Shown piece by piece: positions 1-64,000 of a stretch of 64,000 bases of DNA. The DNA is from Geomonas limicola (GTDB lineage Bacteria; Desulfobacterota; Desulfuromonadia; Geobacterales; Geobacteraceae): contig NZ_BLXZ01000005.1 in NCBI RefSeq assembly GCF_014193675.1, forward strand, positions 62,001 through 126,000, written 5' to 3'. The translations under genes were made by a program, and so were the position numbers. The notes beneath the pieces were generated by a model. The model ran no database searches. It saw only the letters and a list, made by a program, of their open reading frames with translations, and was not told the DNA's origin. Positions within the stretch are counted from its first letter, which is position 1. Every line of letters begins with the position of its first letter.

Positions 1-1754
1 GCAGCCTGCGCAGCATCCAGATCAACCGCGGCGGGGAGGTGGTGGAAACGGTCGACCTCTACCAGTTCTTCCTGAAGGGGGATAAGGGAAAGGACATCCG
101 CCTGCAGCCCGGCGACACGGTGCTGGTCCCGGTGATCGGGCCGGTGGCCGGGGTGGCGGGGAACGTGCGGCGCCCGGCGATCTACGAGCTCAAGGGGGAG
201 CGGACCCTGAAGGAGCTTCTCGACCTGGCCGGCGGCATCAACCCAAGCGGCTACCTGCAGCGGGTCCAGGTCTACCGGGTCCAGGCCCACGACAAGAAGA
301 TGGTCACCGACATAAACCTCGACCTGAACGGGAACCGCGACATCGACCAGCAGGCCGGCAGCTTCGCGGTCCAGGATCACGACGTGGTGCAGGTGCTCCC
401 CATCGACGGCGTGCTGCACGGTTACGTGAGGCTCTCCGGCCATGTGCTGCGCCCCGGTGACGTCGCCTTGAAGCCCGGGATGCGGGTGAGCGCGCTCCTT
501 TCCAAAGACAACCTGCTCCCCGAGTACTACGGCCAGGCCGGGCAGATTATCCGGCTCTGCCCGCCGGACCAGCACCCCGAGGTGATCTTCTTCGACCTCA
601 GCAAGGCGCTCGCCCAGGATCCGGGCAACGATCTCGAGCTGAAGGAGTTCGACCGGGTGCGGGTCTTCTCGCGCAAGGAGATGGAGGAGCTCCCCTTCGT
701 GCGCATCAACGGCGAGGTGCAGCGCCCCGGGCAGAAGCGCTACTTCCAGAACATGACGGTGCGCGACCTGCTGATGGCCGGCGGCAACGTGAAGATGGAC
801 GCCTACCTGAAAAACGCCGAGGTCACGCGGCTTAAGCGCAGCGGCGATTCGGTGAGTTCCTACTCGATCCAGGTCGACCTGGAAAAGGCGCTGGCCGGCG
901 GGGCGGAAAACATCAAGCTGCAGCCTTTCGACGAGCTCTCGGTCAGGCGCATTCCGAACTGGTCCGAGTCGACCGAACGCTACGTCCTTTTGAAGGGGGA
1001 GTTCCGCTTCCCCGGAGTCTACCCGATCTTCAAGGGGGAGCGCTTAAGCTCGGTTATCGAGCGGGCTGGTGGCTTCACCGATCTCGCCTACCTGAAAGGT
1101 GCCAAGTTTACCCGCGAGATCGCCCGCCGCCTGCAGCAGCAGCGCATGGACGAGGCGCTCAGCAAGGCCCAGGAGGACATCATTAAGCTGCAGACCAAGA
1201 TCACCCAGACCGCGGCCTCCCCCGAAGAGGTCGCCTCCACCAAGACCACCCTGGAGACCCTGATGCAGAGCGTCGAGGTCCTGAAGACCAAGAGGGCCGA
1301 GGGGCGGGTGCTCATCGAGATAGCTTCGCTCGAGGATCTTAAGGGGAGCGTCTACGACGTAGAGCTGCAGGGGGGCGACCGGCTCACGGTCCCCAGCGAT
1401 CCCGGCACGGTCAACGTGATCGGCGACGTCTACAACCAGAACTCCATCGTGAGCCAGCGGGAGAAGAGCGTCGAGTGGTACCTGGACCAGGTAGGTGGCG
1501 CCACCGGGGACGCCGACTTAAGCGAGGTCTACGTGGTCAAGGTGAACGGATCGGTGATAAGCCGCAAGAACTCCGGGCACTTCCTCTTCTTCAACTCGTT
1601 CTGGCGCAAGCACCTCGACTCGGGCGACACCGTCATCGTGCCGCGCCAGTACGAGAAGACCGCCTGGCTTAGGGACATCAAGGACATCGCCCAGGTGCTC
1701 GGGAACATAGCGGTGACCGCGGGCGTCCTGGTGGCCGCCGGGCTCAAGTTCTAA
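1..1754 (+). CDS. SLBB-domain polysaccharide export protein, Wza-like (5' partial)
   Basis: The reading frame is open from base 3, so the true start and the signal peptide lie outside the window; 583 residues are visible. The visible part is a series of SLBB/Wza-type beta-grasp repeats, with recurring PGD and GEV/GNV turns such as LQPGDTVLVPV and VRINGEVQRPG. A charged, probably coiled-coil stretch interrupts them near 1100-1300, a last SLBB-like unit follows, and the C-terminus is hydrophobic. Proteins of this family form the outer-membrane channel through which capsule or exopolysaccharide leaves the cell. The Wzz-like gene starts 10 bases downstream, which fits the usual export pair. The protein is much longer than E. 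coli Wza, as is common for the multi-SLBB form. The family is clear; the exact polymer is unknown. Confidence 0.9.
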   Translation, partial: SLRSIQINRGGEVVETVDLYQFFLKGDKGKDIRLQPGDTVLVPVIGPVAGVAGNVRRPAIYELKGERTLKELLDLAGGINPSGYLQRVQVYRVQAHDKKMVTDINLDLNGNRDIDQQAGSFAVQDHDVVQVLPIDGVLHGYVRLSGHVLRPGDVALKPGMRVSALLSKDNLLPEYYGQAGQIIRLCPPDQHPEVIFFDLSKALAQDPGNDLELKEFDRVRVFSRKEMEELPFVRINGEVQRPGQKRYFQNMTVRDLLMAGGNVKMDAYLKNAEVTRLKRSGDSVSSYSIQVDLEKALAGGAENIKLQPFDELSVRRIPNWSESTERYVLLKGEFRFPGVYPIFKGERLSSVIERAGGFTDLAYLKGAKFTREIARRLQQQRMDEALSKAQEDIIKLQTKITQTAASPEEVASTKTTLETLMQSVEVLKTKRAEGRVLIEIASLEDLKGSVYDVELQGGDRLTVPSDPGTVNVIGDVYNQNSIVSQREKSVEWYLDQVGGATGDADLSEVYVVKVNGSVISRKNSGHFLFFNSFWRKHLDSGDTVIVPRQYEKTAWLRDIKDIAQVLGNIAVTAGVLVAAGLKF

Positions 1755-1764
1755 GGTGCCGGTC

Positions 1765-2949
1765 ATGAGCGAACAGCCGATCCAGCCAGGCGAAGAGAAG
1801 CTGCTGCTCCAGGTGCTCGGCTACCTGAGGGTGGTGACCAGGCGTAAGAAACTGATCGCGGCGATCTGCCTTGCCACCGCTCTCCTCTCGGCGCTCTACA
1901 GCCTGACGCTCCCCAGCGTCTACAGCGCGACGGTGAAGGTGCTCCCGCCTCAGAAGGAGACGGGGGGGATCAGCTCGATGCTGAGCCAGATGGGCGGCCT
2001 CGCCATGCTGGCCGGCGCCGGGCGCGGCGGCATCGACAGCGAACTCTACCTGGGGATCCTGAAGAGCCGCTCGGTCGGCGAATCGGTAATCCAGCGACTC
2101 GGACTCACCCGGGTCTACGGTGTCGGTTCGGTGAAACAGGCCTGGGCGCGGCTGGAACACTCGGTGAAGGCGCAGGTGGGGAAAGACGGCATCATCGCCA
2201 TCACCGCCGAAGCGCCGGAGGCAAGGCTCTCCGCCCAGCTCGCCAACACCTACGCCGACGAGCTGGGGCGGACCCTGGTGCGCCTGAACATCTCCAAGGC
2301 GGGTTCGGAGAAGCTCTTTCTGGAGAAGCGGCTCGAGGTGGTGAAGCAGGACCTGAAACGAGCGGAAGACGACCTGAAGAACTTCTCGCAGCAGAGCAAG
2401 ATCGTGCGCCTGGAGGCCCAGGCAGGTGCCTCGGTCTCCGGGGTGGTACGGCTCAAGGCCGAGATCGCCAACAAGGAGGTGCAGCTTGCCGTCCTGCGCC
2501 ACTCGCAGACCGACGCGAGCCCCGATGTGCAGGCGCTGCAGGCCGGGGTGAACCGACTCAGGGCCGAGCTCTCCCGCGCTGCCGGCAGCAGCTCGGGTGG
2601 AGAACCGGTTCCGGCCATCGGGAGCGTCCCACAGGTGGGGCTCGAGTACGCCAGGAAGCTGCGCGAGCTGAAGGTGCAGGAGGCGATCTTCGAGCAGCTC
2701 TCCAAGCAGTACGAACTCGCCAAGTTGAACTATGCGAAGGATTCCTCGTCCCTGCAGATCCTGGACGAGGCGGTGGTACCGGACCTGCGCAGCCGGCCCC
2801 GGCGTTCGGTCCTGGTTTTGATGAGCACCCTGGTGGCGTTTCTCGGTTCGGTCCTCTTGGTCCTGGGACTCGAGTTCCTGGAACGCCTCCCCCACGAGGA
2901 GCGCGAGGCGCTCCAGCATCTCAAGCATCAGGCGCTGAGTTTCAAGTAG
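1765..2949 (+). CDS. Wzz-type polysaccharide chain-length determinant
   Basis: This 394-residue protein has the layout of polysaccharide co-polymerases. An N-terminal membrane segment follows the RRKKLI basic stretch, a long periplasmic region rich in heptad-like Leu/Lys/Glu comes next, and a C-terminal membrane segment begins near RRSVLVLM. Wzz proteins sit in the inner membrane and set the length of Wzy-made polymers. No kinase domain is present, so it is not a BY-kinase fusion. I chose ATG 1765, with an AAGG ribosome site overlapping the upstream stop, over an in-frame GTG at 1756. It lies directly between the Wza-like gene and the sugar-modifying genes. Confidence 0.88.
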   Translation: MSEQPIQPGEEKLLLQVLGYLRVVTRRKKLIAAICLATALLSALYSLTLPSVYSATVKVLPPQKETGGISSMLSQMGGLAMLAGAGRGGIDSELYLGILKSRSVGESVIQRLGLTRVYGVGSVKQAWARLEHSVKAQVGKDGIIAITAEAPEARLSAQLANTYADELGRTLVRLNISKAGSEKLFLEKRLEVVKQDLKRAEDDLKNFSQQSKIVRLEAQAGASVSGVVRLKAEIANKEVQLAVLRHSQTDASPDVQALQAGVNRLRAELSRAAGSSSGGEPVPAIGSVPQVGLEYARKLRELKVQEAIFEQLSKQYELAKLNYAKDSSSLQILDEAVVPDLRSRPRRSVLVLMSTLVAFLGSVLLVLGLEFLERLPHEEREALQHLKHQALSFK

Positions 2950-2988
2950 CTTCACCCAACCCGCGTGAACCTTTCAAACGGAGGAACC

Positions 2989-3927
2989 ATGAAGCAGTAC
3001 TTCGCACATCCGCAGGCGCTGGTGGAGAGCGAGCGGATCGGCGCCAACACCCGGGTCTGGGCCTTCGCCCACATCCTCCCGGGTGCCCAGGTGGGCGCGG
3101 ACTGCAACATCTGCGATCACGTCTTCCTGGAAAACGACGTGGTGGTGGGGGACCGGGTCACCCTGAAGTGCGGCGTGCAGCTCTGGGACGGCACCCGCAT
3201 CGAGGACGACGTCTTCATCGGCCCCAACGCCACCTTCACCAACGACAATTTCCCGCGCAGCAAGCAGTTTCCGGAAAGCTTCGCCCGCACCGTGGTGCAA
3301 CAGGGGGCCTCCATCGGTGCCAACGCGACGCTCTTGCCGGGGATCACCATCGGGCGCAAGGCGATGGTCGGGGCCGGCGCAGTGGTGACCCGCAACGTCC
3401 CACCCAACGCCATCGTGGTGGGGAGCCCGGCGCGCATCACCGGTTACGTCTCGGCGATCCCCGCGCGCCAGAAGGACGCCGTCGCCACCCGGCGCAACAC
3501 CGGACCCTTCGGGAACTCGGCGATTCCCGGAGTCCAGTTCGTGCACCTGCCGATCATCCCCGACCTGCGCGGCAGCCTCTCCTTCGCCGAGATCGACCAG
3601 TACCTCCCCTTTACCCCGAAGCGCTATTTCCTGGTCTACGACGTAAAAAGCCGCGAGGTACGCGGCGAACACGCCCACCGCGGACTGCACCAGTTTTTGG
3701 TCTGCGTCAAGGGCTCCTGTTCGGTGCTGGTGGACAACGGCAGGCTCCGCGAGGAATACCTGCTGGATACCCCCGGCGCCGGACTGCACATCCCGCCTTT
3801 GGTCTGGGCGGTGCAGTACAAGTACTCTCCCGATGCCGTACTACTCGTGCTTGCTTCCGACATCTACAACGCAGAGGACTACATCCGTGACTACGATGAG
3901 TACCTCACCGAGGTGACCCAACCATGA
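2989..3927 (+). CDS. Fused sugar N-acetyltransferase / dTDP-4-keto-6-deoxyhexose 3,4-ketoisomerase
   Basis: The 312-residue protein carries two enzymes. Residues 1-150 form a left-handed beta-helix of hexapeptide repeats (VGADCN, IGANAT, VGAGAV) like the FdtC/QdtC acetyltransferases. Residues 165-312 are a WxcM/FdtA-like cupin with the [12 protein letters not shown] metal/active-site stretch. In known pathways the isomerase moves the keto group of dTDP-4-keto-6-deoxyglucose from C4 to C3, an aminotransferase adds the amine and the acetyltransferase acetylates it, giving dTDP-Fuc3NAc or dTDP-Qui3NAc. The aminotransferase is the next gene and overlaps by 4 bases. ATG 2989 follows a GGAGG site. 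RmlA and RmlB, which supply the substrate, are not in the window. Which 3-epimer is made cannot be told from sequence alone. Confidence 0.87.
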
Positions 3928-5027
3928 ACGTACCCTTTCTCGATCTCAAAAGCCCCTACGTAGAACTCAAAAACGAACTCGACACCGCCTACCGGAAAGT
4001 CATGGAGTCCGGCTACCACATCATGGGCCATGAACTGGAGGCCTTCGAGACGGAGTTTGCCGCCTACTGCGGCACCGAACACGCCGTCGGTGTGGGGAAC
4101 GGCCTGGAGGCCCTGCACCTGATCCTGCGCGCCCTCGACCTGGGGCCCGGCGACGAGGTGCTGGTCCCCACCAACACCTACATCGCGAGCTGGCTCGCCA
4201 TCACCCATACCGGCGCCAAACCGGTGCCGGTGGAGCCCGACCCGGCCACCAACAACATGGATCCGGCGCGTGTCGAGGCGGCGATCACCCCCCGCACCAA
4301 GGCGATCCTGGCGGTGCACCTCTACGGCCAGACCACCGACATCGACCCGATCCTCGCCGTGGCAAGGCGCCACAAGCTGAAGGTCATCGAGGACAGCGCC
4401 CAGGCCCACGGTGCCCGCTACCACGGGCGCCGCGCCGGCTCGCTTGGCGACGCCGCCGGTTTCAGTTTCTACCCCGGCAAGAATCTCGGGGCCTGCGGGG
4501 ACGGCGGCGCGGTCACCACCAACGACCCGGAACTCGCCCGGCGCGTCAAGGTGCTACGCAACTACGGCTCGCACGTGAAGTACCACAACGAATCCCTGGG
4601 CTTCAACTCGCGCCTGGACGAGCTGCAGGCGGCTCTCCTGCGCGTGAAGCTGGCGAAGCTCGACGACTGGAACGAGCGGCGCCGCAAGCTGGCCCGCCGC
4701 TACCTGGAAAAGCTCGCCGGCGTGCCCGGGCTCGTGCTCCCGAGCGTTCCCACCTGGGCCGAGCCGGTCTGGCACCTGTTCGTGGTGCGTACGGCAAAGC
4801 GCGAGCAGTTGCAGAAGAAACTCGCCGAAGCCGGGGTCGGCACCCTGATCCACTACCCGGTGCCGCCGCACCTGCAGCCCGCCTACGCGGCGCTCGGCTA
4901 CCAGCGCGGCAACTTCCCCATCTCGGAGGAACTGGCGGACCAGGTGCTGAGTCTCCCGATGGGACCGCACCTGAGCGAGGCCGACCAGGACCACGTGGTC
5001 GCCGAGGTGCGGCGTGCCCTGGAATAG
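3924..5027 (+). CDS. DegT/DnrJ/EryC1/StrS sugar aminotransferase (FdtB/QdtB-like)
   Basis: This is a 367-residue PLP-dependent aminotransferase of the nucleotide-sugar family. It starts [12 protein letters not shown], carries the [10 protein letters not shown] and [11 protein letters not shown] stretches typical of the cofactor pocket, and has the PLP-lysine segment [18 protein letters not shown]. It should act in the cytoplasm on the 3-keto sugar made by the fused isomerase encoded just upstream (ATGA overlap). Together they make a 3-amino-3,6-dideoxyhexose. Length is normal for the family. The role is supported by the neighbour rather than by a residue that fixes substrate. Confidence 0.92.
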
Positions 5028-5604
5028 GTTGAGGGCGCGCCTGGTGGCAGGGCTGGTGGCCGCGGCCCAGGCACCACGCATCCTCAAGTACCGCCTGCTC
5101 TCGGACTGCAGGATGCTTGGGTTCCCCGAGCTCCTGCAGCCCTTGCAGTCGGTGGGGCGGGGGGAGGTCTGTTTCGAGGGGAGGGTGAAGATCGGGGTCT
5201 TCCCCTCTCCCTACTTCTTCAACGGTTACGCCTACCTCGAGGCGCGTAACCCCGACGCGCGCATCAGCATCGGCGACGGCACCTGGATCAACAACAACTT
5301 CGTCGCCATCAGCGAGCACAAAAGCATCACCATCGGCAAAAACGTCCTGATCGGCACCTTCGTGGAGATCTTTGACAGCAACTTCCACGGCCTGGAGCCC
5401 GAGCGCCGGCGGGTGAGTTCCCCCGACGAGGCGGCCCCCGTGGTAGTGGAGGACAACGTATTCATCGGCTCCAACGTAAAGATCCTGCGCGGCGTTACCG
5501 TGGGGCGCGACTCGGTGATAGCCAACGGCTCCCTGGTGACCCGCAGCCTCCCCGCCCGGGTGGTGGCGGGGGGGAACCCGGCCCGGGTCCTGAAACAGCT
5601 GTGA
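5014..5604 (+). CDS. Hexapeptide-repeat (LbH) O-acyltransferase
   Basis: A 196-residue left-handed beta-helix acyltransferase of the WbbJ/maltose-acetyltransferase type. Hexapeptide turns (ISIGDG, ITIGKN, VTVGRD) run from about residue 85, and the C-terminus [14 protein letters not shown] is the usual end of these trimeric enzymes. It probably acetylates a sugar residue of the polymer or a lipid-linked intermediate. The start is GTG 5014, which overlaps the end of the aminotransferase gene and has a GAGGTG site just upstream; a TTG at 5029 is possible. The stop overlaps the next gene by 4 bases. The acceptor is unknown. Confidence 0.8.
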
Positions 5605-7127
5605 CTGCTCCGGAGGCTGCCACCGGCCCGGCGCCGGCTGCCGGGCGTTTCAGGGAGATCCTGAAGTCCTCCTCGCTGATCGGCGCGGCGTCCTTGTTCA
5701 ACATCCTGATCGGCATGGTGCGCACCAAGGCGGTGGCGCTCCTTTTGGGCCCAAGCGGCGTCGGCCTCTTGGGCCTCTTTGCCCAGCTGATCACCCTGGT
5801 CGGCACCCTGACCGGGCTCGGGATCGGCAACAGCGGGGTGCGCCAGGTCGCCGAGGCTGCTGCCGGCGACGATGAGCTGAAACTTGCCCGCACCGTGATC
5901 ACCCTGCGCCGGGTGGCCTGGCTCACCGGACTCGTTGGCTTCCTGGCACTTGCCGCCTTCAGCCTGCCGCTTTCCCGAGTGAGCTTCGGCACCCCGCGCT
6001 ACGCGGGCTCCGTCGCGGCCCTGGGCCTTACCCTTTGGGCCGGGTCTCTCGCTGCGGCGCAGGGATCGCTGTTAACGGGAACCCGGCGCATCGCCGACCT
6101 GGCGCGTATCAGCGTGCTCGGCTCCCTGGCAGGGACGGCGCTGAGTCTCCCCTGTTACTACTTCTGGGGGACCGACGGGATTGTCCCGAGCCTTTTGCTG
6201 TTCGCCGCGGCGAACCTGGCCATCTCCTGGTACTACGCGCGCCGCGTGCCGCTTCCCAGGATCGAGCTCCCCTGGCGCGAGAGTTGCGGCGAGGCACGCC
6301 GCCTGGTGCTGCTCGGGGCGAGCTTCATGGGGGCGGGGCTCGCGGGAAGTGCGGCAACCTACCTGATCCAGGTCCTCTTGAGCCGGGCCTTCGGGATGGC
6401 CGGTTTCGGCATCTACCAGGCAGCCCTGAGCCTCTCGGGGATCCTGATCGGCTTCGTACTCTCCGCGCTGGGGACCGACTATTACCCGCGACTTAGCGCG
6501 GCGGCCCACGACGACAAGAGGATCGTGGAGATGGTGAACGAACAGTGCCAGGTGGCCCTTTTACTGGCGCTGCCGGCACTCTCGCTGCTCCTGGTCGCCG
6601 CCCCCCTGGTGCTCAGGCTCTTCTACTCCGCGAGTTTCTCCGGCGCGACCCAACTCCTGCGCTGGTTCATCCTGAGCATGCTGGGGCGGGTGCTCTCCTG
6701 GCCCCTCGGTTACGTGCTGCTCGCCAAGGGGCAGGGGCGCAGCTACCTCGGTTCCGAGATAGCCGTCGATGTCCTGCAGGTGGGGCTCGTCTACGGCTGC
6801 ACCAGGCTCTGGGGCCTCGACGGCGCCGGGGTTGCCTTCGTGCTGCTCTACCTGTTCCACGTAAGCCTCATGCTCTGGCTCACCCGGCGCTGCCTCGGGG
6901 GGGCATGGGACCAGCGTACTCGACAGTTCGCCCTGGTCGGCACGGTCACCCTGGGGCTGCTCTTTGCCAACTGCAGTTTTAACGATAACGAGCCGGTCGG
7001 CTGGCTGTTGAGCCTGCTGGTGACCGGGACGGTCTTCCTGGTCTGCTTCCGGCTCATCTCGCGAATGTCCGACCTGGGGGTGCGCCGGATCCTGGAAAAA
7101 TTCCGGCTGCTTCCCCGTTCGGCCTGA
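5601..7127 (+). CDS. wzx: O-antigen/polysaccharide flippase (Wzx-like)
   Basis: A 508-residue integral membrane protein with 12 or more hydrophobic segments and the polysaccharide-biosynthesis (MATE-like) N-terminus SSLIGAASLFNILIGMVRTK. It matches RfbX/Wzx flippases that move undecaprenyl-linked repeat units across the inner membrane. The GTG start overlaps the stop of the acyltransferase gene. It is the only flippase candidate in the locus, which argues that it serves this polymer. Confidence 0.88.
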   Translation: MTAPEAATGPAPAAGRFREILKSSSLIGAASLFNILIGMVRTKAVALLLGPSGVGLLGLFAQLITLVGTLTGLGIGNSGVRQVAEAAAGDDELKLARTVITLRRVAWLTGLVGFLALAAFSLPLSRVSFGTPRYAGSVAALGLTLWAGSLAAAQGSLLTGTRRIADLARISVLGSLAGTALSLPCYYFWGTDGIVPSLLLFAAANLAISWYYARRVPLPRIELPWRESCGEARRLVLLGASFMGAGLAGSAATYLIQVLLSRAFGMAGFGIYQAALSLSGILIGFVLSALGTDYYPRLSAAAHDDKRIVEMVNEQCQVALLLALPALSLLLVAAPLVLRLFYSASFSGATQLLRWFILSMLGRVLSWPLGYVLLAKGQGRSYLGSEIAVDVLQVGLVYGCTRLWGLDGAGVAFVLLYLFHVSLMLWLTRRCLGGAWDQRTRQFALVGTVTLGLLFANCSFNDNEPVGWLLSLLVTGTVFLVCFRLISRMSDLGVRRILEKFRLLPRSA

Positions 7128-7139
7128 AGGTACCCCCAT

Positions 7140-8123
7140 ATGCGCAACGTTCCGGTATCGGTGATAATCCCCAGTTTCAACGCCGCGTGCTACCTGGAAG
7201 CCTGCCTGAGTGCCGTGGAGGCCGGTACGCCGCCCGCCGAAATCCTCATCGTCGACGACTGTTCGACCGACGGCTCCTTACAGATGGCCCGGGAGTTAGG
7301 GCTACGCTACCCGAACGTCCGGGTGCTGGCCCGGGAGATAAACGGCGGGGCGATCGAGGCGCGCCGCGACGGTGTCCATGCCGCCACCCAGAAATGGGTC
7401 GCCTTCGTGGATACCGACGATCTCCTGGAACCGGGGGCCTTGGCCGATGCCTACCGAGGCGCCCAGGCGGCGCATGCCGACATCTGCATCTGGGAACTCT
7501 GGCGCTTCGACGGAGAGCGCAGCTGGGCCATGCTGGAAAACCTGCCGGAGCGCTTTCCGGTAACGGGGCACGAAGCGCTGCTGCTCACCCTGGGAAACTG
7601 GCGCATCCACAGTTTCGGGGTATCGCGCCGCTCGCTGTATCTGAAGGCCTACGGGGAGTTCCGGGAATCCTGTCACACCGCCGACGAACTCTTGACCCGG
7701 CTGGTGTTCAGGCAGGCGCAACGGGTGAGCGCGTGCAAGAGCCGCTACTACTACCGGGTGAATCCCGCCTCGGTGACCATCAACGTTCACCCGCGCATGT
7801 TGAGTTCGCTCGATGCGGCGCTCTGGCTCATCGACTTCTGTCGTGAACTGCCCGGGGCTCCGCTTGAGGAAGTGACGGCGAACGCCATCTGGCAGGCCTG
7901 GTGGCTCTACCAGCGTCGTGCGGCACTCGGCCCGGCGGCGACCCGGGCCAAGATCGCTGGTTTTCTAGCACAACTGGTGCACCGCGGGGCACTGTCACGC
8001 CAGCTTCTCCGTCGCCCCAAGTCCTTGGCGAAGCTCGCCCTGCTCACGGCTACCTGTGCGCCGACACTACCTGGATTTCGCCGCTCCCCGGATGCCAGCG
8101 CCGTCGGGGGCGAACACCCGTGA
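7140..8123 (+). CDS. Glycosyltransferase family 2
   Basis: A 327-residue GT-A fold enzyme. The N-terminus VSVIIPSFNAACYLEACL is the nucleotide-binding start of GT2, IVDDCSTDGS gives the first acidic motif, and VAFVDTDDLLEPG holds the DxD metal site. It should add one sugar from a nucleotide donor to the lipid-linked repeat on the cytoplasmic side. It lies 12 bases after the flippase gene. The frame ends at TGA 8121-8123, a few bases before the start of a second GT2. Sugar specificity cannot be read. Confidence 0.9.
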   Translation: MRNVPVSVIIPSFNAACYLEACLSAVEAGTPPAEILIVDDCSTDGSLQMARELGLRYPNVRVLAREINGGAIEARRDGVHAATQKWVAFVDTDDLLEPGALADAYRGAQAAHADICIWELWRFDGERSWAMLENLPERFPVTGHEALLLTLGNWRIHSFGVSRRSLYLKAYGEFRESCHTADELLTRLVFRQAQRVSACKSRYYYRVNPASVTINVHPRMLSSLDAALWLIDFCRELPGAPLEEVTANAIWQAWWLYQRRAALGPAATRAKIAGFLAQLVHRGALSRQLLRRPKSLAKLALLTATCAPTLPGFRRSPDASAVGGEHP

Positions 8124-8134
8124 AGGATGTGGAT

Positions 8135-9121
8135 ATGGACCAGTCTCCCTTGGTGACCTTCGTGGTACTCGCCTACAACCAGGAACAGCTGGTACGCGAA
8201 GCCGTGCAGGCGGCCTTCGACCAGACCTACACCCCGCTGGAGATCATCATCTCGGACGACTGCTCCACCGACCGGACCTTCGAGGTGCTCCGTGAGCTCG
8301 CTGCTGAGTACCGGGGGCCGCACCAGGTACGGGTACGCCGTTCTCCCGTGAACCGCGGCCTCACCGGGCACCTGCAGGACCTGGTGAACGAGGCGCTCGG
8401 AGAGCTGGTCGTGGTGGCGGCCGGCGACGATGTAGCGCTGCCGGAGCGGACCCAAGCCCTGGCCGAGTGCTGGGTCGGCCTGGGATCTCCTCCCGCGGTG
8501 CTCTACTCCGACTTTGAGCCGGTCGGCGCCGATTCGCGGCCGAGCCCGCTGCCATGCGAGAAGGTCTACCCGGGCCCTCATACCCTGGAGAGGATGGCGC
8601 AGGGGAGGGTGGGGGTGCTGGGGGCGACTTGCGCCCTGACCCGGAACCTGGTGATCGATTTCCCCCCCGTGCTGGCCAGCGTGATCCATGAGGACCGGGT
8701 CTTCCCGTACCGGGCGCTGCTGGTCGGCGGTTGCGTGGCCTACGTGAACCGGCGTCTGCTGCGCTACCGGGTGGAGGGCGGGCTTTCGCGGCACCGGGAG
8801 GTGGGGCCGGAGGAGTACCTGCGCACCCGCTGTGCGCGCCTTGCCCAGCGCACCTTACCCGATGCCTGTCAGCGGCTCATCGACACCGTGGCACTGCTGC
8901 CGGCCGAGCGCAGGCTGCGCCACCTCTGCGAGGGGACGCTTGCCGACGCCGAGGCGATTCTCGATTTTGCGGGTAGCTACGGACTGGCCCACGAGGCGCA
9001 CCTGGTGAAGTGGGCCTTCAAGGGAGCCCAGGTCAAGCCGCTTTTCAAGCACTACCTCAAGTTCCGCTTCCTGCCGCTCTTTGCCGCGTACTATCGCTTT
9101 CGTTACGGGAGAGCTGCCTGA
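8135..9121 (+). CDS. Glycosyltransferase family 2
   Basis: A 328-residue GT2 enzyme with the N-terminus LVTFVVLAYNQEQLV, the IIISDDCSTDRTFEVL motif and AAGDDVALPERT in the DxD position. The open frame extends far upstream, but ATG 8135 has AAGGA seven bases before it and starts right at the conserved N-terminus; a GTG at 8120 is the alternative. The last base is shared with the ATG of the next gene. Donor and acceptor are unknown. Confidence 0.87.
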   Translation: MDQSPLVTFVVLAYNQEQLVREAVQAAFDQTYTPLEIIISDDCSTDRTFEVLRELAAEYRGPHQVRVRRSPVNRGLTGHLQDLVNEALGELVVVAAGDDVALPERTQALAECWVGLGSPPAVLYSDFEPVGADSRPSPLPCEKVYPGPHTLERMAQGRVGVLGATCALTRNLVIDFPPVLASVIHEDRVFPYRALLVGGCVAYVNRRLLRYRVEGGLSRHREVGPEEYLRTRCARLAQRTLPDACQRLIDTVALLPAERRLRHLCEGTLADAEAILDFAGSYGLAHEAHLVKWAFKGAQVKPLFKHYLKFRFLPLFAAYYRFRYGRAA

Positions 9122-10281
9122 TGGGAGCGGGACGTGGTGCAGACCCCGCCCGCCCCCTGGCACTGCTCCTCCCGGATCTCGGGTGTGGCGGCGCCGAGCG
9201 GGTTGCGGTGAACCTGGCGAATGCGTATCGGGCTAGGGGCTTCGAGGTTGACCTGGTGCTGATGTCCTGTCAGGGGCCGCTGCTGAACAGGCTCGACCCC
9301 GGGGTACACCTGGTCGACCTGGGGGCGCAGCGCATCCGGCAGGTCCTGGTCCCGCTCATCGCCTACCTGCGCCGCCGACGTCCGGCGGCGTTGCTCGCCT
9401 GCATGTGGCCCTTGAGCCTGATCGGTATCTGGGCGGGCTTTCTCTCGGGAGCGGGGACCCGGGTGGTGGTAGCGGAACACACCACCTGGTCCACCTCGCC
9501 GCTTTTAGAAAATCCCCTGCGGCGCCTGGCATTTCGCCTGAGCATGCGGTTCACGCTCCCCCGGGCGAGCGGCGCCGTCACGGTGTCCCGGGGTGCCGCA
9601 GACGACCTGGCATCCCTTGCCGGCGTAGCGCCGCAGCTGATCGAGACCATCTACAATCCGGTTGCCGTTGCCGTGCCTGCCGCACTCCCCGACGCGGTAC
9701 TCCCGCGGGGGTGGTGGGAAGGGAAACACCGGCGCCTCCTTGCGGTGGGTACGCTGACCGACATCAAGGACTATCCGACCCTCTTGCGGGCGCTGCTCCG
9801 GGTGCGTGAGCGTTGCGACGCGCGTCTGCTCGTGCTCGGGGAAGGGGAGTGCCGGGGTCTGTTGGAGGCGCTGACGGCCGAGTTTGGCTTAAGCGGTGCG
9901 GTTTTCTGGCACGGCCAGGTCCCCGACCCCGCGCCGTTCTACCTGCGGGCCGAACTGCACGTGCTCTCTTCGCGCGGCGAAGGGCTTCCGACCGTGATCA
10001 TCGAGGCGCTTCAGGCGGGGACTCCGGTGGTGAGTACCGACTGCCCCTGCGGCCCCCGGGAGATCCTCTGCGATGGTCGTTTCGGGCGGTTGGTTCCGGT
10101 GGGGGATCCCGAAGCGTTGGCCGAGGCGATCCTGGCGGCACTATCCGAGCGGCACGACCCGGCGCCTCTGCGAGCCCGGGCAGCTGACTTCGGCATCGAC
10201 CAGGCGGCGGAGCGCTACCTCGAACTGTTGCTCCCGGAGTACGCAAGCTCTCCCTCGCCCTCCGGGAGAGGGCAGGGGTGA
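9121..10281 (+). CDS. Glycosyltransferase family 4 (GT-B)
   Basis: A 386-residue GT-B enzyme. The N-terminal domain has LLLPDLGCGGAERVAVNLA, and the C-terminal domain has the family hallmark EGLPTVIIEALQAGTPVVST with the conserved glutamates. It retains the anomeric configuration in known members. The start is the ATG at 9121, inside the TGATG junction with the previous gene. The last dozen codons (SPSPSGRGQG region) are read from a GC-rich palindromic dispersed repeat, so the native C-terminus may once have been different. Confidence 0.88.
   Translation: MGAGRGADPARPLALLLPDLGCGGAERVAVNLANAYRARGFEVDLVLMSCQGPLLNRLDPGVHLVDLGAQRIRQVLVPLIAYLRRRRPAALLACMWPLSLIGIWAGFLSGAGTRVVVAEHTTWSTSPLLENPLRRLAFRLSMRFTLPRASGAVTVSRGAADDLASLAGVAPQLIETIYNPVAVAVPAALPDAVLPRGWWEGKHRRLLAVGTLTDIKDYPTLLRALLRVRERCDARLLVLGEGECRGLLEALTAEFGLSGAVFWHGQVPDPAPFYLRAELHVLSSRGEGLPTVIIEALQAGTPVVSTDCPCGPREILCDGRFGRLVPVGDPEALAEAILAALSERHDPAPLRARAADFGIDQAAERYLELLLPEYASSPSPSGRGQG
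10243..10281. repeat. Palindromic repeat overlapping the end of a glycosyltransferase gene
   Basis: The 3' end of the gene carries a CTCGCCCTC / GAGAGGGCAGGGGTGA inverted repeat like the dispersed CCCTCACCCT...CTCTCCC elements seen again at 15778-15800 and 53620-53661. The stop codon lies in its right arm. Confidence 0.5.
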
Positions 10282-10436
10282 AAGAGCCGCCAGCTCGATA
10301 TTCATCCAGCCGTAAGGCAAATCCCCTCTGTCCCCCCTTCGCAAAGGGTGGAGCGCAAGGCCGCAGCAGATGTTGCTTGGCAACAATATCCAGACGGGCT
10401 TCCCCTCGTAGCCGGGAGACCCATCAAGGAGACCAC

Positions 10437-12353
10437 ATGTGCGGCATTGCGGGGTATCTGGCTCCTAATGGGAAGATGGGACGCTTCAGCGAGACCCTGA
10501 GCGCGATGGCCGAGACGCTCAGGCACCGGGGACCGGACGACGGCGGGATCTGGTACGACGCAGAGAAGGGGGTGGGGCTGGCGCACCGGCGCCTGGCGAT
10601 CCTGGACCTCTCCAGCGCGGGTCACCAGCCCATGCATGCCGCAAGCGGCCGCTACGTCCTCGCCTTCAACGGGGAGGTCTACAACTTTCAGGAGTTGCAG
10701 CGGGAGTTGGGCGAGTTGGGGCGCCGCTTCCGCGGGCACTCGGACACCGAGGTGATGCTGGCCGCGTTCGAGGAGTGGGGAGTGGCCGCGGCGCTGACCC
10801 GCTTTATCGGGATGTTCGCCTTCGCCCTGTGGGACCGGCAGCGCGACACCCTGTACCTGGCGCGGGACCGGGCCGGCGAGAAGCCGCTCTACTACGGCTG
10901 GTGCGGCGGCAGCTTCCTGTTCGGCTCGGAGCTGAAGGCGCTGCGCCGGCACCCGGATTGGAAGGGTGGGGTGGACCCACATTCCCTGCACCTTCTGTTG
11001 CGCTACACCTACCTGCCGGCACCACACTGCATCCACCCGGGGATATCGAAGCTTCCCGCCGGAAGCCTCTTGACGCTCAGCTCGGGGGGCAGCAGCGGCA
11101 GCGAACGGATCGTCCCCTACTGGTCGCTTCTGGAAAACCTGCAGCGTGCCGAGCCTTTTACCGGTGGCGATCTCGAGGCGCGGCAGGCCCTCGGCGCGGC
11201 ACTCTCCCGCGCGGTCAAGCGGCAGATGGTTTCTGATGTCCCGCTGGGAGCCTTTCTTTCGGGCGGGATCGATTCATCCACCGTGGTGGCCCTCATGCAG
11301 GCGCAGAGCCCGCGACCGGTCAAGACCTTCACCATCGGCTTTTACGAAAAGGGGTACGACGAGGCGGCCCAAGCACGCGCCGTAGCGAGCCACCTGGGAA
11401 CCGACCATACCGAACTCTACGTCACCGACCGCGAGGCGCTGGAGGTGATCCCCAAGCTGCCGCAGTTCTACGACGAGCCGTTTGCCGACTCATCGCAGAT
11501 CCCCACCTTTTTGCTGGCCCAACTGGCCCGGCGCCACGTCACGGTCTCGCTTTCCGGCGACGGTGGCGACGAGCTCTTCGGAGGCTACCGGCGCTACGCC
11601 CTGATCGAGCGGCACTGGCGCAGGATTTCGCGCGTTCCGGGGTCGCTGCGCCGTGCAGCCTTTCGTGGCATTGAACAGGCGCTCCCGCTTGCCGAGAGGG
11701 CTCTGGGCCGTCTTACGGGGAGCTTGGACCTGGACCGCCTCAGGCGCCTGGCCCGCCTGGCGGCCGCCGGTTCGGTCCCCGAGTTGAACGAGCTGCTGAC
11801 CTGCTATGACCGCTGGGCGGAAGCAGCCACCGGCCAGGCCGCGCTGCCGGCCCTGCCGCTGGCGAACCGGGAACTCTGGGAGGCGCACCCGGAGACCCTG
11901 GAGCACCTGATGCTGCTCGATTTTCAGCGCTACCTGCCGGACGACATCCTGGTGAAGGTGGACCGTGCTGCCATGGCCGTGAGCCTGGAGACCCGGATCC
12001 CGCTGCTGGATCCCGAGGTGATTGAACTTTCCTGGCGCCTGCCGCGGCATTTCAAGTGGCGCGAGGGACAAGGGAAGTGGCTCTTGCGCCAGGTACTTTA
12101 CCAGCACGTGCCGCGCAACCTGGTGGAGCGTCCCAAATGCGGCTTCGGCATCCCGGTGGGGCTCTGGCTTAAGGGGCCGCTCAAGGAATGGGGAGAGAGC
12201 CTGCTCAGCGAGGCGGCGCTGCAGCGCAGCGGGCTGCTGGTGCCCGGACCAATCCGCCGTACCTGGCAGGAGCACCTCTCCGGCGCCCGCGACCGGACCT
12301 TCGAACTCTGGCCGGTGCTCATGTTCCAGGCGTGGTTGGAAGACAATGGATAA
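10437..12353 (+). CDS. AsnB-type glutamine-dependent amidotransferase (first copy)
   Basis: A 638-residue class II amidotransferase. The mature N-terminus MCGIAG puts the catalytic Cys at position 2, the glutaminase domain continues with LRHRGPDD and FNGEVYNF, and the synthetase domain has the pyrophosphate loop SGGIDSS. AsnB makes asparagine, but copies inside O-antigen loci (WbpS is the known example) convert sugar uronic acids to amides. The context makes that role more likely here, though it is inference. ATG 10437 follows AAGGAG; the open frame upstream of it is not coding. A second, diverged copy lies at 19058-21064. Confidence 0.9.
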   Translation: MCGIAGYLAPNGKMGRFSETLSAMAETLRHRGPDDGGIWYDAEKGVGLAHRRLAILDLSSAGHQPMHAASGRYVLAFNGEVYNFQELQRELGELGRRFRGHSDTEVMLAAFEEWGVAAALTRFIGMFAFALWDRQRDTLYLARDRAGEKPLYYGWCGGSFLFGSELKALRRHPDWKGGVDPHSLHLLLRYTYLPAPHCIHPGISKLPAGSLLTLSSGGSSGSERIVPYWSLLENLQRAEPFTGGDLEARQALGAALSRAVKRQMVSDVPLGAFLSGGIDSSTVVALMQAQSPRPVKTFTIGFYEKGYDEAAQARAVASHLGTDHTELYVTDREALEVIPKLPQFYDEPFADSSQIPTFLLAQLARRHVTVSLSGDGGDELFGGYRRYALIERHWRRISRVPGSLRRAAFRGIEQALPLAERALGRLTGSLDLDRLRRLARLAAAGSVPELNELLTCYDRWAEAATGQAALPALPLANRELWEAHPETLEHLMLLDFQRYLPDDILVKVDRAAMAVSLETRIPLLDPEVIELSWRLPRHFKWREGQGKWLLRQVLYQHVPRNLVERPKCGFGIPVGLWLKGPLKEWGESLLSEAALQRSGLLVPGPIRRTWQEHLSGARDRTFELWPVLMFQAWLEDNG

Positions 12354-12632
12354 TTGACAATTGACGATTGACAGTGAACTGCGGTCATGAGGCTTCGAAC
12401 AACTGCATGCAAAGTTCCAAGTTCCAGGTTTTAACTTTTCCGTTCTACCTTGCGCGGAGGCTGCGAAGGCACTTGTAGGGGGAATAATCATTCGCCCGGT
12501 GCGCCGTAAGGCGCGTAGCCTGCACGGCTCGGCCTTTGGACAATGAACTAAGAGCGGCTGGCTGGACGCAGCAGGTTCCGTTACTCCATCCATATTGGAT
12601 AGGGGCGCGGTAATAACAGGGGGGAGGGGAAG
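12354..12632. other. Intergenic region with dispersed repeat fragments
   Basis: No gene is seen in these 279 bases. They contain an ATTGACAATTGAC-type direct repeat right after the amidotransferase stop and, at 12474-12497, one copy of the palindrome centred on AATCATT. A GGGGAGGGGA ribosome site for the next gene closes the region. Confidence 0.6.
12474..12497. repeat. REP-like palindrome, copy 1
   Basis: A near-palindrome TGTAGGGG...TCATTCGCCC shared with 15754-15777 and 31521-31548. This copy has lost one base in the left arm. It lies between genes. Confidence 0.65.
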
Positions 12633-13859
12633 ATGACTGTGCTGTACCTGACTCATGACGGCATCACCGACCACATCGGGCGCTCGCAGATCGCTCCCTA
12701 CCTCTTGGGGCTTGCGGGGCAGGGGTTCCGGATCCACGTACTCAGTGCCGAGAAGCCGGGGCGGGAGGAACTGTCAGCACAGTACCACGCTATCTTTCTG
12801 GCCGCCGGGATTTCCTGGACCACTGTCAGGTACTCCAATCGCTTCTCGTTATTCTCTTTCATAGGCGAACTGGTGCGTCTTTACCGCGCAGCTGCTGAGA
12901 TGATAAAAAATGAACGGATTCACATATTGCATTGTCGTTGCTTCCCTGCTACTATCATTGGGAAATATTTAATCAAAAAATTCTCAGTAAAGCTGGTCTT
13001 CGATTTCAGGGACTTCTGGCCCGATACACGGCTGGATACCCGCAGGTTCAAACTTCCCTATCGCTACATTAAGTCGCTCGAGCCGGACCTGGTGCGCTGT
13101 GCGGACAAGATAGTGTGCCTCACTGCGCGGGCCCGTTCGCTGCTCATCGACTGGTACCTGACCACCGAGGCGGTACCCCAGGCGCGCTTCCAGGTGATTC
13201 CCTGCTGCGCCGACTTCGACCACTTCGACCTTTCCCGGGTGACGGCGCAGGACCGCGAGAAAGCGCGCCGCCAGGCCGGCCTGGAACCGGGGCGCTGCGT
13301 GCTGCTCTACCTGGGGAGCCTGGGTCCCGACTACCTTTTGGACCAGATGCTCACGCTGTTTCGCCAGCTGCTCAAGCTTAGACCCGATGCCTGCTTTCTC
13401 TTCGTCTCCAACAACGGGCGCGAGCTCGTGGAGGCCGGCTGCCGGGAGCAGGGGATTTCTTTCGAGCGGATCCGGTTCGTCTCGGCGGATCGCAGCGAGG
13501 TGCCGGCCTACCTGGCCCTGGCTGACCTCTCCGTGGTGTTCATCAGGCCTAGTCTCTCCAAGGCCGGCTGCTCACCGACGAAGCTTGCCGAGCTCTTCGC
13601 CTGCAACGTGCCGGTCATCGCAAACACCCACGTGGGGGATCTGGACCAGATCATCGACCTTGAGGTTAACGGCTCCGCGGTGGTGAGCGATTTCCACGAG
13701 GAAACCCTGCTGGCTGCACTACAGGCGGTGCTCGCCCGCAAGGCAGGACCGCCGCTCGATATCCGCTCCCGCAGCCGGGAATTTTCCCTCGAAGAGGGGG
13801 TACGGCGCTACACCGAGGTCTACCGGGAGTTACTGGCACATCACCCTGTCCAGGAGTAG
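12633..13859 (+). CDS. Glycosyltransferase family 4 (GT-B)
   Basis: A 408-residue GT-B protein. It opens with VLYLTHDGITDHIGRSQIAPYL, of the kind seen in many capsule glycosyltransferases. A DFRDFWPD stretch lies in the N-domain, and the C-domain donor-binding segment contains KLAELFACNVPVIAN. The ATG has a GGGGAGGGGA site. An AT-rich stretch at about 12896-12990 stands out from the GC-rich body of the gene and suggests a mosaic origin. The gene is followed after 6 bases by the CofD-family gene. Confidence 0.85.
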   Translation: MTVLYLTHDGITDHIGRSQIAPYLLGLAGQGFRIHVLSAEKPGREELSAQYHAIFLAAGISWTTVRYSNRFSLFSFIGELVRLYRAAAEMIKNERIHILHCRCFPATIIGKYLIKKFSVKLVFDFRDFWPDTRLDTRRFKLPYRYIKSLEPDLVRCADKIVCLTARARSLLIDWYLTTEAVPQARFQVIPCCADFDHFDLSRVTAQDREKARRQAGLEPGRCVLLYLGSLGPDYLLDQMLTLFRQLLKLRPDACFLFVSNNGRELVEAGCREQGISFERIRFVSADRSEVPAYLALADLSVVFIRPSLSKAGCSPTKLAELFACNVPVIANTHVGDLDQIIDLEVNGSAVVSDFHEETLLAALQAVLARKAGPPLDIRSRSREFSLEEGVRRYTEVYRELLAHHPVQE

Positions 13860-13865
13860 AAAATC

Positions 13866-15086
13866 ATGCTGAACGTGGTGGTCATCAACGGAGGGCGCGG
13901 GGCGGCGGCAATCATCCCGGCGCTGCTGAAACAGCAGGGGCTCAACGTCACCTCGGTGGTCAACGCCTACGACGACGGGAAGTCCACCGGGGAGATCCGG
14001 CGCTTCTTCGGGATGCTCGGCCCCTCGGACATCCGCAAGGTCCAGGAGCTCATGCTTCCGGAAAACGATCCCGACTACCAGGCCAACCTGCACCTGTTCC
14101 GTTACCGCTACCCGGTCGGTGTCTCCCGTGCCGAGGTCATGAAGGAACTGGAGGAGTTCGGAGCGGGGGTGAACGATTTCCTCGCAGGGGTCCGTTTCGA
14201 GAGCCAGAAGGTGTCGAACGCCCTGCGCTACTTCGTGCGCGAGTTTTTAAGCGGCCTCGAGGTGAGCGAGAAGGCGCGCTGCGAGCGCTTCGACTTCTCG
14301 GACTGCTCGGTGATGAACTGCATCTATGCCGGGGCTTTTCTCGCCATGGACCGCAACATCGAGACCGCCACGCGCTATATCGACCGGCTCTTCAAACTGA
14401 AGGGAACCGTGCTCCCCACCAGCATCGAGGACAAGAAACTGGTGGCGCTCAGAGAAAACGGCGAGATGCTCTACAGCGAGGCCGATATCGTGGAACTCCG
14501 CTCCAACGTACTCATCGAGCGGATCTACCTTCTGGACGCGACCCTCAACCCGGATTTCTTCGAGATGCTGAGCCTCGAGGAGAAGCGCTACTACCTGGCG
14601 CGCAACCACAGCTTCGTGGCGGTATCCCAGGGAGTGAAGCACGCCCTGCAGCACGCCGACATCATCATCTACTCGGCGGGGACCCAGCATTCCTCCCTGT
14701 ATCCGACCTACCTCTCCACCGGGCTTGCTTCGACCATCGCCGACAACAAAACCGCGCTGAAGATTTTCATCACCAACATCGGGGCCGATTACGAGACCCC
14801 CACCTACAAGGCCTCCGATTACCTGGTGGGAGCTTTCCGTTACCTGGGGCTTTCCGACAAGCGGAGCTACACCATGCAGGAGCTTTTCGACGCGGTGCTG
14901 GTCAACAAGACGCACCTGAAAGCAGACGACACCTACGTGGTCTTCGACGAGGATTCCTTCCGCGAGCTCCCGGTGCGCTACCTCGTCGACACCTTCGAAT
15001 CAGCCGCCGACCTGGGGAAGCATGACGGACCCAAGGTGGTGCAGACCGTACTGGGACTCTACGATGGCGCGCTCGATTTCTGCTGA
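13866..15086 (+). CDS. CofD/YvcK-family protein in polysaccharide locus
   Basis: A 406-residue member of the CofD (2-phospho-L-lactate transferase)/YvcK superfamily. The N-terminus MLNVVVINGGRGAAAIIPAL has the GG-rich nucleotide loop, VVNAYDDGKSTGEIRR is the family's conserved D-D-G-x-S-T-G stretch, and FGMLGPSDIRK follows. True CofD acts in F420 synthesis and YvcK in cell-wall/carbon balance. This protein is longer and sits between a glycosyltransferase and a HAD phosphatase with a nucleotidylyltransferase nearby. A role in transferring a phosphoacyl group to a sugar or nucleotide is possible but is my inference. Confidence 0.78.
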   Translation: MLNVVVINGGRGAAAIIPALLKQQGLNVTSVVNAYDDGKSTGEIRRFFGMLGPSDIRKVQELMLPENDPDYQANLHLFRYRYPVGVSRAEVMKELEEFGAGVNDFLAGVRFESQKVSNALRYFVREFLSGLEVSEKARCERFDFSDCSVMNCIYAGAFLAMDRNIETATRYIDRLFKLKGTVLPTSIEDKKLVALRENGEMLYSEADIVELRSNVLIERIYLLDATLNPDFFEMLSLEEKRYYLARNHSFVAVSQGVKHALQHADIIIYSAGTQHSSLYPTYLSTGLASTIADNKTALKIFITNIGADYETPTYKASDYLVGAFRYLGLSDKRSYTMQELFDAVLVNKTHLKADDTYVVFDEDSFRELPVRYLVDTFESAADLGKHDGPKVVQTVLGLYDGALDFC

Positions 15087-15747
15087 AGGGGCGCTCGGCG
15101 CCTTGCAGCTCCTGCAGGACCGGAGCCTGCTCATCTTCGATTTCGACGGCACCTTGGCCGACACGAGTCCGCTGCACGCGCAGGCCTTCAACCAGGTGCT
15201 GGCCCCCTTGGGGGTCCGGGTGGATTACCCCGCCATCGCCGGGATGAAGACCCGCGACGCAATGGAAAAAGTGGTGCGCCAAAACGGGGTGCGGCTGGAT
15301 TCCGAGGGGCTTGAGAAGTTGAGTGTCGAGAAACAGTGGCGGGTGCGCCGGCTTATCGAAGAGCGGCTGGTTCCGCTGCCGGGAGTGGCTGATTTTCTCT
15401 CCTGGGTCCGGCCGCGCTACCGGTTGGCGCTCTACAGTTCCGGGTCCCGGGGAACCGTGACCCAGTCACTTGAAAAGCTCGGGTTTTCCAGGTGGTTCGA
15501 CCCGCTTATCTGTGCCGACGACGTGACTGCCGCCAAGCCCGATCCCGAGGGGTATCTCAAGGTGCTGCAGCTCACCGGGGTGGCACCAGGGCGGGCGCTG
15601 GTCTTCGAGGACTCCGACGCGGGACTGCAGGCGGCCGCACGGGCCGGGATCACGGCCGTGGATGTGAGGCCCCCCTTCGACTACAGCTTCATCCTGGGGC
15701 TCCCCCCGGAACAGACACCGGCCGCCGGGTACCGGTGGCAGCCGTGA
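15064..15747 (+). CDS. HAD-family hydrolase (beta-phosphoglucomutase/phosphatase type)
   Basis: A 227-residue HAD protein with motif I DFDGTLAD (nucleophile Asp), a cap domain, motif II YSSGSRG, the conserved Lys in AAKPDPEG and motif IV VFEDSDAG. These enzymes dephosphorylate or isomerise sugar phosphates. ATG 15064 lies inside the end of the CofD-family gene; an in-frame ATG at 15022 would overlap more and was not chosen. The overlap implies translational coupling with the CofD-like protein, so the two may act in one pathway. Confidence 0.82.
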   Translation: MARSISAEGALGALQLLQDRSLLIFDFDGTLADTSPLHAQAFNQVLAPLGVRVDYPAIAGMKTRDAMEKVVRQNGVRLDSEGLEKLSVEKQWRVRRLIEERLVPLPGVADFLSWVRPRYRLALYSSGSRGTVTQSLEKLGFSRWFDPLICADDVTAAKPDPEGYLKVLQLTGVAPGRALVFEDSDAGLQAAARAGITAVDVRPPFDYSFILGLPPEQTPAAGYRWQP

Positions 15748-15753
15748 GACGGT

Positions 15754-15800
15754 GCAGGGGCGAATAATCATTCGCCCAACCTCTCCCGCGGGGAGAGGCG
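15754..15800. repeat. REP-like palindrome copy 2 with adjoining CTCTCCC element
   Basis: GGGGCGAATAATCATTCGCCC occupies about 15757-15777, and a short inverted CTCTCCC/GGGAGAG element follows directly. It lies between the HAD gene and the next glycosyltransferase. Confidence 0.65.
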
Positions 15801-15888
15801 GCCGAGGGCCGGGCAGGTAGATCGCGGGGCACCGCAATCACCACGGTGAACATCACCGGCCCTCAGAACTTTTCCAACGGAGGCTGAC

Positions 15889-16809
15889 GTGGCCCAAACC
15901 GCAAACCTGAAAATCCTGACCGTGGTGGTGACCCACAACCGCCGTGCGCTGCTGGAGCGCTGCCTGGACCACCTGAACCTGCAGGCGCGCCGACCGGACC
16001 AGACCCTGGTCATCAACAACGCGAGTACCGACGGCACCGAATCGATGCTGGCCATCCGCGGGGTGCGCTGCCTCACCCAAGAGAACCTCGGCTCGGCCGG
16101 CGGCTGGCACCGGGGGATCTCGGTGGCCCTCGACGAAGGGTTCGACGCCGTCTGGCTCATGGACGACGACGGCTTTCCGGACCGCCAGGCGCTGGCCCGA
16201 CTCGAAGAGGTGCTGCGCCCCGGGGTAGCCTGTGCCGCCTCGCTGGTGGTCCGCGAGGACGACCCGGAACGCTTCGTATTTCCCCATCCGGTCCTGGACC
16301 GCACCGGGCTCCCGGTGCTCTTCGCACCCCGGCGTAAGCTCTACACCGTGAACGACCTGGCCCGCTACGCCAAGGGAGAGACCTATCCCTTCGCCCACTT
16401 TTTCAACGGAGCCCTTATCTCCTGCGCTGCAATCCGGAGGGTGGGAAACGTGAACCGGGACTATTTCATCTTCGGCGAGGAGGTGGATTACTTTTTCCGG
16501 CTCAGGGAGGCGGGGGAGGTCTGTTCGGTTCTGGGCGCCCGTCACTATCACCCGGATGTGAGCGGCAGACCCTATACCGCGCAGAAGATCTACTACTACG
16601 TGAAAAATACGCTGGTCATCAACCGACGCTACCTGAACCGCCCCCTGCAGCGCAACCTGCTCACGGTCGCCGCGGCCCTTGGGCGCACCGCCTGGCGCAA
16701 CGGGGTAGGGGAGGCGCTCTCCTACCTGGTCGGGCGGCAGGCGCCGGCGCTCTATCGGGCGGTGGCCCGTGGGCTACGGGGCGAAGTGGGAAAGGATTTC
16801 CATGGCTGA
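15889..16809 (+). CDS. Glycosyltransferase family 2 (rhamnosyl/galactofuranosyl-transferase-like)
   Basis: A 306-residue GT2 protein with TVVVTHNRRALLERCL, INNASTDGT, and the DDDG metal site in VWLMDDDGFPD. It also has the FNGALISCAAIRRVG and FFIFGEEVDYFFRL-type C-terminal segment seen in GlfT/rhamnosyltransferase-like enzymes. GTG 15889 follows CGGAGG. Its 3' end overlaps the nucleotidylyltransferase gene by 8 bases. Confidence 0.87.
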   Translation: MAQTANLKILTVVVTHNRRALLERCLDHLNLQARRPDQTLVINNASTDGTESMLAIRGVRCLTQENLGSAGGWHRGISVALDEGFDAVWLMDDDGFPDRQALARLEEVLRPGVACAASLVVREDDPERFVFPHPVLDRTGLPVLFAPRRKLYTVNDLARYAKGETYPFAHFFNGALISCAAIRRVGNVNRDYFIFGEEVDYFFRLREAGEVCSVLGARHYHPDVSGRPYTAQKIYYYVKNTLVINRRYLNRPLQRNLLTVAAALGRTAWRNGVGEALSYLVGRQAPALYRAVARGLRGEVGKDFHG

Positions 16810-17527
16810 TATCAAGGTCTTGATAGCTGCGGCGGGAACCGGGTCACGGGCCGGTTTGCCGTACCCGAAAACGCTCTTTCCGATCCTGGGCGAGCCCATC
16901 CTGGTGCGCATCCTGAACCTGATGCGGGAGATCGATCCCTCTCCCACGGTCGTGGTAAGTCCATCGGGGCGGGACCAGATTGCCGAGTGTCTGTCCGCCC
17001 ACGGCCTGAAGGCACACCTGGTGCTGCAGCCCGAGCCGCTGGGGATGGGGGATGCCGTGCTGCGCTTCCGCGACTCCCCGGCCTTTCCGGAGGCTCGGCA
17101 GCTCCTCTTGATCTGGGGTGACATCCCCATGGTGCAGCCGGAGACGGTGCGGGCCCTGGTCCAGGCGCACCGGGAGGACGGCAACGACTTCACCCTGGTC
17201 ACCAAGCTCGTGGATACCGCCTACACCGTGGTGCGACGTGACGCAGAGGGGACCATCACCGACGTCATCGAGACCCGGGAGGCCGGACTGGAACCGGGGC
17301 CGGGCGAGCGGGACATCGGGCTCTTCCTGATGCGGACCGCACCGGTGCTCGACCTGTTGCCCCGGGAGCTTCCCGGCAAGTACGGCAAGAAGACCGGCGA
17401 GCACGGCTTCCTCTACCTGATCGGCCACCTCTCCCGGCTCGGTTTCCGGGTGGAAGGACTGCCGGTTGCCCACGATCTGGATCTGGTGTCCCTCAACTCT
17501 CTCAGAGACATCCAGGCATATCTTTGA
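16802..17527 (+). CDS. Sugar nucleotidylyltransferase
   Basis: A 241-residue NTP-transferase. IAAAGTGSRAGLPYPKTLFP is the signature loop with the activating Arg and Lys, and LLIWGDIPMV is the metal-binding G-D stretch. The overall form resembles the uridylyltransferase half of GlmU without the acetyltransferase domain. It should make a nucleotide-activated sugar or polyol for this polymer. ATG 16802 with AAGGA was chosen over the upstream in-frame ATG 16769. With the CofD-like and HAD genes it forms a possible activated-precursor module; the substrate is unknown. Confidence 0.84.
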   Translation: MADIKVLIAAAGTGSRAGLPYPKTLFPILGEPILVRILNLMREIDPSPTVVVSPSGRDQIAECLSAHGLKAHLVLQPEPLGMGDAVLRFRDSPAFPEARQLLLIWGDIPMVQPETVRALVQAHREDGNDFTLVTKLVDTAYTVVRRDAEGTITDVIETREAGLEPGPGERDIGLFLMRTAPVLDLLPRELPGKYGKKTGEHGFLYLIGHLSRLGFRVEGLPVAHDLDLVSLNSLRDIQAYL

Positions 17528-17543
17528 ACTGTTACCTTAAGTC

Positions 17544-18944
17544 ATGAGTAAACCTGACCATACCCCAATTTCCGTGCTGCGCGAAGTGCCGTTTCCCCTG
17601 GTGCTCGCAGCGTTCCTCGTTTCGGGGTGCGTCCTGGCGGTGCCGCTATTTCTGGAGCTGGTGCGCGGCTGCGGCCACGACATCCCCCAGCCCGAACTCT
17701 CCGCGGACTACCTGAAGGCGCTCGTCTGGGCCGGGGTGCTCGGTCTCGGCATCCTGTTCTGGCCGGTCGGCGGGCAGGACAAGCGGCTGCTGCTCATCGG
17801 GTGGTGCGCCAAGGTAGCCGTGGCCCTGGGGGCGATGCTGGCCTACGAGAACCGGTATGGTCTTGACGCCTACATGTACTTCGACGAGTCGCGGGGGGAT
17901 TTCCAGTTCTCCGCCTACAGCTTCACCGACGGCACTGCGAACCTGATCAACCTGGCCCGCATGCACAACCTTTTGATCCCGGATTCCTATCACGCCATGA
18001 AGGTGAGTTTCGCCATGCTGGGGCTGGTCGGGATCTACTTTTTCTACCGCGCCGGGGTCCTCTTCCTGGGGCGCGAGGAACGTCGGATCTTCTACCTGCT
18101 CTGCTTCTTCCCGGGGATACTCTTCTGGTCTTCGATCCTGGGGAAGGACCCGCTGGTCTTCATGGGAATTGCGCTCTACAGCTTCGGGGTGGTGGGGTGG
18201 ACCCGGCGCCGGCAGGCGCGCTACCTCGTGGCCATTGCCGCTGGTGTGGCGGCTGCCGTCTTCATCCGGCAGTGGCTGGGGATCATCATGCTGGTCCCCT
18301 TGTGCCTGCTGGTTCTCCGGGGGGTGCGCGGCTTCGCCGCCAAAAGCGTGTTCACCGTATTTGTTGCGGCAGCACTGGTGGTTAGTGCCGGACCCTTTTT
18401 GCAACGCTTCAAGATCGAGGCGATCACCGACCTTCTCACCGTGGCCGACTCGACCACCAAGGGGTTCGTCAGCACGGCGGGCGGTTCTACCCAGGAACTG
18501 GATGTCGACCTGACCAACCCCCGTGCGGTACTCGCCTTTCTTCCCAAGGCGGCCTTCACTGCGCTGTTTCGTCCCTTGCCGGGGGAGATCATGAACCCGT
18601 TTGGCCTGCTGGCCGGTCTGGAGAGCGCGCTTCTCCTCGGCCTTTTGCTCCTCTCCCTGAAGCGCAGCCGCCTGCGGGACCTCAAGGAGCCGCTGGTGCA
18701 GTGGTGCCTGCTCTTCCTGGTGATCTGGGCCCTCTTGAATGGCATCGTATCCTCGGCCAATTTCGGCGTCGGGGTGCGCTACAAGCTCCAGGTGTTGCCG
18801 CTTTTGCTGGGGCTCCTCATGTACCTCGCCCGGCGCAGGAAGGTTCCGCACGCCCGGCTGCAATCCGCCTCCGCCCGAGCGGCGTACCTGGCGGGCCCCG
18901 ACGCGGGAGCGTCACCCGGTCCATCCCCCGACCTCTCGTCGTAA
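17544..18944 (+). CDS. Polytopic membrane protein, Wzy polymerase or GT-C candidate
   Basis: A 466-residue protein with about ten hydrophobic segments. A large loop follows the second or third helix (MYFDESRGDFQFS), and an LGKDPLVFMG segment lies midway. It has no clear motif that I recognise. A Wzx/Wzy locus needs a polymerase, and no other gene here fits, so Wzy is the leading guess. A lipid-phosphosugar-dependent GT-C transferase is the alternative. It starts 16 bases after the nucleotidylyltransferase stop. Confidence 0.6.
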   Translation: MSKPDHTPISVLREVPFPLVLAAFLVSGCVLAVPLFLELVRGCGHDIPQPELSADYLKALVWAGVLGLGILFWPVGGQDKRLLLIGWCAKVAVALGAMLAYENRYGLDAYMYFDESRGDFQFSAYSFTDGTANLINLARMHNLLIPDSYHAMKVSFAMLGLVGIYFFYRAGVLFLGREERRIFYLLCFFPGILFWSSILGKDPLVFMGIALYSFGVVGWTRRRQARYLVAIAAGVAAAVFIRQWLGIIMLVPLCLLVLRGVRGFAAKSVFTVFVAAALVVSAGPFLQRFKIEAITDLLTVADSTTKGFVSTAGGSTQELDVDLTNPRAVLAFLPKAAFTALFRPLPGEIMNPFGLLAGLESALLLGLLLLSLKRSRLRDLKEPLVQWCLLFLVIWALLNGIVSSANFGVGVRYKLQVLPLLLGLLMYLARRRKVPHARLQSASARAAYLAGPDAGASPGPSPDLSS

Positions 18945-19057
18945 CCGTAGTCCACGCCGTACCTGGCAGAAACAGCTTTCCCTCACTGATGTGGCAGTCC
19001 AACTCCATCCTCCCCGATTCCGCCCCCCATAGGGGCCCCAACCGGTATGGTGAGCGT

Positions 19058-21064
19058 ATGTGCGGTATTGCCGGATGTCTCGATTTCAGCCGTTCCTCTG
19101 CACCGGCAGAGCTTATCCGTAGGGTCGCGGCCATGGTGGGCACCCTCGAGGAGCGCGGGCCGGACGGCCGCGGCCACTGGTGCGATGCCGAGGCCGGGGT
19201 CGCGCTGGGGCACACGAGGCTCGCCATCCTCGACCTCTCCCAGGAGGGGCACCAGCCGATGCATTCGGCCTGCGGCCGCTACGTGATCACCTTCAACGGC
19301 GAGATCTACAATTTTGCCGAGCTGCGCCGGGAGCTCGAGGTGGTCCCGGCTACGGGCGATTCCCGGTGGCGTGGGCATTCGGACACCGAGGTGCTGCTGG
19401 CGGGCTTCGCGGTCTGGGGTGTCACCCGGACCCTCGCCAAGGCGGTCGGCATGTTCGCCTTCGCCCTCTGGGACCGCCGCGAGCGCCGACTCTACCTGGG
19501 ACGCGACCGGCTGGGCGAGAAGCCGCTTTACTACGGCTTTCAGGGTGAGCACTTCCTGTTCGGTTCCCAGCTGAAGGCCCTGCGGGCGCACCCGGCCTGG
19601 CAGGGGGAGGTCTCCCGCAGCTCCCTCAGCGCCTTCCTGCGCTTTGGCTATCTGCCGGCTCCGCAGTCCATCTACTCCGACATCCACTCCCTCGTGCCGG
19701 GAAACCTCCTGGTGCTGGACTGCCGCCCGGATGCCACGCGCCAAATCCCCGAACCGCACCCCTACTGGTCGCTTCTCCAGGTCGTCGAAGCTGGATCGCG
19801 TAATCTTTTCCGCGGCAGCACTGAGCAGGCGGTTGAGCGTCTGGATACCCTGCTGCGCCGGGCCGTGCGGCAGCAGATGGTGGCCGACGTACCGTTGGGG
19901 GCCTTTCTTTCCGGCGGCGTCGACTCCTCGACGGTGGTGGCACTCATGCAGGCCCAGTCGGGTAGCCCGGTGCGCACCTTCACCATCGGGTTCGAAGACC
20001 AAGGGTACAACGAGGCCGCCTACGCGAGCGAGGTGGCTCGACACCTGGGGACCCGGCACAACGAGCTTATGGTTACCTCGCGCGACGCCCTGGAGCTGAT
20101 CCCCCGACTCCCCGAACTCTACGACGAGCCCTTTGCCGATGCCTCTCAGATCCCCACGCACCTCTTGTCCCGGCTCACCAGGCGTCACGTCACGGTGAGC
20201 CTCTCCGGGGACGGTGGCGACGAACTCTTCGGTGGCTACAACCGCTATCTCTGGGTCGAGGCGATCTGGGACCGCATCGCCCTGTTCCCCAAGCCGCTGC
20301 GCCGGCTGGCCGCCCGCCTGGCGACCTCGTTGAGCCCCGCTGCCTGGGACCGGCTCTTTACGCAGCTGGGGGCGACGCTTCCTGAGCGCCTGAGGCAGAC
20401 CAACCCGGGGGGGAAACTGCACAAGCTGGCGTCGGTCCTCGACGCGGACGATCCCCTGGGGATGTACCGCCGCCTGGTCTCGCATTGGCACGATCCAAGC
20501 GGGCTGGTCCAAGGGGGGGACGAGCATGCTGCTCTCGTCGACGATCCCCGCGCCGGCCTCTCTCGCGGCTCCCTGGCCGAGCAGATGATGTACCTCGACG
20601 CGCTCAGCTACCTGCCGGGGGACATCCTGGTCAAGGTGGACCGGGCCAGCATGGGGGCCGGGCTCGAGTCGCGTACGCCGTTTCTTGACCACCGAGTGGT
20701 CGAGTTCGCCTGGCAGCTGCCGCTCTCCCTGAAACTGCGCGGCGCCCAGGGAAAGTGGCTCTTGCGCCAGGTGCTCTACCGCTACGTCCCGAGGGAACTC
20801 GTCGAGCGCCCGAAGGCCGGTTTCGCCGTCCCGCTGGAACACTGGCTCAGGGGGCCCTTGCGCCCCTGGGCCGAGGAGCTATTGAACGCGCGCCGCCTGG
20901 AGCACGAAGGGTACCTGAATCCGGCCCCGATCGAGTCCAAGTGGCGCGAGCACCTTTCGGGAGGCTACGACTGGCAGTATCCCCTCTGGAACGTCCTCAT
21001 GTTCCAGGCCTGGCTGGAGGCGCAGGGGGCGAGTGCGCCAGAGGCTGCGGAGCTGCACCGGTGA
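19058..21064 (+). CDS. AsnB-type glutamine-dependent amidotransferase (second copy)
   Basis: A 668-residue paralogue of the protein encoded at 10437-12353, with the same order: MCGIAG with Cys2 nucleophile, LEERGPDG, FNGEIYNF, then SGGVDSS in the synthetase domain and LSGDGGDELFGGYNRY. The open frame runs about 350 bases upstream, but the catalytic Cys must follow the initiator Met, so ATG 19058 is secure. Having two copies in one polysaccharide locus suggests two uronamide sites or two sugars. The end overlaps the next gene at GTGA. Confidence 0.9.
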   Translation: MCGIAGCLDFSRSSAPAELIRRVAAMVGTLEERGPDGRGHWCDAEAGVALGHTRLAILDLSQEGHQPMHSACGRYVITFNGEIYNFAELRRELEVVPATGDSRWRGHSDTEVLLAGFAVWGVTRTLAKAVGMFAFALWDRRERRLYLGRDRLGEKPLYYGFQGEHFLFGSQLKALRAHPAWQGEVSRSSLSAFLRFGYLPAPQSIYSDIHSLVPGNLLVLDCRPDATRQIPEPHPYWSLLQVVEAGSRNLFRGSTEQAVERLDTLLRRAVRQQMVADVPLGAFLSGGVDSSTVVALMQAQSGSPVRTFTIGFEDQGYNEAAYASEVARHLGTRHNELMVTSRDALELIPRLPELYDEPFADASQIPTHLLSRLTRRHVTVSLSGDGGDELFGGYNRYLWVEAIWDRIALFPKPLRRLAARLATSLSPAAWDRLFTQLGATLPERLRQTNPGGKLHKLASVLDADDPLGMYRRLVSHWHDPSGLVQGGDEHAALVDDPRAGLSRGSLAEQMMYLDALSYLPGDILVKVDRASMGAGLESRTPFLDHRVVEFAWQLPLSLKLRGAQGKWLLRQVLYRYVPRELVERPKAGFAVPLEHWLRGPLRPWAEELLNARRLEHEGYLNPAPIESKWREHLSGGYDWQYPLWNVLMFQAWLEAQGASAPEAAELHR

Positions 21065-22191
21065 GCGCCGCGGCCCATACCGTCCTCTACTTCGTGAACC
21101 AGCTGGAGTTCTTCCTCTCGCACCGGCTGCCGCTGGCCCGCGCCGCCCAAAATGCCGGCTACCGGGTCCACGTTGCCGGACCGCGCTCGCCGGCCGTGGC
21201 GAGGCTCGAGGCAGAGGGATTCGTCTTCCACGAAATCCCCATGACCAGAAGCGGGGTGCATCCGGTCCAGGAGCTCGCCACCTTTTGGCGGATCTACCGA
21301 CTGCTAGGCCGGCTCCAGCCTGCCATCCTGCACAACGTGGCGCTCAAGGCGGTCTTCTACGGAAGCCTCGGTGCGCGACTGGCGCGGACTCATGCGGTGG
21401 TGAACGCGCTTACCGGCCTGGGTTTCGTTTTCATCGCCCGGCACGGGCGGGCCCGCCTCTTGCGCACGCTGATCATGGCCGGACTGCGCCTCGCGTTCCG
21501 GCAACGCCGGCACCGGCTCATCATGCAGAACCACGACGACCCGCGCCTCTTCATCGACGCGAAGGTGGTCCCGCCCGAAGAGGTGGTGGTGATCCGCGGC
21601 TCGGGGGTCGATCTGGCCGAGTTCTGCCCCGCGCCCGAACCTCCGGGTGAGATCCGGGCCGTCCTGGTTTCCCGGATGCTCTGGGACAAGGGGGTAGGGG
21701 ACTTCGTCGAAGCGGCGCGGGAGCTCAAACGCCGCAGCGTTCCAGTGCAGTGCCTCTTGATCGGGGACCACGACCCCGGCAACCGCGCCAGCGTCCCGGT
21801 AGACCAGCTCACCCAGTGGCACCGGGAGGGGGTGGTGCAGTGGCTCGGGCATTCCAGCGAGATCGCCGACGTCTTCGCCCAGGCTCACATCGTCTGCCTA
21901 CCCTCCTATCGAGAAGGGCTCCCCAAGGTGCTCATCGAGGCAGCAGCCTGCGGGCGCGCCATCGTCACCAGTGACGTTCCCGGCTGCCGGGAGATCGTGC
22001 AGCATGGCCTGACCGGCCTCGTGGTCCCGGTGCGTGACGGCAGGGCCTTGGCCGAGGCAATCGAGCGGTTGGCGAGGGAGGACGAGTTGCGCCGCTCCAT
22101 GGCCCACCGGGGACGGGCACTCGCCGAGCAGGAGTTCTCGGTGGAAAAGGTCCTCGCGGAGACGTTGGCCGTGTACAGAGGTTTGCTATGA
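21061..22191 (+). CDS. Glycosyltransferase family 4 (GT-B)
   Basis: A 376-residue GT-B enzyme beginning VLYFVNQLEFFLSHRLPLA. The donor-site segment is REGLPKVLIEAAACGRAIVTSDVPG. Close relatives are usually found, as here, just upstream of an epimerase/reductase and a PglC-type transferase, and they add an early sugar of the repeat unit. The start is GTG 21061, overlapping the stop of the amidotransferase gene. The stop overlaps the reductase ATG by 4 bases. Confidence 0.89.
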   Translation: MSAAAHTVLYFVNQLEFFLSHRLPLARAAQNAGYRVHVAGPRSPAVARLEAEGFVFHEIPMTRSGVHPVQELATFWRIYRLLGRLQPAILHNVALKAVFYGSLGARLARTHAVVNALTGLGFVFIARHGRARLLRTLIMAGLRLAFRQRRHRLIMQNHDDPRLFIDAKVVPPEEVVVIRGSGVDLAEFCPAPEPPGEIRAVLVSRMLWDKGVGDFVEAARELKRRSVPVQCLLIGDHDPGNRASVPVDQLTQWHREGVVQWLGHSSEIADVFAQAHIVCLPSYREGLPKVLIEAAACGRAIVTSDVPGCREIVQHGLTGLVVPVRDGRALAEAIERLAREDELRRSMAHRGRALAEQEFSVEKVLAETLAVYRGLL

Positions 22192-23234
22192 AACGCGGTC
22201 GGTCCCCAAAAAAACAGAGGCAGGGCCGGACGGTGACGCAGGCAGAACCTTCCCCGGGGGCGGCTCCGTGCAATGTGATCCTGGTCACCGGCGCTACGGG
22301 ATTTGTGGGGCGGGCCCTGTGCAGGAGACTGCTCGCCGAGGGGTACCGGGTCCGGGCTGCCCTGCGCGAGGGGGGAAACACCCAGCTCCCCGCCGGGGTG
22401 CAGCCGGTAACGCTCCCCCCGCTGGGACCGGATACGCCGTGGAGCGAGGCGCTTTCCGGGGTTGAGGCGGTCGTGCACCTGGCGGCGCGGGTACACCAGC
22501 TGAAGGATGCGGCAGCCGACCCGCTGACGGCATACCGGGAGGTGAACCTGCAAGGGACCGAGCGGCTGGCACGGGAAGCCGCTCGCGCCGGGGTACGTCG
22601 CCTGGTCTTTGCGAGCTCGGTGAAGGTGCACGGAGAGGGTGGGGCGGACCCGTACCGCGAACTGACGTCACCCGCGCCGCTCGACCCCTACGGGGTCAGC
22701 AAATGGGAGGCTGAACAGGCCTTGTCACGGGTGGCGGCGGAGACCGGGCTCGAGGTGGTGGTGCTGCGGCCACCGCTTGTCTACGGACCCGGCGTGCGGG
22801 CCAACTTCTACCGGATGTTCCGGGCTCTCGAGTGCGGCTTCCCGCTCCCATTTTCAGGGATCGAGAACCGGCGCAGCCTGATTTACCTCGACAACCTAGT
22901 GGACGCGCTTTTGGTATGCCTGCGCCACCCGAAGGCCGCCGGCGGCACGTTCCTGGTGAGCGACGGCGAGGATCTCTCCACGCCGCAGCTGTTGCGCCGG
23001 GCGGCAGATTCCCTCGGGGTGCCGGTCCGGCTTGTTCCCTTTCCCAAGACGCTCTTGCGGTTGGCTGGCCGGCTCACCGGCAAGGGAGCGGCGCTGCAGC
23101 GCCTCACCGGTTCGTTGGCCGTCGACAGTACCCTCATCAGGGAGCGCCTCGGCTGGCGGCCACCCGTGACGGTTGCCGACGCCCTGCAGGCCACGGCCCG
23201 CTGGTACCGCGAGGCGCGCAAGGAGGAGCCATGA
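22188..23234 (+). CDS. NAD-dependent sugar epimerase/reductase (WbpV-like SDR)
   Basis: A 348-residue extended SDR. The dinucleotide loop GATGFVGRA sits near residue 33, VFASSVKVHG carries the catalytic Ser region, and YGVSKWEAEQ gives the YxxxK pair. About 25 extra residues precede the fold, so the true start could be further in, although the ATGA overlap supports 22188. Together with the PglC-type transferase and the WbpM-like dehydratase this matches the set that makes UDP-QuiNAc or UDP-FucNAc, where this enzyme reduces the 4-keto group. That assignment rests on context. Confidence 0.82.
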   Translation: MKRGRSPKKQRQGRTVTQAEPSPGAAPCNVILVTGATGFVGRALCRRLLAEGYRVRAALREGGNTQLPAGVQPVTLPPLGPDTPWSEALSGVEAVVHLAARVHQLKDAAADPLTAYREVNLQGTERLAREAARAGVRRLVFASSVKVHGEGGADPYRELTSPAPLDPYGVSKWEAEQALSRVAAETGLEVVVLRPPLVYGPGVRANFYRMFRALECGFPLPFSGIENRRSLIYLDNLVDALLVCLRHPKAAGGTFLVSDGEDLSTPQLLRRAADSLGVPVRLVPFPKTLLRLAGRLTGKGAALQRLTGSLAVDSTLIRERLGWRPPVTVADALQATARWYREARKEEP

Positions 23235-23791
23235 AACGACTGTTCGACCTGGCGCTCGCCCTGGTGGCGCTGCCGTTCTGTCTTCCCGTCTTGCCCGCGG
23301 TGGCGCTCTTGGTGAGAATCACCTCGCCCGGGCCGGTCCTCTACTGGTCGCAGCGGGTGGGGCGGCACAACGTGCTCTACCGGATGCCCAAGTTCCGCAC
23401 CATGCGCACCGATACCCCCGCGGTGGCGACCCATCTGCTCGACAACCCCGAACGCTACCTGACGCCGGTCGGTAAGTTCCTGCGCAAGACGAGCCTCGAT
23501 GAACTCCCCCAACTCTACAGCATCCTCAAGGGGGACATGAGCTTCGTAGGACCACGGCCGGCTCTCTACAACCAGGACGACCTGATCGCGCTACGCACCG
23601 AGCGCGGGGTGCACCGGCTCACCCCCGGGCTCACCGGCTGGGCGCAGATAAACGGCCGCGACGAGCTCCCCATTCCGATCAAGGTCGACTTCGACACCTA
23701 CTACCTCCAGCACCGGACCCCGCTCTTCGATCTCTACGTGCTGGTGCTCACCTTCGTGAAGGTGCTGCGTCGCGAAGGGGTACAGCACTGA
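23231..23791 (+). CDS. Initiating phosphoglycosyl transferase (PglC/WbaP C-terminal type)
   Basis: A 186-residue monotopic enzyme: an N-terminal re-entrant helix (LFDLALALVALPFCLP), the KFRTMR motif, the catalytic-type TSLDELPQL with its Asp-Glu pair, and SFVGPRPAL followed by PGLTGWAQING. It transfers a sugar-1-phosphate to undecaprenyl phosphate on the cytoplasmic face and so starts the repeat unit. It overlaps the reductase gene by 4 bases, with AGGAGG before its ATG. It is the only initiating transferase in the locus. Confidence 0.93.
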   Translation: MKRLFDLALALVALPFCLPVLPAVALLVRITSPGPVLYWSQRVGRHNVLYRMPKFRTMRTDTPAVATHLLDNPERYLTPVGKFLRKTSLDELPQLYSILKGDMSFVGPRPALYNQDDLIALRTERGVHRLTPGLTGWAQINGRDELPIPIKVDFDTYYLQHRTPLFDLYVLVLTFVKVLRREGVQH

Positions 23792-24152
23792 CCTTAGGTA
23801 TCCTCGGGCTGCGAGGTTTCCGGTCGATCCCTCGTCCGTACTCTCTGTCATACCCTAAGTTCTAATGATTGAGCTACTCCTCCGTTGTCTCATTGCGTGT
23901 ACTCGCCGTGTCTCAAGATTCGCCCTTCATCGATGGTGGGTGATTTTCCCTCCTCTTAGCTGCTCCGCTGATCTCACTCCTGCTTTCAAGCCCTTATAAG
24001 TATTGACATTTGCACCTTCTCGGCCGGTGGGCCACGTCGTGGAGGAGTCAGCAAGACAAGTTGCTAATTCAGTTGTGAATGTTATATTTGACAAATTAAA
24101 AAACACACACAAATAAACTCATAAATTAAGACGGTGCTGGTGGGGGATTCCT
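23792..24152. other. AT-richer intergenic region
   Basis: No gene is visible in 361 bases, and the composition drops well below the neighbours from about 23850 on. It holds a likely promoter at 24088-24117 for the dehydratase gene. Another TTGACA at 24003-24008 has no good -10 partner. Confidence 0.5.
24088..24117 (+). promoter_or_regulatory. Candidate sigma70 promoter for the dehydratase gene
   Basis: TTGACA at 24088-24093 and AATAAA at 24112-24117 are 18 bases apart in an AT-rich stretch that ends 35 bases before the ATG at 24153. The -35 is perfect and the -10 matches at four positions. Confidence 0.45.
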
Positions 24153-26093
24153 ATGTTTCATGCCAGAAGGTTCCTGGTCTTTATCCTGGATATCGCGTTG
24201 ATGGCGGTGGCGCTGGCAGGGGCATTCCTGTTGCGCTTCGATTTCGCTATTCCCCCCGAGCAGCTGCATAGTCTCGCCCAGGGGCTTGCGGTCGTGTTGC
24301 TGGTCAAACCGGCACTCTTTATCGCCTCAGGCATGTACCGCAGCATCTGGCGCTACGCCTCGCTGCAGGACGGTTACCAGATCTTCAAGGTGGTGACGGT
24401 GTCGTCGCTGGCGGCCAGTTTCCTGCTGGTGCTCCTGCGCGGACCGTTCGCCCTGCCGCGTTCCATCTATTTCCTCGATTGGTTCCTGCTTTTTGCCGCG
24501 GTGGCCGGCAGCCGTCTGGTCTGGCGCATCTACCGCGAGACCCGGGTGATCCCCTCGCTGCGCAAAGGGAAGCGCACCCTCATCATCGGGGCAGGGGATG
24601 CCGGCAACCTGCTGCTGCGCGAGATCCGCAAGCAGACCAGCTCCCCCTACAACGTCGTCGGTTTCGTCGACGACGATCCCGCCAAGCGAGGGCTGCGTCT
24701 CTCCGGTGTGCGGGTACTGGGGGGCACCAACCGGTTGCGCGCCCTGGTGCGGATCCACCGGGTCGAGGAGGTGATCTTCGCCATCCCCTCGGGCGACGGA
24801 GCCCTGATGCGTCGGGTTATCGCGAGCTGCCAACGGGCCCGGGCCCGGTTCAAGACCCTGCCGGCCATTACCGCGATCATCGACGGCAAGGTGTCGGTAT
24901 CCCAGATCAAGGACGTGGAGATCGAGGATCTTTTGGGGCGTGAGCCGGTCGTCCTGGATCAAAGCGCCATTCGCAACTACCTCACCGACAAGAAGGTGCT
25001 GGTAACCGGAGCGGCAGGGAGCATCGGCTCCGAGATCTGCCGCCAGGTGGCGCTCTTCAAGCCGGCGAAGCTGATCCTCTTCGATCATGCCGAGACTCCG
25101 CTGTTCTATATCGAGAAGGAGCTGGCGGCGAGCTACCCAGACCTGCGCATCATTCCGGTGGTGGGGGACGTGAAGAACCAGGAGAAGGTGGAGACCCTGT
25201 TCGACGATTTTTTCCCCGAGGTGGTCTTTCACGCCGCGGCGTACAAACATGTCGCCATGATGGAGTACAACCCGACGGAGGCCGTCCTGAACAACGTACT
25301 CGGGAGCAAGGTGGTGGCCGATGCGGCCCACAGATACCGGGTGCGCAACTTCGTGATGGTCTCCACCGACAAGGCCGTGAACCCCACCAACATCATGGGT
25401 GCCACCAAGCGCAGCGCCGAGGTCTACGTTCAGGGGCTGGCGGCGGTCAGCAAGACCAAATTCACCACGGTGCGTTTCGGTAATGTCCTGGGATCCAACG
25501 GTAGTGTGATTCCGCTCTTCAAGGAGCAGATCAGGTCCGGTGGTCCGGTCACCGTCACCGATCGTAACGTGGTGCGCTACTTCATGACCATCCCCGAGGC
25601 GTCCCAACTCGTCCTGCAGGCCGGCTGCATCGGCAAGGGGGGCGAGATCTTCGTGCTGGACATGGGAGAGCCCGTGCGCATCCTCGCCTTGGCCGAGGAG
25701 CTGATCCGTCTCTCAGGCCTTGTTCCCTACAAGGACATCGACATCACCTTCACGGGTCTCAAGCCCGGGGAGAAGCTCTTCGAGGAGCTACTGATCAACG
25801 GCGAGGGGATGCGGCCGACCACCCACCGCAAGATCCGGGTGATGGCACCGGTGGAGACCGAGTTGAAGCAGGTGAGCCAGTGCCTGGAGGAACTCTTTGC
25901 GATAGCACGCGGTGGGAACATCGCCGCGCTGGTGGATGCGCTCAAGGCGATCGTGCCCGAGTTCGCGCCGCGCTACGAGTTCGACGTGGCACCGCCGCCA
26001 GCCTTCCAGCGGGTGCGCCCGGACCTCTTCCCGCCACAGAAACCCGCTTTCGTTAGGAACCTGCGGGTTGCCACCCCGAAAGAGCAAGCATGA
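24153..26093 (+). CDS. Membrane nucleotide-sugar 4,6-dehydratase (WbpM/CapD-like)
   Basis: A 646-residue protein with four N-terminal membrane segments, a CoA-binding-like Rossmann domain (TLIIGAGDAGNLLLREI) and a C-terminal SDR domain starting GAAGSIGSE. The active-site stretch reads STDKAVNPTNIMGATKR, with Met in place of the usual Tyr and the Lys retained, as in WbpM-type UDP-GlcNAc 4,6-dehydratases. It makes UDP-4-keto-6-deoxy-GlcNAc at the inner membrane, the substrate for the WbpV-like reductase upstream. It has its own probable promoter. Confidence 0.92.
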   Translation: MFHARRFLVFILDIALMAVALAGAFLLRFDFAIPPEQLHSLAQGLAVVLLVKPALFIASGMYRSIWRYASLQDGYQIFKVVTVSSLAASFLLVLLRGPFALPRSIYFLDWFLLFAAVAGSRLVWRIYRETRVIPSLRKGKRTLIIGAGDAGNLLLREIRKQTSSPYNVVGFVDDDPAKRGLRLSGVRVLGGTNRLRALVRIHRVEEVIFAIPSGDGALMRRVIASCQRARARFKTLPAITAIIDGKVSVSQIKDVEIEDLLGREPVVLDQSAIRNYLTDKKVLVTGAAGSIGSEICRQVALFKPAKLILFDHAETPLFYIEKELAASYPDLRIIPVVGDVKNQEKVETLFDDFFPEVVFHAAAYKHVAMMEYNPTEAVLNNVLGSKVVADAAHRYRVRNFVMVSTDKAVNPTNIMGATKRSAEVYVQGLAAVSKTKFTTVRFGNVLGSNGSVIPLFKEQIRSGGPVTVTDRNVVRYFMTIPEASQLVLQAGCIGKGGEIFVLDMGEPVRILALAEELIRLSGLVPYKDIDITFTGLKPGEKLFEELLINGEGMRPTTHRKIRVMAPVETELKQVSQCLEELFAIARGGNIAALVDALKAIVPEFAPRYEFDVAPPPAFQRVRPDLFPPQKPAFVRNLRVATPKEQA

Positions 26094-26196
26094 GGCCTGC
26101 AGGTTGATTACATCCCATATATCCCTGTTAAAAAATGGGAGGTTGTTATATAAGAAGTACCCAGCGTAAACTATCCCTGCTCTGCCCTGGATACCT

Positions 26197-27831
26197 ATGA
26201 CTCTGACGCTTCGCCTCGCCATCATCGCAATTTTTTGCCTCTTATTTGCCGGCAGTGCCTTCGCGCTTTCTTCTCCCAACGTCCCCCTGGACAGCCCGAT
26301 CTACCTCTACCTGGAAAAACTCTCCGGCTACGGTTTGATAACCTCCGATTTCCGCGGTATCCGCCCTTTTTCACGCAGCGAGGCTGCCAGGCTCTTGAAG
26401 GAGGCCGAGGCCAACCTCGCCTCCGGGACTTACCCCGAACTAGCGGGAGAACTCGTGCTCCGTTTGCGGGAACTCCTGCCCCGCGAGGCCGAGCTGTACG
26501 CCAATGAGCAGCAGGCCCCCCGCTTCGATACCGCCATGGGCACCGCCAAGCTGCGCTACGTCTACCTGGACGGCCAGCCGCGCAGTTTCTTCCGCGCCGT
26601 CAACGACCCCGGCAACGAGGGTGTCTTCGGCATCGGCTCGGGACTCAGGCCACCGACTCCGTATCCCTCCCCGACGCAGCAGCGCGGCAGCGAGGGAACA
26701 CCGCTCTTCGAGAACAACGAAGGGGTGATCTACCACTCGGGGAGCAATCTCGACCTGCGCGCGAGCGGCGAGGCGTACTACGGTGCCCAGACCGCACTGC
26801 TGGTCGAGCCGATGCTCCTTTGGTCCGAGAAGGACGACGACACGCGCCTGAGGCTCAACAAGGGGTACCTGAAGCTGGGCGGCAAGGGGCTGGAGCTGGA
26901 GTTGGGGCGCGACGAGAACTGGCTCGGACCCGGCTACCGCGGCACCCTTACCCTCACCAACAACGCAAAAAATTTTGATGAGGTGAAGCTCTCCAGCCCC
27001 GAGCCGGTCAAGACCCGCTACCTGTGGGATCTCAAGTACGACCTGATCTTCTCCCGTTTCGAGAAGACGACCACCGGAACGGCCCGTCGCCAGCCCTTTT
27101 TCATCGGCTTCAAGCTCTCCATGAAACCGACCGAGAACTTCGAGTTCGGCATCAACCTGGGACGCCAGGCCGGCGGTCCCGGTGTCCCCAATGGTCCGGC
27201 CGATACGCTGCGCGGCCTGGTCGGCGGGACCAGCTCGGACAACTCGAACTCGGTGGCCGGCATCGACCTGCGCTACCGGATTCCCTGGCTGCGCAACGCC
27301 GAGATCTACGGCGAGTACTCCGGTGAAGATTCCGCCGCCTTCTGGCCCATCGTCGAGAGCTACCTCGCCGGCTTTTACATCCCCAGGCTTTCCGCCAGCG
27401 GCAAGGACGACCTGCGCTTCGAGTATCTGCGCGGCAACCAGATTCTCTACACCAATTCCACCTTCCCCGAAGGCTACCTGCGCTACAACCTCCCTATCGG
27501 CCATTCCCAGGGTGGCGGTACCCAGGAATTCTTCCTGCGTTACAGCCACTGGTTCTCGGTCCGCAATAACCTGGCACTGGAAGCCTTCCGCACCTCGCGC
27601 GGCGATTACGGTCGGATCACCGTCAACCCTAGTGGCAGCTTCGATCCCAACGGGGTGGTGCAGGCGGTCGAGCGGAAGTACGCCGTGCGCGGCTTCTGGA
27701 GTTTTCCGGTCAAAGGCGAGTTGAGTGCGCTCGTCATGTACGGCCGGGAGTGGATCGACAACTTCGAACTCCGCTCCGGTGTCTTCCGCAGCAATCAACT
27801 GCTGCGTGCCGAACTGCGTTATAGGTATTGA
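26197..27831 (+). CDS. Capsule-assembly Wzi-like outer-membrane protein
   Basis: A 544-residue protein with a signal peptide (hydrophobic core IIAIFCLLFAG, cleavage near AFA-L). An N-terminal segment PLDSPIYLYLEKLSGYGL is typical of Wzi-family proteins, and a long region of alternating hydrophobic residues fits a beta-barrel. The last residue pattern LRYRY resembles an outer-membrane insertion signal. Wzi proteins anchor or organise capsule on the outer membrane. It follows the dehydratase after 103 bases and closes the polysaccharide locus. Confidence 0.83.
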   Translation: MTLTLRLAIIAIFCLLFAGSAFALSSPNVPLDSPIYLYLEKLSGYGLITSDFRGIRPFSRSEAARLLKEAEANLASGTYPELAGELVLRLRELLPREAELYANEQQAPRFDTAMGTAKLRYVYLDGQPRSFFRAVNDPGNEGVFGIGSGLRPPTPYPSPTQQRGSEGTPLFENNEGVIYHSGSNLDLRASGEAYYGAQTALLVEPMLLWSEKDDDTRLRLNKGYLKLGGKGLELELGRDENWLGPGYRGTLTLTNNAKNFDEVKLSSPEPVKTRYLWDLKYDLIFSRFEKTTTGTARRQPFFIGFKLSMKPTENFEFGINLGRQAGGPGVPNGPADTLRGLVGGTSSDNSNSVAGIDLRYRIPWLRNAEIYGEYSGEDSAAFWPIVESYLAGFYIPRLSASGKDDLRFEYLRGNQILYTNSTFPEGYLRYNLPIGHSQGGGTQEFFLRYSHWFSVRNNLALEAFRTSRGDYGRITVNPSGSFDPNGVVQAVERKYAVRGFWSFPVKGELSALVMYGREWIDNFELRSGVFRSNQLLRAELRYRY

Positions 27832-27981
27832 ACCGGCGGCGGCTTTATCTGGGATTGCCGCCCATTCACACAATCAAGGTACCTGCTCTTTTCAGATACT
27901 CCTCCTGCTTTCCCGCTGTCACTTTTATTGACTCCTCCTCTTTATTTTCCCGGATCCTTGGCTATATTGTTAGCTTTGGCT

Positions 27982-28028
27982 AATCTGTGTCCTGCTGTTT
28001 GCTGTCATCGCAAACAGATTAGGCAGGG
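27982..28028 (+). promoter_or_regulatory. Inverted repeat in the cysC leader
   Basis: GGCTAATCTG (27978-27987) is matched by CAGATTAGGC (28015-28024), and between them GTTTGC and GCAAAC form an inner stem. Transcribed, this would be a long hairpin just before the cysC ribosome site. Its ligand or function, if any, is unknown. Confidence 0.35.
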
Positions 28029-28037
28029 GAGGGGATC

Positions 28038-28679
28038 ATGGAGACCCGCAGCAGCAATGTGACGTGGCACGAGCGCCAGCTCACCCGGGAAGATTACCAA
28101 CGCCGCAACGGTCACGGCTCCCTGGTACTTTGGTTCACCGGGCTCTCCGGCTCGGGAAAATCGACCCTGGCCCACCTGGTCGAGGAGCAACTCTTCCAGC
28201 AGGGGTGGTACACCTACCTGTTAGACGGCGACAACGTGCGCCATGGCCTCAACGGCGACCTGGGGTTCTCCGAGGCTGACCGGCGCGAGAACATCAGGCG
28301 CGTCGGCGAGGTCTCCCGCCTGTTCGTCGATGCCGGGGTCGTCGTCCTCACCGCACTCATCTCTCCCTATCGCGAAGACCGTGACCGGGTCCGCGCACTC
28401 TTCGGAAACGACGATTTCATCGAAATCTTCCTCGACTGCCCGCTGGAGATCTGCGAACAGCGCGATCCCAAAGGGCTCTACCGCAAGGCCCGCGCCGGGG
28501 AGCTCCCCCAATTCACCGGCATCGACAGCCCCTACGAAGCACCGCTCGCTCCAGAAATCACCATCAACACCGGTCTTCACGGGGTTGAAGAGTGCGTCGC
28601 GCGGATCATCTCCCACTTGAGGCAGCACTCCGCCTGCTGGCGCAAGCGCAGTTTGGCGCTCCCCGGGGTGGCCGCGTGA
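28038..28679 (+). CDS. cysC: Adenylylsulfate kinase
   Basis: A 213-residue APS kinase. GLSGSGKST is the P-loop, [17 protein letters not shown] is the APS-binding segment, ISPYREDRD follows, and [19 protein letters not shown] is the mobile lid. It phosphorylates adenylylsulfate to PAPS in the cytoplasm. All catalytic motifs look intact. GGGGAGGGGATC precedes the ATG. Its stop overlaps the cysN start at GTGA, so the two are coupled. Confidence 0.94.
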
Positions 28680-30448
28680 CGGAGGCGAGCGAGCGTCTGC
28701 AGGTGGTGTTCGTCGGGCACGTGGACCACGGCAAATCCACGCTTCTTGGCCGACTCTACGCCGACACCGGGTCGCTGCCGGACGGGCACCTGGAAAAGGT
28801 GCGCCAGATCTGCATCCGGCAGGGGAAACCCTTCGAGTACGCCTTTCTCTTCGATGCCTTTCTCGAGGAACAGGAGCAGGGGATTACCATCGACACAGCG
28901 CGTACCTTCTTCAGGTGGCATAACCGCCAGTACCTGATCCTGGACGCCCCGGGGCACAAGGAGTTCCTGAAGAATATGGTCTCGGGAGCCGCCCGGGCCG
29001 AGGCTGCCGTCCTTATCATCGATGCCCTGGAAGGTGTTCAGGAACAGTCCCGGCGCCACGGTTACCTGTTGAGCCTCTTGGGCATCCGGCAGTTGACGGT
29101 GGTCGTCAACAAGATGGACCTGGTCCAGTACCGGCAGGCCGCCTTCGAGGAAATCGCCAGGTCATACCAGCGCTTTCTCCGGGAATTGCACCTGGAGCCT
29201 GCCCACATCATCCCGGCCAGTGCCCGAGAGGGGGACAACGTCGCCTGCGCCAGCTCCGCGATGCCCTGGTACCACGGACCGACGCTTCTCGAGAGCCTGG
29301 CTGCCTTCGGCAAGCTGCCAGTCCGTAGCGATCAACCCCTGCGTTTCCCCGTGCAGGACGTCTACAAGTTCGACGCACGACGCATCATTGCCGGACGGGT
29401 GGAAACCGGCGAACTGCGTGTGGGCGATACCGTGGTCTTTTCGCCCTCCAACAAGAGTTCGGTGGTGCGCAGCATCGAAGCCTTCAACGCCGAGCCGCCA
29501 CAAACGGCCGGCGCCGGCCGCTGCACCGGCTTTACCCTAAACGAACAGATCTTCATCGAACGCGGTGAGATCGTCTCCCGCCAGGAGACACCACCGGAAG
29601 TCTGTACCCGGTTTCGGGCCAACGTCTTCTGGATGGGCAGTAACCCTCTCCGACGCGGCTCCACCTATCGGCTGCGGCTCACCACGGCAGAGGTGGAGAT
29701 GGAGCTTGAGGAGATCCTCTCGGTAACCGATGCGGTGAGCCTGGCCCGGATCACGCGCAGCGAGCACCTGGAAAAAAACGACGTGGCCCAGGTGGTGATC
29801 AAAACCCGCAAGCCCCTTGCCTTGGACCGTTTTGCCGATATCGACGTCACCGGGCGTTTCGTCATCGTGGACGGCTGCGACATCTGGGGCGGCGGCATCG
29901 TGATGGAACCGCTCAAGGATGCCCAGGAACCCTTCCGGCGCGAGGCACGGCTGCGGGACCTGCAGTGGCGCGCAGGGGAGGTGGGGCTTGCCGAGCGCGG
30001 CGAACGAAACGGCCACCACCCGGGGATCATCCTCTTTACCGGGGAGCGCGGCAGCGGCAAGGCCCGGCTGGCCCGGCTGCTGGAGCGGCGTCTGTTCAGC
30101 GACGGCCGCCAGGTGTACCTCCTGGATGGCAAGAACCTGCAGATGGGGCTGTGCAGCGACCTGAGCGACTGGAACGGCGCGGAGATGGTGCGCCGCTTCG
30201 GCGAGGTGGCCCAGGTGCTGCTGCGCGCCGGACTCATCGTGGTTTCCACCACCAATACCTTCAGCGTCTCCGAGCACCAGATCATCCGTACCCTGGTGCA
30301 CCCCCACCCGGTCCTCACCGTCCATATTTCCTCGTGCGAGGAGGAACTCCCCGAGCAGACCGACCTGGGGCTGGTGACCATGAACGATCTCACTCCCGCC
30401 GTGGAGTGCATCCTTCAGAAGATGACGGAACTCGCCATCCTCTCCTGA
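28676..30448 (+). CDS. cysN: CysN-like sulfate adenylyltransferase GTPase with degenerate APS-kinase-like C-terminus
   Basis: A 590-residue protein. Residues 1-420 are an elongation-factor-like GTPase of the CysN type: [24 protein letters not shown] and NKMD give G1-G4. About 150 C-terminal residues resemble APS kinase ([12 protein letters not shown] aligns with the CysC segment), but the P-loop reads GERGSGKA, with Ala where Ser or Thr should bind Mg, and the lid motif is missing. This end is therefore probably not an active kinase, which fits the intact CysC next door. CysD, the catalytic partner of CysN, is not in the window. The start is GTG 28676. Confidence 0.88.
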
Positions 30449-30566
30449 CCGCTCTGTCGGTTGTCTGCGACCCGGTGAATCGTCCTTTCTCCTTTATTTC
30501 CCGGCAGATTCGCGCTATAGTTCACCGCTCGGATGGTAATAGCCCCGCCCAAGGACCGTGCCCACC

Positions 30567-31430
30567 ATGTACTGTACCTTTTACGGATTCAGGGAAAGCC
30601 CCTTCACCATAACGCCGAACCCCCGCTTCCTCTTCATGAGCGTCCAGCATCGGGAGGCCTTTGCCCATCTGATCTACGCGGTCGAGAACCGGGCAGGTTT
30701 CATCGAGTTGACCGGCGAAGTGGGTACCGGAAAGACCACGCTTTTGCGCACCTTTCTGAGCAGGCTCGACTCCGAGGGGCACCGCACCGCGCTCATCTTC
30801 AATCCGTGCCTTTCCTCGCTGGAGCTTTTGGCGAGCATCAACAAGGAGTTCGGCCTCCCCTGGGAAAGCGGCAGCCGGGCGGAACTTTTGCAGGTGCTGA
30901 ACAGCTTCCTGTTGGAGCAAAAAGCTGCCGGGCGCAGCGTGGTGCTGGTCATGGACGAGGCCCAGAACCTGGCCCCGGAGGTGCTGGAGCAGATCCGGCT
31001 CATCTCGAACCTGGAGACCGAGACGGACAAACTGATCCAGATCGTTCTCGCCGGGCAGCCGGAGCTGCTGGCCGTGCTGGCTCGCGAAGAGCTGCGCCAG
31101 CTGAACCAACGCATCACCGTGCGCTACCACCTGCTCCCCATGGAATTCGAAAGCATGTGCCGCTACATCGACCACCGGATGGAGTTGGCGGGGCGCTTCC
31201 GGGCCGCGGAGTTCACCAAGGGGGCGCTGAAACGGATATTCCGCTTCTCCGGCGGCGTCCCCCGCCTGGTCAACATCGCCTGCGACCGCGCGCTCTTGAT
31301 CGGTTTCACCGAAGAAGACCGGGTTATCACGGGGAAAATGGCAGCCCAGGCCATCAGCGAGATCAGGGGGCGAGGTGCGTTAGCGAACGCACGAGGAGTG
31401 GTGGGACGCCTGCTCGGCTTTTGGCGGTAA
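30567..31430 (+). CDS. ExeA-like AAA+ ATPase
   Basis: A 287-residue ATPase of the ExeA/GspA type. MYCTFYGFRESPFTITPNPRF is the diagnostic N-terminus, GEVGTGKTT the Walker A and VVLVMDEAQNL the Walker B. In Aeromonas, ExeA with ExeB helps insert the secretin of the type II system. A GspB-like gene follows after 184 bases. ATG 30567 was preferred over GTG 30558 because of the conserved MYxxFYG start and AAGGA spacing. Confidence 0.88.
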   Translation: MYCTFYGFRESPFTITPNPRFLFMSVQHREAFAHLIYAVENRAGFIELTGEVGTGKTTLLRTFLSRLDSEGHRTALIFNPCLSSLELLASINKEFGLPWESGSRAELLQVLNSFLLEQKAAGRSVVLVMDEAQNLAPEVLEQIRLISNLETETDKLIQIVLAGQPELLAVLAREELRQLNQRITVRYHLLPMEFESMCRYIDHRMELAGRFRAAEFTKGALKRIFRFSGGVPRLVNIACDRALLIGFTEEDRVITGKMAAQAISEIRGRGALANARGVVGRLLGFWR

Positions 31431-31520
31431 AAACAGTCTTCCCTTTGCAAAGGTTCTTCAGGGCACCCGGGATGCAGAACTGGCTGTAGGGGTACCATCG
31501 GTCCAGGGGGTATTGACGTG

Positions 31521-31548
31521 GTAGGAGCGAATGATCATTCGCCCCTAC
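31521..31548. repeat. REP-like palindrome, copy 3
   Basis: A 28-base palindrome with one mismatch pair, GTAGGAGCGAAT...ATTCGCCCCTAC, in the ExeA-GspB gap. It is the best preserved of the three copies in the window. Confidence 0.7.
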
Positions 31549-31614
31549 CTGCCCGTTATCCCGAAATTCCCTGATGACTTTTCGCAAAGCCCGATCGCTC
31601 GTTAAAGGAGTGCT

Positions 31615-32394
31615 ATGAGTTCGATACTGAAGGCTCTCGAAAAAGCTGAAGAAAGTAACAGCGGGAAACGGATAGCTGCCGAGCACGACATGATCCGCGC
31701 CCGGCGAGCTCGGCCGGTCTGGATCCTGCCCAGTGCGGTTATCGGTGGAGCCGCGGTTGCTGCGCTACTCACCTTTGTAGCGATGGGCGGCTTCAGCCGG
31801 CACAGCGCTCCGCAGACCGCCTCGGTCCCGACGCCACCTGCAGTGTCTGCACCGGCACCGGCCGCCAGCCCAGCTTCCCCGGCGTCTGCTCCCGCAGGTA
31901 CCGCACCGGCCGCTCCCGCGCCGGTAGTCGCGGCTCCAGTCGTTTCTCCGGTTCCCGTTACTGGCAACAGTGCTGCAGCTCCTGTAGCCGCTGCACCGGT
32001 CAAAGCCGCTGGTAGCGCTGCACCGGCCGGCAAGGCGGTTGCTGCCGTACCAGGTGCTATCAAGGGAGGGCAGGGCACCAAGACCTCGGTACAGAAACAT
32101 CAGCAAGCGGCCGTCCAGCAACCAGCGGCGGTGCAGGCAGTACCGGTTGCGCCCTCGGCCGCACCGGTGGCCGCCGCTCAAGCACCGGCTGCCGTATCCG
32201 GTCATGCCGAACTGAAGGTTTCGGGAGTTGCCTGGCAGGGCAATGGCGAGTCGAGTTTCGCCGTGGTGAACGGTCGCGGGGTTCTGCAAGGCGCCACCGT
32301 AGACGGTTACAAGATCTTGGAAATTCGCCAGGACCGGGTCCGCTTCCAGGGAAGCAACGGCGCCTTCGAGGTTCCGGTGGATGAGGGGAAGTAG
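31615..32394 (+). CDS. GspB-like protein (type II secretion accessory)
   Basis: A 259-residue protein. The N-terminus MSSILKALEKAEESN is typical of GspB/ExeB-like proteins, one membrane helix follows (WILPSAVIGGAAVAALLTF), and a very long Ala/Pro/Val-rich linker spans about residues 60-200. The C-terminal GspB domain is LKVSGVAWQGNGESSFAVVN onward. It probably works with the ExeA-like ATPase upstream. No secretin or other Gsp gene is in the window, so the machine it serves is elsewhere. Confidence 0.85.
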   Translation: MSSILKALEKAEESNSGKRIAAEHDMIRARRARPVWILPSAVIGGAAVAALLTFVAMGGFSRHSAPQTASVPTPPAVSAPAPAASPASPASAPAGTAPAAPAPVVAAPVVSPVPVTGNSAAAPVAAAPVKAAGSAAPAGKAVAAVPGAIKGGQGTKTSVQKHQQAAVQQPAAVQAVPVAPSAAPVAAAQAPAAVSGHAELKVSGVAWQGNGESSFAVVNGRGVLQGATVDGYKILEIRQDRVRFQGSNGAFEVPVDEGK

Positions 32395-32439
32395 GGCTTC
32401 AGGTGCCTTAGGCACAGCAGCCCATCAAGCGGAGATTGC

Positions 32440-32721
32440 ATGGCATTCGAAGAATTGGATAAGGAACAATGGGAGGCCATCTGCGAGCAGTGTGGCCTCT
32501 GCTGCTTTGAGAAGATAGAGGACGAAGACGGGCGCATCTTTTTCACCTCGACACCTTGCCGCTATCTCGATATCGACACCAGGCAGTGCAAGATCTACGA
32601 AAAGCGTTTCAAGATCTGCCCGGACTGCGTTCAGCTGACTCCGGAGCTGGTCAAGGACCTTAAGTGGTTGCACCGCAGTTGTGGCTACAAGAAAGCTCTG
32701 CGCCGCCAGAAGGAAGAATAA
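32440..32721 (+). CDS. YcgN/YkgJ-type cysteine-cluster protein
   Basis: A 93-residue protein with CEQCGLCC near the N-terminus and further cysteines in TPCRYLD, RQCKIYEKRFKICPDCVQL and RSCGY. This spacing is that of the YcgN/YkgJ family, thought to bind a metal such as zinc or iron. Biological role is not established. It has its own GGAGATTGC site and is followed by a repeat-filled gap. Confidence 0.85.
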   Translation: MAFEELDKEQWEAICEQCGLCCFEKIEDEDGRIFFTSTPCRYLDIDTRQCKIYEKRFKICPDCVQLTPELVKDLKWLHRSCGYKKALRRQKEE

Positions 32722-32770
32722 TCCTCTCCGCAATTGACACGGAGAGACCGGCTTATTACCTTGTCTCCTC

Positions 32771-32833
32771 ATAGCTCATAGCTCATAGCTCATAGCTCAT
32801 AGCTCACAGCTCACAGCTCACAGCTCACAGCTC
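32771..32833. repeat. 7-bp tandem repeat, nine units
   Basis: Five perfect ATAGCTC units are followed by four perfect ACAGCTC units and a decayed tenth. The step from AT to AC in the middle indicates expansion of two founder units. Confidence 0.95.
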
Positions 32834-32853
32834 ACAGGGTTTCCATAATAATC

Positions 32854-32986
32854 CTGATTAGCTTTGATCTTCCGCCAGTGCGTCCCTCCCCCTTCAAGGG
32901 GGAGGACAGGAGGGGGATGGGGAAAGGCTCCGGGCCAGTGTTTGCCCAAGGGGATTCTTTACGAGCGGGAAATTGGCGCTAATCAG
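32854..32986. mobile_element. MITE-like element, copy 1
   Basis: Terminal inverted repeats CTGATTAGC (32854-32862) and GCTAATCAG (32978-32986) bound 133 bases with no coding capacity. The interior (GCGTCCCTCCCCCTTCAAG, then GGACAGGAGGGGGA, then TTTGCCC) matches the element at 58973-59132 in the same order. This copy lacks one internal GC-rich arm present there. Confidence 0.7.
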
Positions 32987-33047
32987 TTGAAAAATTAAGA
33001 CCACTCATTACAGCAGCATGCGCAGGTAAACTACACGAGGTGAAATT

Positions 33048-34307
33048 TTGGCCAAAGCAGGAAAAGACGTTGCAGTAACAGAAGAACTCTCTCACAAGCG
33101 TTTCGCGGCTCTCACTCTTGCCGAGAAGAACAGCTACCTGAAGACGGTCGGTGCGAAACAGCGCCTGGACCTGATGCTAGAAGATGCGGATGCCAAACGG
33201 CTCATCCAGGCACTGGATCCCCAGGAGTTTTTTTGGCTGGTGAAGGAAGTAGGGGAGGCCGATACGCTCGAGCTGTTGCAGCATTCCTCCGCTGAACAGC
33301 GGGTCTTCATTTTGGACATGGAGTTGTGGGACGGCTACAGCTTCTCCGAGGATAAGGCGTGCCACTGGCTGGCCTATTTCATGGAAGGTGGCGAGCCGAG
33401 CATCCACGCCCTGCTCAAACAGCTCGATTTCGAATTCCTGCACCTGTTACTCAGCCGTGAGCTGACCGTCGGCGGTGGCATCGGCGACCTGGCTGATGAC
33501 GAGGAGCGCCTTGGGGACTACGACCACACCTTTGACGACGTCTTTATGCTTTCTTTCAAGAACCCCAAGCACAGCCAGGTGATCGGCAGCTTCTTGGGCA
33601 TGATCTACAGGCTGGACAACCCGCTCTACGTGGCGCTCATGGAAGGAATCAAAGGGGACGTCGATCTCGAGCTTGAGGAACAGTGCCAGCGCTTTCGTAC
33701 GGGACGTCTCGAGGACCTGGGGTTCCCGCCGTTCGACGAGGCACTCTCCATCTACGCCCGGATCAATCCTGCCAGCTTCCAGCTGGAGGGGGGTAAGGAG
33801 GCACAGGTTTCGGCAGGGGAATGTCACGCGCTGATACCCATTACCGAAGAGGACACCCTGCTGTTCCGTGCCTTGGCCCGCGCCGGTTCCGAGCCAGTCT
33901 GGCAGGAGCTCAACTACCTGGTGAACAGCGCCCTGGTTGTCGAAGGAAGCAGCCTTGGAGAACAGGAAAACATGCTCGGTATCCTGTACCGGGTCTGCGG
34001 CTATCTGAACATCGCCTTGGAAAAGCTCTGCGGCAGTGACGAAATGAAGGCAGCGGAAGTGCTGACCGGCGAGCCTTTGAAACACCTGTTCCAACTCGGT
34101 TTCAGCATCGTGATGGAGCTTAAGTTTGCCGCGCAGCACACCCAGACCGCGGATTACGCATCCGGAAAGCTGCTGGCCGGCCTCAAATCGAAACGGCCCC
34201 GTTTCTATCGCGGGATGGATGCCGACGGTATCGATGGATATCGCGAATTTGCCACCCTGGACGATGTCAGGAAGGTGGCATCCCTGCTGGCGCAGTTCGC
34301 AGGCTAA
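33048..34307 (+). CDS. Conserved protein of unknown function (possibly DUF6178)
   Basis: A 419-residue soluble protein starting at TTG 33048 behind a good GAGGTG site. It is acidic and Leu-rich, with helical-looking segments (TLELLQHSSAEQRVFILDM), no signal peptide and no membrane helix. I recall similar proteins in Geobacter-type genomes as a DUF (DUF6178 is my best recollection, unverified). No catalytic motif is obvious. A strong terminator follows at 34333-34367, so it is the last gene of its unit. Confidence 0.7.
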   Translation: MAKAGKDVAVTEELSHKRFAALTLAEKNSYLKTVGAKQRLDLMLEDADAKRLIQALDPQEFFWLVKEVGEADTLELLQHSSAEQRVFILDMELWDGYSFSEDKACHWLAYFMEGGEPSIHALLKQLDFEFLHLLLSRELTVGGGIGDLADDEERLGDYDHTFDDVFMLSFKNPKHSQVIGSFLGMIYRLDNPLYVALMEGIKGDVDLELEEQCQRFRTGRLEDLGFPPFDEALSIYARINPASFQLEGGKEAQVSAGECHALIPITEEDTLLFRALARAGSEPVWQELNYLVNSALVVEGSSLGEQENMLGILYRVCGYLNIALEKLCGSDEMKAAEVLTGEPLKHLFQLGFSIVMELKFAAQHTQTADYASGKLLAGLKSKRPRFYRGMDADGIDGYREFATLDDVRKVASLLAQFAG

Positions 34308-34332
34308 GCAAGTCAGCACACCAAGTACTTTC

Positions 34333-34367
34333 GAGCCCCGGTTCAACCAGCCGGGGCTCTTTTTTTT
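34333..34367 (+). terminator. Rho-independent terminator
   Basis: GAGCCCCGG (34333-34341) pairs with CCGGGGCTC (34351-34359) across a 9-base loop, followed by eight T. It ends the unit of the gene at 33048. Confidence 0.93.
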
Positions 34368-34550
34368 GCCGGTCACAGAGCCCAGAGGCTGGAACATCCT
34401 CCACAACCTCGTGTCGGCTGCGGCAACTCTGTCGAATTCTTGCAAACTTACCTGCCGTTGATATCATTTGTTGGCTTTGCCTCTCCCGCATCCGCCTTTG
34501 TCGTGCCGGCAGCCTCTCTTTGAGAAGAACCGAAGTGCCAGGGGGTAGTG

Positions 34551-35774
34551 ATGAAGGTGCTGCTCGTCGATGATTCTCGCAACGATCGCAAGGTCATCCG
34601 TTACAACTTCGAGTGGCATGGCTGGCAGGTCTGCGAAGCGGGCAACGGCCGGCAAGGACTCGAGGTGGCGGTCAAGGAAAAGCCCGACCTCATTCTCTCC
34701 GACTGTCTGATGCCCGTTCTGGACGGGTTTCACTTCCTGCATCAGATGAAAACCCTCAGTGAACTCAAGGACATCCCCTTCATTTTCTATTCTGCGGTCT
34801 ACACCGGCAGCAAGGAGGCAGAACTGGCGCGTACGCTTGGCGCGCAGGCCTTCATCGAGAAGCCCAAAGAGCCCGAAGAGCTTTGGGAAGAGGTGGGACG
34901 GGTGCTGGCCTCGATCACGGCGAACGGGATGCCACCGGAGCCGGAACAGCCGCTGGACGAGGAAAAGTTTCTCAGGGATTACGGCGAACTGGTAGCCGGA
35001 AAGCTGGAGGAAAAGGTGCGGGTGCTCAGCGAGGAGAACGAGAGCCTGTTGCGCCTGAACAGCGAACTGGAACGCCGGGTGGTGGAGCGGACTATACAGC
35101 TGGAAGCGGCCAACCAGGAACTCGAGCAGCTGAGCTACTCCGTATCGCACGACATGCGCGCGCCGTTGCGCCACCTGGAAGGGTTCAGCCAGGCGCTCAT
35201 CGAGGAGTACGCCGCCAAGCTGAACCATACCGGGCGCGACTACCTGGAGCGGATCAAGAAATCAAGCCGGCGCATGCTGGAGATGATCGACGCGATCCTG
35301 GAGCTGTCACGGTTCGCACGCGGCAAGCTGCAGCGCGAAAACGTGGACCTGAGCTCGCTGGTGCGTGCCATCGCGGCGCAACTGGTGCAGGCCCACCCGG
35401 AGCGCTCCGTCGAGTTCCGGATCGCCGACGGGCTGGTGGTACGTGCCGACGCACCGTTGATCAAGGTGGTGCTGGAGCACCTGCTTAACAACGCCTGGAA
35501 GTTCACCACGGATCGCTCCGACGCGGTCATCGAATTCTCCGCCACCGAGTGGGACGATCGCCTCGCCTTCGTGGTGCGTGACAACGGGGTCGGGTTCGAT
35601 ATGACCTACGCAGATAAGCTCTTCACGCCGTTCCAGCGCCTGCACAGCCAGGAGGAATTCCAGGGTAGGGGAGTGGGGCTTGCCATCGTGCGCAGGATCA
35701 TCAACCGGCATGGCGGCAAGATCAAGGCCGAGGCGGAACCCGGTCAGGGAGCCGCCTTCACCTTTACTGTTTGA
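34551..35774 (+). CDS. Response-regulator/histidine-kinase signalling protein
   Basis: A 407-residue protein with a receiver domain first (VLLVDDSRNDRKVI, phospho-Asp in ILSDCLMPVLDGF, Lys in IEKPKEP), then a coiled coil (about 150-190), a HisKA domain with the H-box SYSVSHDMRAPLRHL, and a HATPase domain (NNAWKFT N-box, DNGVGFDM G1, GRGVGLAIV G2). The order receiver-then-kinase suggests it takes phosphate from another kinase, or is set by it, and then autophosphorylates. The kinase half resembles those of phytochrome-type kinases. No output partner is adjacent. ATG 34551 was chosen over GTG 34548. Confidence 0.9.
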   Translation: MKVLLVDDSRNDRKVIRYNFEWHGWQVCEAGNGRQGLEVAVKEKPDLILSDCLMPVLDGFHFLHQMKTLSELKDIPFIFYSAVYTGSKEAELARTLGAQAFIEKPKEPEELWEEVGRVLASITANGMPPEPEQPLDEEKFLRDYGELVAGKLEEKVRVLSEENESLLRLNSELERRVVERTIQLEAANQELEQLSYSVSHDMRAPLRHLEGFSQALIEEYAAKLNHTGRDYLERIKKSSRRMLEMIDAILELSRFARGKLQRENVDLSSLVRAIAAQLVQAHPERSVEFRIADGLVVRADAPLIKVVLEHLLNNAWKFTTDRSDAVIEFSATEWDDRLAFVVRDNGVGFDMTYADKLFTPFQRLHSQEEFQGRGVGLAIVRRIINRHGGKIKAEAEPGQGAAFTFTV

Positions 35775-35924
35775 GGCGCAAGACTCGCCAAAGATGACAC
35801 TGAGAAACAAGCGAGGAACACTGAGGAAGACAAGAAAGAGAACCCGCGTAGATCTGTAACGAACCGTATCGAGGTCGTTACTGTACTTAAATCATTGATT
35901 GAGAGAGTCTGGCTAACCTGACGA

Positions 35925-37214
35925 TTACTCCACCAAATTCCCCACCAGCTCACCGCCCTTTGCCTCGGTAATGAGCACGCTCACTTCTCGATTTACCAGA
36001 TCGCTCCCCCCGTTCACCAGGACCGGCAGGTAGTTGCGGGCGAGTCCCTTTTTGCCGTCGGCATCCTTTTGTACCAGGACCTGCAGAGTCTGTCCCACGA
36101 AGCTCTGGGCGTACGCGGCGCTCTTCGCCTCGGAGAGTCGGCGTAGCGCCTCGGCGCGCTCCTTGACGGTCTTTGAGTGCACCTGGCCCGGCATGGTCGC
36201 CGCGGGGGTTCCGGGGCGCTGCGAGTAGGGGAAGACGTGCAGGTAGGCGAGGGGAACCTCTTCGAGGAAACGATAGGTTTCCTCGAATTCCGCGTCGGTC
36301 TCTCCGGGGAAGCCGGCGATGATATCGGTACCCAGGCAGATGCCGGGAACGGCCCCTACCAGCGCCTCGGCAACCTCGCGGAACAGGGCGGTCGTGTAGC
36401 CCCGGTTCATCCTGTCGAGCACGCCGTCGCTGCCGCTTTGCAGCGGCAGGTGCAGGTGCGGGCAGACCTTCTGCGACTGCGCCAGAAACGCGATCATCTC
36501 GGGTGGTACTTCGGTCGGTTCGATGGAGCCGACCCGCAGGCGCGGCACCGGGATGCGCTCCTCTGCCATCTTGAGCAGGCTCAGGAGATCGGTGGACGGG
36601 TTGAGATCGAGCCCGTAGCCTCCCAGGTGGATGCCGGTAAGTACGACCTCCTTGAAACCCTGCGCCACGAAGCCCGCCATCCCTTCCAATGCCTCCTCGG
36701 GGGAGACGCTGCGGCTGGCACCCCGGGCATACGGAACGATGCAGTAGGCGCACCGCGCGTCGCAGCCGTTTTGTACCTGGAGGAAGGCCCGGGTATGCTC
36801 GGCGAAGCTCTCCAGCGGGGCACTCTCGCCGCTGCGCACCTGCATGATGTCGGAAACCACCGCCTTGGGCGTCTCCTCCACCTCTTTGAGCAGCGACACG
36901 ATGTCGCGCTTCTCGCTGTTGCCCAGCACCAGGTGCACACCCGGCAACTCCAGAATCTCGCTGCTGGACATCTGGGCGTAGCAACCGGTTACCACGACCT
37001 TCGCGTCAGGGTTCTGGCGGCCGGCACGCCTGATCAGACGTCGCGACTCGGCGTCGGTCTTGGCGGTCACGGTGCAGCTGTTGATGACATAGATGTCCGC
37101 CGTCTCGCCGAAGGGGACGATGCAGAAACCTTCCTGGCCCAAGGCCTCGGTCATGGCGGCAGATTCGAATTGGTTGATCTTGCAACCAAGTGTGGTGATG
37201 GCGACTTTTTTCAT
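35925..37214 (-). CDS. mtaB: tRNA t6A37 methylthiotransferase MtaB
   Basis: A 429-residue radical-SAM methylthiotransferase. ITTLGCKINQFES begins the UPF0004 domain, and CDARCAYCIVPYARG holds the CxxxCxxC cluster. A TRAM-like C-terminus follows (LVQKDADGKKGLARNYLPV). It converts t6A to ms2t6A at position 37 of ANN-decoding tRNAs. KKVAITTLGCK is the usual MtaB start, so ATG 37214 is preferred over the longer frame to 37268. It lies downstream of cysE and converges on the kinase gene at 34551. Confidence 0.93.
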   Translation of the reverse strand: MKKVAITTLGCKINQFESAAMTEALGQEGFCIVPFGETADIYVINSCTVTAKTDAESRRLIRRAGRQNPDAKVVVTGCYAQMSSSEILELPGVHLVLGNSEKRDIVSLLKEVEETPKAVVSDIMQVRSGESAPLESFAEHTRAFLQVQNGCDARCAYCIVPYARGASRSVSPEEALEGMAGFVAQGFKEVVLTGIHLGGYGLDLNPSTDLLSLLKMAEERIPVPRLRVGSIEPTEVPPEMIAFLAQSQKVCPHLHLPLQSGSDGVLDRMNRGYTTALFREVAEALVGAVPGICLGTDIIAGFPGETDAEFEETYRFLEEVPLAYLHVFPYSQRPGTPAATMPGQVHSKTVKERAEALRRLSEAKSAAYAQSFVGQTLQVLVQKDADGKKGLARNYLPVLVNGGSDLVNREVSVLITEAKGGELVGNLVE

Positions 37215-37308
37215 GCAGAGAGAACCGTTCTTTTGATTACCTTGGGTGCAACCGCTTGGGGTTTCCACGAGGTGAGGTGAGCTGTGCGGAGCCTGCTGGT
37301 GCGAGGAG

Positions 37309-37342
37309 AAAGGCGCGCTACAGGTTCACCCTGAAGCGCGCC
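37309..37342 (-). terminator. Hairpin terminator after cysE
   Basis: On the - strand GGCGCGCTTCAGG and CCTGTAGCGCGCC form a 13-base imperfect stem with a short loop, followed by TTT and a pyrimidine run. It lies between cysE and mtaB and may only partly separate them. Confidence 0.55.
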
Positions 37343-37352
37343 GCTAGATAGA

Positions 37353-38024
37353 TCAGCCCTTGAGACTCTTCTTGAGTTGCTCGTGTTCCGAGGCCAGGGC
37401 GTTGTACTTGCGCTCCAGTTCGCGGATCTGGTCGAACAGGCAGGAGATCGCCTTGGCTTCCGGGTCCGGCATCTTGCCGTGCTCCAGGTCGAGGCGCTCC
37501 TGCGGCTTCTCGGTCGCCATTACCACGCGACCCGGGATGCCGACCACGGTCGAGTTGGGCGGGACTTCCTTCACCACCACCGAGTTGGAACCGACCTTGG
37601 AGTCCTTGCCCACGGTGAACGGGCCGAGGATCTTGGCCCCCGAGCCGATCACCACGTTGTCCTGCAGGGTGGGGTGACGCTTGATCTTTTCCCAGCTCAC
37701 GCCGCCCAGGGTGACGCCGTGGTACAGGGTGACGTTGTCGCCGATCTCGGCGGTCTCCCCGATGACGACCCCCATGCCGTGGTCGATGAAGAACCCCTTG
37801 CCGATGGTGGCGCCAGGGTGAATCTCGATCCCCGTCAGGAACCGGGCCATGTGCGAGACCAGGCGCCCCAGGAAAAAGAACTCCCGCTTCCAAAGCCAGT
37901 GAGACACCCGGTGGAACCAGACAGCGTGCAGGCCGGGATAACAGAAGATCACCTCGAGCGTGCTTCTGGCTGCGGGGTCTCTGTCAAAGACTGCCTGGAT
38001 GTCTGATTTGAACCTGGCAAACAT
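37353..38024 (-). CDS. cysE: Serine O-acetyltransferase
   Basis: A 223-residue short-form CysE. The N-terminal helical part ([20 protein letters not shown]) is followed by the left-handed helix with [20 protein letters not shown] and [19 protein letters not shown], which carry the catalytic His-Asp pair. It makes O-acetylserine, the carbon skeleton for cysteine. The C-terminus has an extra charged helix ([17 protein letters not shown]) that looks like a coiled coil. ATG 38024 follows AGGGAGGG, so the longer frame was rejected. Confidence 0.94.
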
Positions 38025-38042
38025 GGCTTCCCTCCCTTTATG

Positions 38043-38095
38043 GTGGTAACTACCACGGTACCGCAAAGCGACCGCTGGTTTTGTGGTAGCATAAC
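38043..38095 (-). promoter_or_regulatory. Candidate operator upstream of cysE
   Basis: GTGGTAACTACCAC (38043-38056) and a GGTAG-N7-CTACC type inverted repeat (around 38082-38098) share the same half-site, GGTAG/CTACC. They lie 20-75 bases upstream of the cysE ATG. A TTGACG at 38107-38112 (- strand) could be the -35. The regulator is unknown. Confidence 0.35.
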
Positions 38096-38301
38096 CCTAC
38101 CGTTTTCGTCAATTATTAAGTGGCCGGATTCTGTATCATGCGAAGCAGGTTCAGGAAGAATCACTGAGCAAACTCTTGAACACAGTGGACTCAGAGGGAA
38201 AATTCAGAGGTCCCCGGGGGGGATGAGGACGAACTTTTAAGGTTTTTGCCTTCCCCGGTGTTCCTCGTTTTTCCCTCTGTGGTCCTCTGTGGTAAAAGTT
38301 T

Positions 38302-39258
38302 TCAGTTTTGCCCCAAAGGCCTCATCTCGAAATCCGCCAGGTACTTTAGCGCCTCATCCAGGGGTGCACCGGAGCCGTCGATCCAGTGGATTTCGGTGCC
38401 GTGGCCCTGCATGCGCCGAAACCAGTGCTCCTGCTTCTTGGCGAAGTCGTGGATCGCACTGTTGAGTTTTTGGAACAGGTCATTGCGGGAGAGCTCTCCC
38501 TTCAGGTGACGCGCCAGGTAACGGTACTCCAGCCCGTAGTAGTCCAGGCTCTCGTAGGGAACCCCCGCCTCGACCAGCGCCCGTGCCTCCTCGATCATCC
38601 CCGCGTCCAGCCGCTCCTTGAGGCGCCGGGTAATCCGCTCGCGCAGTTCCGCGCGATCCCAGCGCAGCCCGAGAGTAACCGGTACCAGCTCAGGGGCCGG
38701 CGGGGGGCGCACCCCGTCAGCCTCGGCAGAGGCGATCTCCAGGGCACGCACCAACCGGCTGCGCTCGGTGAGATCGGTGGTGTTGTGCAGCCGCGGGTTG
38801 GCGCGCTTCAGGCGCTCGACGAGTTCTTCCATGGAGAGCGACTCGAGCTCCCGGCGCAACCCGGGGTTCTCGGGAACCTCGGCCAGCCAGTAACCGCGCA
38901 GCACCGAATCGAGGTACATTCCGGTACCGCCCACCAGGATCGGCAGGCGACCCCGTGCGGCTATGTCGCGGAAGGCTGCCAGGAAGAGGCGTTGGAACTG
39001 GAAGAGATTGAACTCGGTGCCGGGAGGGGCGACGTCGATCAGGTGGTAGGGGACCTCTTCGTACTCGTGCAGGTCCTTGCCGGTACCCAGGTCCATGCCG
39101 CGAAAAACCTGGCGTGAATCGGCGGAGATGATCTCGCCGCCCAGCCTGCGGGCCAACCCGACCCCGAGGCTGGTCTTGCCTGAGGCAGTGGGGCCGAGGA
39201 CGACGAGCAGGTTGGGGCGCCCGTTGGGACGCCCCGAAGCTGCGGGGAATTTGCTCAC
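38302..39258 (-). CDS. miaA: tRNA dimethylallyltransferase
   Basis: A 318-residue MiaA. LVVLGPTASGKTSLGVGLA is the P-loop, IISADSRQVFRGMDLGTGK the substrate segment, and IPILVGGTGMYL follows. It prenylates A37 of UNN-decoding tRNAs. The start is GTG 39258, overlapping the protease stop by 4 bases. With mtaB nearby, two position-37 modification genes share this - strand block. Confidence 0.95.
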   Translation of the reverse strand: MSKFPAASGRPNGRPNLLVVLGPTASGKTSLGVGLARRLGGEIISADSRQVFRGMDLGTGKDLHEYEEVPYHLIDVAPPGTEFNLFQFQRLFLAAFRDIAARGRLPILVGGTGMYLDSVLRGYWLAEVPENPGLRRELESLSMEELVERLKRANPRLHNTTDLTERSRLVRALEIASAEADGVRPPPAPELVPVTLGLRWDRAELRERITRRLKERLDAGMIEEARALVEAGVPYESLDYYGLEYRYLARHLKGELSRNDLFQKLNSAIHDFAKKQEHWFRRMQGHGTEIHWIDGSGAPLDEALKYLADFEMRPLGQN

Positions 39259-40589
39259 TTAAGTCCGGCCTTCAGCAGGTTGACCCCCTTGAGGAGGTCG
39301 AGGGCGCGGGCCAGTTGGTTGTCCTTGCTGAGCTGCTCCTGCGCCTTGGGATCCAGCGGCGCGGCAGGCGGCTCGGAAGCAGCCGGGGCCTCTTTCGGAG
39401 CGCCTACCTGCTGCATGTGACCGTCGAGATCCTGCTCGCGGATCTCCGGCATCTTTTTCTTATCGGGCTGCGCAGGCTTCTTGGCGAACTCGACGGTGAT
39501 GTCCGGGGTGATCCCCTTGGCCTGGATGGAACGGCCGCTCGGGGTGTAGTAACGCGCCGTGGTGAGCTTGAGGCCGTCGCCGTTCGGCAGGGTGATCAGC
39601 GACTGGACGCTCCCCTTGCCGAAGCTCTGGGTCCCCATGATTACCGCACGCTTGTGGTCCTGCAGTGCGCCAGCCACGATCTCCGAGGCACTGGCGCTGC
39701 CGCCGTTGATCAGGACGACGATGGGGTAGTGCGGCTCCTTCTCGCCGATGTTCGCCAGCATCTGGCGGTCCGACCCGGCGCTGCGCCCCTTGGTGGAGAC
39801 GATGAGCCCGTTGCTGAGACCTTCGCCGACGAAGCGGTTGGTGACCCGGATAGCCTGATCCAGGAGACCGCCGGGATTGTAACGCAGGTCGAGGATGAGC
39901 CCCTTGAGCGGCCCCCCGTTGTCCGCGGCGAGCGTCTGCAGGGCGCGCTCGAAGTCTTCGCCGGTGCGTTCCTGGAACTCGGAGATGCCCAGGTAGGCGT
40001 AGCCCGGCTCCAGAAGCTTCGCCTTCACGCTCTTGGTCTTGATGATGGCCCGCACCAGCTTGAAGGAGAGCGGCTCCTTGGTCCCTTCGCGCAGGATCCC
40101 GAGGGTCACGCTGGTGCCGGGGGTGCCGCGCATCCGGCTCACGCAGTCGTTTATCGAGACCCCCTGGGTCGGCTTGCCGTCGATGGTCCAGATGTGGTCG
40201 CCGGACTGGATCCCCGCCCTGAAGGCAGGGGTGTCCTCGATCGGGGCCTCGACCATGAGCTTGCCGTCCTTGGTACCCAGCTGGATCCCCAGACCGCCGA
40301 ACTCTCCGGCCATGTGCACCTTCATCTCGTTGTAGCTGGTCACCGGCATGTAGGTGCTGTGCGGATCGAGCGCCGCCAGCATCCCGTTGATGGCGCCGGT
40401 CATAAGCTTCTTGTCGTCCACCTTCTCCACGTAGCTCTGCTTGGTGAACGCCACGACTTCCTTGAACAGGCGCAGGTAAGCGGCGTCACTCTGTTGGAAG
40501 TGCGCCATGCGTTGGACCATGTTGGCCAGCAGCACGCCGACCAGGGCAAGGAGTATGACAGCAGTGAGGATTATGCGAGTCTTGAACAT
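39255..40589 (-). CDS. C-terminal processing protease (S41, CtpA type)
   Basis: A 444-residue protease: an N-terminal signal anchor (ILTAVILLALVGVLLA), a PDZ domain (GGLGIQLGTKDGKL to GDHIWTIDG) and the S41 catalytic core. The nucleophile is the second Ser in NGGSASASEI, and the general-base Lys is in QSFGKGSVQ. A Pro/Ala/Lys-rich tail ends the protein. It trims or degrades periplasmic proteins. ATG 40589 begins at the signal anchor; the upstream in-frame extension was rejected. It is the first gene of a unit with miaA. Confidence 0.92.
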   Translation of the reverse strand: MFKTRIILTAVILLALVGVLLANMVQRMAHFQQSDAAYLRLFKEVVAFTKQSYVEKVDDKKLMTGAINGMLAALDPHSTYMPVTSYNEMKVHMAGEFGGLGIQLGTKDGKLMVEAPIEDTPAFRAGIQSGDHIWTIDGKPTQGVSINDCVSRMRGTPGTSVTLGILREGTKEPLSFKLVRAIIKTKSVKAKLLEPGYAYLGISEFQERTGEDFERALQTLAADNGGPLKGLILDLRYNPGGLLDQAIRVTNRFVGEGLSNGLIVSTKGRSAGSDRQMLANIGEKEPHYPIVVLINGGSASASEIVAGALQDHKRAVIMGTQSFGKGSVQSLITLPNGDGLKLTTARYYTPSGRSIQAKGITPDITVEFAKKPAQPDKKKMPEIREQDLDGHMQQVGAPKEAPAASEPPAAPLDPKAQEQLSKDNQLARALDLLKGVNLLKAGLK

Positions 40590-40640
40590 ATCAGGGAACC
40601 TATCTGGTGGAGTGTCAGGAGGCAGCACGGGCAAATTAGC

Positions 40641-40669
40641 ACTCTAAATTCTGGCGACCGTATTGTCAA
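40641..40669 (-). promoter_or_regulatory. Candidate sigma70 promoter for the protease-miaA unit
   Basis: On the - strand TTGACA (40664-40669) and TAGAGT (40641-40646) are 17 bases apart, about 50 bases upstream of the ATG at 40589. Confidence 0.55.
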
Positions 40670-40890
40670 CTGCTATCGCCCCGAGAATGTGGGAGAAACT
40701 GAAGCGGAATCGGTGCCGGCCACTGAGCATAGATGAGTCTCCTGTTGCACTATCAGGTCACCATGGCAAAGGGTGTTGCCTGGCACCAAAAGCCCCGGAT
40801 TCGCGTGGGCAGCCGCTCTTAGTAGTGCGGTAATCTGTTGACTTCACGCGGGCTTTGTAGGATAAGGCAGGTCTAGCGCAGGGAGGTGCC

Positions 40891-41484
40891 ATGGAAAACC
40901 TGGTCAGACATTTAAAGAGTAAATTCATTACCGGGCTTTTCGTGGTGGTGCCGGTGGGGATCACCCTCTTCATCCTGAAGTTCCTCTTCAACTTCGCCGA
41001 CGGCATCCTGGGAAGCTACCTCGACTCCATCTTCAGCAACTTCGTGGTGCACCGCGAGTACCATGTTCCGGGCTTAGGGATGCTGACCGGCGCCATCGTC
41101 ATCTACCTTTCCGGCATCCTGGCTACCAACGTCATGGGGACCCGGCTCCTCAAGTGGTGGGACGAACTGCTTTCGCGCATCCCGCTGGTCAAGTCGATCT
41201 ACAACTCGAGCAAGCAGCTCACCCAGGTGTTCAAGGAGGGGAAGACCTCCTACCGCCGGGCCGTCTTCGTCGAGTGGCCCCGGGTAGGGGTGCGCGCGGT
41301 CGGTTTCGTGACCGGTGAGGTCGAGCGCGACGGCGAGCGACTCGTTGTGGTGTACGTCCCGACCATGCCCAACCCGACCTCCGGGTTTGCCCTGTTCTTC
41401 CGCGAGTCCGAGGTCTACGACAGCGGCATGACCGTCGAGGAGGCGGTCAAGTTCGTGGTCTCGGGCGGGGCCGTGGTGCATTAA
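40891..41484 (+). CDS. DUF502 family membrane protein
   Basis: A 197-residue protein with two N-terminal membrane helices (ITGLFVVVPVGITLFILKFL and GMLTGAIVIYLSGILATNV) and a soluble C-terminal part containing IPLVKSIYNSSKQ and VPTMPNPTSGF, the hallmarks of DUF502. Function is not established. GGGAGGTGCC gives a strong ribosome site. The hydroxyacid dehydrogenase gene starts 13 bases after its stop. Confidence 0.9.
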   Translation: MENLVRHLKSKFITGLFVVVPVGITLFILKFLFNFADGILGSYLDSIFSNFVVHREYHVPGLGMLTGAIVIYLSGILATNVMGTRLLKWWDELLSRIPLVKSIYNSSKQLTQVFKEGKTSYRRAVFVEWPRVGVRAVGFVTGEVERDGERLVVVYVPTMPNPTSGFALFFRESEVYDSGMTVEEAVKFVVSGGAVVH

Positions 41485-41497
41485 CTAAGGAGTGGCT

Positions 41498-42460
41498 ATG
41501 AACCTCGTGGTACTGGACGGCTATACCCTGAACCCGGGCGACAATCCCTGGGACCAGGTGGCCGCCTTCGGCAAGTTCACCGTGTACGACCGCACCCCGG
41601 CCGATCTTATCGTGGAGCGCTCGCGTGGCGCCCAGATTCTGCTCACCAACAAGACCCCGTTACGTGCCGAAACCATCTCGGCACTTCCCGAACTCAAGCT
41701 GATCTGTGTGCTGGCCACCGGGTTCAACGTGATCGACATCGAGGCGGCGCGGCAGCGTGGAATTCCGGTGGTCAACGTTCCGGAGTACGGCAGCTTTTCG
41801 GTGGCCCAGCATACCATCGCGCTTTTGCTGGAGCTCACTAACCGGGTGGCACTCTACGACGCGGTGGTCCAGCGCGGCGAGTGGTCCAAATCGCGCGACT
41901 TCACCCTAATGACCGAGCCGCTTGCCGAGCTGTGCGGCCAGAAGCTGGGGATCGTCGGGCTGGGGCGCATCGGGGCGCGGGTCGCCGCCGTGGCGCACGC
42001 CCTGGGGATGGAGATCCTCGCCTACAACCCGAGAAGCCGGATGGAGTTGCCGGGCATCCCGGTCCGCTGGCTGGAACTTGACGAGCTGTTCCGGCAGGCC
42101 GACGTGGTGAGTCTGCACTGTCCCCTCACCGCTGAGAACGAGGGTATGGTGCACGCGGGGCGGTTGGGGCTTATGAAGCCGCATGCGCTCCTTATCAACA
42201 CGGCACGCGGGCCGCTGGTCCGGGAGCCCGACCTGGTGCAGGCGCTGCAGGCAGGTACCATCGCGGGGGCCGCACTCGACGTGACCGCCCGGGAACCGAT
42301 CCCGTCCGACAGCCCGCTATTGGGGCTCAAGAACTGCCTGATCACGCCGCACATCGCCTGGGCCACCCTGGCTGCCCGGAGCCGGCTCATGGCCACCACT
42401 GCGGAGAACATCGCAGCCTTCCTGGCAGGCGCTCCGCAAAACGTGGTGAACGGCATCTAG
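41498..42460 (+). CDS. D-2-hydroxyacid dehydrogenase (hydroxypyruvate/glycerate type)
   Basis: A 320-residue NAD(P)-dependent dehydrogenase. The Rossmann loop is GLGRIGARVA, the catalytic Arg lies in INTARGPLV, the Glu in TAREPIP and the His in ITPHIAWA. It interconverts a 2-keto acid and a D-2-hydroxy acid; length and N-terminus fit hydroxypyruvate reductase/glycerate dehydrogenase. ATG 41498 follows AAGGAG at five bases, and GTG 41492 was rejected. Exact substrate is not certain. Confidence 0.9.
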   Translation: MNLVVLDGYTLNPGDNPWDQVAAFGKFTVYDRTPADLIVERSRGAQILLTNKTPLRAETISALPELKLICVLATGFNVIDIEAARQRGIPVVNVPEYGSFSVAQHTIALLLELTNRVALYDAVVQRGEWSKSRDFTLMTEPLAELCGQKLGIVGLGRIGARVAAVAHALGMEILAYNPRSRMELPGIPVRWLELDELFRQADVVSLHCPLTAENEGMVHAGRLGLMKPHALLINTARGPLVREPDLVQALQAGTIAGAALDVTAREPIPSDSPLLGLKNCLITPHIAWATLAARSRLMATTAENIAAFLAGAPQNVVNGI

Positions 42461-42554
42461 CGGAAAGAATTTCCAAAAACTCCATACCGCCGCCACCTCG
42501 CTGTGACAAAGCTGCGCTATGCTCCCATGCGACAACGAGAAAAGGAGAAAGCGC

Positions 42555-42740
42555 ATGAGAACCATGGCAATGGGAGAGTTTTACGTGTGGTACTGTGAGT
42601 GGTGTGATTCGAGGAACCTGACCCCCTGGACCAGCACGGTCGGCGGTACGGTCTACTGCGGCTGCTGCAAGAAGGAGTTTCCGGTCAACGGCCATCAGTG
42701 CAGCGAGCGCATCCCGCAGCTGCGCCAGGCATTTTTTTAG
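42555..42740 (+). CDS. Small zinc-ribbon protein
   Basis: A 61-residue protein with CEWC and CGCC pairs 20 residues apart, a classic four-Cys zinc knuckle, plus one extra Cys after it. AAAGGAGAAAGCGC is a strong ribosome site for ATG 42555. It has no other domain; it may bind nucleic acid or protein. A terminator follows at 42777-42800. Confidence 0.75.
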   Translation: MRTMAMGEFYVWYCEWCDSRNLTPWTSTVGGTVYCGCCKKEFPVNGHQCSERIPQLRQAFF

Positions 42741-42776
42741 GGACGGCCTGTGTTGGCTGATTCGGCATCTGTTTCG

Positions 42777-42800
42777 GGCGAACCTTGGTTCGCCTTTTTT
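42777..42800 (+). terminator. Rho-independent terminator
   Basis: GGCGAACC and GGTTCGCC form a stem with a tiny loop, followed by six T. It ends the + strand unit of the small zinc-ribbon gene. Confidence 0.85.
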
Positions 42801-42819
42801 CGTGGCGCTGCTACCAATG

Positions 42820-42847
42820 AAAAAGGGGCGCACCGTAGTGAACCCCT
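42820..42847 (-). terminator. Probable terminator of the pst-phoU unit
   Basis: On the - strand AGGGG and CACs pair with GTG and CCCCT around a small internal loop, followed by five T. It lies 39 bases after the phoU stop. Confidence 0.5.
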
Positions 42848-42885
42848 CTCATATCCAGCTGATGTTCAACTTGAGGAAACGATCC

Positions 42886-43557
42886 CTAAGCTATGGTATG
42901 TCTTATGTCTTTTCCCTTGACCATGAAGATCACCATCTCGGCCACGTTGGTGGCGTGGTCGGCGATGCGCTCCAGGCATTTGGAGATGTAGTTGATGCGC
43001 ATGGCGCGGGTGATGGCACTCGGGTCGGACATCATGAAGGTCAACAGCTCGCGCTGGATCTGCTCGTTTAAATCGTCCACCACCTGGTCGTCCTGGCAGA
43101 CCTTGATGGCCAGGTTCTCGTCGCCGCGCACGAAGGCGTCGAGCGCCTCTTTCACCATGGTCGAGGCGGCCTGGGCCATGCGGGGGAGGTCGATGTACGG
43201 CTTGAGTGCCGGCTCGAGGTTCAGCTCCTTGACCCTTTTGGCGATGTTGGCGCACTGGTCGCCGATCCGCTCCAGGTCGGTCACGATCTTAAGCGCCAGG
43301 GTGATGAAGCGCAGGTCGCGCGCCGCGGGTTGGCGGCGGGCCAGCACCTCGAGGCACTTCTCGTCGATCTCCATCTCGAGTCGGTTGATCTCGTGGTCGA
43401 AGGCGATGGTCTGCACCGCCAGTTCGGTGTTGCGCTCGACCAGTGCCAGCAGGGCGTTTGCGATCATCAGTTCAACCTTGCCCCCCATCTCCAGGAGCTT
43501 TTCCCGTATGTCGTTCAGCTCCGCGTCGAACTGCCTGCTGAAGTGTTCTCTTTCCAT
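42886..43557 (-). CDS. phoU: Phosphate signalling protein PhoU
   Basis: A 223-residue all-helical protein with the two repeated PhoU modules: RDLRFITLALKIVTDLERIGDQCANI in the first and AIKVCQDDQVVDDLNEQIQ to ISKCLERIADHATNVAEMVI in the second, each carrying the conserved metal-binding acidic cluster. It links Pst transport to the PhoR/PhoB two-component system. It is the last gene of the - strand pst unit. Confidence 0.96.
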   Translation of the reverse strand: MEREHFSRQFDAELNDIREKLLEMGGKVELMIANALLALVERNTELAVQTIAFDHEINRLEMEIDEKCLEVLARRQPAARDLRFITLALKIVTDLERIGDQCANIAKRVKELNLEPALKPYIDLPRMAQAASTMVKEALDAFVRGDENLAIKVCQDDQVVDDLNEQIQRELLTFMMSDPSAITRAMRINYISKCLERIADHATNVAEMVIFMVKGKDIRHTIA

Positions 43558-43685
43558 TACATTCTCTCCTGCGTGATTAATAGAAAAGGTGTGCCGGTTG
43601 CACCCTCGGGGGGTGCCGGGCCTGTTGTCGTCAACTCAAGTCCGACCGATCCGACTGACCGGAGCGATGAGACTCGCCTGATGCC

Positions 43686-44447
<762 letters not shown>

Positions 44448-44566
44448 GTTTCCCTCGTAACGCAGTAAATGACGCTCAGGCCTGCCGTCTCGTTTTCCCT
44501 GTGTAAGCGTTCAGTCACGATCCCCGGTCTGTCGTACCTTAGATGACCGTGACCCGTGGCAAACCA

Positions 44567-45409
44567 CTATTCCCCGGTCCTGGTCCTGCCGAAGTAGCGC
44601 GCCGTGAGGCTCAGCCCGAACATCACGACCACCAGTACCAGGGCTCCCGCCCAGGCCAGCCGGTGCCAGTCCTCGTAGGGGGCGATGGCGAAGCTGAAGA
44701 TTTGCAGCGGCAGGGCGGCCATCGGTTGGGTGAGGTCCTTGCCCCAGAACTGGTTCCCCAAGGCGGTGAAGAGCAGCGGTGCGGTCTCGCCCGCCACGCG
44801 GGCTATCGCCAGAAGCACCCCGGTCATCACGCCGGAGAGTGCGCTGCGCAGGGTCACCTTCAAGGTGGTGCGCCACATCGGCACCCCCAGGGCCAGCGAG
44901 GCCTCGCGCAGGGACCCCGGCACGAGCTTCAGCTGCTCCTCGGTGGTGCGCAAGACGATCGGGATCATGATCATGGCCAGCGCCACGGATCCCGCCAGCG
45001 CGGAAAAGCCTTTCATCGGCACCACCAGGAGCGTGTAGGCCACCATGCCGGTGATGATCGACGGGGTCCCGGAGAGGACGTCGGCAGCGAAGCGGATCGC
45101 GGTGGATACCTTCGAACCGCCGAATTCCGCCAGGTAGATGGCGCCGAAGATGCCAACCGGCAGGCCGATCAGCGAGGCCATGGCGATCATCATCAGCGAG
45201 CCCAGCATTCCGTTGGCCATGCCGCCGCCGGTTTCGCCGGTCGGTTTGGGGATCTGGGTGAAAAAGTCGAGATTGACCGAGCTCATCCCCATCTTCATGA
45301 TGTGGAAGAAAATGAGCCCCAGGGGGATCAGTACCGCGAGCGTCGCGGTCAGCATGAGCCCGGTCATCAGGTAGTTCTTGGCGTTGCGCAGAAAGACGCT
45401 CTTCATCAT
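44567..45409 (-). CDS. pstA: Phosphate ABC transporter permease PstA
   Basis: A 280-residue permease with about six membrane helices and the EAA-type loop ASLALGVPMWRTTLKVTLRSA that contacts PstB. GTPSIITGMVAY and ARVAGETAPLLFT are typical PstA stretches. It overlaps pstC by 4 bases (ATGA). Confidence 0.95.
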   Translation of the reverse strand: MMKSVFLRNAKNYLMTGLMLTATLAVLIPLGLIFFHIMKMGMSSVNLDFFTQIPKPTGETGGGMANGMLGSLMMIAMASLIGLPVGIFGAIYLAEFGGSKVSTAIRFAADVLSGTPSIITGMVAYTLLVVPMKGFSALAGSVALAMIMIPIVLRTTEEQLKLVPGSLREASLALGVPMWRTTLKVTLRSALSGVMTGVLLAIARVAGETAPLLFTALGNQFWGKDLTQPMAALPLQIFSFAIAPYEDWHRLAWAGALVLVVVMFGLSLTARYFGRTRTGE

Positions 45410-46467
45410 GCCGCACCTCCGCCTGCGCTGCGGGTGACGCTCCAGATCAGGAGCCTTGCCAGCGCGTTGATCACCAGGGTGACCAGCAAAAGGATAAGAC
45501 CGATCTCCATGAGCGCCGCGCTGTGCAGTTTGGAGGTTGCCTCGGCGAACTCGTTGGCGATGACGCTCGGCATGGTGTAGGCCGGCGACATAAGCGACAG
45601 CGAGATCTGGGGCGAGTTGCCGATCACCATGGTGACCGCCATGGTTTCACCCACCGCGCGTCCCAGCCCCAGGATCGCTGCGCCCAGGATCCCCGACCTG
45701 CCGTAGGGGAGGACCGCCATCCTGATGGTTTCCCAGTGGGTGGCGCCGAGCGCTATGGCCGCCTCCTTCTGGCTCAAGGGGACGGTGAGCAAGACCTCCC
45801 GGGTGATCGAGGTGATGATCGGCACCACCATGATCATCAGGATGAACACCGCGGCGAGCATGCTGACACCGTAGGGCGCACCCTGGAAGAAGGGGAGAAA
45901 CCCGAAGTGCTCGATGAGGAAGGGCTGCACCGTGGACTGCAGCCAGGGGGCCATGACGAGGACTCCCCACAGACCGTAGATGACCGAGGGGATCGCCGCC
46001 AGCAACTCAACCAGGGGGGCGATCCAGGTGCCTACCTTCTTCGGGCAGATCTCGGTAATGAAGATGGCGGCTCCGATGCTGAGCGGTGTCGCCAGTGCCA
46101 GCGCCAGGACCGAGGAGATCACCGACCCGTAGAGGTAGGGGAGGGCGCCGAAGTTCCCCTGCACCGCATCCCACTCGCTGCTGGTGAGGAACTTGCGGCC
46201 GAACTGCCGGATTGCCGGCAGGCTCTCCGAGGTCATCTCGGCGAGCATGAGCGCCAGGATGATCAGGATGCTGAAAGCGAAAACGGTGGTTACCAGCCTG
46301 AAGATCAGGTCGCCGCTGATGCGCTTATCTGCCGGTCCGGGGGGCGCCGTGGTTTGGGTGGCTGGCAAGGTCTGCTCCGTTTCCGGCTGGGAAGCTGGAA
46401 TCTTCGGACCTGCGGCAGGGTACGACCCTGGTACAGAGCCCGATGTCGATACGTCCGTGGTTTCCAC
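45406..46467 (-). CDS. pstC: Phosphate ABC transporter permease PstC
   Basis: A 353-residue permease. The first 45 residues are Pro/Thr/Ser-rich and cytoplasmic; then come about six membrane helices, IPSVIYGLWGVLVMAP and the EAA loop AAIALGATHWETIRMAVLPYG. The long hydrophilic N-terminus is unusual compared with E. coli PstC. It pairs with PstA in the inner membrane. Confidence 0.95.
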   Translation of the reverse strand: METTDVSTSGSVPGSYPAAGPKIPASQPETEQTLPATQTTAPPGPADKRISGDLIFRLVTTVFAFSILIILALMLAEMTSESLPAIRQFGRKFLTSSEWDAVQGNFGALPYLYGSVISSVLALALATPLSIGAAIFITEICPKKVGTWIAPLVELLAAIPSVIYGLWGVLVMAPWLQSTVQPFLIEHFGFLPFFQGAPYGVSMLAAVFILMIMVVPIITSITREVLLTVPLSQKEAAIALGATHWETIRMAVLPYGRSGILGAAILGLGRAVGETMAVTMVIGNSPQISLSLMSPAYTMPSVIANEFAEATSKLHSAALMEIGLILLLVTLVINALARLLIWSVTRSAGGGAA

Positions 46468-46585
46468 GTGAAATCCTCTTGAATCGAAGTTCTACCTTCT
46501 AAGTTGCAGGGTCTAAGGTTGGGTGAGCGGGCCTCTCCGATGCATCCTGTAGTCCCCAGTCCCTAGCCCCTGCCTCATCCCTGCC

Positions 46586-47614
46586 TCACCTGATGCTCAG
46601 CACCGTCTTCTCGACCATCTTGGCGACGTTGGCGGGGAGCGGGGCATAGAGAAGTTTGTCCGCCATCTTCTGTCCCTGGTGCAATTCCCACTTCAGGAAG
46701 TCCACCAGTTTCTTCCCTTTGGCCTTGTCCTTCTGGTCCTGGTAGACCAACAACCAGGTGAAACCGACGATGGGGTAGGCGTCCTTGCCGGGCTGGTTCA
46801 CCAGCGAGATCCGGAAATCGGCCGGCATCGACTTGGCCGCTCCGCGTGCCGCTGCCGTGGTCGAGGCGATGGAGGGCTCGACGAAGCTGCCGGCGCTGTT
46901 TTTCAGCGAGGCGTAGGGGAGTTTGTTCTCGAAGGCGTAGGCGAGTTCCACGTAGCCGATGGTGTACGGGGTGGTCTTGATCTGGCCGGCAACACCTTCA
47001 TTACCCTTGCCGCCCAACCCGACCGGCCACTTGACCGAGGTACCCTTGCCGACCTTCTTGGCCCACTCCGGGCTCACTGCCGTCAGGTAATCGGTGAAGA
47101 TGCTGGTCGTGCCGGAGCCGTCGGAGCGGTGCACCACGATGATCGGCTTGTTGGGAAGCTTGAGCCCCGCGTTGTCGTGCATGAGCTTCGGGTCGCTCCA
47201 GGAGGTGATCTTCCCTTCGTAGATCTGGGCCAGGGTCTCCGGGGAGAGCTTGAGCCCTTTGCCTACCCCCGGCACGTTGTAGGTAACCACCACCGCACCC
47301 ATCACGGTCGGGAGGTGCAGCAGCTTGCCCGGGGCCGCCTTGAGTTCCTCGTCGCTGAGAAACTTGTCCGAGGCGCCAAAGTCAACGGTCTGAGCGGTGA
47401 TCTGCTTGATCCCGCCGCCGGAGCCGATGGACTGGTAGTTGAATTTCACGCTCTTGTCGATCTTGGCATACTCGGCGAACCACTTGGAGTAGAGCGGGTA
47501 CGGGAAAGTGGCACCCGCGCCGTTGATCAGGGTCTCCGCCGAAGCGTTACCCGCCAGTGCCAGTGCAGCCAGGACCGCTACAGTCAGTATCGATTTGCGT
47601 AGTGCGAACATCAT
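46586..47614 (-). CDS. pstS: Phosphate-binding protein PstS
   Basis: A 342-residue periplasmic binding protein. The signal peptide (LTVAVLAALALAGNASA) is followed by the PstS start ETLINGAGATFPYPLYSKW, then IGSGGGIKQI and VVHRSDGSGTTSIFTDYL, which hold the phosphate-binding residues. An AAGGAG site lies just before ATG 47614 (47611 is an equal choice). A Pho-box-like repeat lies about 46-73 bases upstream. Confidence 0.96.
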   Translation of the reverse strand: MMFALRKSILTVAVLAALALAGNASAETLINGAGATFPYPLYSKWFAEYAKIDKSVKFNYQSIGSGGGIKQITAQTVDFGASDKFLSDEELKAAPGKLLHLPTVMGAVVVTYNVPGVGKGLKLSPETLAQIYEGKITSWSDPKLMHDNAGLKLPNKPIIVVHRSDGSGTTSIFTDYLTAVSPEWAKKVGKGTSVKWPVGLGGKGNEGVAGQIKTTPYTIGYVELAYAFENKLPYASLKNSAGSFVEPSIASTTAAARGAAKSMPADFRISLVNQPGKDAYPIVGFTWLLVYQDQKDKAKGKKLVDFLKWELHQGQKMADKLLYAPLPANVAKMVEKTVLSIR

Positions 47615-47659
47615 CTCGTTCTCCTTTTGTGTAATCTGTGTAACAAGATGCCTGTCCTT

Positions 47660-47687
47660 TGTTACAAAGCTGTTACGGTTTGTGTAA
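47660..47687 (-). promoter_or_regulatory. Pho box upstream of pstS
   Basis: On the + strand TGTTAC occurs at 47660 and 47671 and a GTGTAA variant at 47682, an 11-base spacing. This is the tandem direct-repeat layout of PhoB-binding sites, read towards pstS on the - strand. Confidence 0.72.
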
Positions 47688-47724
47688 GTTTTGGTGAATA
47701 CGGCCGCGCAAGTAGAGCAAAGCG

Positions 47725-48168
47725 CTACAGCTCGGCCCGGTGGCTGCGCGGCGAGTAGCGCACCGCCACCACCCGCACCAGGGCAAGCGACAGGGTGAGC
47801 AGGATCACCATGGCGAGGCTTTGCCAGGGCATCTCCTTGTACCAGAAGGCCATCACCTCGGTGAGCACGGTCACCATCACCGTGTCGATGATGTAGGTCA
47901 CCTTCACCCGCCCCTCGCTGAAGTAGGCGAGCGCGGTGCGCAGGATCTCGACCACCGCCAGCACGGTCAGGATATCCACCAGGAGCGCCTTGAAGGCGGC
48001 GTGAAAGGAAAGCTGCAGTATCAGTCTCAGGTCGTAGAAGGTGTAGATCACCCCCGAGAGTATCGCCAACAGTATGGCGATGATCAGCAGGCTTAACAGC
48101 CCCCGGGCGCTCTTTTCGAAAAACAGGTTCAGGCGTGCATCGAAGCTTTCAGCGTCAGTTCCCCACAT
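47725..48168 (-). CDS. psiE: PsiE-like phosphate-starvation membrane protein
   Basis: A 147-residue protein with four membrane helices, the first near SLLIIAILLAILSGVIYTFYDL and the last near WQSLAMVILLTLSLALVRVVAV. Sequence and size resemble PsiE of the phosphate-starvation regulon. AAGGAGGATAGCA is the ribosome site. Position ahead of pstS and a Pho-box-like repeat at 48211-48232 support the assignment. Its molecular function is not known. Confidence 0.8.
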   Translation of the reverse strand: MWGTDAESFDARLNLFFEKSARGLLSLLIIAILLAILSGVIYTFYDLRLILQLSFHAAFKALLVDILTVLAVVEILRTALAYFSEGRVKVTYIIDTVMVTVLTEVMAFWYKEMPWQSLAMVILLTLSLALVRVVAVRYSPRSHRAEL

Positions 48169-48210
48169 TGCTATCCTCCTTATATAGTCAGGCGAAGCAT
48201 ATCCGGTGCG

Positions 48211-48232
48211 TGTTACAGTCCTGTTAAGATCG
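48211..48232 (-). promoter_or_regulatory. Pho box upstream of psiE
   Basis: TGTTAC (48211-48216) and TGTTAA (48222-48227) on the + strand are exactly 11 bases apart, matching the repeats before pstS. It lies about 43 bases upstream of the psiE start. Confidence 0.65.
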
Positions 48233-48385
48233 TATGATCTTTAGATGTACTGGCATTGGGGGGCTTTCAGTCAATAATCTCTATGTCTGAATAACGGTGC
48301 TCCCCGTTGCGCGACATTAATAACCTTTCTTGAAATAGTGCTGGCGTCTTCGCCGAGACTGTGGTATCCAAGCGCAAAAATTAAC

Positions 48386-48481
48386 GCCTCTCCGAGCTTT
48401 GTCACCTACCGGTACGCCCACGGTGCAAAGCCTATGGGTGCAGCTGGAAACGGCGGTGCCTCTCTTTTGGAAAGGGGAGCC
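48386..48481 (+). promoter_or_regulatory. Moco/Tuco-type riboswitch candidate, copy A
   Basis: CTCTCCGAGC at the 5' end pairs through CTCTCC (48388-48393) with GGGGAG (48474-48479). Between them lie ACCTACCGG, CACGGTGC, and GGAAACGGCGGTGCC. The same blocks in the same order occur at 49644-49741, and they match my memory of the molybdenum/tungsten cofactor RNA motif. A terminator follows at 48512-48548, so control would be by transcription termination of the gene at 48594. Assignment needs a covariance search. Confidence 0.7.
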
Positions 48482-48511
48482 TTGTAAGCGCTCGATTTGC
48501 GTCGACCGCTG

Positions 48512-48548
48512 AAAGGCCTCTTTCTATGCGAAAAGAGGCCTTTTTTTT
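48512..48548 (+). terminator. Intrinsic terminator of leader A
   Basis: AAAGGCCTCTTT (48512-48523) pairs with AAAGAGGCCTTT (48532-48543) over an 8-base loop, followed by a run of T. It lies between the leader RNA and the start of the gene it should control. Confidence 0.9.
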
Positions 48549-48593
48549 CACCATCGTTATTTCCTTGGCTATACAACGCTAGCTGGAGCTGCC

Positions 48594-49325
48594 ATGCAGA
48601 TCGTGATTTCCATCGATGATACCGATAACCTCGAAAGCCGCGGCACGGGTGAGATCGCCTCGCTCATCGCCGAGGGGCTGACCGAAAAAGGGTGGGGGAC
48701 TGCCAGCCTGGTCACCCGGCACCAGCTGCTGGTACATCCCGATATCCCCTACACCTCGCACAACAGCGCCATGTGCTTCGCGGCGGAGATCGACGAGGGG
48801 GCTTGGGAGCAGGTCATCGGCTTTGCCGGGGAGTTCCTCAGGCGGGAGTCTGCCGAGGGCTCCGATCCGGGGCTCTGCGTGGTGAGCCTGCCGGGCCTCA
48901 GGCACACCCCGGAGCTGGTCGAGTTCGGGCGTCGCGCCAAACGGGAGGTGATCGCCATGCCGGAGGCTTACCAGCTTGCCGAACGGCTCGGTGTGCATCT
49001 TTCGGAGCACGGCGGGACCGGGCAGGGGATCATCGGCGCCCTGGCCGGGGCGGGACTGCGCCTGTGGGGCAACGACGGCAGGATGAAGGGGAGTCTCACG
49101 TTTGCGCGCGAAACGGTATCGGTCACCGAACTGCTGGCACACCCGAACGTGGACGAGGTGCGCTGCGTCACCGGTGTCCAGGTAAGCGCGCGGGACCTGG
49201 TGCGCTTGGGCGAGAAGCCGAAAACCGTGCTGATCGGCGGTGCGTCCGTCTTGCTGGTGTCTGCCGCAGAGTCCGCCGATGTTGCCTGGCAGACCCTGCA
49301 CCGCAGGCAGCTGAAGGATTACTAG
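48594..49325 (+). CDS. Stand-alone TiaS-like (IDDTD) protein
   Basis: A 243-residue protein that opens with VISIDDTDNLESRGTGEI, followed by NPDIPYTSHNS-type LLVHPDIPYTSHNSAMCF. The IDDTD start and the IPY(K/T)(T/S) stretch are the signature of the kinase-like domain of archaeal TiaS (tRNA-Ile2 agmatidine synthase). The zinc-ribbon and OB parts of TiaS are missing, and bacteria use TilS for that tRNA, so a different role is expected. Leader A with its terminator lies directly upstream, and the small Cys-rich gene starts 2 bases after its stop. I infer a role in molybdenum/tungsten cofactor or metal handling; no activity can be named. Confidence 0.75.
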   Translation: MQIVISIDDTDNLESRGTGEIASLIAEGLTEKGWGTASLVTRHQLLVHPDIPYTSHNSAMCFAAEIDEGAWEQVIGFAGEFLRRESAEGSDPGLCVVSLPGLRHTPELVEFGRRAKREVIAMPEAYQLAERLGVHLSEHGGTGQGIIGALAGAGLRLWGNDGRMKGSLTFARETVSVTELLAHPNVDEVRCVTGVQVSARDLVRLGEKPKTVLIGGASVLLVSAAESADVAWQTLHRRQLKDY

Positions 49326-49327
49326 CG

Positions 49328-49540
49328 ATGTGGCGCACCCTGGAAAACGGTACGAGGGAATTTCTCCCCGGCAAGGAGAACTGGGCGGCCGCGGCCCTCG
49401 CGGCGCTCGACTGTCCCGGGTTTCTGCTCGACGTCGATGAAGAGGTGATCGCCGACGAAGAACGCTCCTGCTACAACTGCCGTTATCGGCGCTGGAGTGC
49501 CGCTTCGTTCACCTGCCAGTGGCGCTTCCAACAGGGCTAG
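49328..49540 (+). CDS. Small Cys-rich protein
   Basis: A 70-residue protein with CYNCRY and a third Cys in FTCQWRF near the C-terminus, probably a metal or thiol site. It has no signal peptide and I do not recognise the family. It begins 2 bases after the TiaS-like stop and is thus in the leader-A unit. Confidence 0.7.
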   Translation: MWRTLENGTREFLPGKENWAAAALAALDCPGFLLDVDEEVIADEERSCYNCRYRRWSAASFTCQWRFQQG

Positions 49541-49643
49541 AAGGGATTAAGGGGGTAGCAACCCCATCACACATCAAGGTTTCGCCAGGTCCCTTGTATC
49601 CCCTTGATCCCCTGTAACCCTGTTGGCTTTTCAAATAGTTGTG

Positions 49644-49741
49644 CATCTCCGAGCTGTCCCGCCTACCGAGGTCGTCCTCCACGGCGCGCAGCTAACGGGT
49701 CCTGCCGGAAACGGCAGCGCCTTCCTTTTGAAAAGGAGAGA
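49644..49741 (+). promoter_or_regulatory. Moco/Tuco-type riboswitch candidate, copy B
   Basis: ATCTCCGAGC, then GCCTACCGAGG, CCACGGCGCG, and CCGGAAACGGCAGCGCC appear in the same order as in copy A, and CTCC (49647-49650) pairs with GGAG (49735-49738). A perfect palindrome ACCGGCC-GC-GGCCGGT follows at 49745 and could be an antiterminator or spacer stem. The terminator at 49763-49800 precedes the ECF transporter gene. The loop lengths differ between copies while the stems are kept, which is a sign of real RNA structure. Confidence 0.7.
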
Positions 49742-49762
49742 CCAACCGGCCGCGGCCGGTGA

Positions 49763-49801
49763 GGGGCTCCCTTGTACTTAAAAAGGGCGGCCCCTTTTTT
49801 G
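49763..49801 (+). terminator. Intrinsic terminator of leader B
   Basis: GGGGC-T-CCCTT (49763-49773) pairs with AAGGG-CG-GCCCC (49783-49794), followed by seven T. It stands between leader B and the ECF operon. Confidence 0.85.
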
Positions 49802-49836
49802 TGCCCTAACTCGCGATAGATAAAGGATTTCTGCGT

Positions 49837-51228
49837 TTGAATGACCTGCTGCTCGATATCGATCGCCTAAGCTACCGCTACCCCGGAGCCGCGCAGCCCG
49901 CACTGAACGAGATCTGCTGTACGGTCAGCGCGGGGGAGTGCATCTGCCTCACCGGGCATTCCGGCTGCGGTAAGTCCACGCTCCTTAGTGCCGTCATGGG
50001 GCTTTTGCGGGGTGGTCGATTGTCCGGACGGGTGAGCATCGCCCGAGGGATGGGCGCAGGGAGCGGGTCCTGTCCCGCCGGCATGGTGTTCCAGAATGCC
50101 GAATCGCAACTGATCTGCACCAGCGTGGCCGAGGAGGTCGCCTTTGGACCGGAAAACCTCTGCGTCCCCCCTGAGGAGATCGGTCCACGGGTCCTGGAGG
50201 CGCTCGCCGCGGTCGGCATGGAGGATCATCTCGGGCGCAACCCGGAACGGTTTTCGGCGGGACAGAAACAGCGGGTGGCCATCGCCTCGGTGCTGGCCAT
50301 GCAGCCTAAACTTCTGCTTTTGGATGAGCCGACGTCCCAGCTCGATGCCGTGGGTAAAGCGGAACTGGCCGGCATCCTGACCCGGTTGAAACGCCTGGGG
50401 TACACCCTGATCATCGCAGAGCACGATCCGCGTCCCTTTGCCGGGCTGATCGACCGCTACCTGATGCTGGAGCTCGGTTCGCTGATTGCCGAGCAAAAGA
50501 GTGCTCCGGGTGTCGAGTACTTTCGCAACCGTCGCACCGAGCCCGTGGCCTGCTGCTGGGCGGCGGCGGGGAGTTCTCTCGAGGTGGCCGGAATAGAGCT
50601 CGCCTACCCGGAAACCGGGACGGTGCTCAACGGGGTGAGCCTGACGGTTCCCCGCGGCGAGAGGCTGCATCTCTTTGGCCACAACGGTGCCGGGAAATCG
50701 ACCCTGTTGCGCTGCCTGTCGGGGCTGGAGCGCCCGGACCGCGGCGAGGTGATGCTCTGCGGACTGAAAAATCCGCAGCCCGAACAGCTCCCGGGGAAGG
50801 TCGGGGTGCTCTTCCAGAATCCGGCGCGGCAGCTTTTCGGGGAGACGGTACGGGAAGAGGTGGCCTTCACCCTGCAGCGGCTGGGGCTTACGCGCCCCGA
50901 GTGGGAGCTGCGGGTCGCCGAGGCCCTGGAGATCTGCCGGATCGCGCACCTGGTCGAGCGCGCGCCGCTCACCCTGAGTTTCGGCGAACAGCACCGTGTG
51001 GCCCTTGCGGCCGTGCTGGCGCCGCGTCCTGAACTCTTGCTCCTCGACGAACCCTTCGCAGGGCTCGATTTTCCCCAGCGCCTGGCGCTGCTCGATATCC
51101 TGGGCGAGTTGCCGGGTCGGCTGGGAACCACGGTGCTCATCGTTTCGCACGACGAACTCCCCGACCCGCGTTGGGCCGACCGCAGCCTGATCCTTTCCGG
51201 AGGAGCCCTTGGCGAGCGCTCCTGGTAA
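49837..51228 (+). CDS. ECF transporter ATPase, two fused nucleotide-binding domains
   Basis: A 463-residue protein with two ABC domains. The first has GHSGCGKST, FSAGQKQRVAIA and LLLLDEPTSQLD; the second has GHNGAGKST, LSFGEQHRVALA and LLLLDEPFAGLD. Fused ATPases of this kind power energy-coupling-factor (ECF) importers. The start is TTG 49837 with AAGGA nine bases upstream. It overlaps the T-protein gene by 20 bases. Substrate is set by the S protein, not by this gene. Confidence 0.93.
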   Translation: MNDLLLDIDRLSYRYPGAAQPALNEICCTVSAGECICLTGHSGCGKSTLLSAVMGLLRGGRLSGRVSIARGMGAGSGSCPAGMVFQNAESQLICTSVAEEVAFGPENLCVPPEEIGPRVLEALAAVGMEDHLGRNPERFSAGQKQRVAIASVLAMQPKLLLLDEPTSQLDAVGKAELAGILTRLKRLGYTLIIAEHDPRPFAGLIDRYLMLELGSLIAEQKSAPGVEYFRNRRTEPVACCWAAAGSSLEVAGIELAYPETGTVLNGVSLTVPRGERLHLFGHNGAGKSTLLRCLSGLERPDRGEVMLCGLKNPQPEQLPGKVGVLFQNPARQLFGETVREEVAFTLQRLGLTRPEWELRVAEALEICRIAHLVERAPLTLSFGEQHRVALAAVLAPRPELLLLDEPFAGLDFPQRLALLDILGELPGRLGTTVLIVSHDELPDPRWADRSLILSGGALGERSW

Positions 51229-52012
51229 AGGGGGGCTGCGCCGGACCTTGCGCAGCTGCGAGTATGGCTGCCAGTTCGTGGCCCACGATTCGCCGGTGCA
51301 CCGGCTGAGCGCGGGTATGAAGCTTGGCATCGGGATGCTTTTAAGCGCCTCGGCTGCCGGCGGGCGCACCCCGGCAACCCTGGGGGCGCTGGTGTTGGTC
51401 ACGCTCTGCTACTACCTTGCTGCGCGGCTTACCCTGGCAGATCTGTGGCGCGACATCAGGCTCTTCATGTTCCAGGCGGCCCTGGTCATTCCCCTGTACT
51501 GCCTGGTGCACGGCCCGGCCAAGGGGCTCTGGCCCGGTATCCGGATCTCGACCCAGATCATCCTTTTTTACCTGCCGGGGGCGGTGTTCCTGCGCACCAC
51601 GCGCAGTTCCGAGGTGATGCGGGGGCTCAGGCGCGTGCTCCCGTACCGGGTCTCTTTCCTGGTGTTCGTCAGCGTGCGCTTCGTGCCGTTCTTTTTCCGG
51701 GAGATCGCCGACATCACCGCCGCACAGCGCCTGCGGGGCGCCCGGCTCCTGCCGCGCCAGAAGCTTAACCCGCGCAACTGGCCGGACCTCTTCAACTGCC
51801 TGATCTTACCGCTCATGGTCAGGGCCTTGAAGACGGCGGACGAGGTAGCGCGCTCGGCGGAGTCCCGCGGCTTCGGGATGTACCCCGAGCGGACCTTTTT
51901 CTCGGCCGACCAACTGATCCGAAGGGCGGGTGACACCGGAACAGCGCAGCAAGGTGAACCTTCGGCCCCGACAATAAGAACAGCAGCATCGAATTCAACG
52001 GTTAGCTCATAG
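51209..52012 (+). CDS. ECF transporter T component (CbiQ-like)
   Basis: A 267-residue membrane protein with about five helices, the CbiQ/EcfT pattern AQRLRGARLLP and the second coupling stretch EVARSAESRGFGMYP near the C-terminus, whose A-R-G motifs dock on the ATPases. TTG 51209 is preceded by GGAGGAG. It should hold the S component and the fused ATPase together in the inner membrane. Confidence 0.88.
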   Translation: MASAPGKGGLRRTLRSCEYGCQFVAHDSPVHRLSAGMKLGIGMLLSASAAGGRTPATLGALVLVTLCYYLAARLTLADLWRDIRLFMFQAALVIPLYCLVHGPAKGLWPGIRISTQIILFYLPGAVFLRTTRSSEVMRGLRRVLPYRVSFLVFVSVRFVPFFFREIADITAAQRLRGARLLPRQKLNPRNWPDLFNCLILPLMVRALKTADEVARSAESRGFGMYPERTFFSADQLIRRAGDTGTAQQGEPSAPTIRTAASNSTVSS

Positions 52013-52033
52013 CAGCAAGGAGAACCAGTCAGT

Positions 52034-52612
52034 ATGGAAACCAGGTCCGAACCAATCTTTCTCTGGCGCCGCTTCACGCTCAGGGAGGCCGTGCTGTTGT
52101 GCTTTTGCGCCACCTTTATCGTGCTCACCAGGGCAGGGTTGAGACTGCACCTGCACATGCCGGGGCACGTGATGTTCTTCACCATGTTCTTTTTGCTCCT
52201 GGCACGCGGCTTCGTGCCCAAGCTGGGATCCGTCACCTTGGTTGGCCTCCTCACCAGTCTGACCAGCGTGCTCCTCGGCATGGGGGTAAGCGGCCCCATC
52301 GTGCTGGTGAAGTTCCTGCTCCCCGCGGTGCTGGTGGACCTCGCCGGTTTCCTGGCGCCGGGCTTCGTCACCAGCGTGCTCGGTTGCCTGGCGGTCGGCG
52401 TTTTCGCCTCGATTACCCGCGCCGGAGTGAGCACCGGTGTCGAATACCTGATAGGAATGGAGGAGGAGATCATCATCGGCAAAGCCCTCATCTCCGCCGG
52501 TTTCAGCGGGTTGTGGGGAGGACTCGGTTCACTTGCCGTCCCGGCGATCATCCGCCGTTTGCGGCTCAATGGTCTCATCGACGACGGCACGGAAGGCAGC
52601 CTTGACGCATGA
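52034..52612 (+). CDS. Candidate ECF S component
   Basis: A 192-residue protein with about five or six membrane helices, of the size and form of ECF substrate-binding S proteins. It does not match a specificity family I can name. In the first periplasmic-side region His39, His41 and His45 form an HxHxPGH cluster, which could contact a metal or oxyanion. It lies between the T protein and the TonB gene, and the TonB start overlaps its stop. Confidence 0.65.
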   Translation: METRSEPIFLWRRFTLREAVLLCFCATFIVLTRAGLRLHLHMPGHVMFFTMFFLLLARGFVPKLGSVTLVGLLTSLTSVLLGMGVSGPIVLVKFLLPAVLVDLAGFLAPGFVTSVLGCLAVGVFASITRAGVSTGVEYLIGMEEEIIIGKALISAGFSGLWGGLGSLAVPAIIRRLRLNGLIDDGTEGSLDA

Positions 52613-53516
52613 CCTGCACGGCATGCCGCGCTTCGGCGGACCGCTGCTCGTTTCACTGGCGCTGCACCTGGTGCTGCTCCTTGCGGTGACCGGGGTGCGT
52701 TGGTCTATGCAGCAGGTTCCCAAGGGAGCCCCGGAGGACTCGGTGCTCCACAAGGACCCGCTCGCGGTTGCAGTGCAGGTCGACCTTTCCTCGTTGCCGC
52801 TGCCTGGTGTCGGGAGTACCTCCTTTGTTGGGGTTGCCACGCGTCCGCCGGCTGCTGAGGCAGCGGCTAAGCAAACGGCGATACTGCCGGTGGTTGTCGC
52901 GCCGGCCAGGCCGATGGCGGCAGCCACGGATCGCAAGGGCATCCTGTCGCCAGCGGCTGCGCCGGTTGCCGCGGCGCTGGCAGACCCTCTGCCGGCAAGT
53001 AAAGGCGTATCCGCGGCTACTGCCGGAACGGTGCCCGGCTCGTCAACCACACGGACAGAACCGCACGCCGCTGCGACACCGCAACAAGCTGCTTTGGGAG
53101 CTCCACACGCCGCAGGTCCCGGAGCTGCCGGCGCTGGTGCCTCCGGAGCAGCGTCAAAGGCCGGGGCAGGGCAGGGGGCCCAGGCGGGGGGTGGCGGAGC
53201 AGGAAACTCCGGAGCTGTCCGGCGCGGATCCTACCAGGGACGGATCAAGGCACTCATCGAGGCGCACAAGAAGTACCCGGTGGCGGCGCGCAAGCTGGGG
53301 AGGGAGGGGAGATGTGACCGGCGGCTGGTCCTGGCCCGCGACGGCTCTTTGAAGCAGGTCGATTCGGTGAGCTCCTGCGGTCACCCCTTTCTGGATGCCG
53401 CGGCGACCCGGGCCATTACCGAGGTGGGAACCTTTCCGCCGCTCCCGGAGGAGTTCGGCGCTCCCCAGGAAAGCTTTACCGTCACCCTGAGCTTCTCGTT
53501 GAGCGACGGCAGGTGA
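52602..53516 (+). CDS. TonB family energy transducer
   Basis: A 304-residue TonB-like protein: one N-terminal membrane helix (LLVSLALHLVLLLAVTGV), a long Ala/Pro/Gly-rich linker that spans the periplasm, and a C-terminal TonB domain with KYPVAARKLGREG and AITEVGTFPPLPEEF. It couples the proton motive force, with ExbB/ExbD encoded elsewhere, to an outer-membrane receptor, most likely the one encoded at 55062. TTG 52602 with GGAAGG was chosen; ATG 52623 is the alternative. Confidence 0.88.
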   Translation: MTHDLHGMPRFGGPLLVSLALHLVLLLAVTGVRWSMQQVPKGAPEDSVLHKDPLAVAVQVDLSSLPLPGVGSTSFVGVATRPPAAEAAAKQTAILPVVVAPARPMAAATDRKGILSPAAAPVAAALADPLPASKGVSAATAGTVPGSSTTRTEPHAAATPQQAALGAPHAAGPGAAGAGASGAASKAGAGQGAQAGGGGAGNSGAVRRGSYQGRIKALIEAHKKYPVAARKLGREGRCDRRLVLARDGSLKQVDSVSSCGHPFLDAAATRAITEVGTFPPLPEEFGAPQESFTVTLSFSLSDGR

Positions 53517-53539
53517 GGTTGTCATAGCTGGTGGCACAG

Positions 53540-53661
53540 ACCCCCTCGCCTCCTCCCCTTGCAGGAGGGGGTGGAGGGATCCGCCATCGAGAATACTGGC
53601 CTGTTACCTCTGTGGCAATTCCCCCCTCACCCTAACCCTCTCCCGCAAGGGGAGAGGGGAT
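53540..53661. repeat. Two palindromic GC-rich dispersed repeats
   Basis: CCTCCCCTTGCAGGAGG-type (53540-53580) and CCCTCACCCTAACCCTCTCC with GGGGAGAGGGGA (53620-53661) each form a hairpin. They fill the gap between tonB and the first FN3 gene and might attenuate transcription between them. Confidence 0.7.
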
Positions 53662-53749
53662 ATGTAACTGTAACCAACGGCAGGCTAATCGAGGGGCTGT
53701 TTTTTTCTCCTTAACCTCAACCTTAACCTGCCTATCTTTAGGAGGAACC

Positions 53750-54985
53750 ATGAAGCACCTGCAAAAATGGAATGGAATTCTGGCGGGGCTCTGCTTGGCC
53801 ATGCTGGTACTGGCGCTCGCCGGTTGCGGCAGCTCGAGCAATACCCCGGCACCTGCAGCCCTCACGGGCGTAACTGCCGGGGCCGGCGACCAGCAGGCGA
53901 CGGTAACCTGGACACCGGTAAGTAACGCAACCAGCTACAACATCTACTACAGCACCTCTGCCAGCGTCTCCACGTCGACCGGCTCCAAAGTGGTCAACGC
54001 GACCACTCCCTACAACGTCACCGGTCTCACCAACGGCACCACCTACCATTTCGTGGTGACCGCCGTGAATGCCGGTGGCGAGAGCACGGTGTCCAACGAA
54101 GTAAGCGCGACCCCCGAACCGCCGGCACCCGCAGCCCTGGCCGGGGTGACCGCCACTGCCGGTAACCTGCAGGTCGCCGTGAACTGGGCCACGGTGAGCA
54201 ACGCCACTGGTTACAACATCTACTACAGCACCACCCCTAACGTGACTACCGCTGCTGTGGACAAGGTGCTGAATGTCGCCGGCCCGAGCACGGTTACCGG
54301 CCTTCTCAACGGTACCACCTACTACTTCGTGGTGACCGCGATAAACGGTGGCGGTGAAAGCCCGGTTTCCAACGAAGTCAGCGCGATGCCGGTACCGGCA
54401 GTTCCTGCAAAACCGACGGGCCTGTCGCTGTCGGGAGGCGACACCCAGGTGACTGTTTCCTGGACGAACGATAGTGCCGCCACGTCGTACAACATCTACT
54501 ACTCGACATCCTCGACCTTCACCACTACCAGTAACGGAGTCAACAAAATTACCGGCGCTGCTAACGGACAGGCCGTTACCGGACTTACTAACGGAACCGC
54601 TTACTATTTTGCGGTTACCGCGCAGAACCTCGGTGGCGAGAGCCAGCTTTCGACCATCAAGACGGCCACCCCCGCAACGCAGGTCCAGATCCCGACCAAC
54701 CCTTCCGCCCTCAATGCCTCTGCTGGTGTCGGACAGGCAACCATCACCTGGGGTTCCGTTGCCAACGCAACGTCCTACACCATTTACTATCTGCAGGCAC
54801 CTGCGTCTCCCCTGATTTCCGGCACGACCGTCAAAGCTACTAACAACGCCATTACCAACGCTACTTCGCCCTCGGTCGTGACCGGTCTCACTTCCGGTCT
54901 TAACTACTGGTTTGTCGTCACCGCCTCCAACTCCGCAGGCGAAGGCGCACCACAGAACAATCCGAAGGCAGCCCTGATCCAGTAA
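53750..54985 (+). CDS. Lipoprotein with four fibronectin type III domains
   Basis: A 411-residue protein with a lipobox (LALAGC; Cys near residue 26), followed by four FN3 repeats of about 90 residues. Each repeat shows the VTWTPVSNATSYNIYYS and LTNGTTYHFVVTAVN-type strands, and the first three end near VSNEVSATP. It is probably anchored on the outer membrane. A TAGGAGGAACC site precedes the ATG. Its partner is likely the TonB-dependent receptor next door. Confidence 0.85.
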   Translation: MKHLQKWNGILAGLCLAMLVLALAGCGSSSNTPAPAALTGVTAGAGDQQATVTWTPVSNATSYNIYYSTSASVSTSTGSKVVNATTPYNVTGLTNGTTYHFVVTAVNAGGESTVSNEVSATPEPPAPAALAGVTATAGNLQVAVNWATVSNATGYNIYYSTTPNVTTAAVDKVLNVAGPSTVTGLLNGTTYYFVVTAINGGGESPVSNEVSAMPVPAVPAKPTGLSLSGGDTQVTVSWTNDSAATSYNIYYSTSSTFTTTSNGVNKITGAANGQAVTGLTNGTAYYFAVTAQNLGGESQLSTIKTATPATQVQIPTNPSALNASAGVGQATITWGSVANATSYTIYYLQAPASPLISGTTVKATNNAITNATSPSVVTGLTSGLNYWFVVTASNSAGEGAPQNNPKAALIQ

Positions 54986-55061
54986 TCAACCTCCACCCAC
55001 CGGTGCTCAGGGACGACTCTCCCTCACCCTGCAGCACCGGTTCTGTCATTGGTGCAACGAC

Positions 55062-57023
55062 ATGAAGCAAAGAACTATCTGGCCGGCGCTCACCATACTC
55101 TGCGCCCTTCCTCTGGCAGGCCACTCCGCCTTAGCCGCGCAGCCCGCAGACTCGACCTCAGAGCGCTACAACCTGGGGGAGATCGTGGTTTCCGCGCCTG
55201 GCGAAGGGGTCCAGGCAACCGAAACGGTGCGCACGGTAACCGCCAAGGATATCGAGGCCCGCGGTGCCCGAACCCTTGACGAAGCCATCGCCCTCTTGCT
55301 CGGCGTCAACATCCGTAACGGCGGGGAAGGGGTGCCGCGCATCGATATCAGGGGCTTCAAGACCCGGCACGTGGTGCTGCTGTTGGACGGCATCCCGATG
55401 AACTCGGCGTTCGACCAGCAGTTCGACCCGACGACGATCTCCACGGAAAACATCGCCGAGATCAAAATGACTTCCGGCGCCAGTTCGATCCTCTACGGGC
55501 AGGGAGGATTGGGTGGCGTCATCAACATCATCACTAAAAAGGGGGGGCAGCGCACCCAGGGGATGGTCGGCGTCGAGGTGGGCGATCACGAGCCGTACCA
55601 GGCAAAGGCCGCCGTGTCCGGTGCCACCGAGCGCTTCAACTACTTCTTCAGCGGTAATGCCCAAAAGGTGGATGCCTTCCCGCTTTCCGGCGCCTTCCGG
55701 CCGACTGGGGAGCAGGGCTCCGGTTACCGGAAAAACAGCGACCGCGAACGCAACAGCCTCTTGGGGACCGTCGGGTTCACCCCGAACCAGGACCTCGCCC
55801 TGGGGCTCACGGTCAACTACGCCCAGGGGAGCTACGGCAAGCCGGCCGGTACCATCAGGGATGACGCCGACCTCTTTGCCAGCACCCCGAAGTACCAGCG
55901 CATTCCCGACTATTCGACCGCCTCCGTCCAGCTTGCGGTCGAGTCCGCCGCCACCCAGCACCTCAACCTGAGGGGCTGGGCCTGGTTCACCCACCATGAC
56001 GAGCTGCAGAACCAGTACAGCCAGTCTGATTACGCCACCACGAACCTGCAGCAAAAGGTGAAGTCGACCATCAGCGGTGTCACGCTGCAGCCCAAGTACG
56101 ATTTCGGGCGCGCCGGTTCGCTCGCCCTGGCGCTCTCGGTCGAAGACGACGCCTGGGACACCTACACCGTCACCGGGACGGCAACCGACGAGCACCACGA
56201 ACAACAGGTCTACTCCGCGGGGATCGAGTACGAGTTCTCGCCGCTGTCCGGGCTCAACCTGGTTGCCGGGTACGGTCACTACTGGCAGGCCAGAAGCGAG
56301 GCGACCCTCGATGATTACAGCGCCCTCTTCGGGGCCAGCTACGATTTCACTGCGGCGACGCGCCTGAAGGCCTCCTTCAAGCGCAACGTGCGCTTCCCGT
56401 CTCTTGGGGACCTCTACGATACCTTCAACAACGGCAACAAACAGCTCTTGCCGGAACGCTCCCACACCTACGAAGCGGGAGTCGAGCAGAAACTCCCCCG
56501 GGAGACCACGGCTGCACTCACCGGTTTCTACACCACGGCCGAGAACCTGGTGCAGAACGACCAGGTGGTCGGCAGGAAGGTGAACCTCCCCGAGGTGCGC
56601 TTTACCGGGGCGGAGCTCGCCGTCGCCAACGGCGCCGTGAAGAACCTCCTGCTGCGCGGCAGCTATTCGTTCCTGCACTCCGAGGACCGTTCGCGGACCG
56701 GCCGGGAGGAGCAGCAGTACACCCCGGAGCACGTGATCGTTTTGGAGGGGAAGTACGACTTCGCCTGCGGTTTTGCCCCCTATGCCTCGGTGCGCTACGT
56801 CGGTAACCAGTACCTCTACACCAAGAACAACGTGCAACCCGTGCAGAAGGCGAAACTGAACGACTACACCCTGGTGAACCTCAAGCTGAACCAGCAGGTC
56901 TGGGGCGGCAGGGCGAACCTCTACGTCGGGGCCGACAACCTCTTCGATCAGAACTACGAGACCAGCTACGGCTTCCCCCAGCCGGGCAGGTTCGTCTACG
57001 GCGGCGTGGAGTTCCGTCTCTAA
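55062..57023 (+). CDS. TonB-dependent outer-membrane receptor
   Basis: A 653-residue receptor with a signal peptide (cleavage near SALAAQ), a TonB-box-like LGEIVVSAP, a plug domain (TVTAKDIEARGARTLDEAI, then GGLGGVINIITKKGG) and a 22-strand-type barrel ending in a C-terminal FVYGGVEFRL. It resembles small CirA/BtuB-class receptors. The operon context suggests uptake of an oxyanion complex or of a cofactor rather than a siderophore, but the ligand cannot be read from sequence. Confidence 0.93.
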   Translation: MKQRTIWPALTILCALPLAGHSALAAQPADSTSERYNLGEIVVSAPGEGVQATETVRTVTAKDIEARGARTLDEAIALLLGVNIRNGGEGVPRIDIRGFKTRHVVLLLDGIPMNSAFDQQFDPTTISTENIAEIKMTSGASSILYGQGGLGGVINIITKKGGQRTQGMVGVEVGDHEPYQAKAAVSGATERFNYFFSGNAQKVDAFPLSGAFRPTGEQGSGYRKNSDRERNSLLGTVGFTPNQDLALGLTVNYAQGSYGKPAGTIRDDADLFASTPKYQRIPDYSTASVQLAVESAATQHLNLRGWAWFTHHDELQNQYSQSDYATTNLQQKVKSTISGVTLQPKYDFGRAGSLALALSVEDDAWDTYTVTGTATDEHHEQQVYSAGIEYEFSPLSGLNLVAGYGHYWQARSEATLDDYSALFGASYDFTAATRLKASFKRNVRFPSLGDLYDTFNNGNKQLLPERSHTYEAGVEQKLPRETTAALTGFYTTAENLVQNDQVVGRKVNLPEVRFTGAELAVANGAVKNLLLRGSYSFLHSEDRSRTGREEQQYTPEHVIVLEGKYDFACGFAPYASVRYVGNQYLYTKNNVQPVQKAKLNDYTLVNLKLNQQVWGGRANLYVGADNLFDQNYETSYGFPQPGRFVYGGVEFRL

Positions 57024-57075
57024 ACACGCGCTGCCGAAATGCAGCGGCAGGTACCACCCCTGGAGGAACATCCCG

Positions 57076-58509
57076 ATGAAGCACGGCGGAAAAATCATCG
57101 CCCAGATACTTATCCTGGTACTGCTCGCCCTGGGTCTTGGAGGCTGCGGCGCCTCTCCCTGGCGTTTCGATCCCGGCGTCCCGGCTCCCCCCGCCACCGT
57201 GGTTGCTACCGCGGGGAACGGGGTAGTCCGCGTGAGCTGGAGTCAGCTGTCCAACGCTACCGGCTACGACGTGTATTTCGCAAGCTCGCCCGGCGTGTCC
57301 ACATCCAGCAGCAGCATGCTGAACCTTGGCGGATCCTTCGCCGATGTGACGGGGCTGCAAAACGGCACTCCCTACTACTTCCGCGTGGTTGCCCACAACT
57401 CCAAAGGCTCCAGCCCGCTATCCAACGAGGTATCCGCCACGCCGTCACCAGCCGGGATCTTCCTGTCGACCGACCTGGTGGGAACCTGGCGCTTCAACGC
57501 CCTGGTCTCGGGCGCCGGAGCGAAATGGATGCGCGGCAGCGTGACGATCGACGCCTTGGGCGTGGTGACGGTCGGCTCCTATCTCGACAGTGCAGGAGGC
57601 ACGACGGCCCCAGCCGAGCTTTTCAGCACCATGAGCATCCTTCCCGACGGGATCGTCTCGCAGGATGGCGCGGCTGCCGGTTTCCACGGCACCCTCTCCG
57701 AGAACATCTACCGCGACCTTTTGGTCGGCGCCGGCACAACCACGTCGGGGCAGCTCACCGTGGTGCTGCAGAAGGTGGTGCCGGGGATCAGCTTCGCCTC
57801 CACCGATATTCAAGGGACCGGCCAGTCCGGAGCCGGGCCGCTGCTCATGGTCTATCACCAGCTCTCCAGCGGCGCGGTCGGCGAGTGGGAGTGGGGTGCC
57901 TTCCAGGTCGGTCGCGATCAGGCCGAAACCTACAGCGCGATCGCGGCGCAGAGCGCTAAGCTGCTTCCCGGTGCCGGTTCCAAGGTGGTCGGCATGACCA
58001 TCAGCGCCGACGGCCTGGTCTCGGAGGCCCCCAAGGCAGGTGTCACCCCGCAGCCGGCGGCTCTTTTGACCGATGCGGTGATGTCTGCGGACAAGATGAC
58101 CATCGTGGGGACGGCGACCGACAACCAGGGTGCCTACCTTTTGCGGATCATCCAGCTGGTGCATCCGCCCACCGTTGCCCTCACCGCGACGAGCTACCAG
58201 CTTGCCGATCTTGCCGGAAGTTACACCTACCTCGCCGCCCTCGGCGGAACGAACCCGGGGTGGGCCTTGGCAACCGAGACCGTGGGAAGCGTCGGCAACG
58301 CCTCGTTTACCGGGTACCTTACCTCGGAGGGGAGCACCACGGCACCGGCCCCCTTCGCCCTGGGACTCGACGCACAGGGTAAAGTCACCTCCGGCGCAGA
58401 TACCACGTTTCACGGCCAGTTTTCCTATGCGAAGGATCTGGTGGTGGCCACCGGCACCGGGGCTGGCGGGGCTGGGTACCTGAGCATCTCCGTGAAACGG
58501 AACAACTAA
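57076..58509 (+). CDS. FN3-domain lipoprotein
   Basis: A 477-residue protein with a lipobox (LGLGGC; Cys near residue 25) and one FN3 domain (about 35-125, VRVSWSQLSNATGYDVYFA). A large Gly/Ala/Thr-rich region follows, with a loosely repeated beta pattern that recurs (GSVTIDALGVVTVGSY, LVGAGTTTSGQLTVVLQ). The N-terminal domain is close to those of the lipoprotein at 53750. It is probably a surface or periplasm-facing partner of the receptor. Confidence 0.8.
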   Translation: MKHGGKIIAQILILVLLALGLGGCGASPWRFDPGVPAPPATVVATAGNGVVRVSWSQLSNATGYDVYFASSPGVSTSSSSMLNLGGSFADVTGLQNGTPYYFRVVAHNSKGSSPLSNEVSATPSPAGIFLSTDLVGTWRFNALVSGAGAKWMRGSVTIDALGVVTVGSYLDSAGGTTAPAELFSTMSILPDGIVSQDGAAAGFHGTLSENIYRDLLVGAGTTTSGQLTVVLQKVVPGISFASTDIQGTGQSGAGPLLMVYHQLSSGAVGEWEWGAFQVGRDQAETYSAIAAQSAKLLPGAGSKVVGMTISADGLVSEAPKAGVTPQPAALLTDAVMSADKMTIVGTATDNQGAYLLRIIQLVHPPTVALTATSYQLADLAGSYTYLAALGGTNPGWALATETVGSVGNASFTGYLTSEGSTTAPAPFALGLDAQGKVTSGADTTFHGQFSYAKDLVVATGTGAGGAGYLSISVKRNN

Positions 58510-58531
58510 CGACAAAAGAGAGAGGGTCGCC

Positions 58532-58924
58532 ATGGAAAGCGAAGCCCCGCGCAAGAAAAAGCGGTCCAAACTATCCAAAACCATCGACCTCGTGCTGCGC
58601 TACTGGCACGTCGGTACTTCCAGCGTCCTCTTCGGCGGTATGGTGCTGGGAATCCCCTTCGAACGCCTCGGTGTCTGGCACACCCTGGCCATCGTCACGG
58701 GCGGAAGCCTCGTCCTCTCCGGCATCTGCCAGAGCCGACACTGGTCCTACCAGGTGCGCGGACTGCTGGCGTTCACGCACGTGGGGCTCTTGGCCCTGGT
58801 GCATTTCCAGCACGACTGGGTGCTGCCGGTGCTCACCGCGGTCTTGCTCTGCGGTTTCCTCGGCAGTAACCTGCCGGGAAATCTGCGCCACTGGTCGGTG
58901 CTTCACGGCGAGCGGGTTGACTGA
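58532..58924 (+). CDS. Small His-rich membrane protein
   Basis: A 130-residue protein with a basic cytoplasmic N-terminus and four membrane helices. His residues sit in WHVGTSS, WHTLA, SRHWSY, FTHVG, FQHDW and RHWSVLHG, a density that suggests a heme or metal role. I do not know the family. AGAGAGAGGG is the ribosome site. It lies between the second FN3 lipoprotein and a MITE-like element. Confidence 0.68.
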   Translation: MESEAPRKKKRSKLSKTIDLVLRYWHVGTSSVLFGGMVLGIPFERLGVWHTLAIVTGGSLVLSGICQSRHWSYQVRGLLAFTHVGLLALVHFQHDWVLPVLTAVLLCGFLGSNLPGNLRHWSVLHGERVD

Positions 58925-58972
58925 AGGGTAGGGCGTGAGGCTCGGCAGAGGGGCCCCTGACCTCAGCCACGG

Positions 58973-59132
58973 TGATGAGCGCTGATCTTTTCGCCAGTGG
59001 GTCCCTCCCCCTTCAAGAGAGGACAGGAGGGGGAGGGGATCGACTCCGTGCCATGGTTTGCCCCATCCCCACCCCAGCCCTCCCCTTGAAGGGGAGGGGG
59101 AAATCTTGCGAGCCGATGATTGGCGTTCATCA
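58973..59132. mobile_element. MITE-like element, copy 2
   Basis: TGATGAGCGC (58973-58982) and GCGTTCATCA (59123-59132) form imperfect terminal inverted repeats. The interior matches the element at 32854-32986 (GCCAGTG-GTCCCTCCCCCTTCAAG, then GGACAGGAGGGGGA, then GTTTGCCC) and carries an extra CCCCAGCCCTCC / GAAGGGGAGGGG arm. It has no coding capacity and lies just before the TupA gene. Confidence 0.7.
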
Positions 59133-59156
59133 GGTAGGTAAAAAAGGAGGGTTGCT

Positions 59157-60008
59157 ATGAAACTGCTGCTGACGGGAGTCGCGTTAGTACTGTTGGCCGT
59201 GGCGCTTGGGGCCCCGCAGGCCCGGGCCGATCAGGGGTTCCTGCTCATGGCGAGCACCATCGGCCCCATCGATGCCGGCATCGTCCCGGCACTGGAGGAG
59301 GCCTTCGAGAAGGAGACGGGCATCAGGGTGCGCCACGTCGGAGCCGGTACCGGCGAGGCCCTGCAGATCGCCAAAAAGGGGAGCGTGGACCTGGCGCTGG
59401 TTCACGCCAAATCGCTCGAAGAAGCCTTCGTAAAGGAAGGTTTTGGTACGGAGCGGGTGCCCCTCATGTACAACGATTTCGTCATCGTTGGGCCGGTCGA
59501 CGATCCGGCAGGCATCAAGGGGATGAAGAGCGCCAAGGACGCCCTGAAGCAGCTGGCCTCCTGCCAGGCGCTCTTCGTGAGCCGCGGCGACAAGTCCGGA
59601 ACCCACGTGGCGGAACTGGAACTCTGGAAAGGGACCGGCGTTACTCCCGCCTCGCCCTGGTACACCGTCTACGAGAAGGGAAACGAAGGAAACGTCCCGA
59701 CCCTGCGCTATACCGACCAACGCCAGGCCTATACGGTCATCGACCGGGCGACCTACCTCTCCCTCAGAGACGCCATCAAACTGGTGGTGCTGGTGGAGGG
59801 CGACGAGGTCCTCCTGAACCGCATCTCGCTCATTCCCGTGAGTCCGAAGAAATTCCCCGCGGTTCATCACGCGGAGGCTCTGCAGTTTGTGGCCTGGTTG
59901 ACCGACCCCGCGAAGGGGCAGCGGATCATAGCCGAATTCGGTAGGGAAAAATACGGTGCTCCACTGTTCTTTCCGGACTCCAGGCAGTGGCATGCCACCC
60001 ATCGGTGA
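59157..60008 (+). CDS. tupA: Tungstate-binding protein, TupA-like
   Basis: A 283-residue periplasmic binding protein. The signal peptide cleaves near ARA-D. The mature part has ASTIGPIDAGIVPALEEAFE, VRHVGAGTGEALQIAKKG, DLALVHAKSLEEAFVKEGF and PLMYNDFVIVGPVDDPAGI, which is the TupA pattern; TupA binds tungstate very tightly. The membrane part TupBC is not in the window. AAAGGAGG precedes the ATG. As the last gene of the leader-B block it is the best clue to that block's substrate. Confidence 0.87.
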   Translation: MKLLLTGVALVLLAVALGAPQARADQGFLLMASTIGPIDAGIVPALEEAFEKETGIRVRHVGAGTGEALQIAKKGSVDLALVHAKSLEEAFVKEGFGTERVPLMYNDFVIVGPVDDPAGIKGMKSAKDALKQLASCQALFVSRGDKSGTHVAELELWKGTGVTPASPWYTVYEKGNEGNVPTLRYTDQRQAYTVIDRATYLSLRDAIKLVVLVEGDEVLLNRISLIPVSPKKFPAVHHAEALQFVAWLTDPAKGQRIIAEFGREKYGAPLFFPDSRQWHATHR

Positions 60009-60598
60009 TGCCTGGTGACCGTTGATATTGATTGAGGACTCGCACCTTGCCTGCGAGAACTGCAACGCAAAAAAAGCCGTATCCTGTCCCAGCGACAGGA
60101 TGCGGCTTTTTGGTTTGTCTCTCCCGCTACCTAAGGACATTATTTCTGCACCCCGCCTGGAACTGTGCAATTTTCATGTGGTGACGCGTCCCCTGTGTAA
60201 GCCGCTACAGGGATTTACCGGTGTTCTAAGGAATTCTCTGTATAAGAGATTGGCCCTAACTGGTGCATAGTTGGCGGATGGTTGCGCCGTTTTTTTGCCA
60301 AGGTAACGAAATCACTGGTAAAAGAATGCAGAACAGGCTACAAAGGCTCGAAGACGCCATGGGGTCTCACGGCCGGGTCGGGTAAAGGTGCTTGGTTAGG
60401 CCAAGTGGCACCGGTTTTCCTGGCTGAGGGGACCTGTCCGGGAGCGTCGCAGAACCGTGTCTGAGGCCGCCGTAAGCTGCGCCTGCGCAGCCGGGAAGCA
60501 AAGGTACCGGCTCCGGATTCGGTCAGCTGAGCTCAAGAGAAGAACGCTGCCTTGCGTGGCTCCGGTAACCCCGGGAGACTACGCTGGAAGACTACGCC
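60009..60598. other. Long intergenic region
   Basis: Of 590 bases only the terminator at 60071-60112 is clear. The rest (60113-60598) holds GC-rich fold-back stretches such as GCACCGG...CCTGTCC around 60390-60440 but no gene, no ribosomal-binding site before a frame and no riboswitch core I recognise. Confidence 0.5.
60071..60112. terminator. Bidirectional Rho-independent terminator after tupA
   Basis: AAAAGCCG-T-ATCCTGTC (60072-60088) and GACAGGATGCGGCTTTT (60094-60110) form a long stem with a 5-base loop and one T/G wobble. An A run precedes it and a T run follows it, so it can stop transcription from either side. Confidence 0.9.
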
Positions 60599-61972
60599 AT
60601 GCTGTGCCACCACGTCCCGATCAGCTACCTGGTTCTCGATACCGAGGGGAAGGTCCTCAAGAGCAGCTATGCGACCGCCGAGCTGTTGGGGGTGCATCGC
60701 CTGCACCTGGTCCAGGTTCCTTTCAGCGACTTCGTCCTCGAAGAGTGCCGACCGCTGTTTCTCGCCCTGATCAGGCAAATTTTCGCGGAACCAGGGGCGC
60801 CGGTTACCTGCGAGCTCGTCCTGTGCACCGCGGCGCAACAGCCGCTCCAGGTGCAGCTGCAGGCGCAGGTACGTGATCCCGGCAACATCTGCCTGGTGAC
60901 CCTGACCGATGTGAGCTCGCTGCGCGCCAGCCCGACCTTCGAGACTGCTGCCGACCACGCGCTTGCCTGGGAGTTCTGGGTCGGTCCCGACGGCAGGTTC
61001 ATCTACGTGTCGCCTGCCTGCCAGGCCCTTACCGGCTACCCGGCAGAGGAATTCCTGGCTGATCCCGAGCTCTTCGTGCGCATCGTCCACCCCGAGGATA
61101 CGCCCCCTTTTTTTCCGTCCGACCTCGTGCAGTACCGGCCGGAACCGCTGCCGCGCGAGTACCGGATCGTGCACCGCGACGGCAGCGTCCTCTGGATGCG
61201 GTACGAAGGGCAGCTGGTCACCGGTCCGGACCAGGGCATCCTGGGGCTCAAGGGGAACAACCGCGAGGTGACCCACGAGCGGCAGTTGCGCCAGCAGCTG
61301 GAACAGTCGGTCGAGGAGCTGAAAAAACTCACCGAGGAGCTGAACCTCTCCGAAGAACGGGAGCGGCGCCGCATCGCGCAGGCGCTGCACGACCAGGTGG
61401 TGCAGGGGCTCGCCCTCGGGAAACTGAACCTGGAGACGGTTCTCTTGAAGGGGGAGATCGCCGATCATCCTGTGCTGCAGGAACTGAAATCGATCCTGGA
61501 GTATTCGATCCAGGATCTGCGCGATCTCTGTTTCGACCTGAGCTCACCGCTGCTCTACGACCTGGGGCTGGAATCGGCCATCGGGTTTCTGGGAGAGAAA
61601 CTGGAGCAGAAGTTCGGCTACCATTTCATTTTCAACACCTGGGCCCGTGACAAGAAGCCGCTCGGCGAGGAGATCGCCGTGGCGATGTACCAGTTCTGTC
61701 GCGAACTGTTGATCAACGCGGGCAAGCACGCCCAGGCCTCCCAGGTGACCTGTCTGCTGTACCAGGACGAGCAACGCCTGATTTTGAACCTGCAGGACGA
61801 CGGCAAAGGGTTTGATCCGGAGCGGTACCAGGAGGGTTTCGGTCTCCCCAGCATCCGGCAGCGGGTCAACTACCTCGGCGGAACCCTTACCGTAAAATCC
61901 AAAGCGGGCGCCGGGACAACAACCGAGATAACCCTCTGGCTCGCCAAGCAATCCGCCAAGGAGACCCTATGA
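60599..61972 (+). CDS. PAS-domain sensor histidine kinase (NarL-family type)
   Basis: A 457-residue soluble kinase with two PAS-like domains (about 5-100, and 115-235 with WVGPDGRFIYVSPACQALTG). A HisKA_3 dimerisation domain follows, with the H-box ERERRRIAQALHDQVVQGL, then a HATPase domain (ELLINAGKHAQA N-box, DDGKGFD, GFGLPSIRQRV). No membrane helix is seen, so it senses inside the cell. An in-frame TAA at 60566 limits upstream starts. It is coupled with the regulator gene by a 4-base overlap. Confidence 0.92.
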   Translation: MLCHHVPISYLVLDTEGKVLKSSYATAELLGVHRLHLVQVPFSDFVLEECRPLFLALIRQIFAEPGAPVTCELVLCTAAQQPLQVQLQAQVRDPGNICLVTLTDVSSLRASPTFETAADHALAWEFWVGPDGRFIYVSPACQALTGYPAEEFLADPELFVRIVHPEDTPPFFPSDLVQYRPEPLPREYRIVHRDGSVLWMRYEGQLVTGPDQGILGLKGNNREVTHERQLRQQLEQSVEELKKLTEELNLSEERERRRIAQALHDQVVQGLALGKLNLETVLLKGEIADHPVLQELKSILEYSIQDLRDLCFDLSSPLLYDLGLESAIGFLGEKLEQKFGYHFIFNTWARDKKPLGEEIAVAMYQFCRELLINAGKHAQASQVTCLLYQDEQRLILNLQDDGKGFDPERYQEGFGLPSIRQRVNYLGGTLTVKSKAGAGTTTEITLWLAKQSAKETL

Positions 61973-62625
61973 TCAGCCTGTTGCTCGCCGACGACCACAA
62001 CATCTTCCGGACCGGCCTGAAAAATCTGCTGAGCCAGGAGGAAGACCTGGAGGTCATTGCCGAGACCGACGACGGTGCCGATGCAGTCGAACTCGCCGTT
62101 TCCCTGGTCCCCAACGTGGCAATCCTTGATATCTCCATGCCGACCCTTACCGGGATCGAGGCGGCACGCGGGATCACCTCGCAAAGCCCGGCGACCCGGG
62201 TCATCATCCTTTCCATGCATACCACCAAGGAGTACGTTTCGGCCGCCCTGGTGGCGGGAGCCAGCGGCTTTCTCTCCAAAAGCTGTACCCATACCGACCT
62301 GATCCAGGCGATTCACGATGTGGTCTGCGGCAAACACTACCTAAGCCCCACCATCAGCTCCTCTCTCATCGAACTGATCACCAACCCTGCGGCCGAGCCG
62401 TTGCCGGTGCCCAGCAAGACCGACAACCAACTCTCCCGCCGGGAAAACGAGGTGCTGCGCCTGCTCGCGGAAGGGAATTGCACCAAGGAAGTTGCCGCCC
62501 GCCTGGGGATCTCCGCCAAGACCGTGGAGAGTTACCGTCTCAACCTGATGAAGAAGCTCAACATCGTCAACATGGCGAACCTGGTGCGCTACGCCATCAG
62601 GGAAGGGATCGTCGATGCCGATTGA
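61969..62625 (+). CDS. NarL/FixJ-type response regulator
   Basis: A 218-residue regulator. The receiver has LLADDHNIFRTGLKNLL, phospho-Asp in VAILDISMPTLTGIE, and Lys in GFLSKSCT. A LuxR-type helix-turn-helix follows with LSRRENEVLRLLAEGNCTKEVAARLGISAKTVESYRLNLMKKL. It is the cognate partner of the PAS kinase upstream. Target genes are unknown. Confidence 0.95.
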   Translation: MISLLLADDHNIFRTGLKNLLSQEEDLEVIAETDDGADAVELAVSLVPNVAILDISMPTLTGIEAARGITSQSPATRVIILSMHTTKEYVSAALVAGASGFLSKSCTHTDLIQAIHDVVCGKHYLSPTISSSLIELITNPAAEPLPVPSKTDNQLSRRENEVLRLLAEGNCTKEVAARLGISAKTVESYRLNLMKKLNIVNMANLVRYAIREGIVDAD

Positions 62626-62865
62626 CGGATTCGGCTGAGGTCGGCATCCGCTATCCGGGTGCCCTCGCGGTGCCTTTCCGGGGCGCCTGTCCGGGCAATC
62701 TCCACGGGAAATGACCGTATTGAGAGACCGCTGGAATCGTCGATAATGTGAGCTGGCTGAAACAGGCCCGGCAGCCCCCCTTGTGCCGGGTGCCGCCGGA
62801 AATTACCACGTGCATCCTGGAGCGTGTGCCACATCTGATGCGCCAGGGCTCGAGGGGGTTGTCCC

Positions 62866-63207
62866 ATGTTGTTGCACTACCACCTGTTGAACATGTGCCT
62901 TGCGGAGCTGGCCAAGCTGCGGCACCACGGCTTGCACAAGATCCGTCTGGAGATCGTGATCATCCAGTTGAAACGGCTCCTGTTGGATGAAGACGTCGCT
63001 GCCTCCCTGATCAGCAACGCCGAGAGCGAGGATTGGTTTCTCGCCCTGTACGGGGCCTTCTCGAGGCTGGGCAAGGCGCCGGAGCTTGGCCAGGCGATCG
63101 ACGACCTGATCGAGTCGGTGGCCCGCCTGAGATCCCTTGTGGAGCGGCAACCTGGTATTGCCGCAGGAGCCGATTCCGGTTCCCTGCTGGGCAAAGACCC
63201 GGGATGA
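62866..63207 (+). CDS. Hypothetical protein, 113 residues
   Basis: A frame with ATG 62866 behind GAGGGGG. The product is Leu-rich and helical in its first 90 residues (LLHYHLLNMCLAELAKL, IIQLKRLLLDEDVAAS, AIDDLIESVARLRSLVE), without signal peptide, membrane helix or known motif. Its codons have high GC in third positions, as in real genes here. It may belong to the response-regulator unit, though 240 bases separate them. Confidence 0.5.
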   Translation: MLLHYHLLNMCLAELAKLRHHGLHKIRLEIVIIQLKRLLLDEDVAASLISNAESEDWFLALYGAFSRLGKAPELGQAIDDLIESVARLRSLVERQPGIAAGADSGSLLGKDPG

Positions 63208-63587
63208 TGAGCTTCGCTCACGCGGCTCAGCGTAGCATCTCTCACCGTACCTGCCGCCCTTGTGCCGGCCCTCCCGCCTTCCTGCAAGCCCCGCCGCCGT
63301 AATCCACGACTTCTTTAAGGTAACTGCACCTTCACGCCGAAGAGTAACGATGGACGGTCCGCCACCCGGGCGGAACGGTCGGATACCGGCTCCGAAGCCC
63401 CGGATTGAGAGTTTCTTTTTGCCGGCAAATCAGGGAAATAGCTATTGCCGTGCCGCGCGTTCACTTGTAGCCTTGGGCAAGGCATAATTCCGGGACCGGA
63501 GCGCGTCCGGCGGCTACCTGGTAATGCCGGTTTTGGGTGGAGTTCGTTACCGGCCGCCCGCCCGAGTGGGTAATGGAGAATAGCTAC
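63208..63587. other. Intergenic region
   Basis: In 380 bases I see no gene. There is a GGTCCGCC-ACCCGG-GCGGAAC hairpin near 63356-63378, not followed by T. The region's only clear use is the leader of the gene at 63588, which has GGAG about ten bases before the ATG. Confidence 0.45.
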
Positions 63588-64000
63588 ATGGCATATGTCG
63601 CGAGTGCTGCGGGGGGCGGCGTGGTGGAAGTTGACAAAAAGTGCGTGATTTCCACGGGCCGAGCCATCTCGCGGGGCGCCAGGAGGAACTCCTCCGGGCC
63701 TCCGGCGATTGAGCAGTGCCTGGAGCAGATCTCAGCCCACGTCGAGAGTACCTTGGGGGAGGTGGAAACCATCTTCCACGAGATCGTTTCCGATACCATC
63801 CATATCGACGTCCTGCAGGTCGGGCCGACCGAGGAGTTCCCGTTCTGGCGTCTGATCACCTCAGGGATGAGCGATCTCCCGATGAGTACGTTGAGCGGCT
63901 CGGACGACCCCAGGTACGCCGAACTGATGATCACCCTGCCGGCTTACTGGCGCTTCGATAACGAGTCGCTCAAGGACGAAAACTGGTACTGGCCCCTGCG
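63588..64000 (+). CDS. Suppressor-of-fused-domain protein (3' partial)
   Basis: The frame runs open to the window end, 137 codons. After about 40 less conserved residues it reads IEQCLEQISAHVESTLGEVE, IFHEIVSDTIHIDVLQVGP, EEFPFWRLITSGMSDLPM, YAELMITLPAYW and ENWYWPL, which is the bacterial SUFU-domain pattern. These proteins are found in many bacteria, some linked to toxin-immunity systems, but their job in most genomes is unknown. The C-terminal part lies outside the window. Confidence 0.8.
   Translation, partial: MAYVASAAGGGVVEVDKKCVISTGRAISRGARRNSSGPPAIEQCLEQISAHVESTLGEVETIFHEIVSDTIHIDVLQVGPTEEFPFWRLITSGMSDLPMSTLSGSDDPRYAELMITLPAYWRFDNESLKDENWYWPL

Follow-up and report, generated by a model that had tools for sequence, protein, structure and literature searches.

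The window analysed here is a 64-kb stretch of DNA, and all coordinates are positions within it. A block of genes on its + strand, together with two leaders on the same strand, encodes a TiaS-like enzyme, a small cysteine-containing protein, a three-part ECF importer, a TonB protein, a TonB-dependent receptor whose gene lies between two genes for FN3 proteins, a 130-aa predicted membrane protein and a TupA-like binding protein (Table 1). The first-pass annotation had listed neither the TiaS-like enzyme nor the small Cys protein, nor the 130-aa protein. Homologues of the 130-aa protein are present at related loci (L059 (= L114), L061 (= L119), L110 and L117), and the small Cys protein gene repeatedly adjoins the TiaS-like gene in relatives.

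Table 1. Features of the block and its two leaders within the 64-kb window
Feature	Coordinates	Strand	Evidence
Moco/Tuco riboswitch aptamer 1	48378..48493	+	RF01055 63.2 bits; P3 columns deleted
Intrinsic terminator, leader 1	48511..48548	+	13-bp stem, U tract; fold -18.3 kcal/mol
TiaS-TCKD-like enzyme, 243 aa	48594..49325	+	First gene of block; TIGR03280/TiaS matches far below cut-off
Small protein, 70 aa, C-x2-C...C	49328..49540	+	No Pfam family
Moco/Tuco riboswitch aptamer 2	49635..49754	+	RF01055 52.8 bits; P3-lacking
Intrinsic terminator, leader 2	49761..49796	+	U tract; fold -21.2 kcal/mol
ECF ATPase, two fused domains (EcfA-A')	49837..51228	+	TIGR04520 332 bits in two stretches, cut-off 315
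EcfT	51209..52012	+	PF02361 63.8 bits, cut-off 25
ECF S component	52034..52612	+	Predicted fold; no named family in libraries searched
TonB	52623..53516	+	PF03544 50.2 bits; open frame from 52533, putative start 52623
FN3-repeat protein, apparent lipobox	53750..54985	+	PF00041, 4 stretches; LAGC read from sequence
TonB-dependent receptor	55062..57023	+	Plug PF07715 80.3 bits, barrel PF00593 104.5 bits
FN3 protein 2, apparent lipobox	57076..58509	+	PF00041; adjoins receptor again in relatives
130-aa predicted membrane protein	58532..58924	+	No Pfam/NCBIfam family
TupA-like binding protein (TupA2)	59157..60008	+	NF041772 169.1 of 400 bits; STIG for TTTS
Block-end terminator	60071..60111	+	18 pairs

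The two leaders are the sole Rfam matches above cut-offs in the window, and a search of the whole genome with the Rfam model found one further match to RF01055 (Moco; gathering score 36 bits), located directly 5' of an AOR gene. A resemblance of the leaders to the Moco/Tuco riboswitch had been proposed earlier, with failure against the Moco model named as grounds for giving up the tungsten/molybdenum reading of the block; both leaders pass that model. Both are Moco/Tuco riboswitches by score and conserved core, and the absence of P3 predicts that they are of the tungsten subtype, as P3-lacking riboswitches of this type have been linked to the tungsten cofactor (Tuco), the cofactor itself being the ligand that is sensed (Regulski 2008). 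P3 is also missing from the leader of the genome's AOR gene (L002) and, among the matches listed, from 12 of 12 riboswitch alignments. Chance structure is ruled out by the RF01055 scores and by riboswitch matches at related loci. Both leaders carry an expression platform in the form of a terminator with a U tract. A rival pairing between the terminator and the 3' side of the aptamer is convincing at leader 1 (-20.9 kcal/mol, matched by 5 of 1000 shuffles) and unconvincing at leader 2 (-16.3 kcal/mol, matched by 68 of 1000).

The three-part ECF importer recognized in the first-pass annotation is confirmed by matches to TIGR04520 and PF02361 and by the predicted fold of the S component, and the joint encoding of A-A', T and a dedicated S is that of a group I ECF transporter. 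The model of the S component (pLDDT 80.6) has YkoE (5EDL) as its nearest fold with a Z score of 16.4, and the folds nearest to it are the vitamin carriers YkoE, ThiT, FolT and RibU. Since unrelated membrane proteins such as methane monooxygenase reach Z scores of up to 11.5 against this model, only the YkoE match and the S components above that level carry weight. A search of the S sequence against solved structures gave four matches up to E 1, the best at E 0.29 and none of them an ECF protein, and Pfam and NCBIfam contain no CbiM or thiamine family that it matches. A cobalt importer of the CbiMQO type was rejected on this absence of a CbiM match and on the score of EcfT against the CbiQ equivalog TIGR02454 (20.1 of 111.8 bits). 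According to PMC5037267, the block shares with YkoEDC, the group I thiamine ECF transporter of B. subtilis, a dedicated S, a T and a two-domain fused ATPase as well as control by the riboswitch of the cofactor served, which for YkoEDC is the THI box. YkoEDC differs, however, in being Gram-positive, in having no outer-membrane step and in its thiamine substrate, and no common sequence family with the block was found in Pfam, NCBIfam or the solved-structure sequence search.

The plug and beta-barrel that characterize a TonB-dependent receptor are both present in the receptor, and the earlier observation that the block encodes such a receptor along with its own TonB holds (PF07715, PF00593 and PF03544). 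The two neighboring proteins, which had been called FN3 lipoproteins, contain FN3 repeats by PF00041, while their lipoboxes are apparent only. Among the best 25 of 30 NCBIfam matches to the receptor none reaches a curated cut-off, and the best of these are to siderophore and B12 receptors. Assignment as BtuB (TIGR01779, 136.8 of 599.7 bits) and as a siderophore receptor (TIGR01783, 154 of 223.5 bits) were both rejected, and no solved structure was found at E 1e-20. BtuB-TonB and its importer stand under a B12 riboswitch. The block likewise combines a receptor and TonB with an inner-membrane importer, all controlled by a riboswitch for the product, but differs from the cobalamin route in substrate and in the family of the inner-membrane transporter.

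A core of receptor, ECF and enzyme genes is found again in Geobacterales, in other Desulfobacterota and in Shewanella, with genes for AOR, TupA/TupC, MoaE and MoeA as neighbors in relatives. The example at L060 (= L118) runs riboswitch, AOR, ThiF, riboswitch, TiaS-like enzyme, Cys protein, receptor, EcfAA', T, S, TonB, riboswitch, MoaE, TupA, an ATPase where TupC would be expected, MoeA and a MogA-like protein, and at L110 genes for MoaE, TupA and a TupC-like protein lie upstream of the TiaS-like and ECF genes. As to whether the block is conserved in relatives with the same leaders, 11 of the 16 genomes that have S carry it downstream of a Moco riboswitch at a distance of no more than 6 kb, whereas the sequence retrieved around S contained no riboswitch in several relatives (L062, L063, L065 (= L127), L120, L121, L123, L126, L129 and L130) or at the two Shewanella loci tested. 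In one genome (G004) riboswitches precede the TiaS-like gene and the genes for ECF A and T, but there is no S match and no receptor. As a control we searched 40 riboswitch loci other than S loci, some of them short, at a threshold of E 1e-6; a relative of the window receptor was present in 0 of 20 (L066-L085) and in 2 of 20 (L086-L105), and these two are FecCD systems. Among the matches listed, relatives show two further and unlike arrangements for the outer membrane close to this riboswitch, a receptor with FecCD and a Porin_O_P with TupAB.

These neighbors bear on the possibility that the block imports another nutrient (thiamine, cobalamin, cobalt or an iron chelate) and has a Moco riboswitch for some other reason. 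Such a reading would fit the nearest S fold, that of a thiamine carrier, and the siderophore and B12 receptors that lead the receptor's sub-cut-off matches. We nevertheless regard it as very improbable, given that the genomic neighbors are AOR, Tup, MoaE and MoeA, that the window and 15 related loci have no thiamine or cobalamin riboswitch above cut-off, and that S matches neither a CbiM nor a thiamine family.

In Shewanella, S is present in 76 of 117 genomes searched, and receptor, ATPase, T, S and TiaS-like genes occur together at 37 of the 38 loci fetched. With kinship ignored, a TupA match is present in each of the 76 genomes that have S, and none of 10 TupA-negative genomes has S; the distance between S and tupA is 9.6-18.6 kb in 55 of the 76. 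AFOR_N occurs in 24 of 76 S-positive and 4 of 41 S-negative genomes (Fisher p 0.012, kinship again ignored). AOR was nonetheless rejected as a discriminating partner of S because AFOR_N is near-universal in Geobacterales (57 of 58 genomes among the matches listed) and is missing from 52 of the 76 S-positive Shewanella genomes. Regulators adjoin some Shewanella cassettes (L177).

The first-pass annotation described the locus as a candidate complete one and took the TupA-like protein for a tungstate binder. Completeness is not supported because no TupB or TupC is present among the genes of 48378-60112 (ORFs, Pfam, NCBIfam) and a full tupABC lies elsewhere, 47 kb from the block (G000:C5:169085-171741). 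TupA2 is related to TupA and, by the ligand-site residues taken from PMC5517513, retains equivalents of R118, T124, D170 and H59 (SRGD, SGTH, DRATY and VHA in alignments), but it scores 169 against a cut-off of 400 bits and its TTTS motif is changed. That cut-off is severe, since it is also missed by the genome's TTTS paralogue (243.9 bits) and by all matches in the 117 Shewanella genomes. STIG replaces TTTS in alignments of the window protein and of L062, L115, L116 and L181-L184, and among the loci examined a member of this subfamily adjoins ECF genes in the window, L062, L115 and L116 and at no other. The use of TupA2 as evidence for free tungstate is thus not supported, both because of this substitution and because the subfamily is rare beside ECF genes. 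In L063, L105, L110, L112 and L123, binding proteins encoded within or next to the ECF operon lack the oxyanion arginine. The block shares with TupABC systems a TupA-family protein and, in relatives, linkage of tup genes to such loci, but differs in having no TupB or TupC, an altered TTTS and an ECF transporter as its inner-membrane part.

It is conceivable that the block serves free tungstate only, with receptor and TupA2 supplying TupBC and the ECF genes forming a co-regulated importer of another nutrient. The retained ligand residues would agree with this, as would the TTTS-type TupA gene that adjoins the TupA2 gene in L115, L116, L181 and L182 and the Porin_O_P found at the outer-membrane position of L181 and L183. 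We consider it quite unlikely, however, as receptor and ECF genes co-occur without TupA2 in Shewanella and Geobacterales, and the receptor gene of L060 sits between the Cys protein and EcfAA'.

The model of the TiaS-like enzyme (pLDDT 91.3) aligns to TiaS, the tRNA-Ile2 agmatidine synthetase, with a Z score of 21.9 over 152 residues at 24% identity, and the two are predicted to have the N-terminal TCKD fold in common. TiaS has 420 residues as compared with 243 here, and identity as a full TiaS was rejected (equivalog NF040849, 40.8 of 600 bits); HPPK matches to the model, with a Z score of about 7.5, lie at background level. Among the open-access matches listed, those for "methanogenesis marker 11" concern matrix metalloprotease 11. 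The gene is also found behind a riboswitch or in a Tup-MoeA operon where ECF genes are absent. L182 has no S and contains TiaS-like, MoaE, TupA2, TupA, TupB, TupC, MoeA, MoaC and MogA/MobB genes.

Co-travel of this dedicated cytoplasmic enzyme with the transporter raises the idea of cofactor salvage, in which the pterin itself (molybdopterin, Moco or Tuco), synthesised by other cells, would be imported intact and remodelled by the TiaS-like enzyme. The vitamin carriers nearest to S in fold, a riboswitch that senses the cofactor itself, and the large or scarce ligands that TonB receptors usually import are in keeping with it. On the other hand, free Moco is unstable outside proteins, two MoaA-family genes (PF06463) indicate that the genome probably makes molybdopterin, and the occurrence of the TiaS-like gene without ECF genes means that the enzyme is not tied to the ECF importer. 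On balance, salvage seems unlikely.

We favor, with a probability of roughly 0.6, the interpretation that the block is an operon for the acquisition of tungsten, and possibly of molybdenum too, that is shut off by the cofactor it serves. The conserved gene context supports that part of the earlier proposal which combines, at a tungsten/molybdenum-cofactor locus, a receptor of the outer membrane with TonB and an ECF importer. A role in W/Mo-cofactor physiology is well supported by the riboswitches, by the AOR, Tup, MoaE and MoeA neighbors and by two unlike outer-membrane solutions behind the riboswitch. Weighing against the interpretation are the S loci that lack a riboswitch, the gene set of G004, the poor discrimination by AOR, the altered TTTS of TupA2 and the arginine-less binding proteins at some ECF operons. 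Riboswitch class, terminators, protein families, folds, gene order and recurrence are computed results; from these we infer the substrate, the transport direction and the function of the TiaS-like enzyme. When Tuco is scarce, both P3-lacking riboswitches would allow transcription through their terminators. The receptor, powered by the co-encoded TonB and aided by the two FN3 proteins, would then bring a scarce and most likely complexed tungsten species into the periplasm, where TupA-like or other binding proteins may carry it, and the ECF importer (fused ATPase, EcfT and new S component) would move it into the cytoplasm. There the TiaS-like enzyme, with its predicted ATP-using-domain fold, and the small Cys protein may act on tungsten or the cofactor, while the tupABC encoded elsewhere would handle the free oxyanion. 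A more specific version, to which we give clearly less than even odds, is a two-membrane route for complexed or pterin-bound tungsten through receptor/TonB, an arginine-less binding protein in some species and an ECF importer whose S would found a new substrate class, with the TiaS-like enzyme as an uncharacterised Tuco-handling step.

To our knowledge, tungsten and molybdate uptake has so far been described from the periplasm inward, and we know of no energised outer-membrane step. No description of such a receptor-TonB-ECF tungsten system was found in open-access full text, where the closest account is that of Pelobacter carbinolicus (Aklujkar 2012, PMC3543383). As in the block, ligand-gated TonB channels of the outer membrane lie near molybdopterin-responsive riboswitches in that organism and "may transport metals", which is a partial precedent; the sections of that account drawn on here mention neither an ECF partner nor a TiaS-like enzyme, nor any route for tungsten. 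A recurring receptor-TonB-ECF set under control of the tungsten-cofactor riboswitch would extend the picture of tungsten uptake by an energised step at the outer membrane and that of ECF transporters by a new class of substrate, and the TiaS-like protein is a candidate, uncharacterised part of tungsten-cofactor metabolism. The presence of S in 76 of 117 Shewanella genomes, with receptor and TiaS-like genes at 37 of 38 loci, makes the question testable in a genetically tractable genus. If the two-membrane route is true, tungsten would be taken up as a "tungstophore" or cofactor, much as iron or cobalamin are.

Both leaders of the block exceed the cut-off of RF01055, the Rfam model of the Moco/Tuco (molybdenum/tungsten cofactor) riboswitch, as the first-pass annotation had supposed, and an Rfam scan of the 64-kb window returned no other match above cut-offs. 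One further RF01055 copy lies outside the window in the 5.23 Mb host genome. The P3 columns are deleted in the alignments of both leaders and likewise in 10 of 10 further riboswitch alignments examined, out of 15 matches. Regulski et al. 2008 tied P3-lacking RNAs to tungsten-cofactor metabolism, the available portion of that paper giving Tuco-related genes in 17 of 19 organisms with such RNAs, a correlation and not ligand binding (PMC2408646). An intrinsic terminator follows each aptamer (-18.3 kcal/mol in leader 1, -21.2 kcal/mol in leader 2). The terminator 5' arm of leader 1 can pair with the aptamer 3' side at -20.9 kcal/mol, a value reached by 5 of 1000 mononucleotide shuffles, while the same rival pairing in leader 2 (-16.3 kcal/mol) is reached by 68 of 1000 and is not convincing. 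We read the ligand-bound leaders as OFF. A pattern scan gave 14 terminator-like sites versus a shuffle mean of 10.4 and missed both leader terminators; we therefore relied on it for the long block-end stem alone (table). Past this stem, the ORFs suggest a histidine kinase with a PAS domain and a response regulator of the LuxR type; on the opposite strand the block is adjoined by what reads from the ORFs as a phosphate-uptake cluster of the pst type (ATPase, two permeases, PstS-like protein).

The first gene of the block, missing from the first-pass gene list, encodes a protein with the TCKD fold of TiaS (AlphaFold model pLDDT 91.3; Z 21.9 over 152 residues against TiaS, best unrelated row 7.8), and its profile matches to TiaS chains have E values of 1.6e-7 to 1.9e-6. 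It is a relative of TiaS and not TiaS itself, since it has 243 residues versus 420 and scores far under the TiaS and marker-11 cut-offs. Seventeen TiaS-like sequences all share D8-D11 (DDTD), R42, Y53-S55, N57-S58, D91-G93 and H139-T142. A 70-residue Cys protein is encoded directly downstream. The TiaS-like gene occurs in 25 of 58 relatives, comprising 16 of 16 with the S component described next and 9 of 42 without it. It is immediately behind a riboswitch in G009, G012 and G013, with no ECF genes in the 8-10 kb fetched around it, and divergent from an aldehyde:ferredoxin oxidoreductase (AOR) gene in G006 and G014. Twelve same-genus or same-family relatives have two TiaS-like genes each; one second copy (L188) has what looks like a molybdopterin oxidoreductase operon (Molybdopterin, Fer4, NrfD) some 3.5 kb away, and another (L189) has no molybdopterin oxidoreductase gene among its labelled neighbours.

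The three-part ECF importer of the first-pass annotation was borne out by a fused double ATPase (EcfAA'), EcfT and the fold of a 192-residue protein (S). S has no Pfam or NCBIfam match and no meaningful PDB match by sequence. Foldseek of its model (pLDDT 80.6, six helices) places S components at ranks 1-12, with a best E of 1.7e-3 and none reaching E 0.001. VIA-align puts the thiamine carrier YkoE (5EDL; PMC5037267) on top (Z 16.4, rmsd 4.6, 174 residues) and folate and thiamine S components next (Z 14.2 to 12.8), with unrelated methane monooxygenase rows up to Z 11.5 as background. In the YkoE system, the partner YkoD is a fusion of two ATPase domains and the operon is controlled by a THI box, according to the same source. 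The 38 S sequences compared all share F24, C25, G44, H45, G87 and P97.

S is present in 16 of the 58 relatives, own genome counted, and that of G015 (same genus) is 95% identical to ours. Conservation with the same leaders held in part: the core recurs, with a Moco riboswitch at most 6 kb upstream of S in 11 of 16 genomes (own, L051-L058, L060, L061), but none is present in the fetched loci L062, L063 and L065. The S loci L059 (G016) and L064 (G029) are ended by contig boundaries. Another G016 contig (L105) carries at its end riboswitch, TiaS-like gene, binding protein, EcfAA' and EcfT; another of G029 (L186) has EcfAA', receptor and TiaS-like gene without riboswitch. G004 is an exception, with TiaS-like gene, EcfAA' and EcfT behind two riboswitches and neither an S match nor a receptor found. 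A wider contig scan seeded by two peptide patterns gave 61 loci. The 23 from outside Shewanella are mostly from Geobacterales and other Desulfobacterota MAGs, with one labelled Anaeromyxobacter, and 10 of them duplicate loci of the relatives (L108, L109, L111, L113, L114, L118, L119, L122, L125, L127). RNA-family scans found Moco riboswitches in L110, L112, L115, L116 and L117 and none in L120, L121, L123, L124, L126-L131 and L166, where the sequence of L124 and L128 ends close upstream. By labels, 37 of the 38 Shewanella loci fetched contain receptor, ATPase, EcfT, S and TiaS-like gene, and 37 the Cys protein; the order in those inspected (12 + 8) is receptor, EcfAA', EcfT, S, TiaS-like gene and mostly Cys protein. 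The core of receptor, ECF importer and enzyme is therefore more widespread than riboswitch control. TonB, the FN3 proteins, the 130-aa protein and TupA2, the TupA subfamily of the window's TupA-like protein, are additions found only on the Geobacterales side.

Canonical TupA uses TTTS, H59, R118, T124 and D170, as given in part of PMC5517513. The window protein keeps equivalents of the last four and has STIG in place of TTTS, a change that undercuts its use as evidence for free tungstate. STIG also occurs in L062, L115, L116 and L181-L184, and judged by sequence the STIG-bearing proteins are a distinct subfamily, 'TupA2'. A complete tupABC (L191) lies 47 kb from the window gene. Periplasmic binding proteins beside ECF transporters are unusual. 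Five other binding proteins in or beside ECF operons (table) are without the SRGD-SGTH stretch, the TupA oxyanion residues; if they serve the ECF importer, a bare oxyanion held in the TupA way would be an unlikely ligand.

Table. Coordinates of features in the window and in loci of related genomes
Feature	Locus	Position	Strand
pst-like cluster	window	43686-47614	minus
TupA-like (TupA2) gene	window	59157-60008	plus
Block-end terminator, 18 pairs (pattern scan)	window	60071-60111
Kinase and response regulator	window	60599-62625
Binding protein	L063	13868-14743
Binding protein	L105	14997-16136
Binding protein	L110	6458-7405
Binding protein	L112	16421-17281
Binding protein	L123	6800-7792
FecCD-type locus	L090	G029:C110:33501-52000
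FecCD-type locus	L096	G034:C4:95001-114500
ECF genes	L091 (G029:C25)	9673-12221	minus
Moco riboswitch	L091	14558-14674
Porin_O_P gene	L181	10655-11959
Porin_O_P gene	L183	917-2473
HTH_17 + PBP_like regulator	L177	1846-2748	minus
Sigma-54 activator	L177	2960-4483	plus
Second TiaS-like copy	L188	9487-10272
Second TiaS-like copy	L189	9322-10104

Physiology of the tungsten or molybdenum cofactor is very probably what the block serves. The third riboswitch of the host genome directly precedes an AOR gene (AFOR_N, AFOR_C), with a ThiF-family gene downstream. The locus of Geobacter sp. NC_groundwater_76 (L060 = L118) runs riboswitch, AOR, ThiF, riboswitch, TiaS-like, Cys protein, receptor, EcfAA', EcfT, S, TonB, then riboswitch, MoaE-like, TupA, an ATPase in the TupC position, MoeA and MogA-like, with no separate ORF for a TupB permease in the ORF tables. 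TTTS-type TupA also lies within S loci L110, L115, L116 and L117 (the motif is TTSS in L058), and MoaE in L110, L116, L117 and L061 (= L119). G055, G039 and G047, which have no S match, carry TiaS-like, MoaE and TupA2 genes with TupA, TupB, TupC, MoeA, MoaC and MogA/MobB downstream (L181-L184; complete in L182 only, the other three being cut or partly labelled). Among 117 Shewanella genomes, 76 have S and 107 a TupA-family match, every one under the model cut-off; all 76 S-positive genomes have the match, and the 10 genomes lacking it are all S-negative (Fisher p 1.3e-5, kinship ignored). S is 9.6-18.6 kb from tupA in 55 of the 76, at least 101 kb away on the same contig in 6 and on another contig in 15. 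Excerpted sources annotate SO4718 of S. oneidensis as a regulator 'for tungstate (molybdate) transport' (PMC2667191) and name SO_4711 as a phosphodiesterase (PMC10017123). In L177, a Shewanella cassette not adjoining tupA, two regulator genes lie beside the receptor gene, and similar ORFs occur in L174, L175 and L179.

We favor transport of a tungsten species by the receptor and ECF importer, at a probability of roughly 0.6. Import of an intact pterin is improbable, as the genome has two MoaA-family genes that make pterin salvage unnecessary. For tungsten, neither an ECF nor a TonB route is described in the open-access full-text literature searched, including the accessible part of PMC545781, and a term search found neither TonB nor ECF in the available text of PMC13328260 and PMC13197769. 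In the sections available, Aklujkar et al. 2012 (PMC3543383) had earlier pointed out, for Pelobacter, that TonB channels occur close to molybdopterin-responsive riboswitches and may carry metals, and Kiessling et al. 2026 (PMC13119186) report a cobalt ECF transporter in Geotalea.

Other outer-membrane systems lie near the riboswitch. In L090 Moco riboswitches flank FecCD, ABC ATPase, FmdE, ExbD, TonB, receptor and two Peripla_BP_2 proteins, followed by XdhC, a further ABC ATPase and an SBP_bac_11 protein; its receptor differs from that of the window (26% identical). L096 resembles L090 (FecCD by Pfam, the remainder read from ORFs). Elsewhere in G029 (L091), another Moco riboswitch lies some kilobases upstream of EcfA, EcfA' and EcfT-like genes, which stand behind the gene for a large membrane protein. 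Additionally, a Porin_O_P gene behind a Moco riboswitch adjoins MoaE and TupA2 genes in L181 and L183 and is possibly a passive outer-membrane counterpart. That three dissimilar outer-membrane components, the window receptor among them, occur near a single class of riboswitch speaks for a real bottleneck for the metal at the outer membrane.
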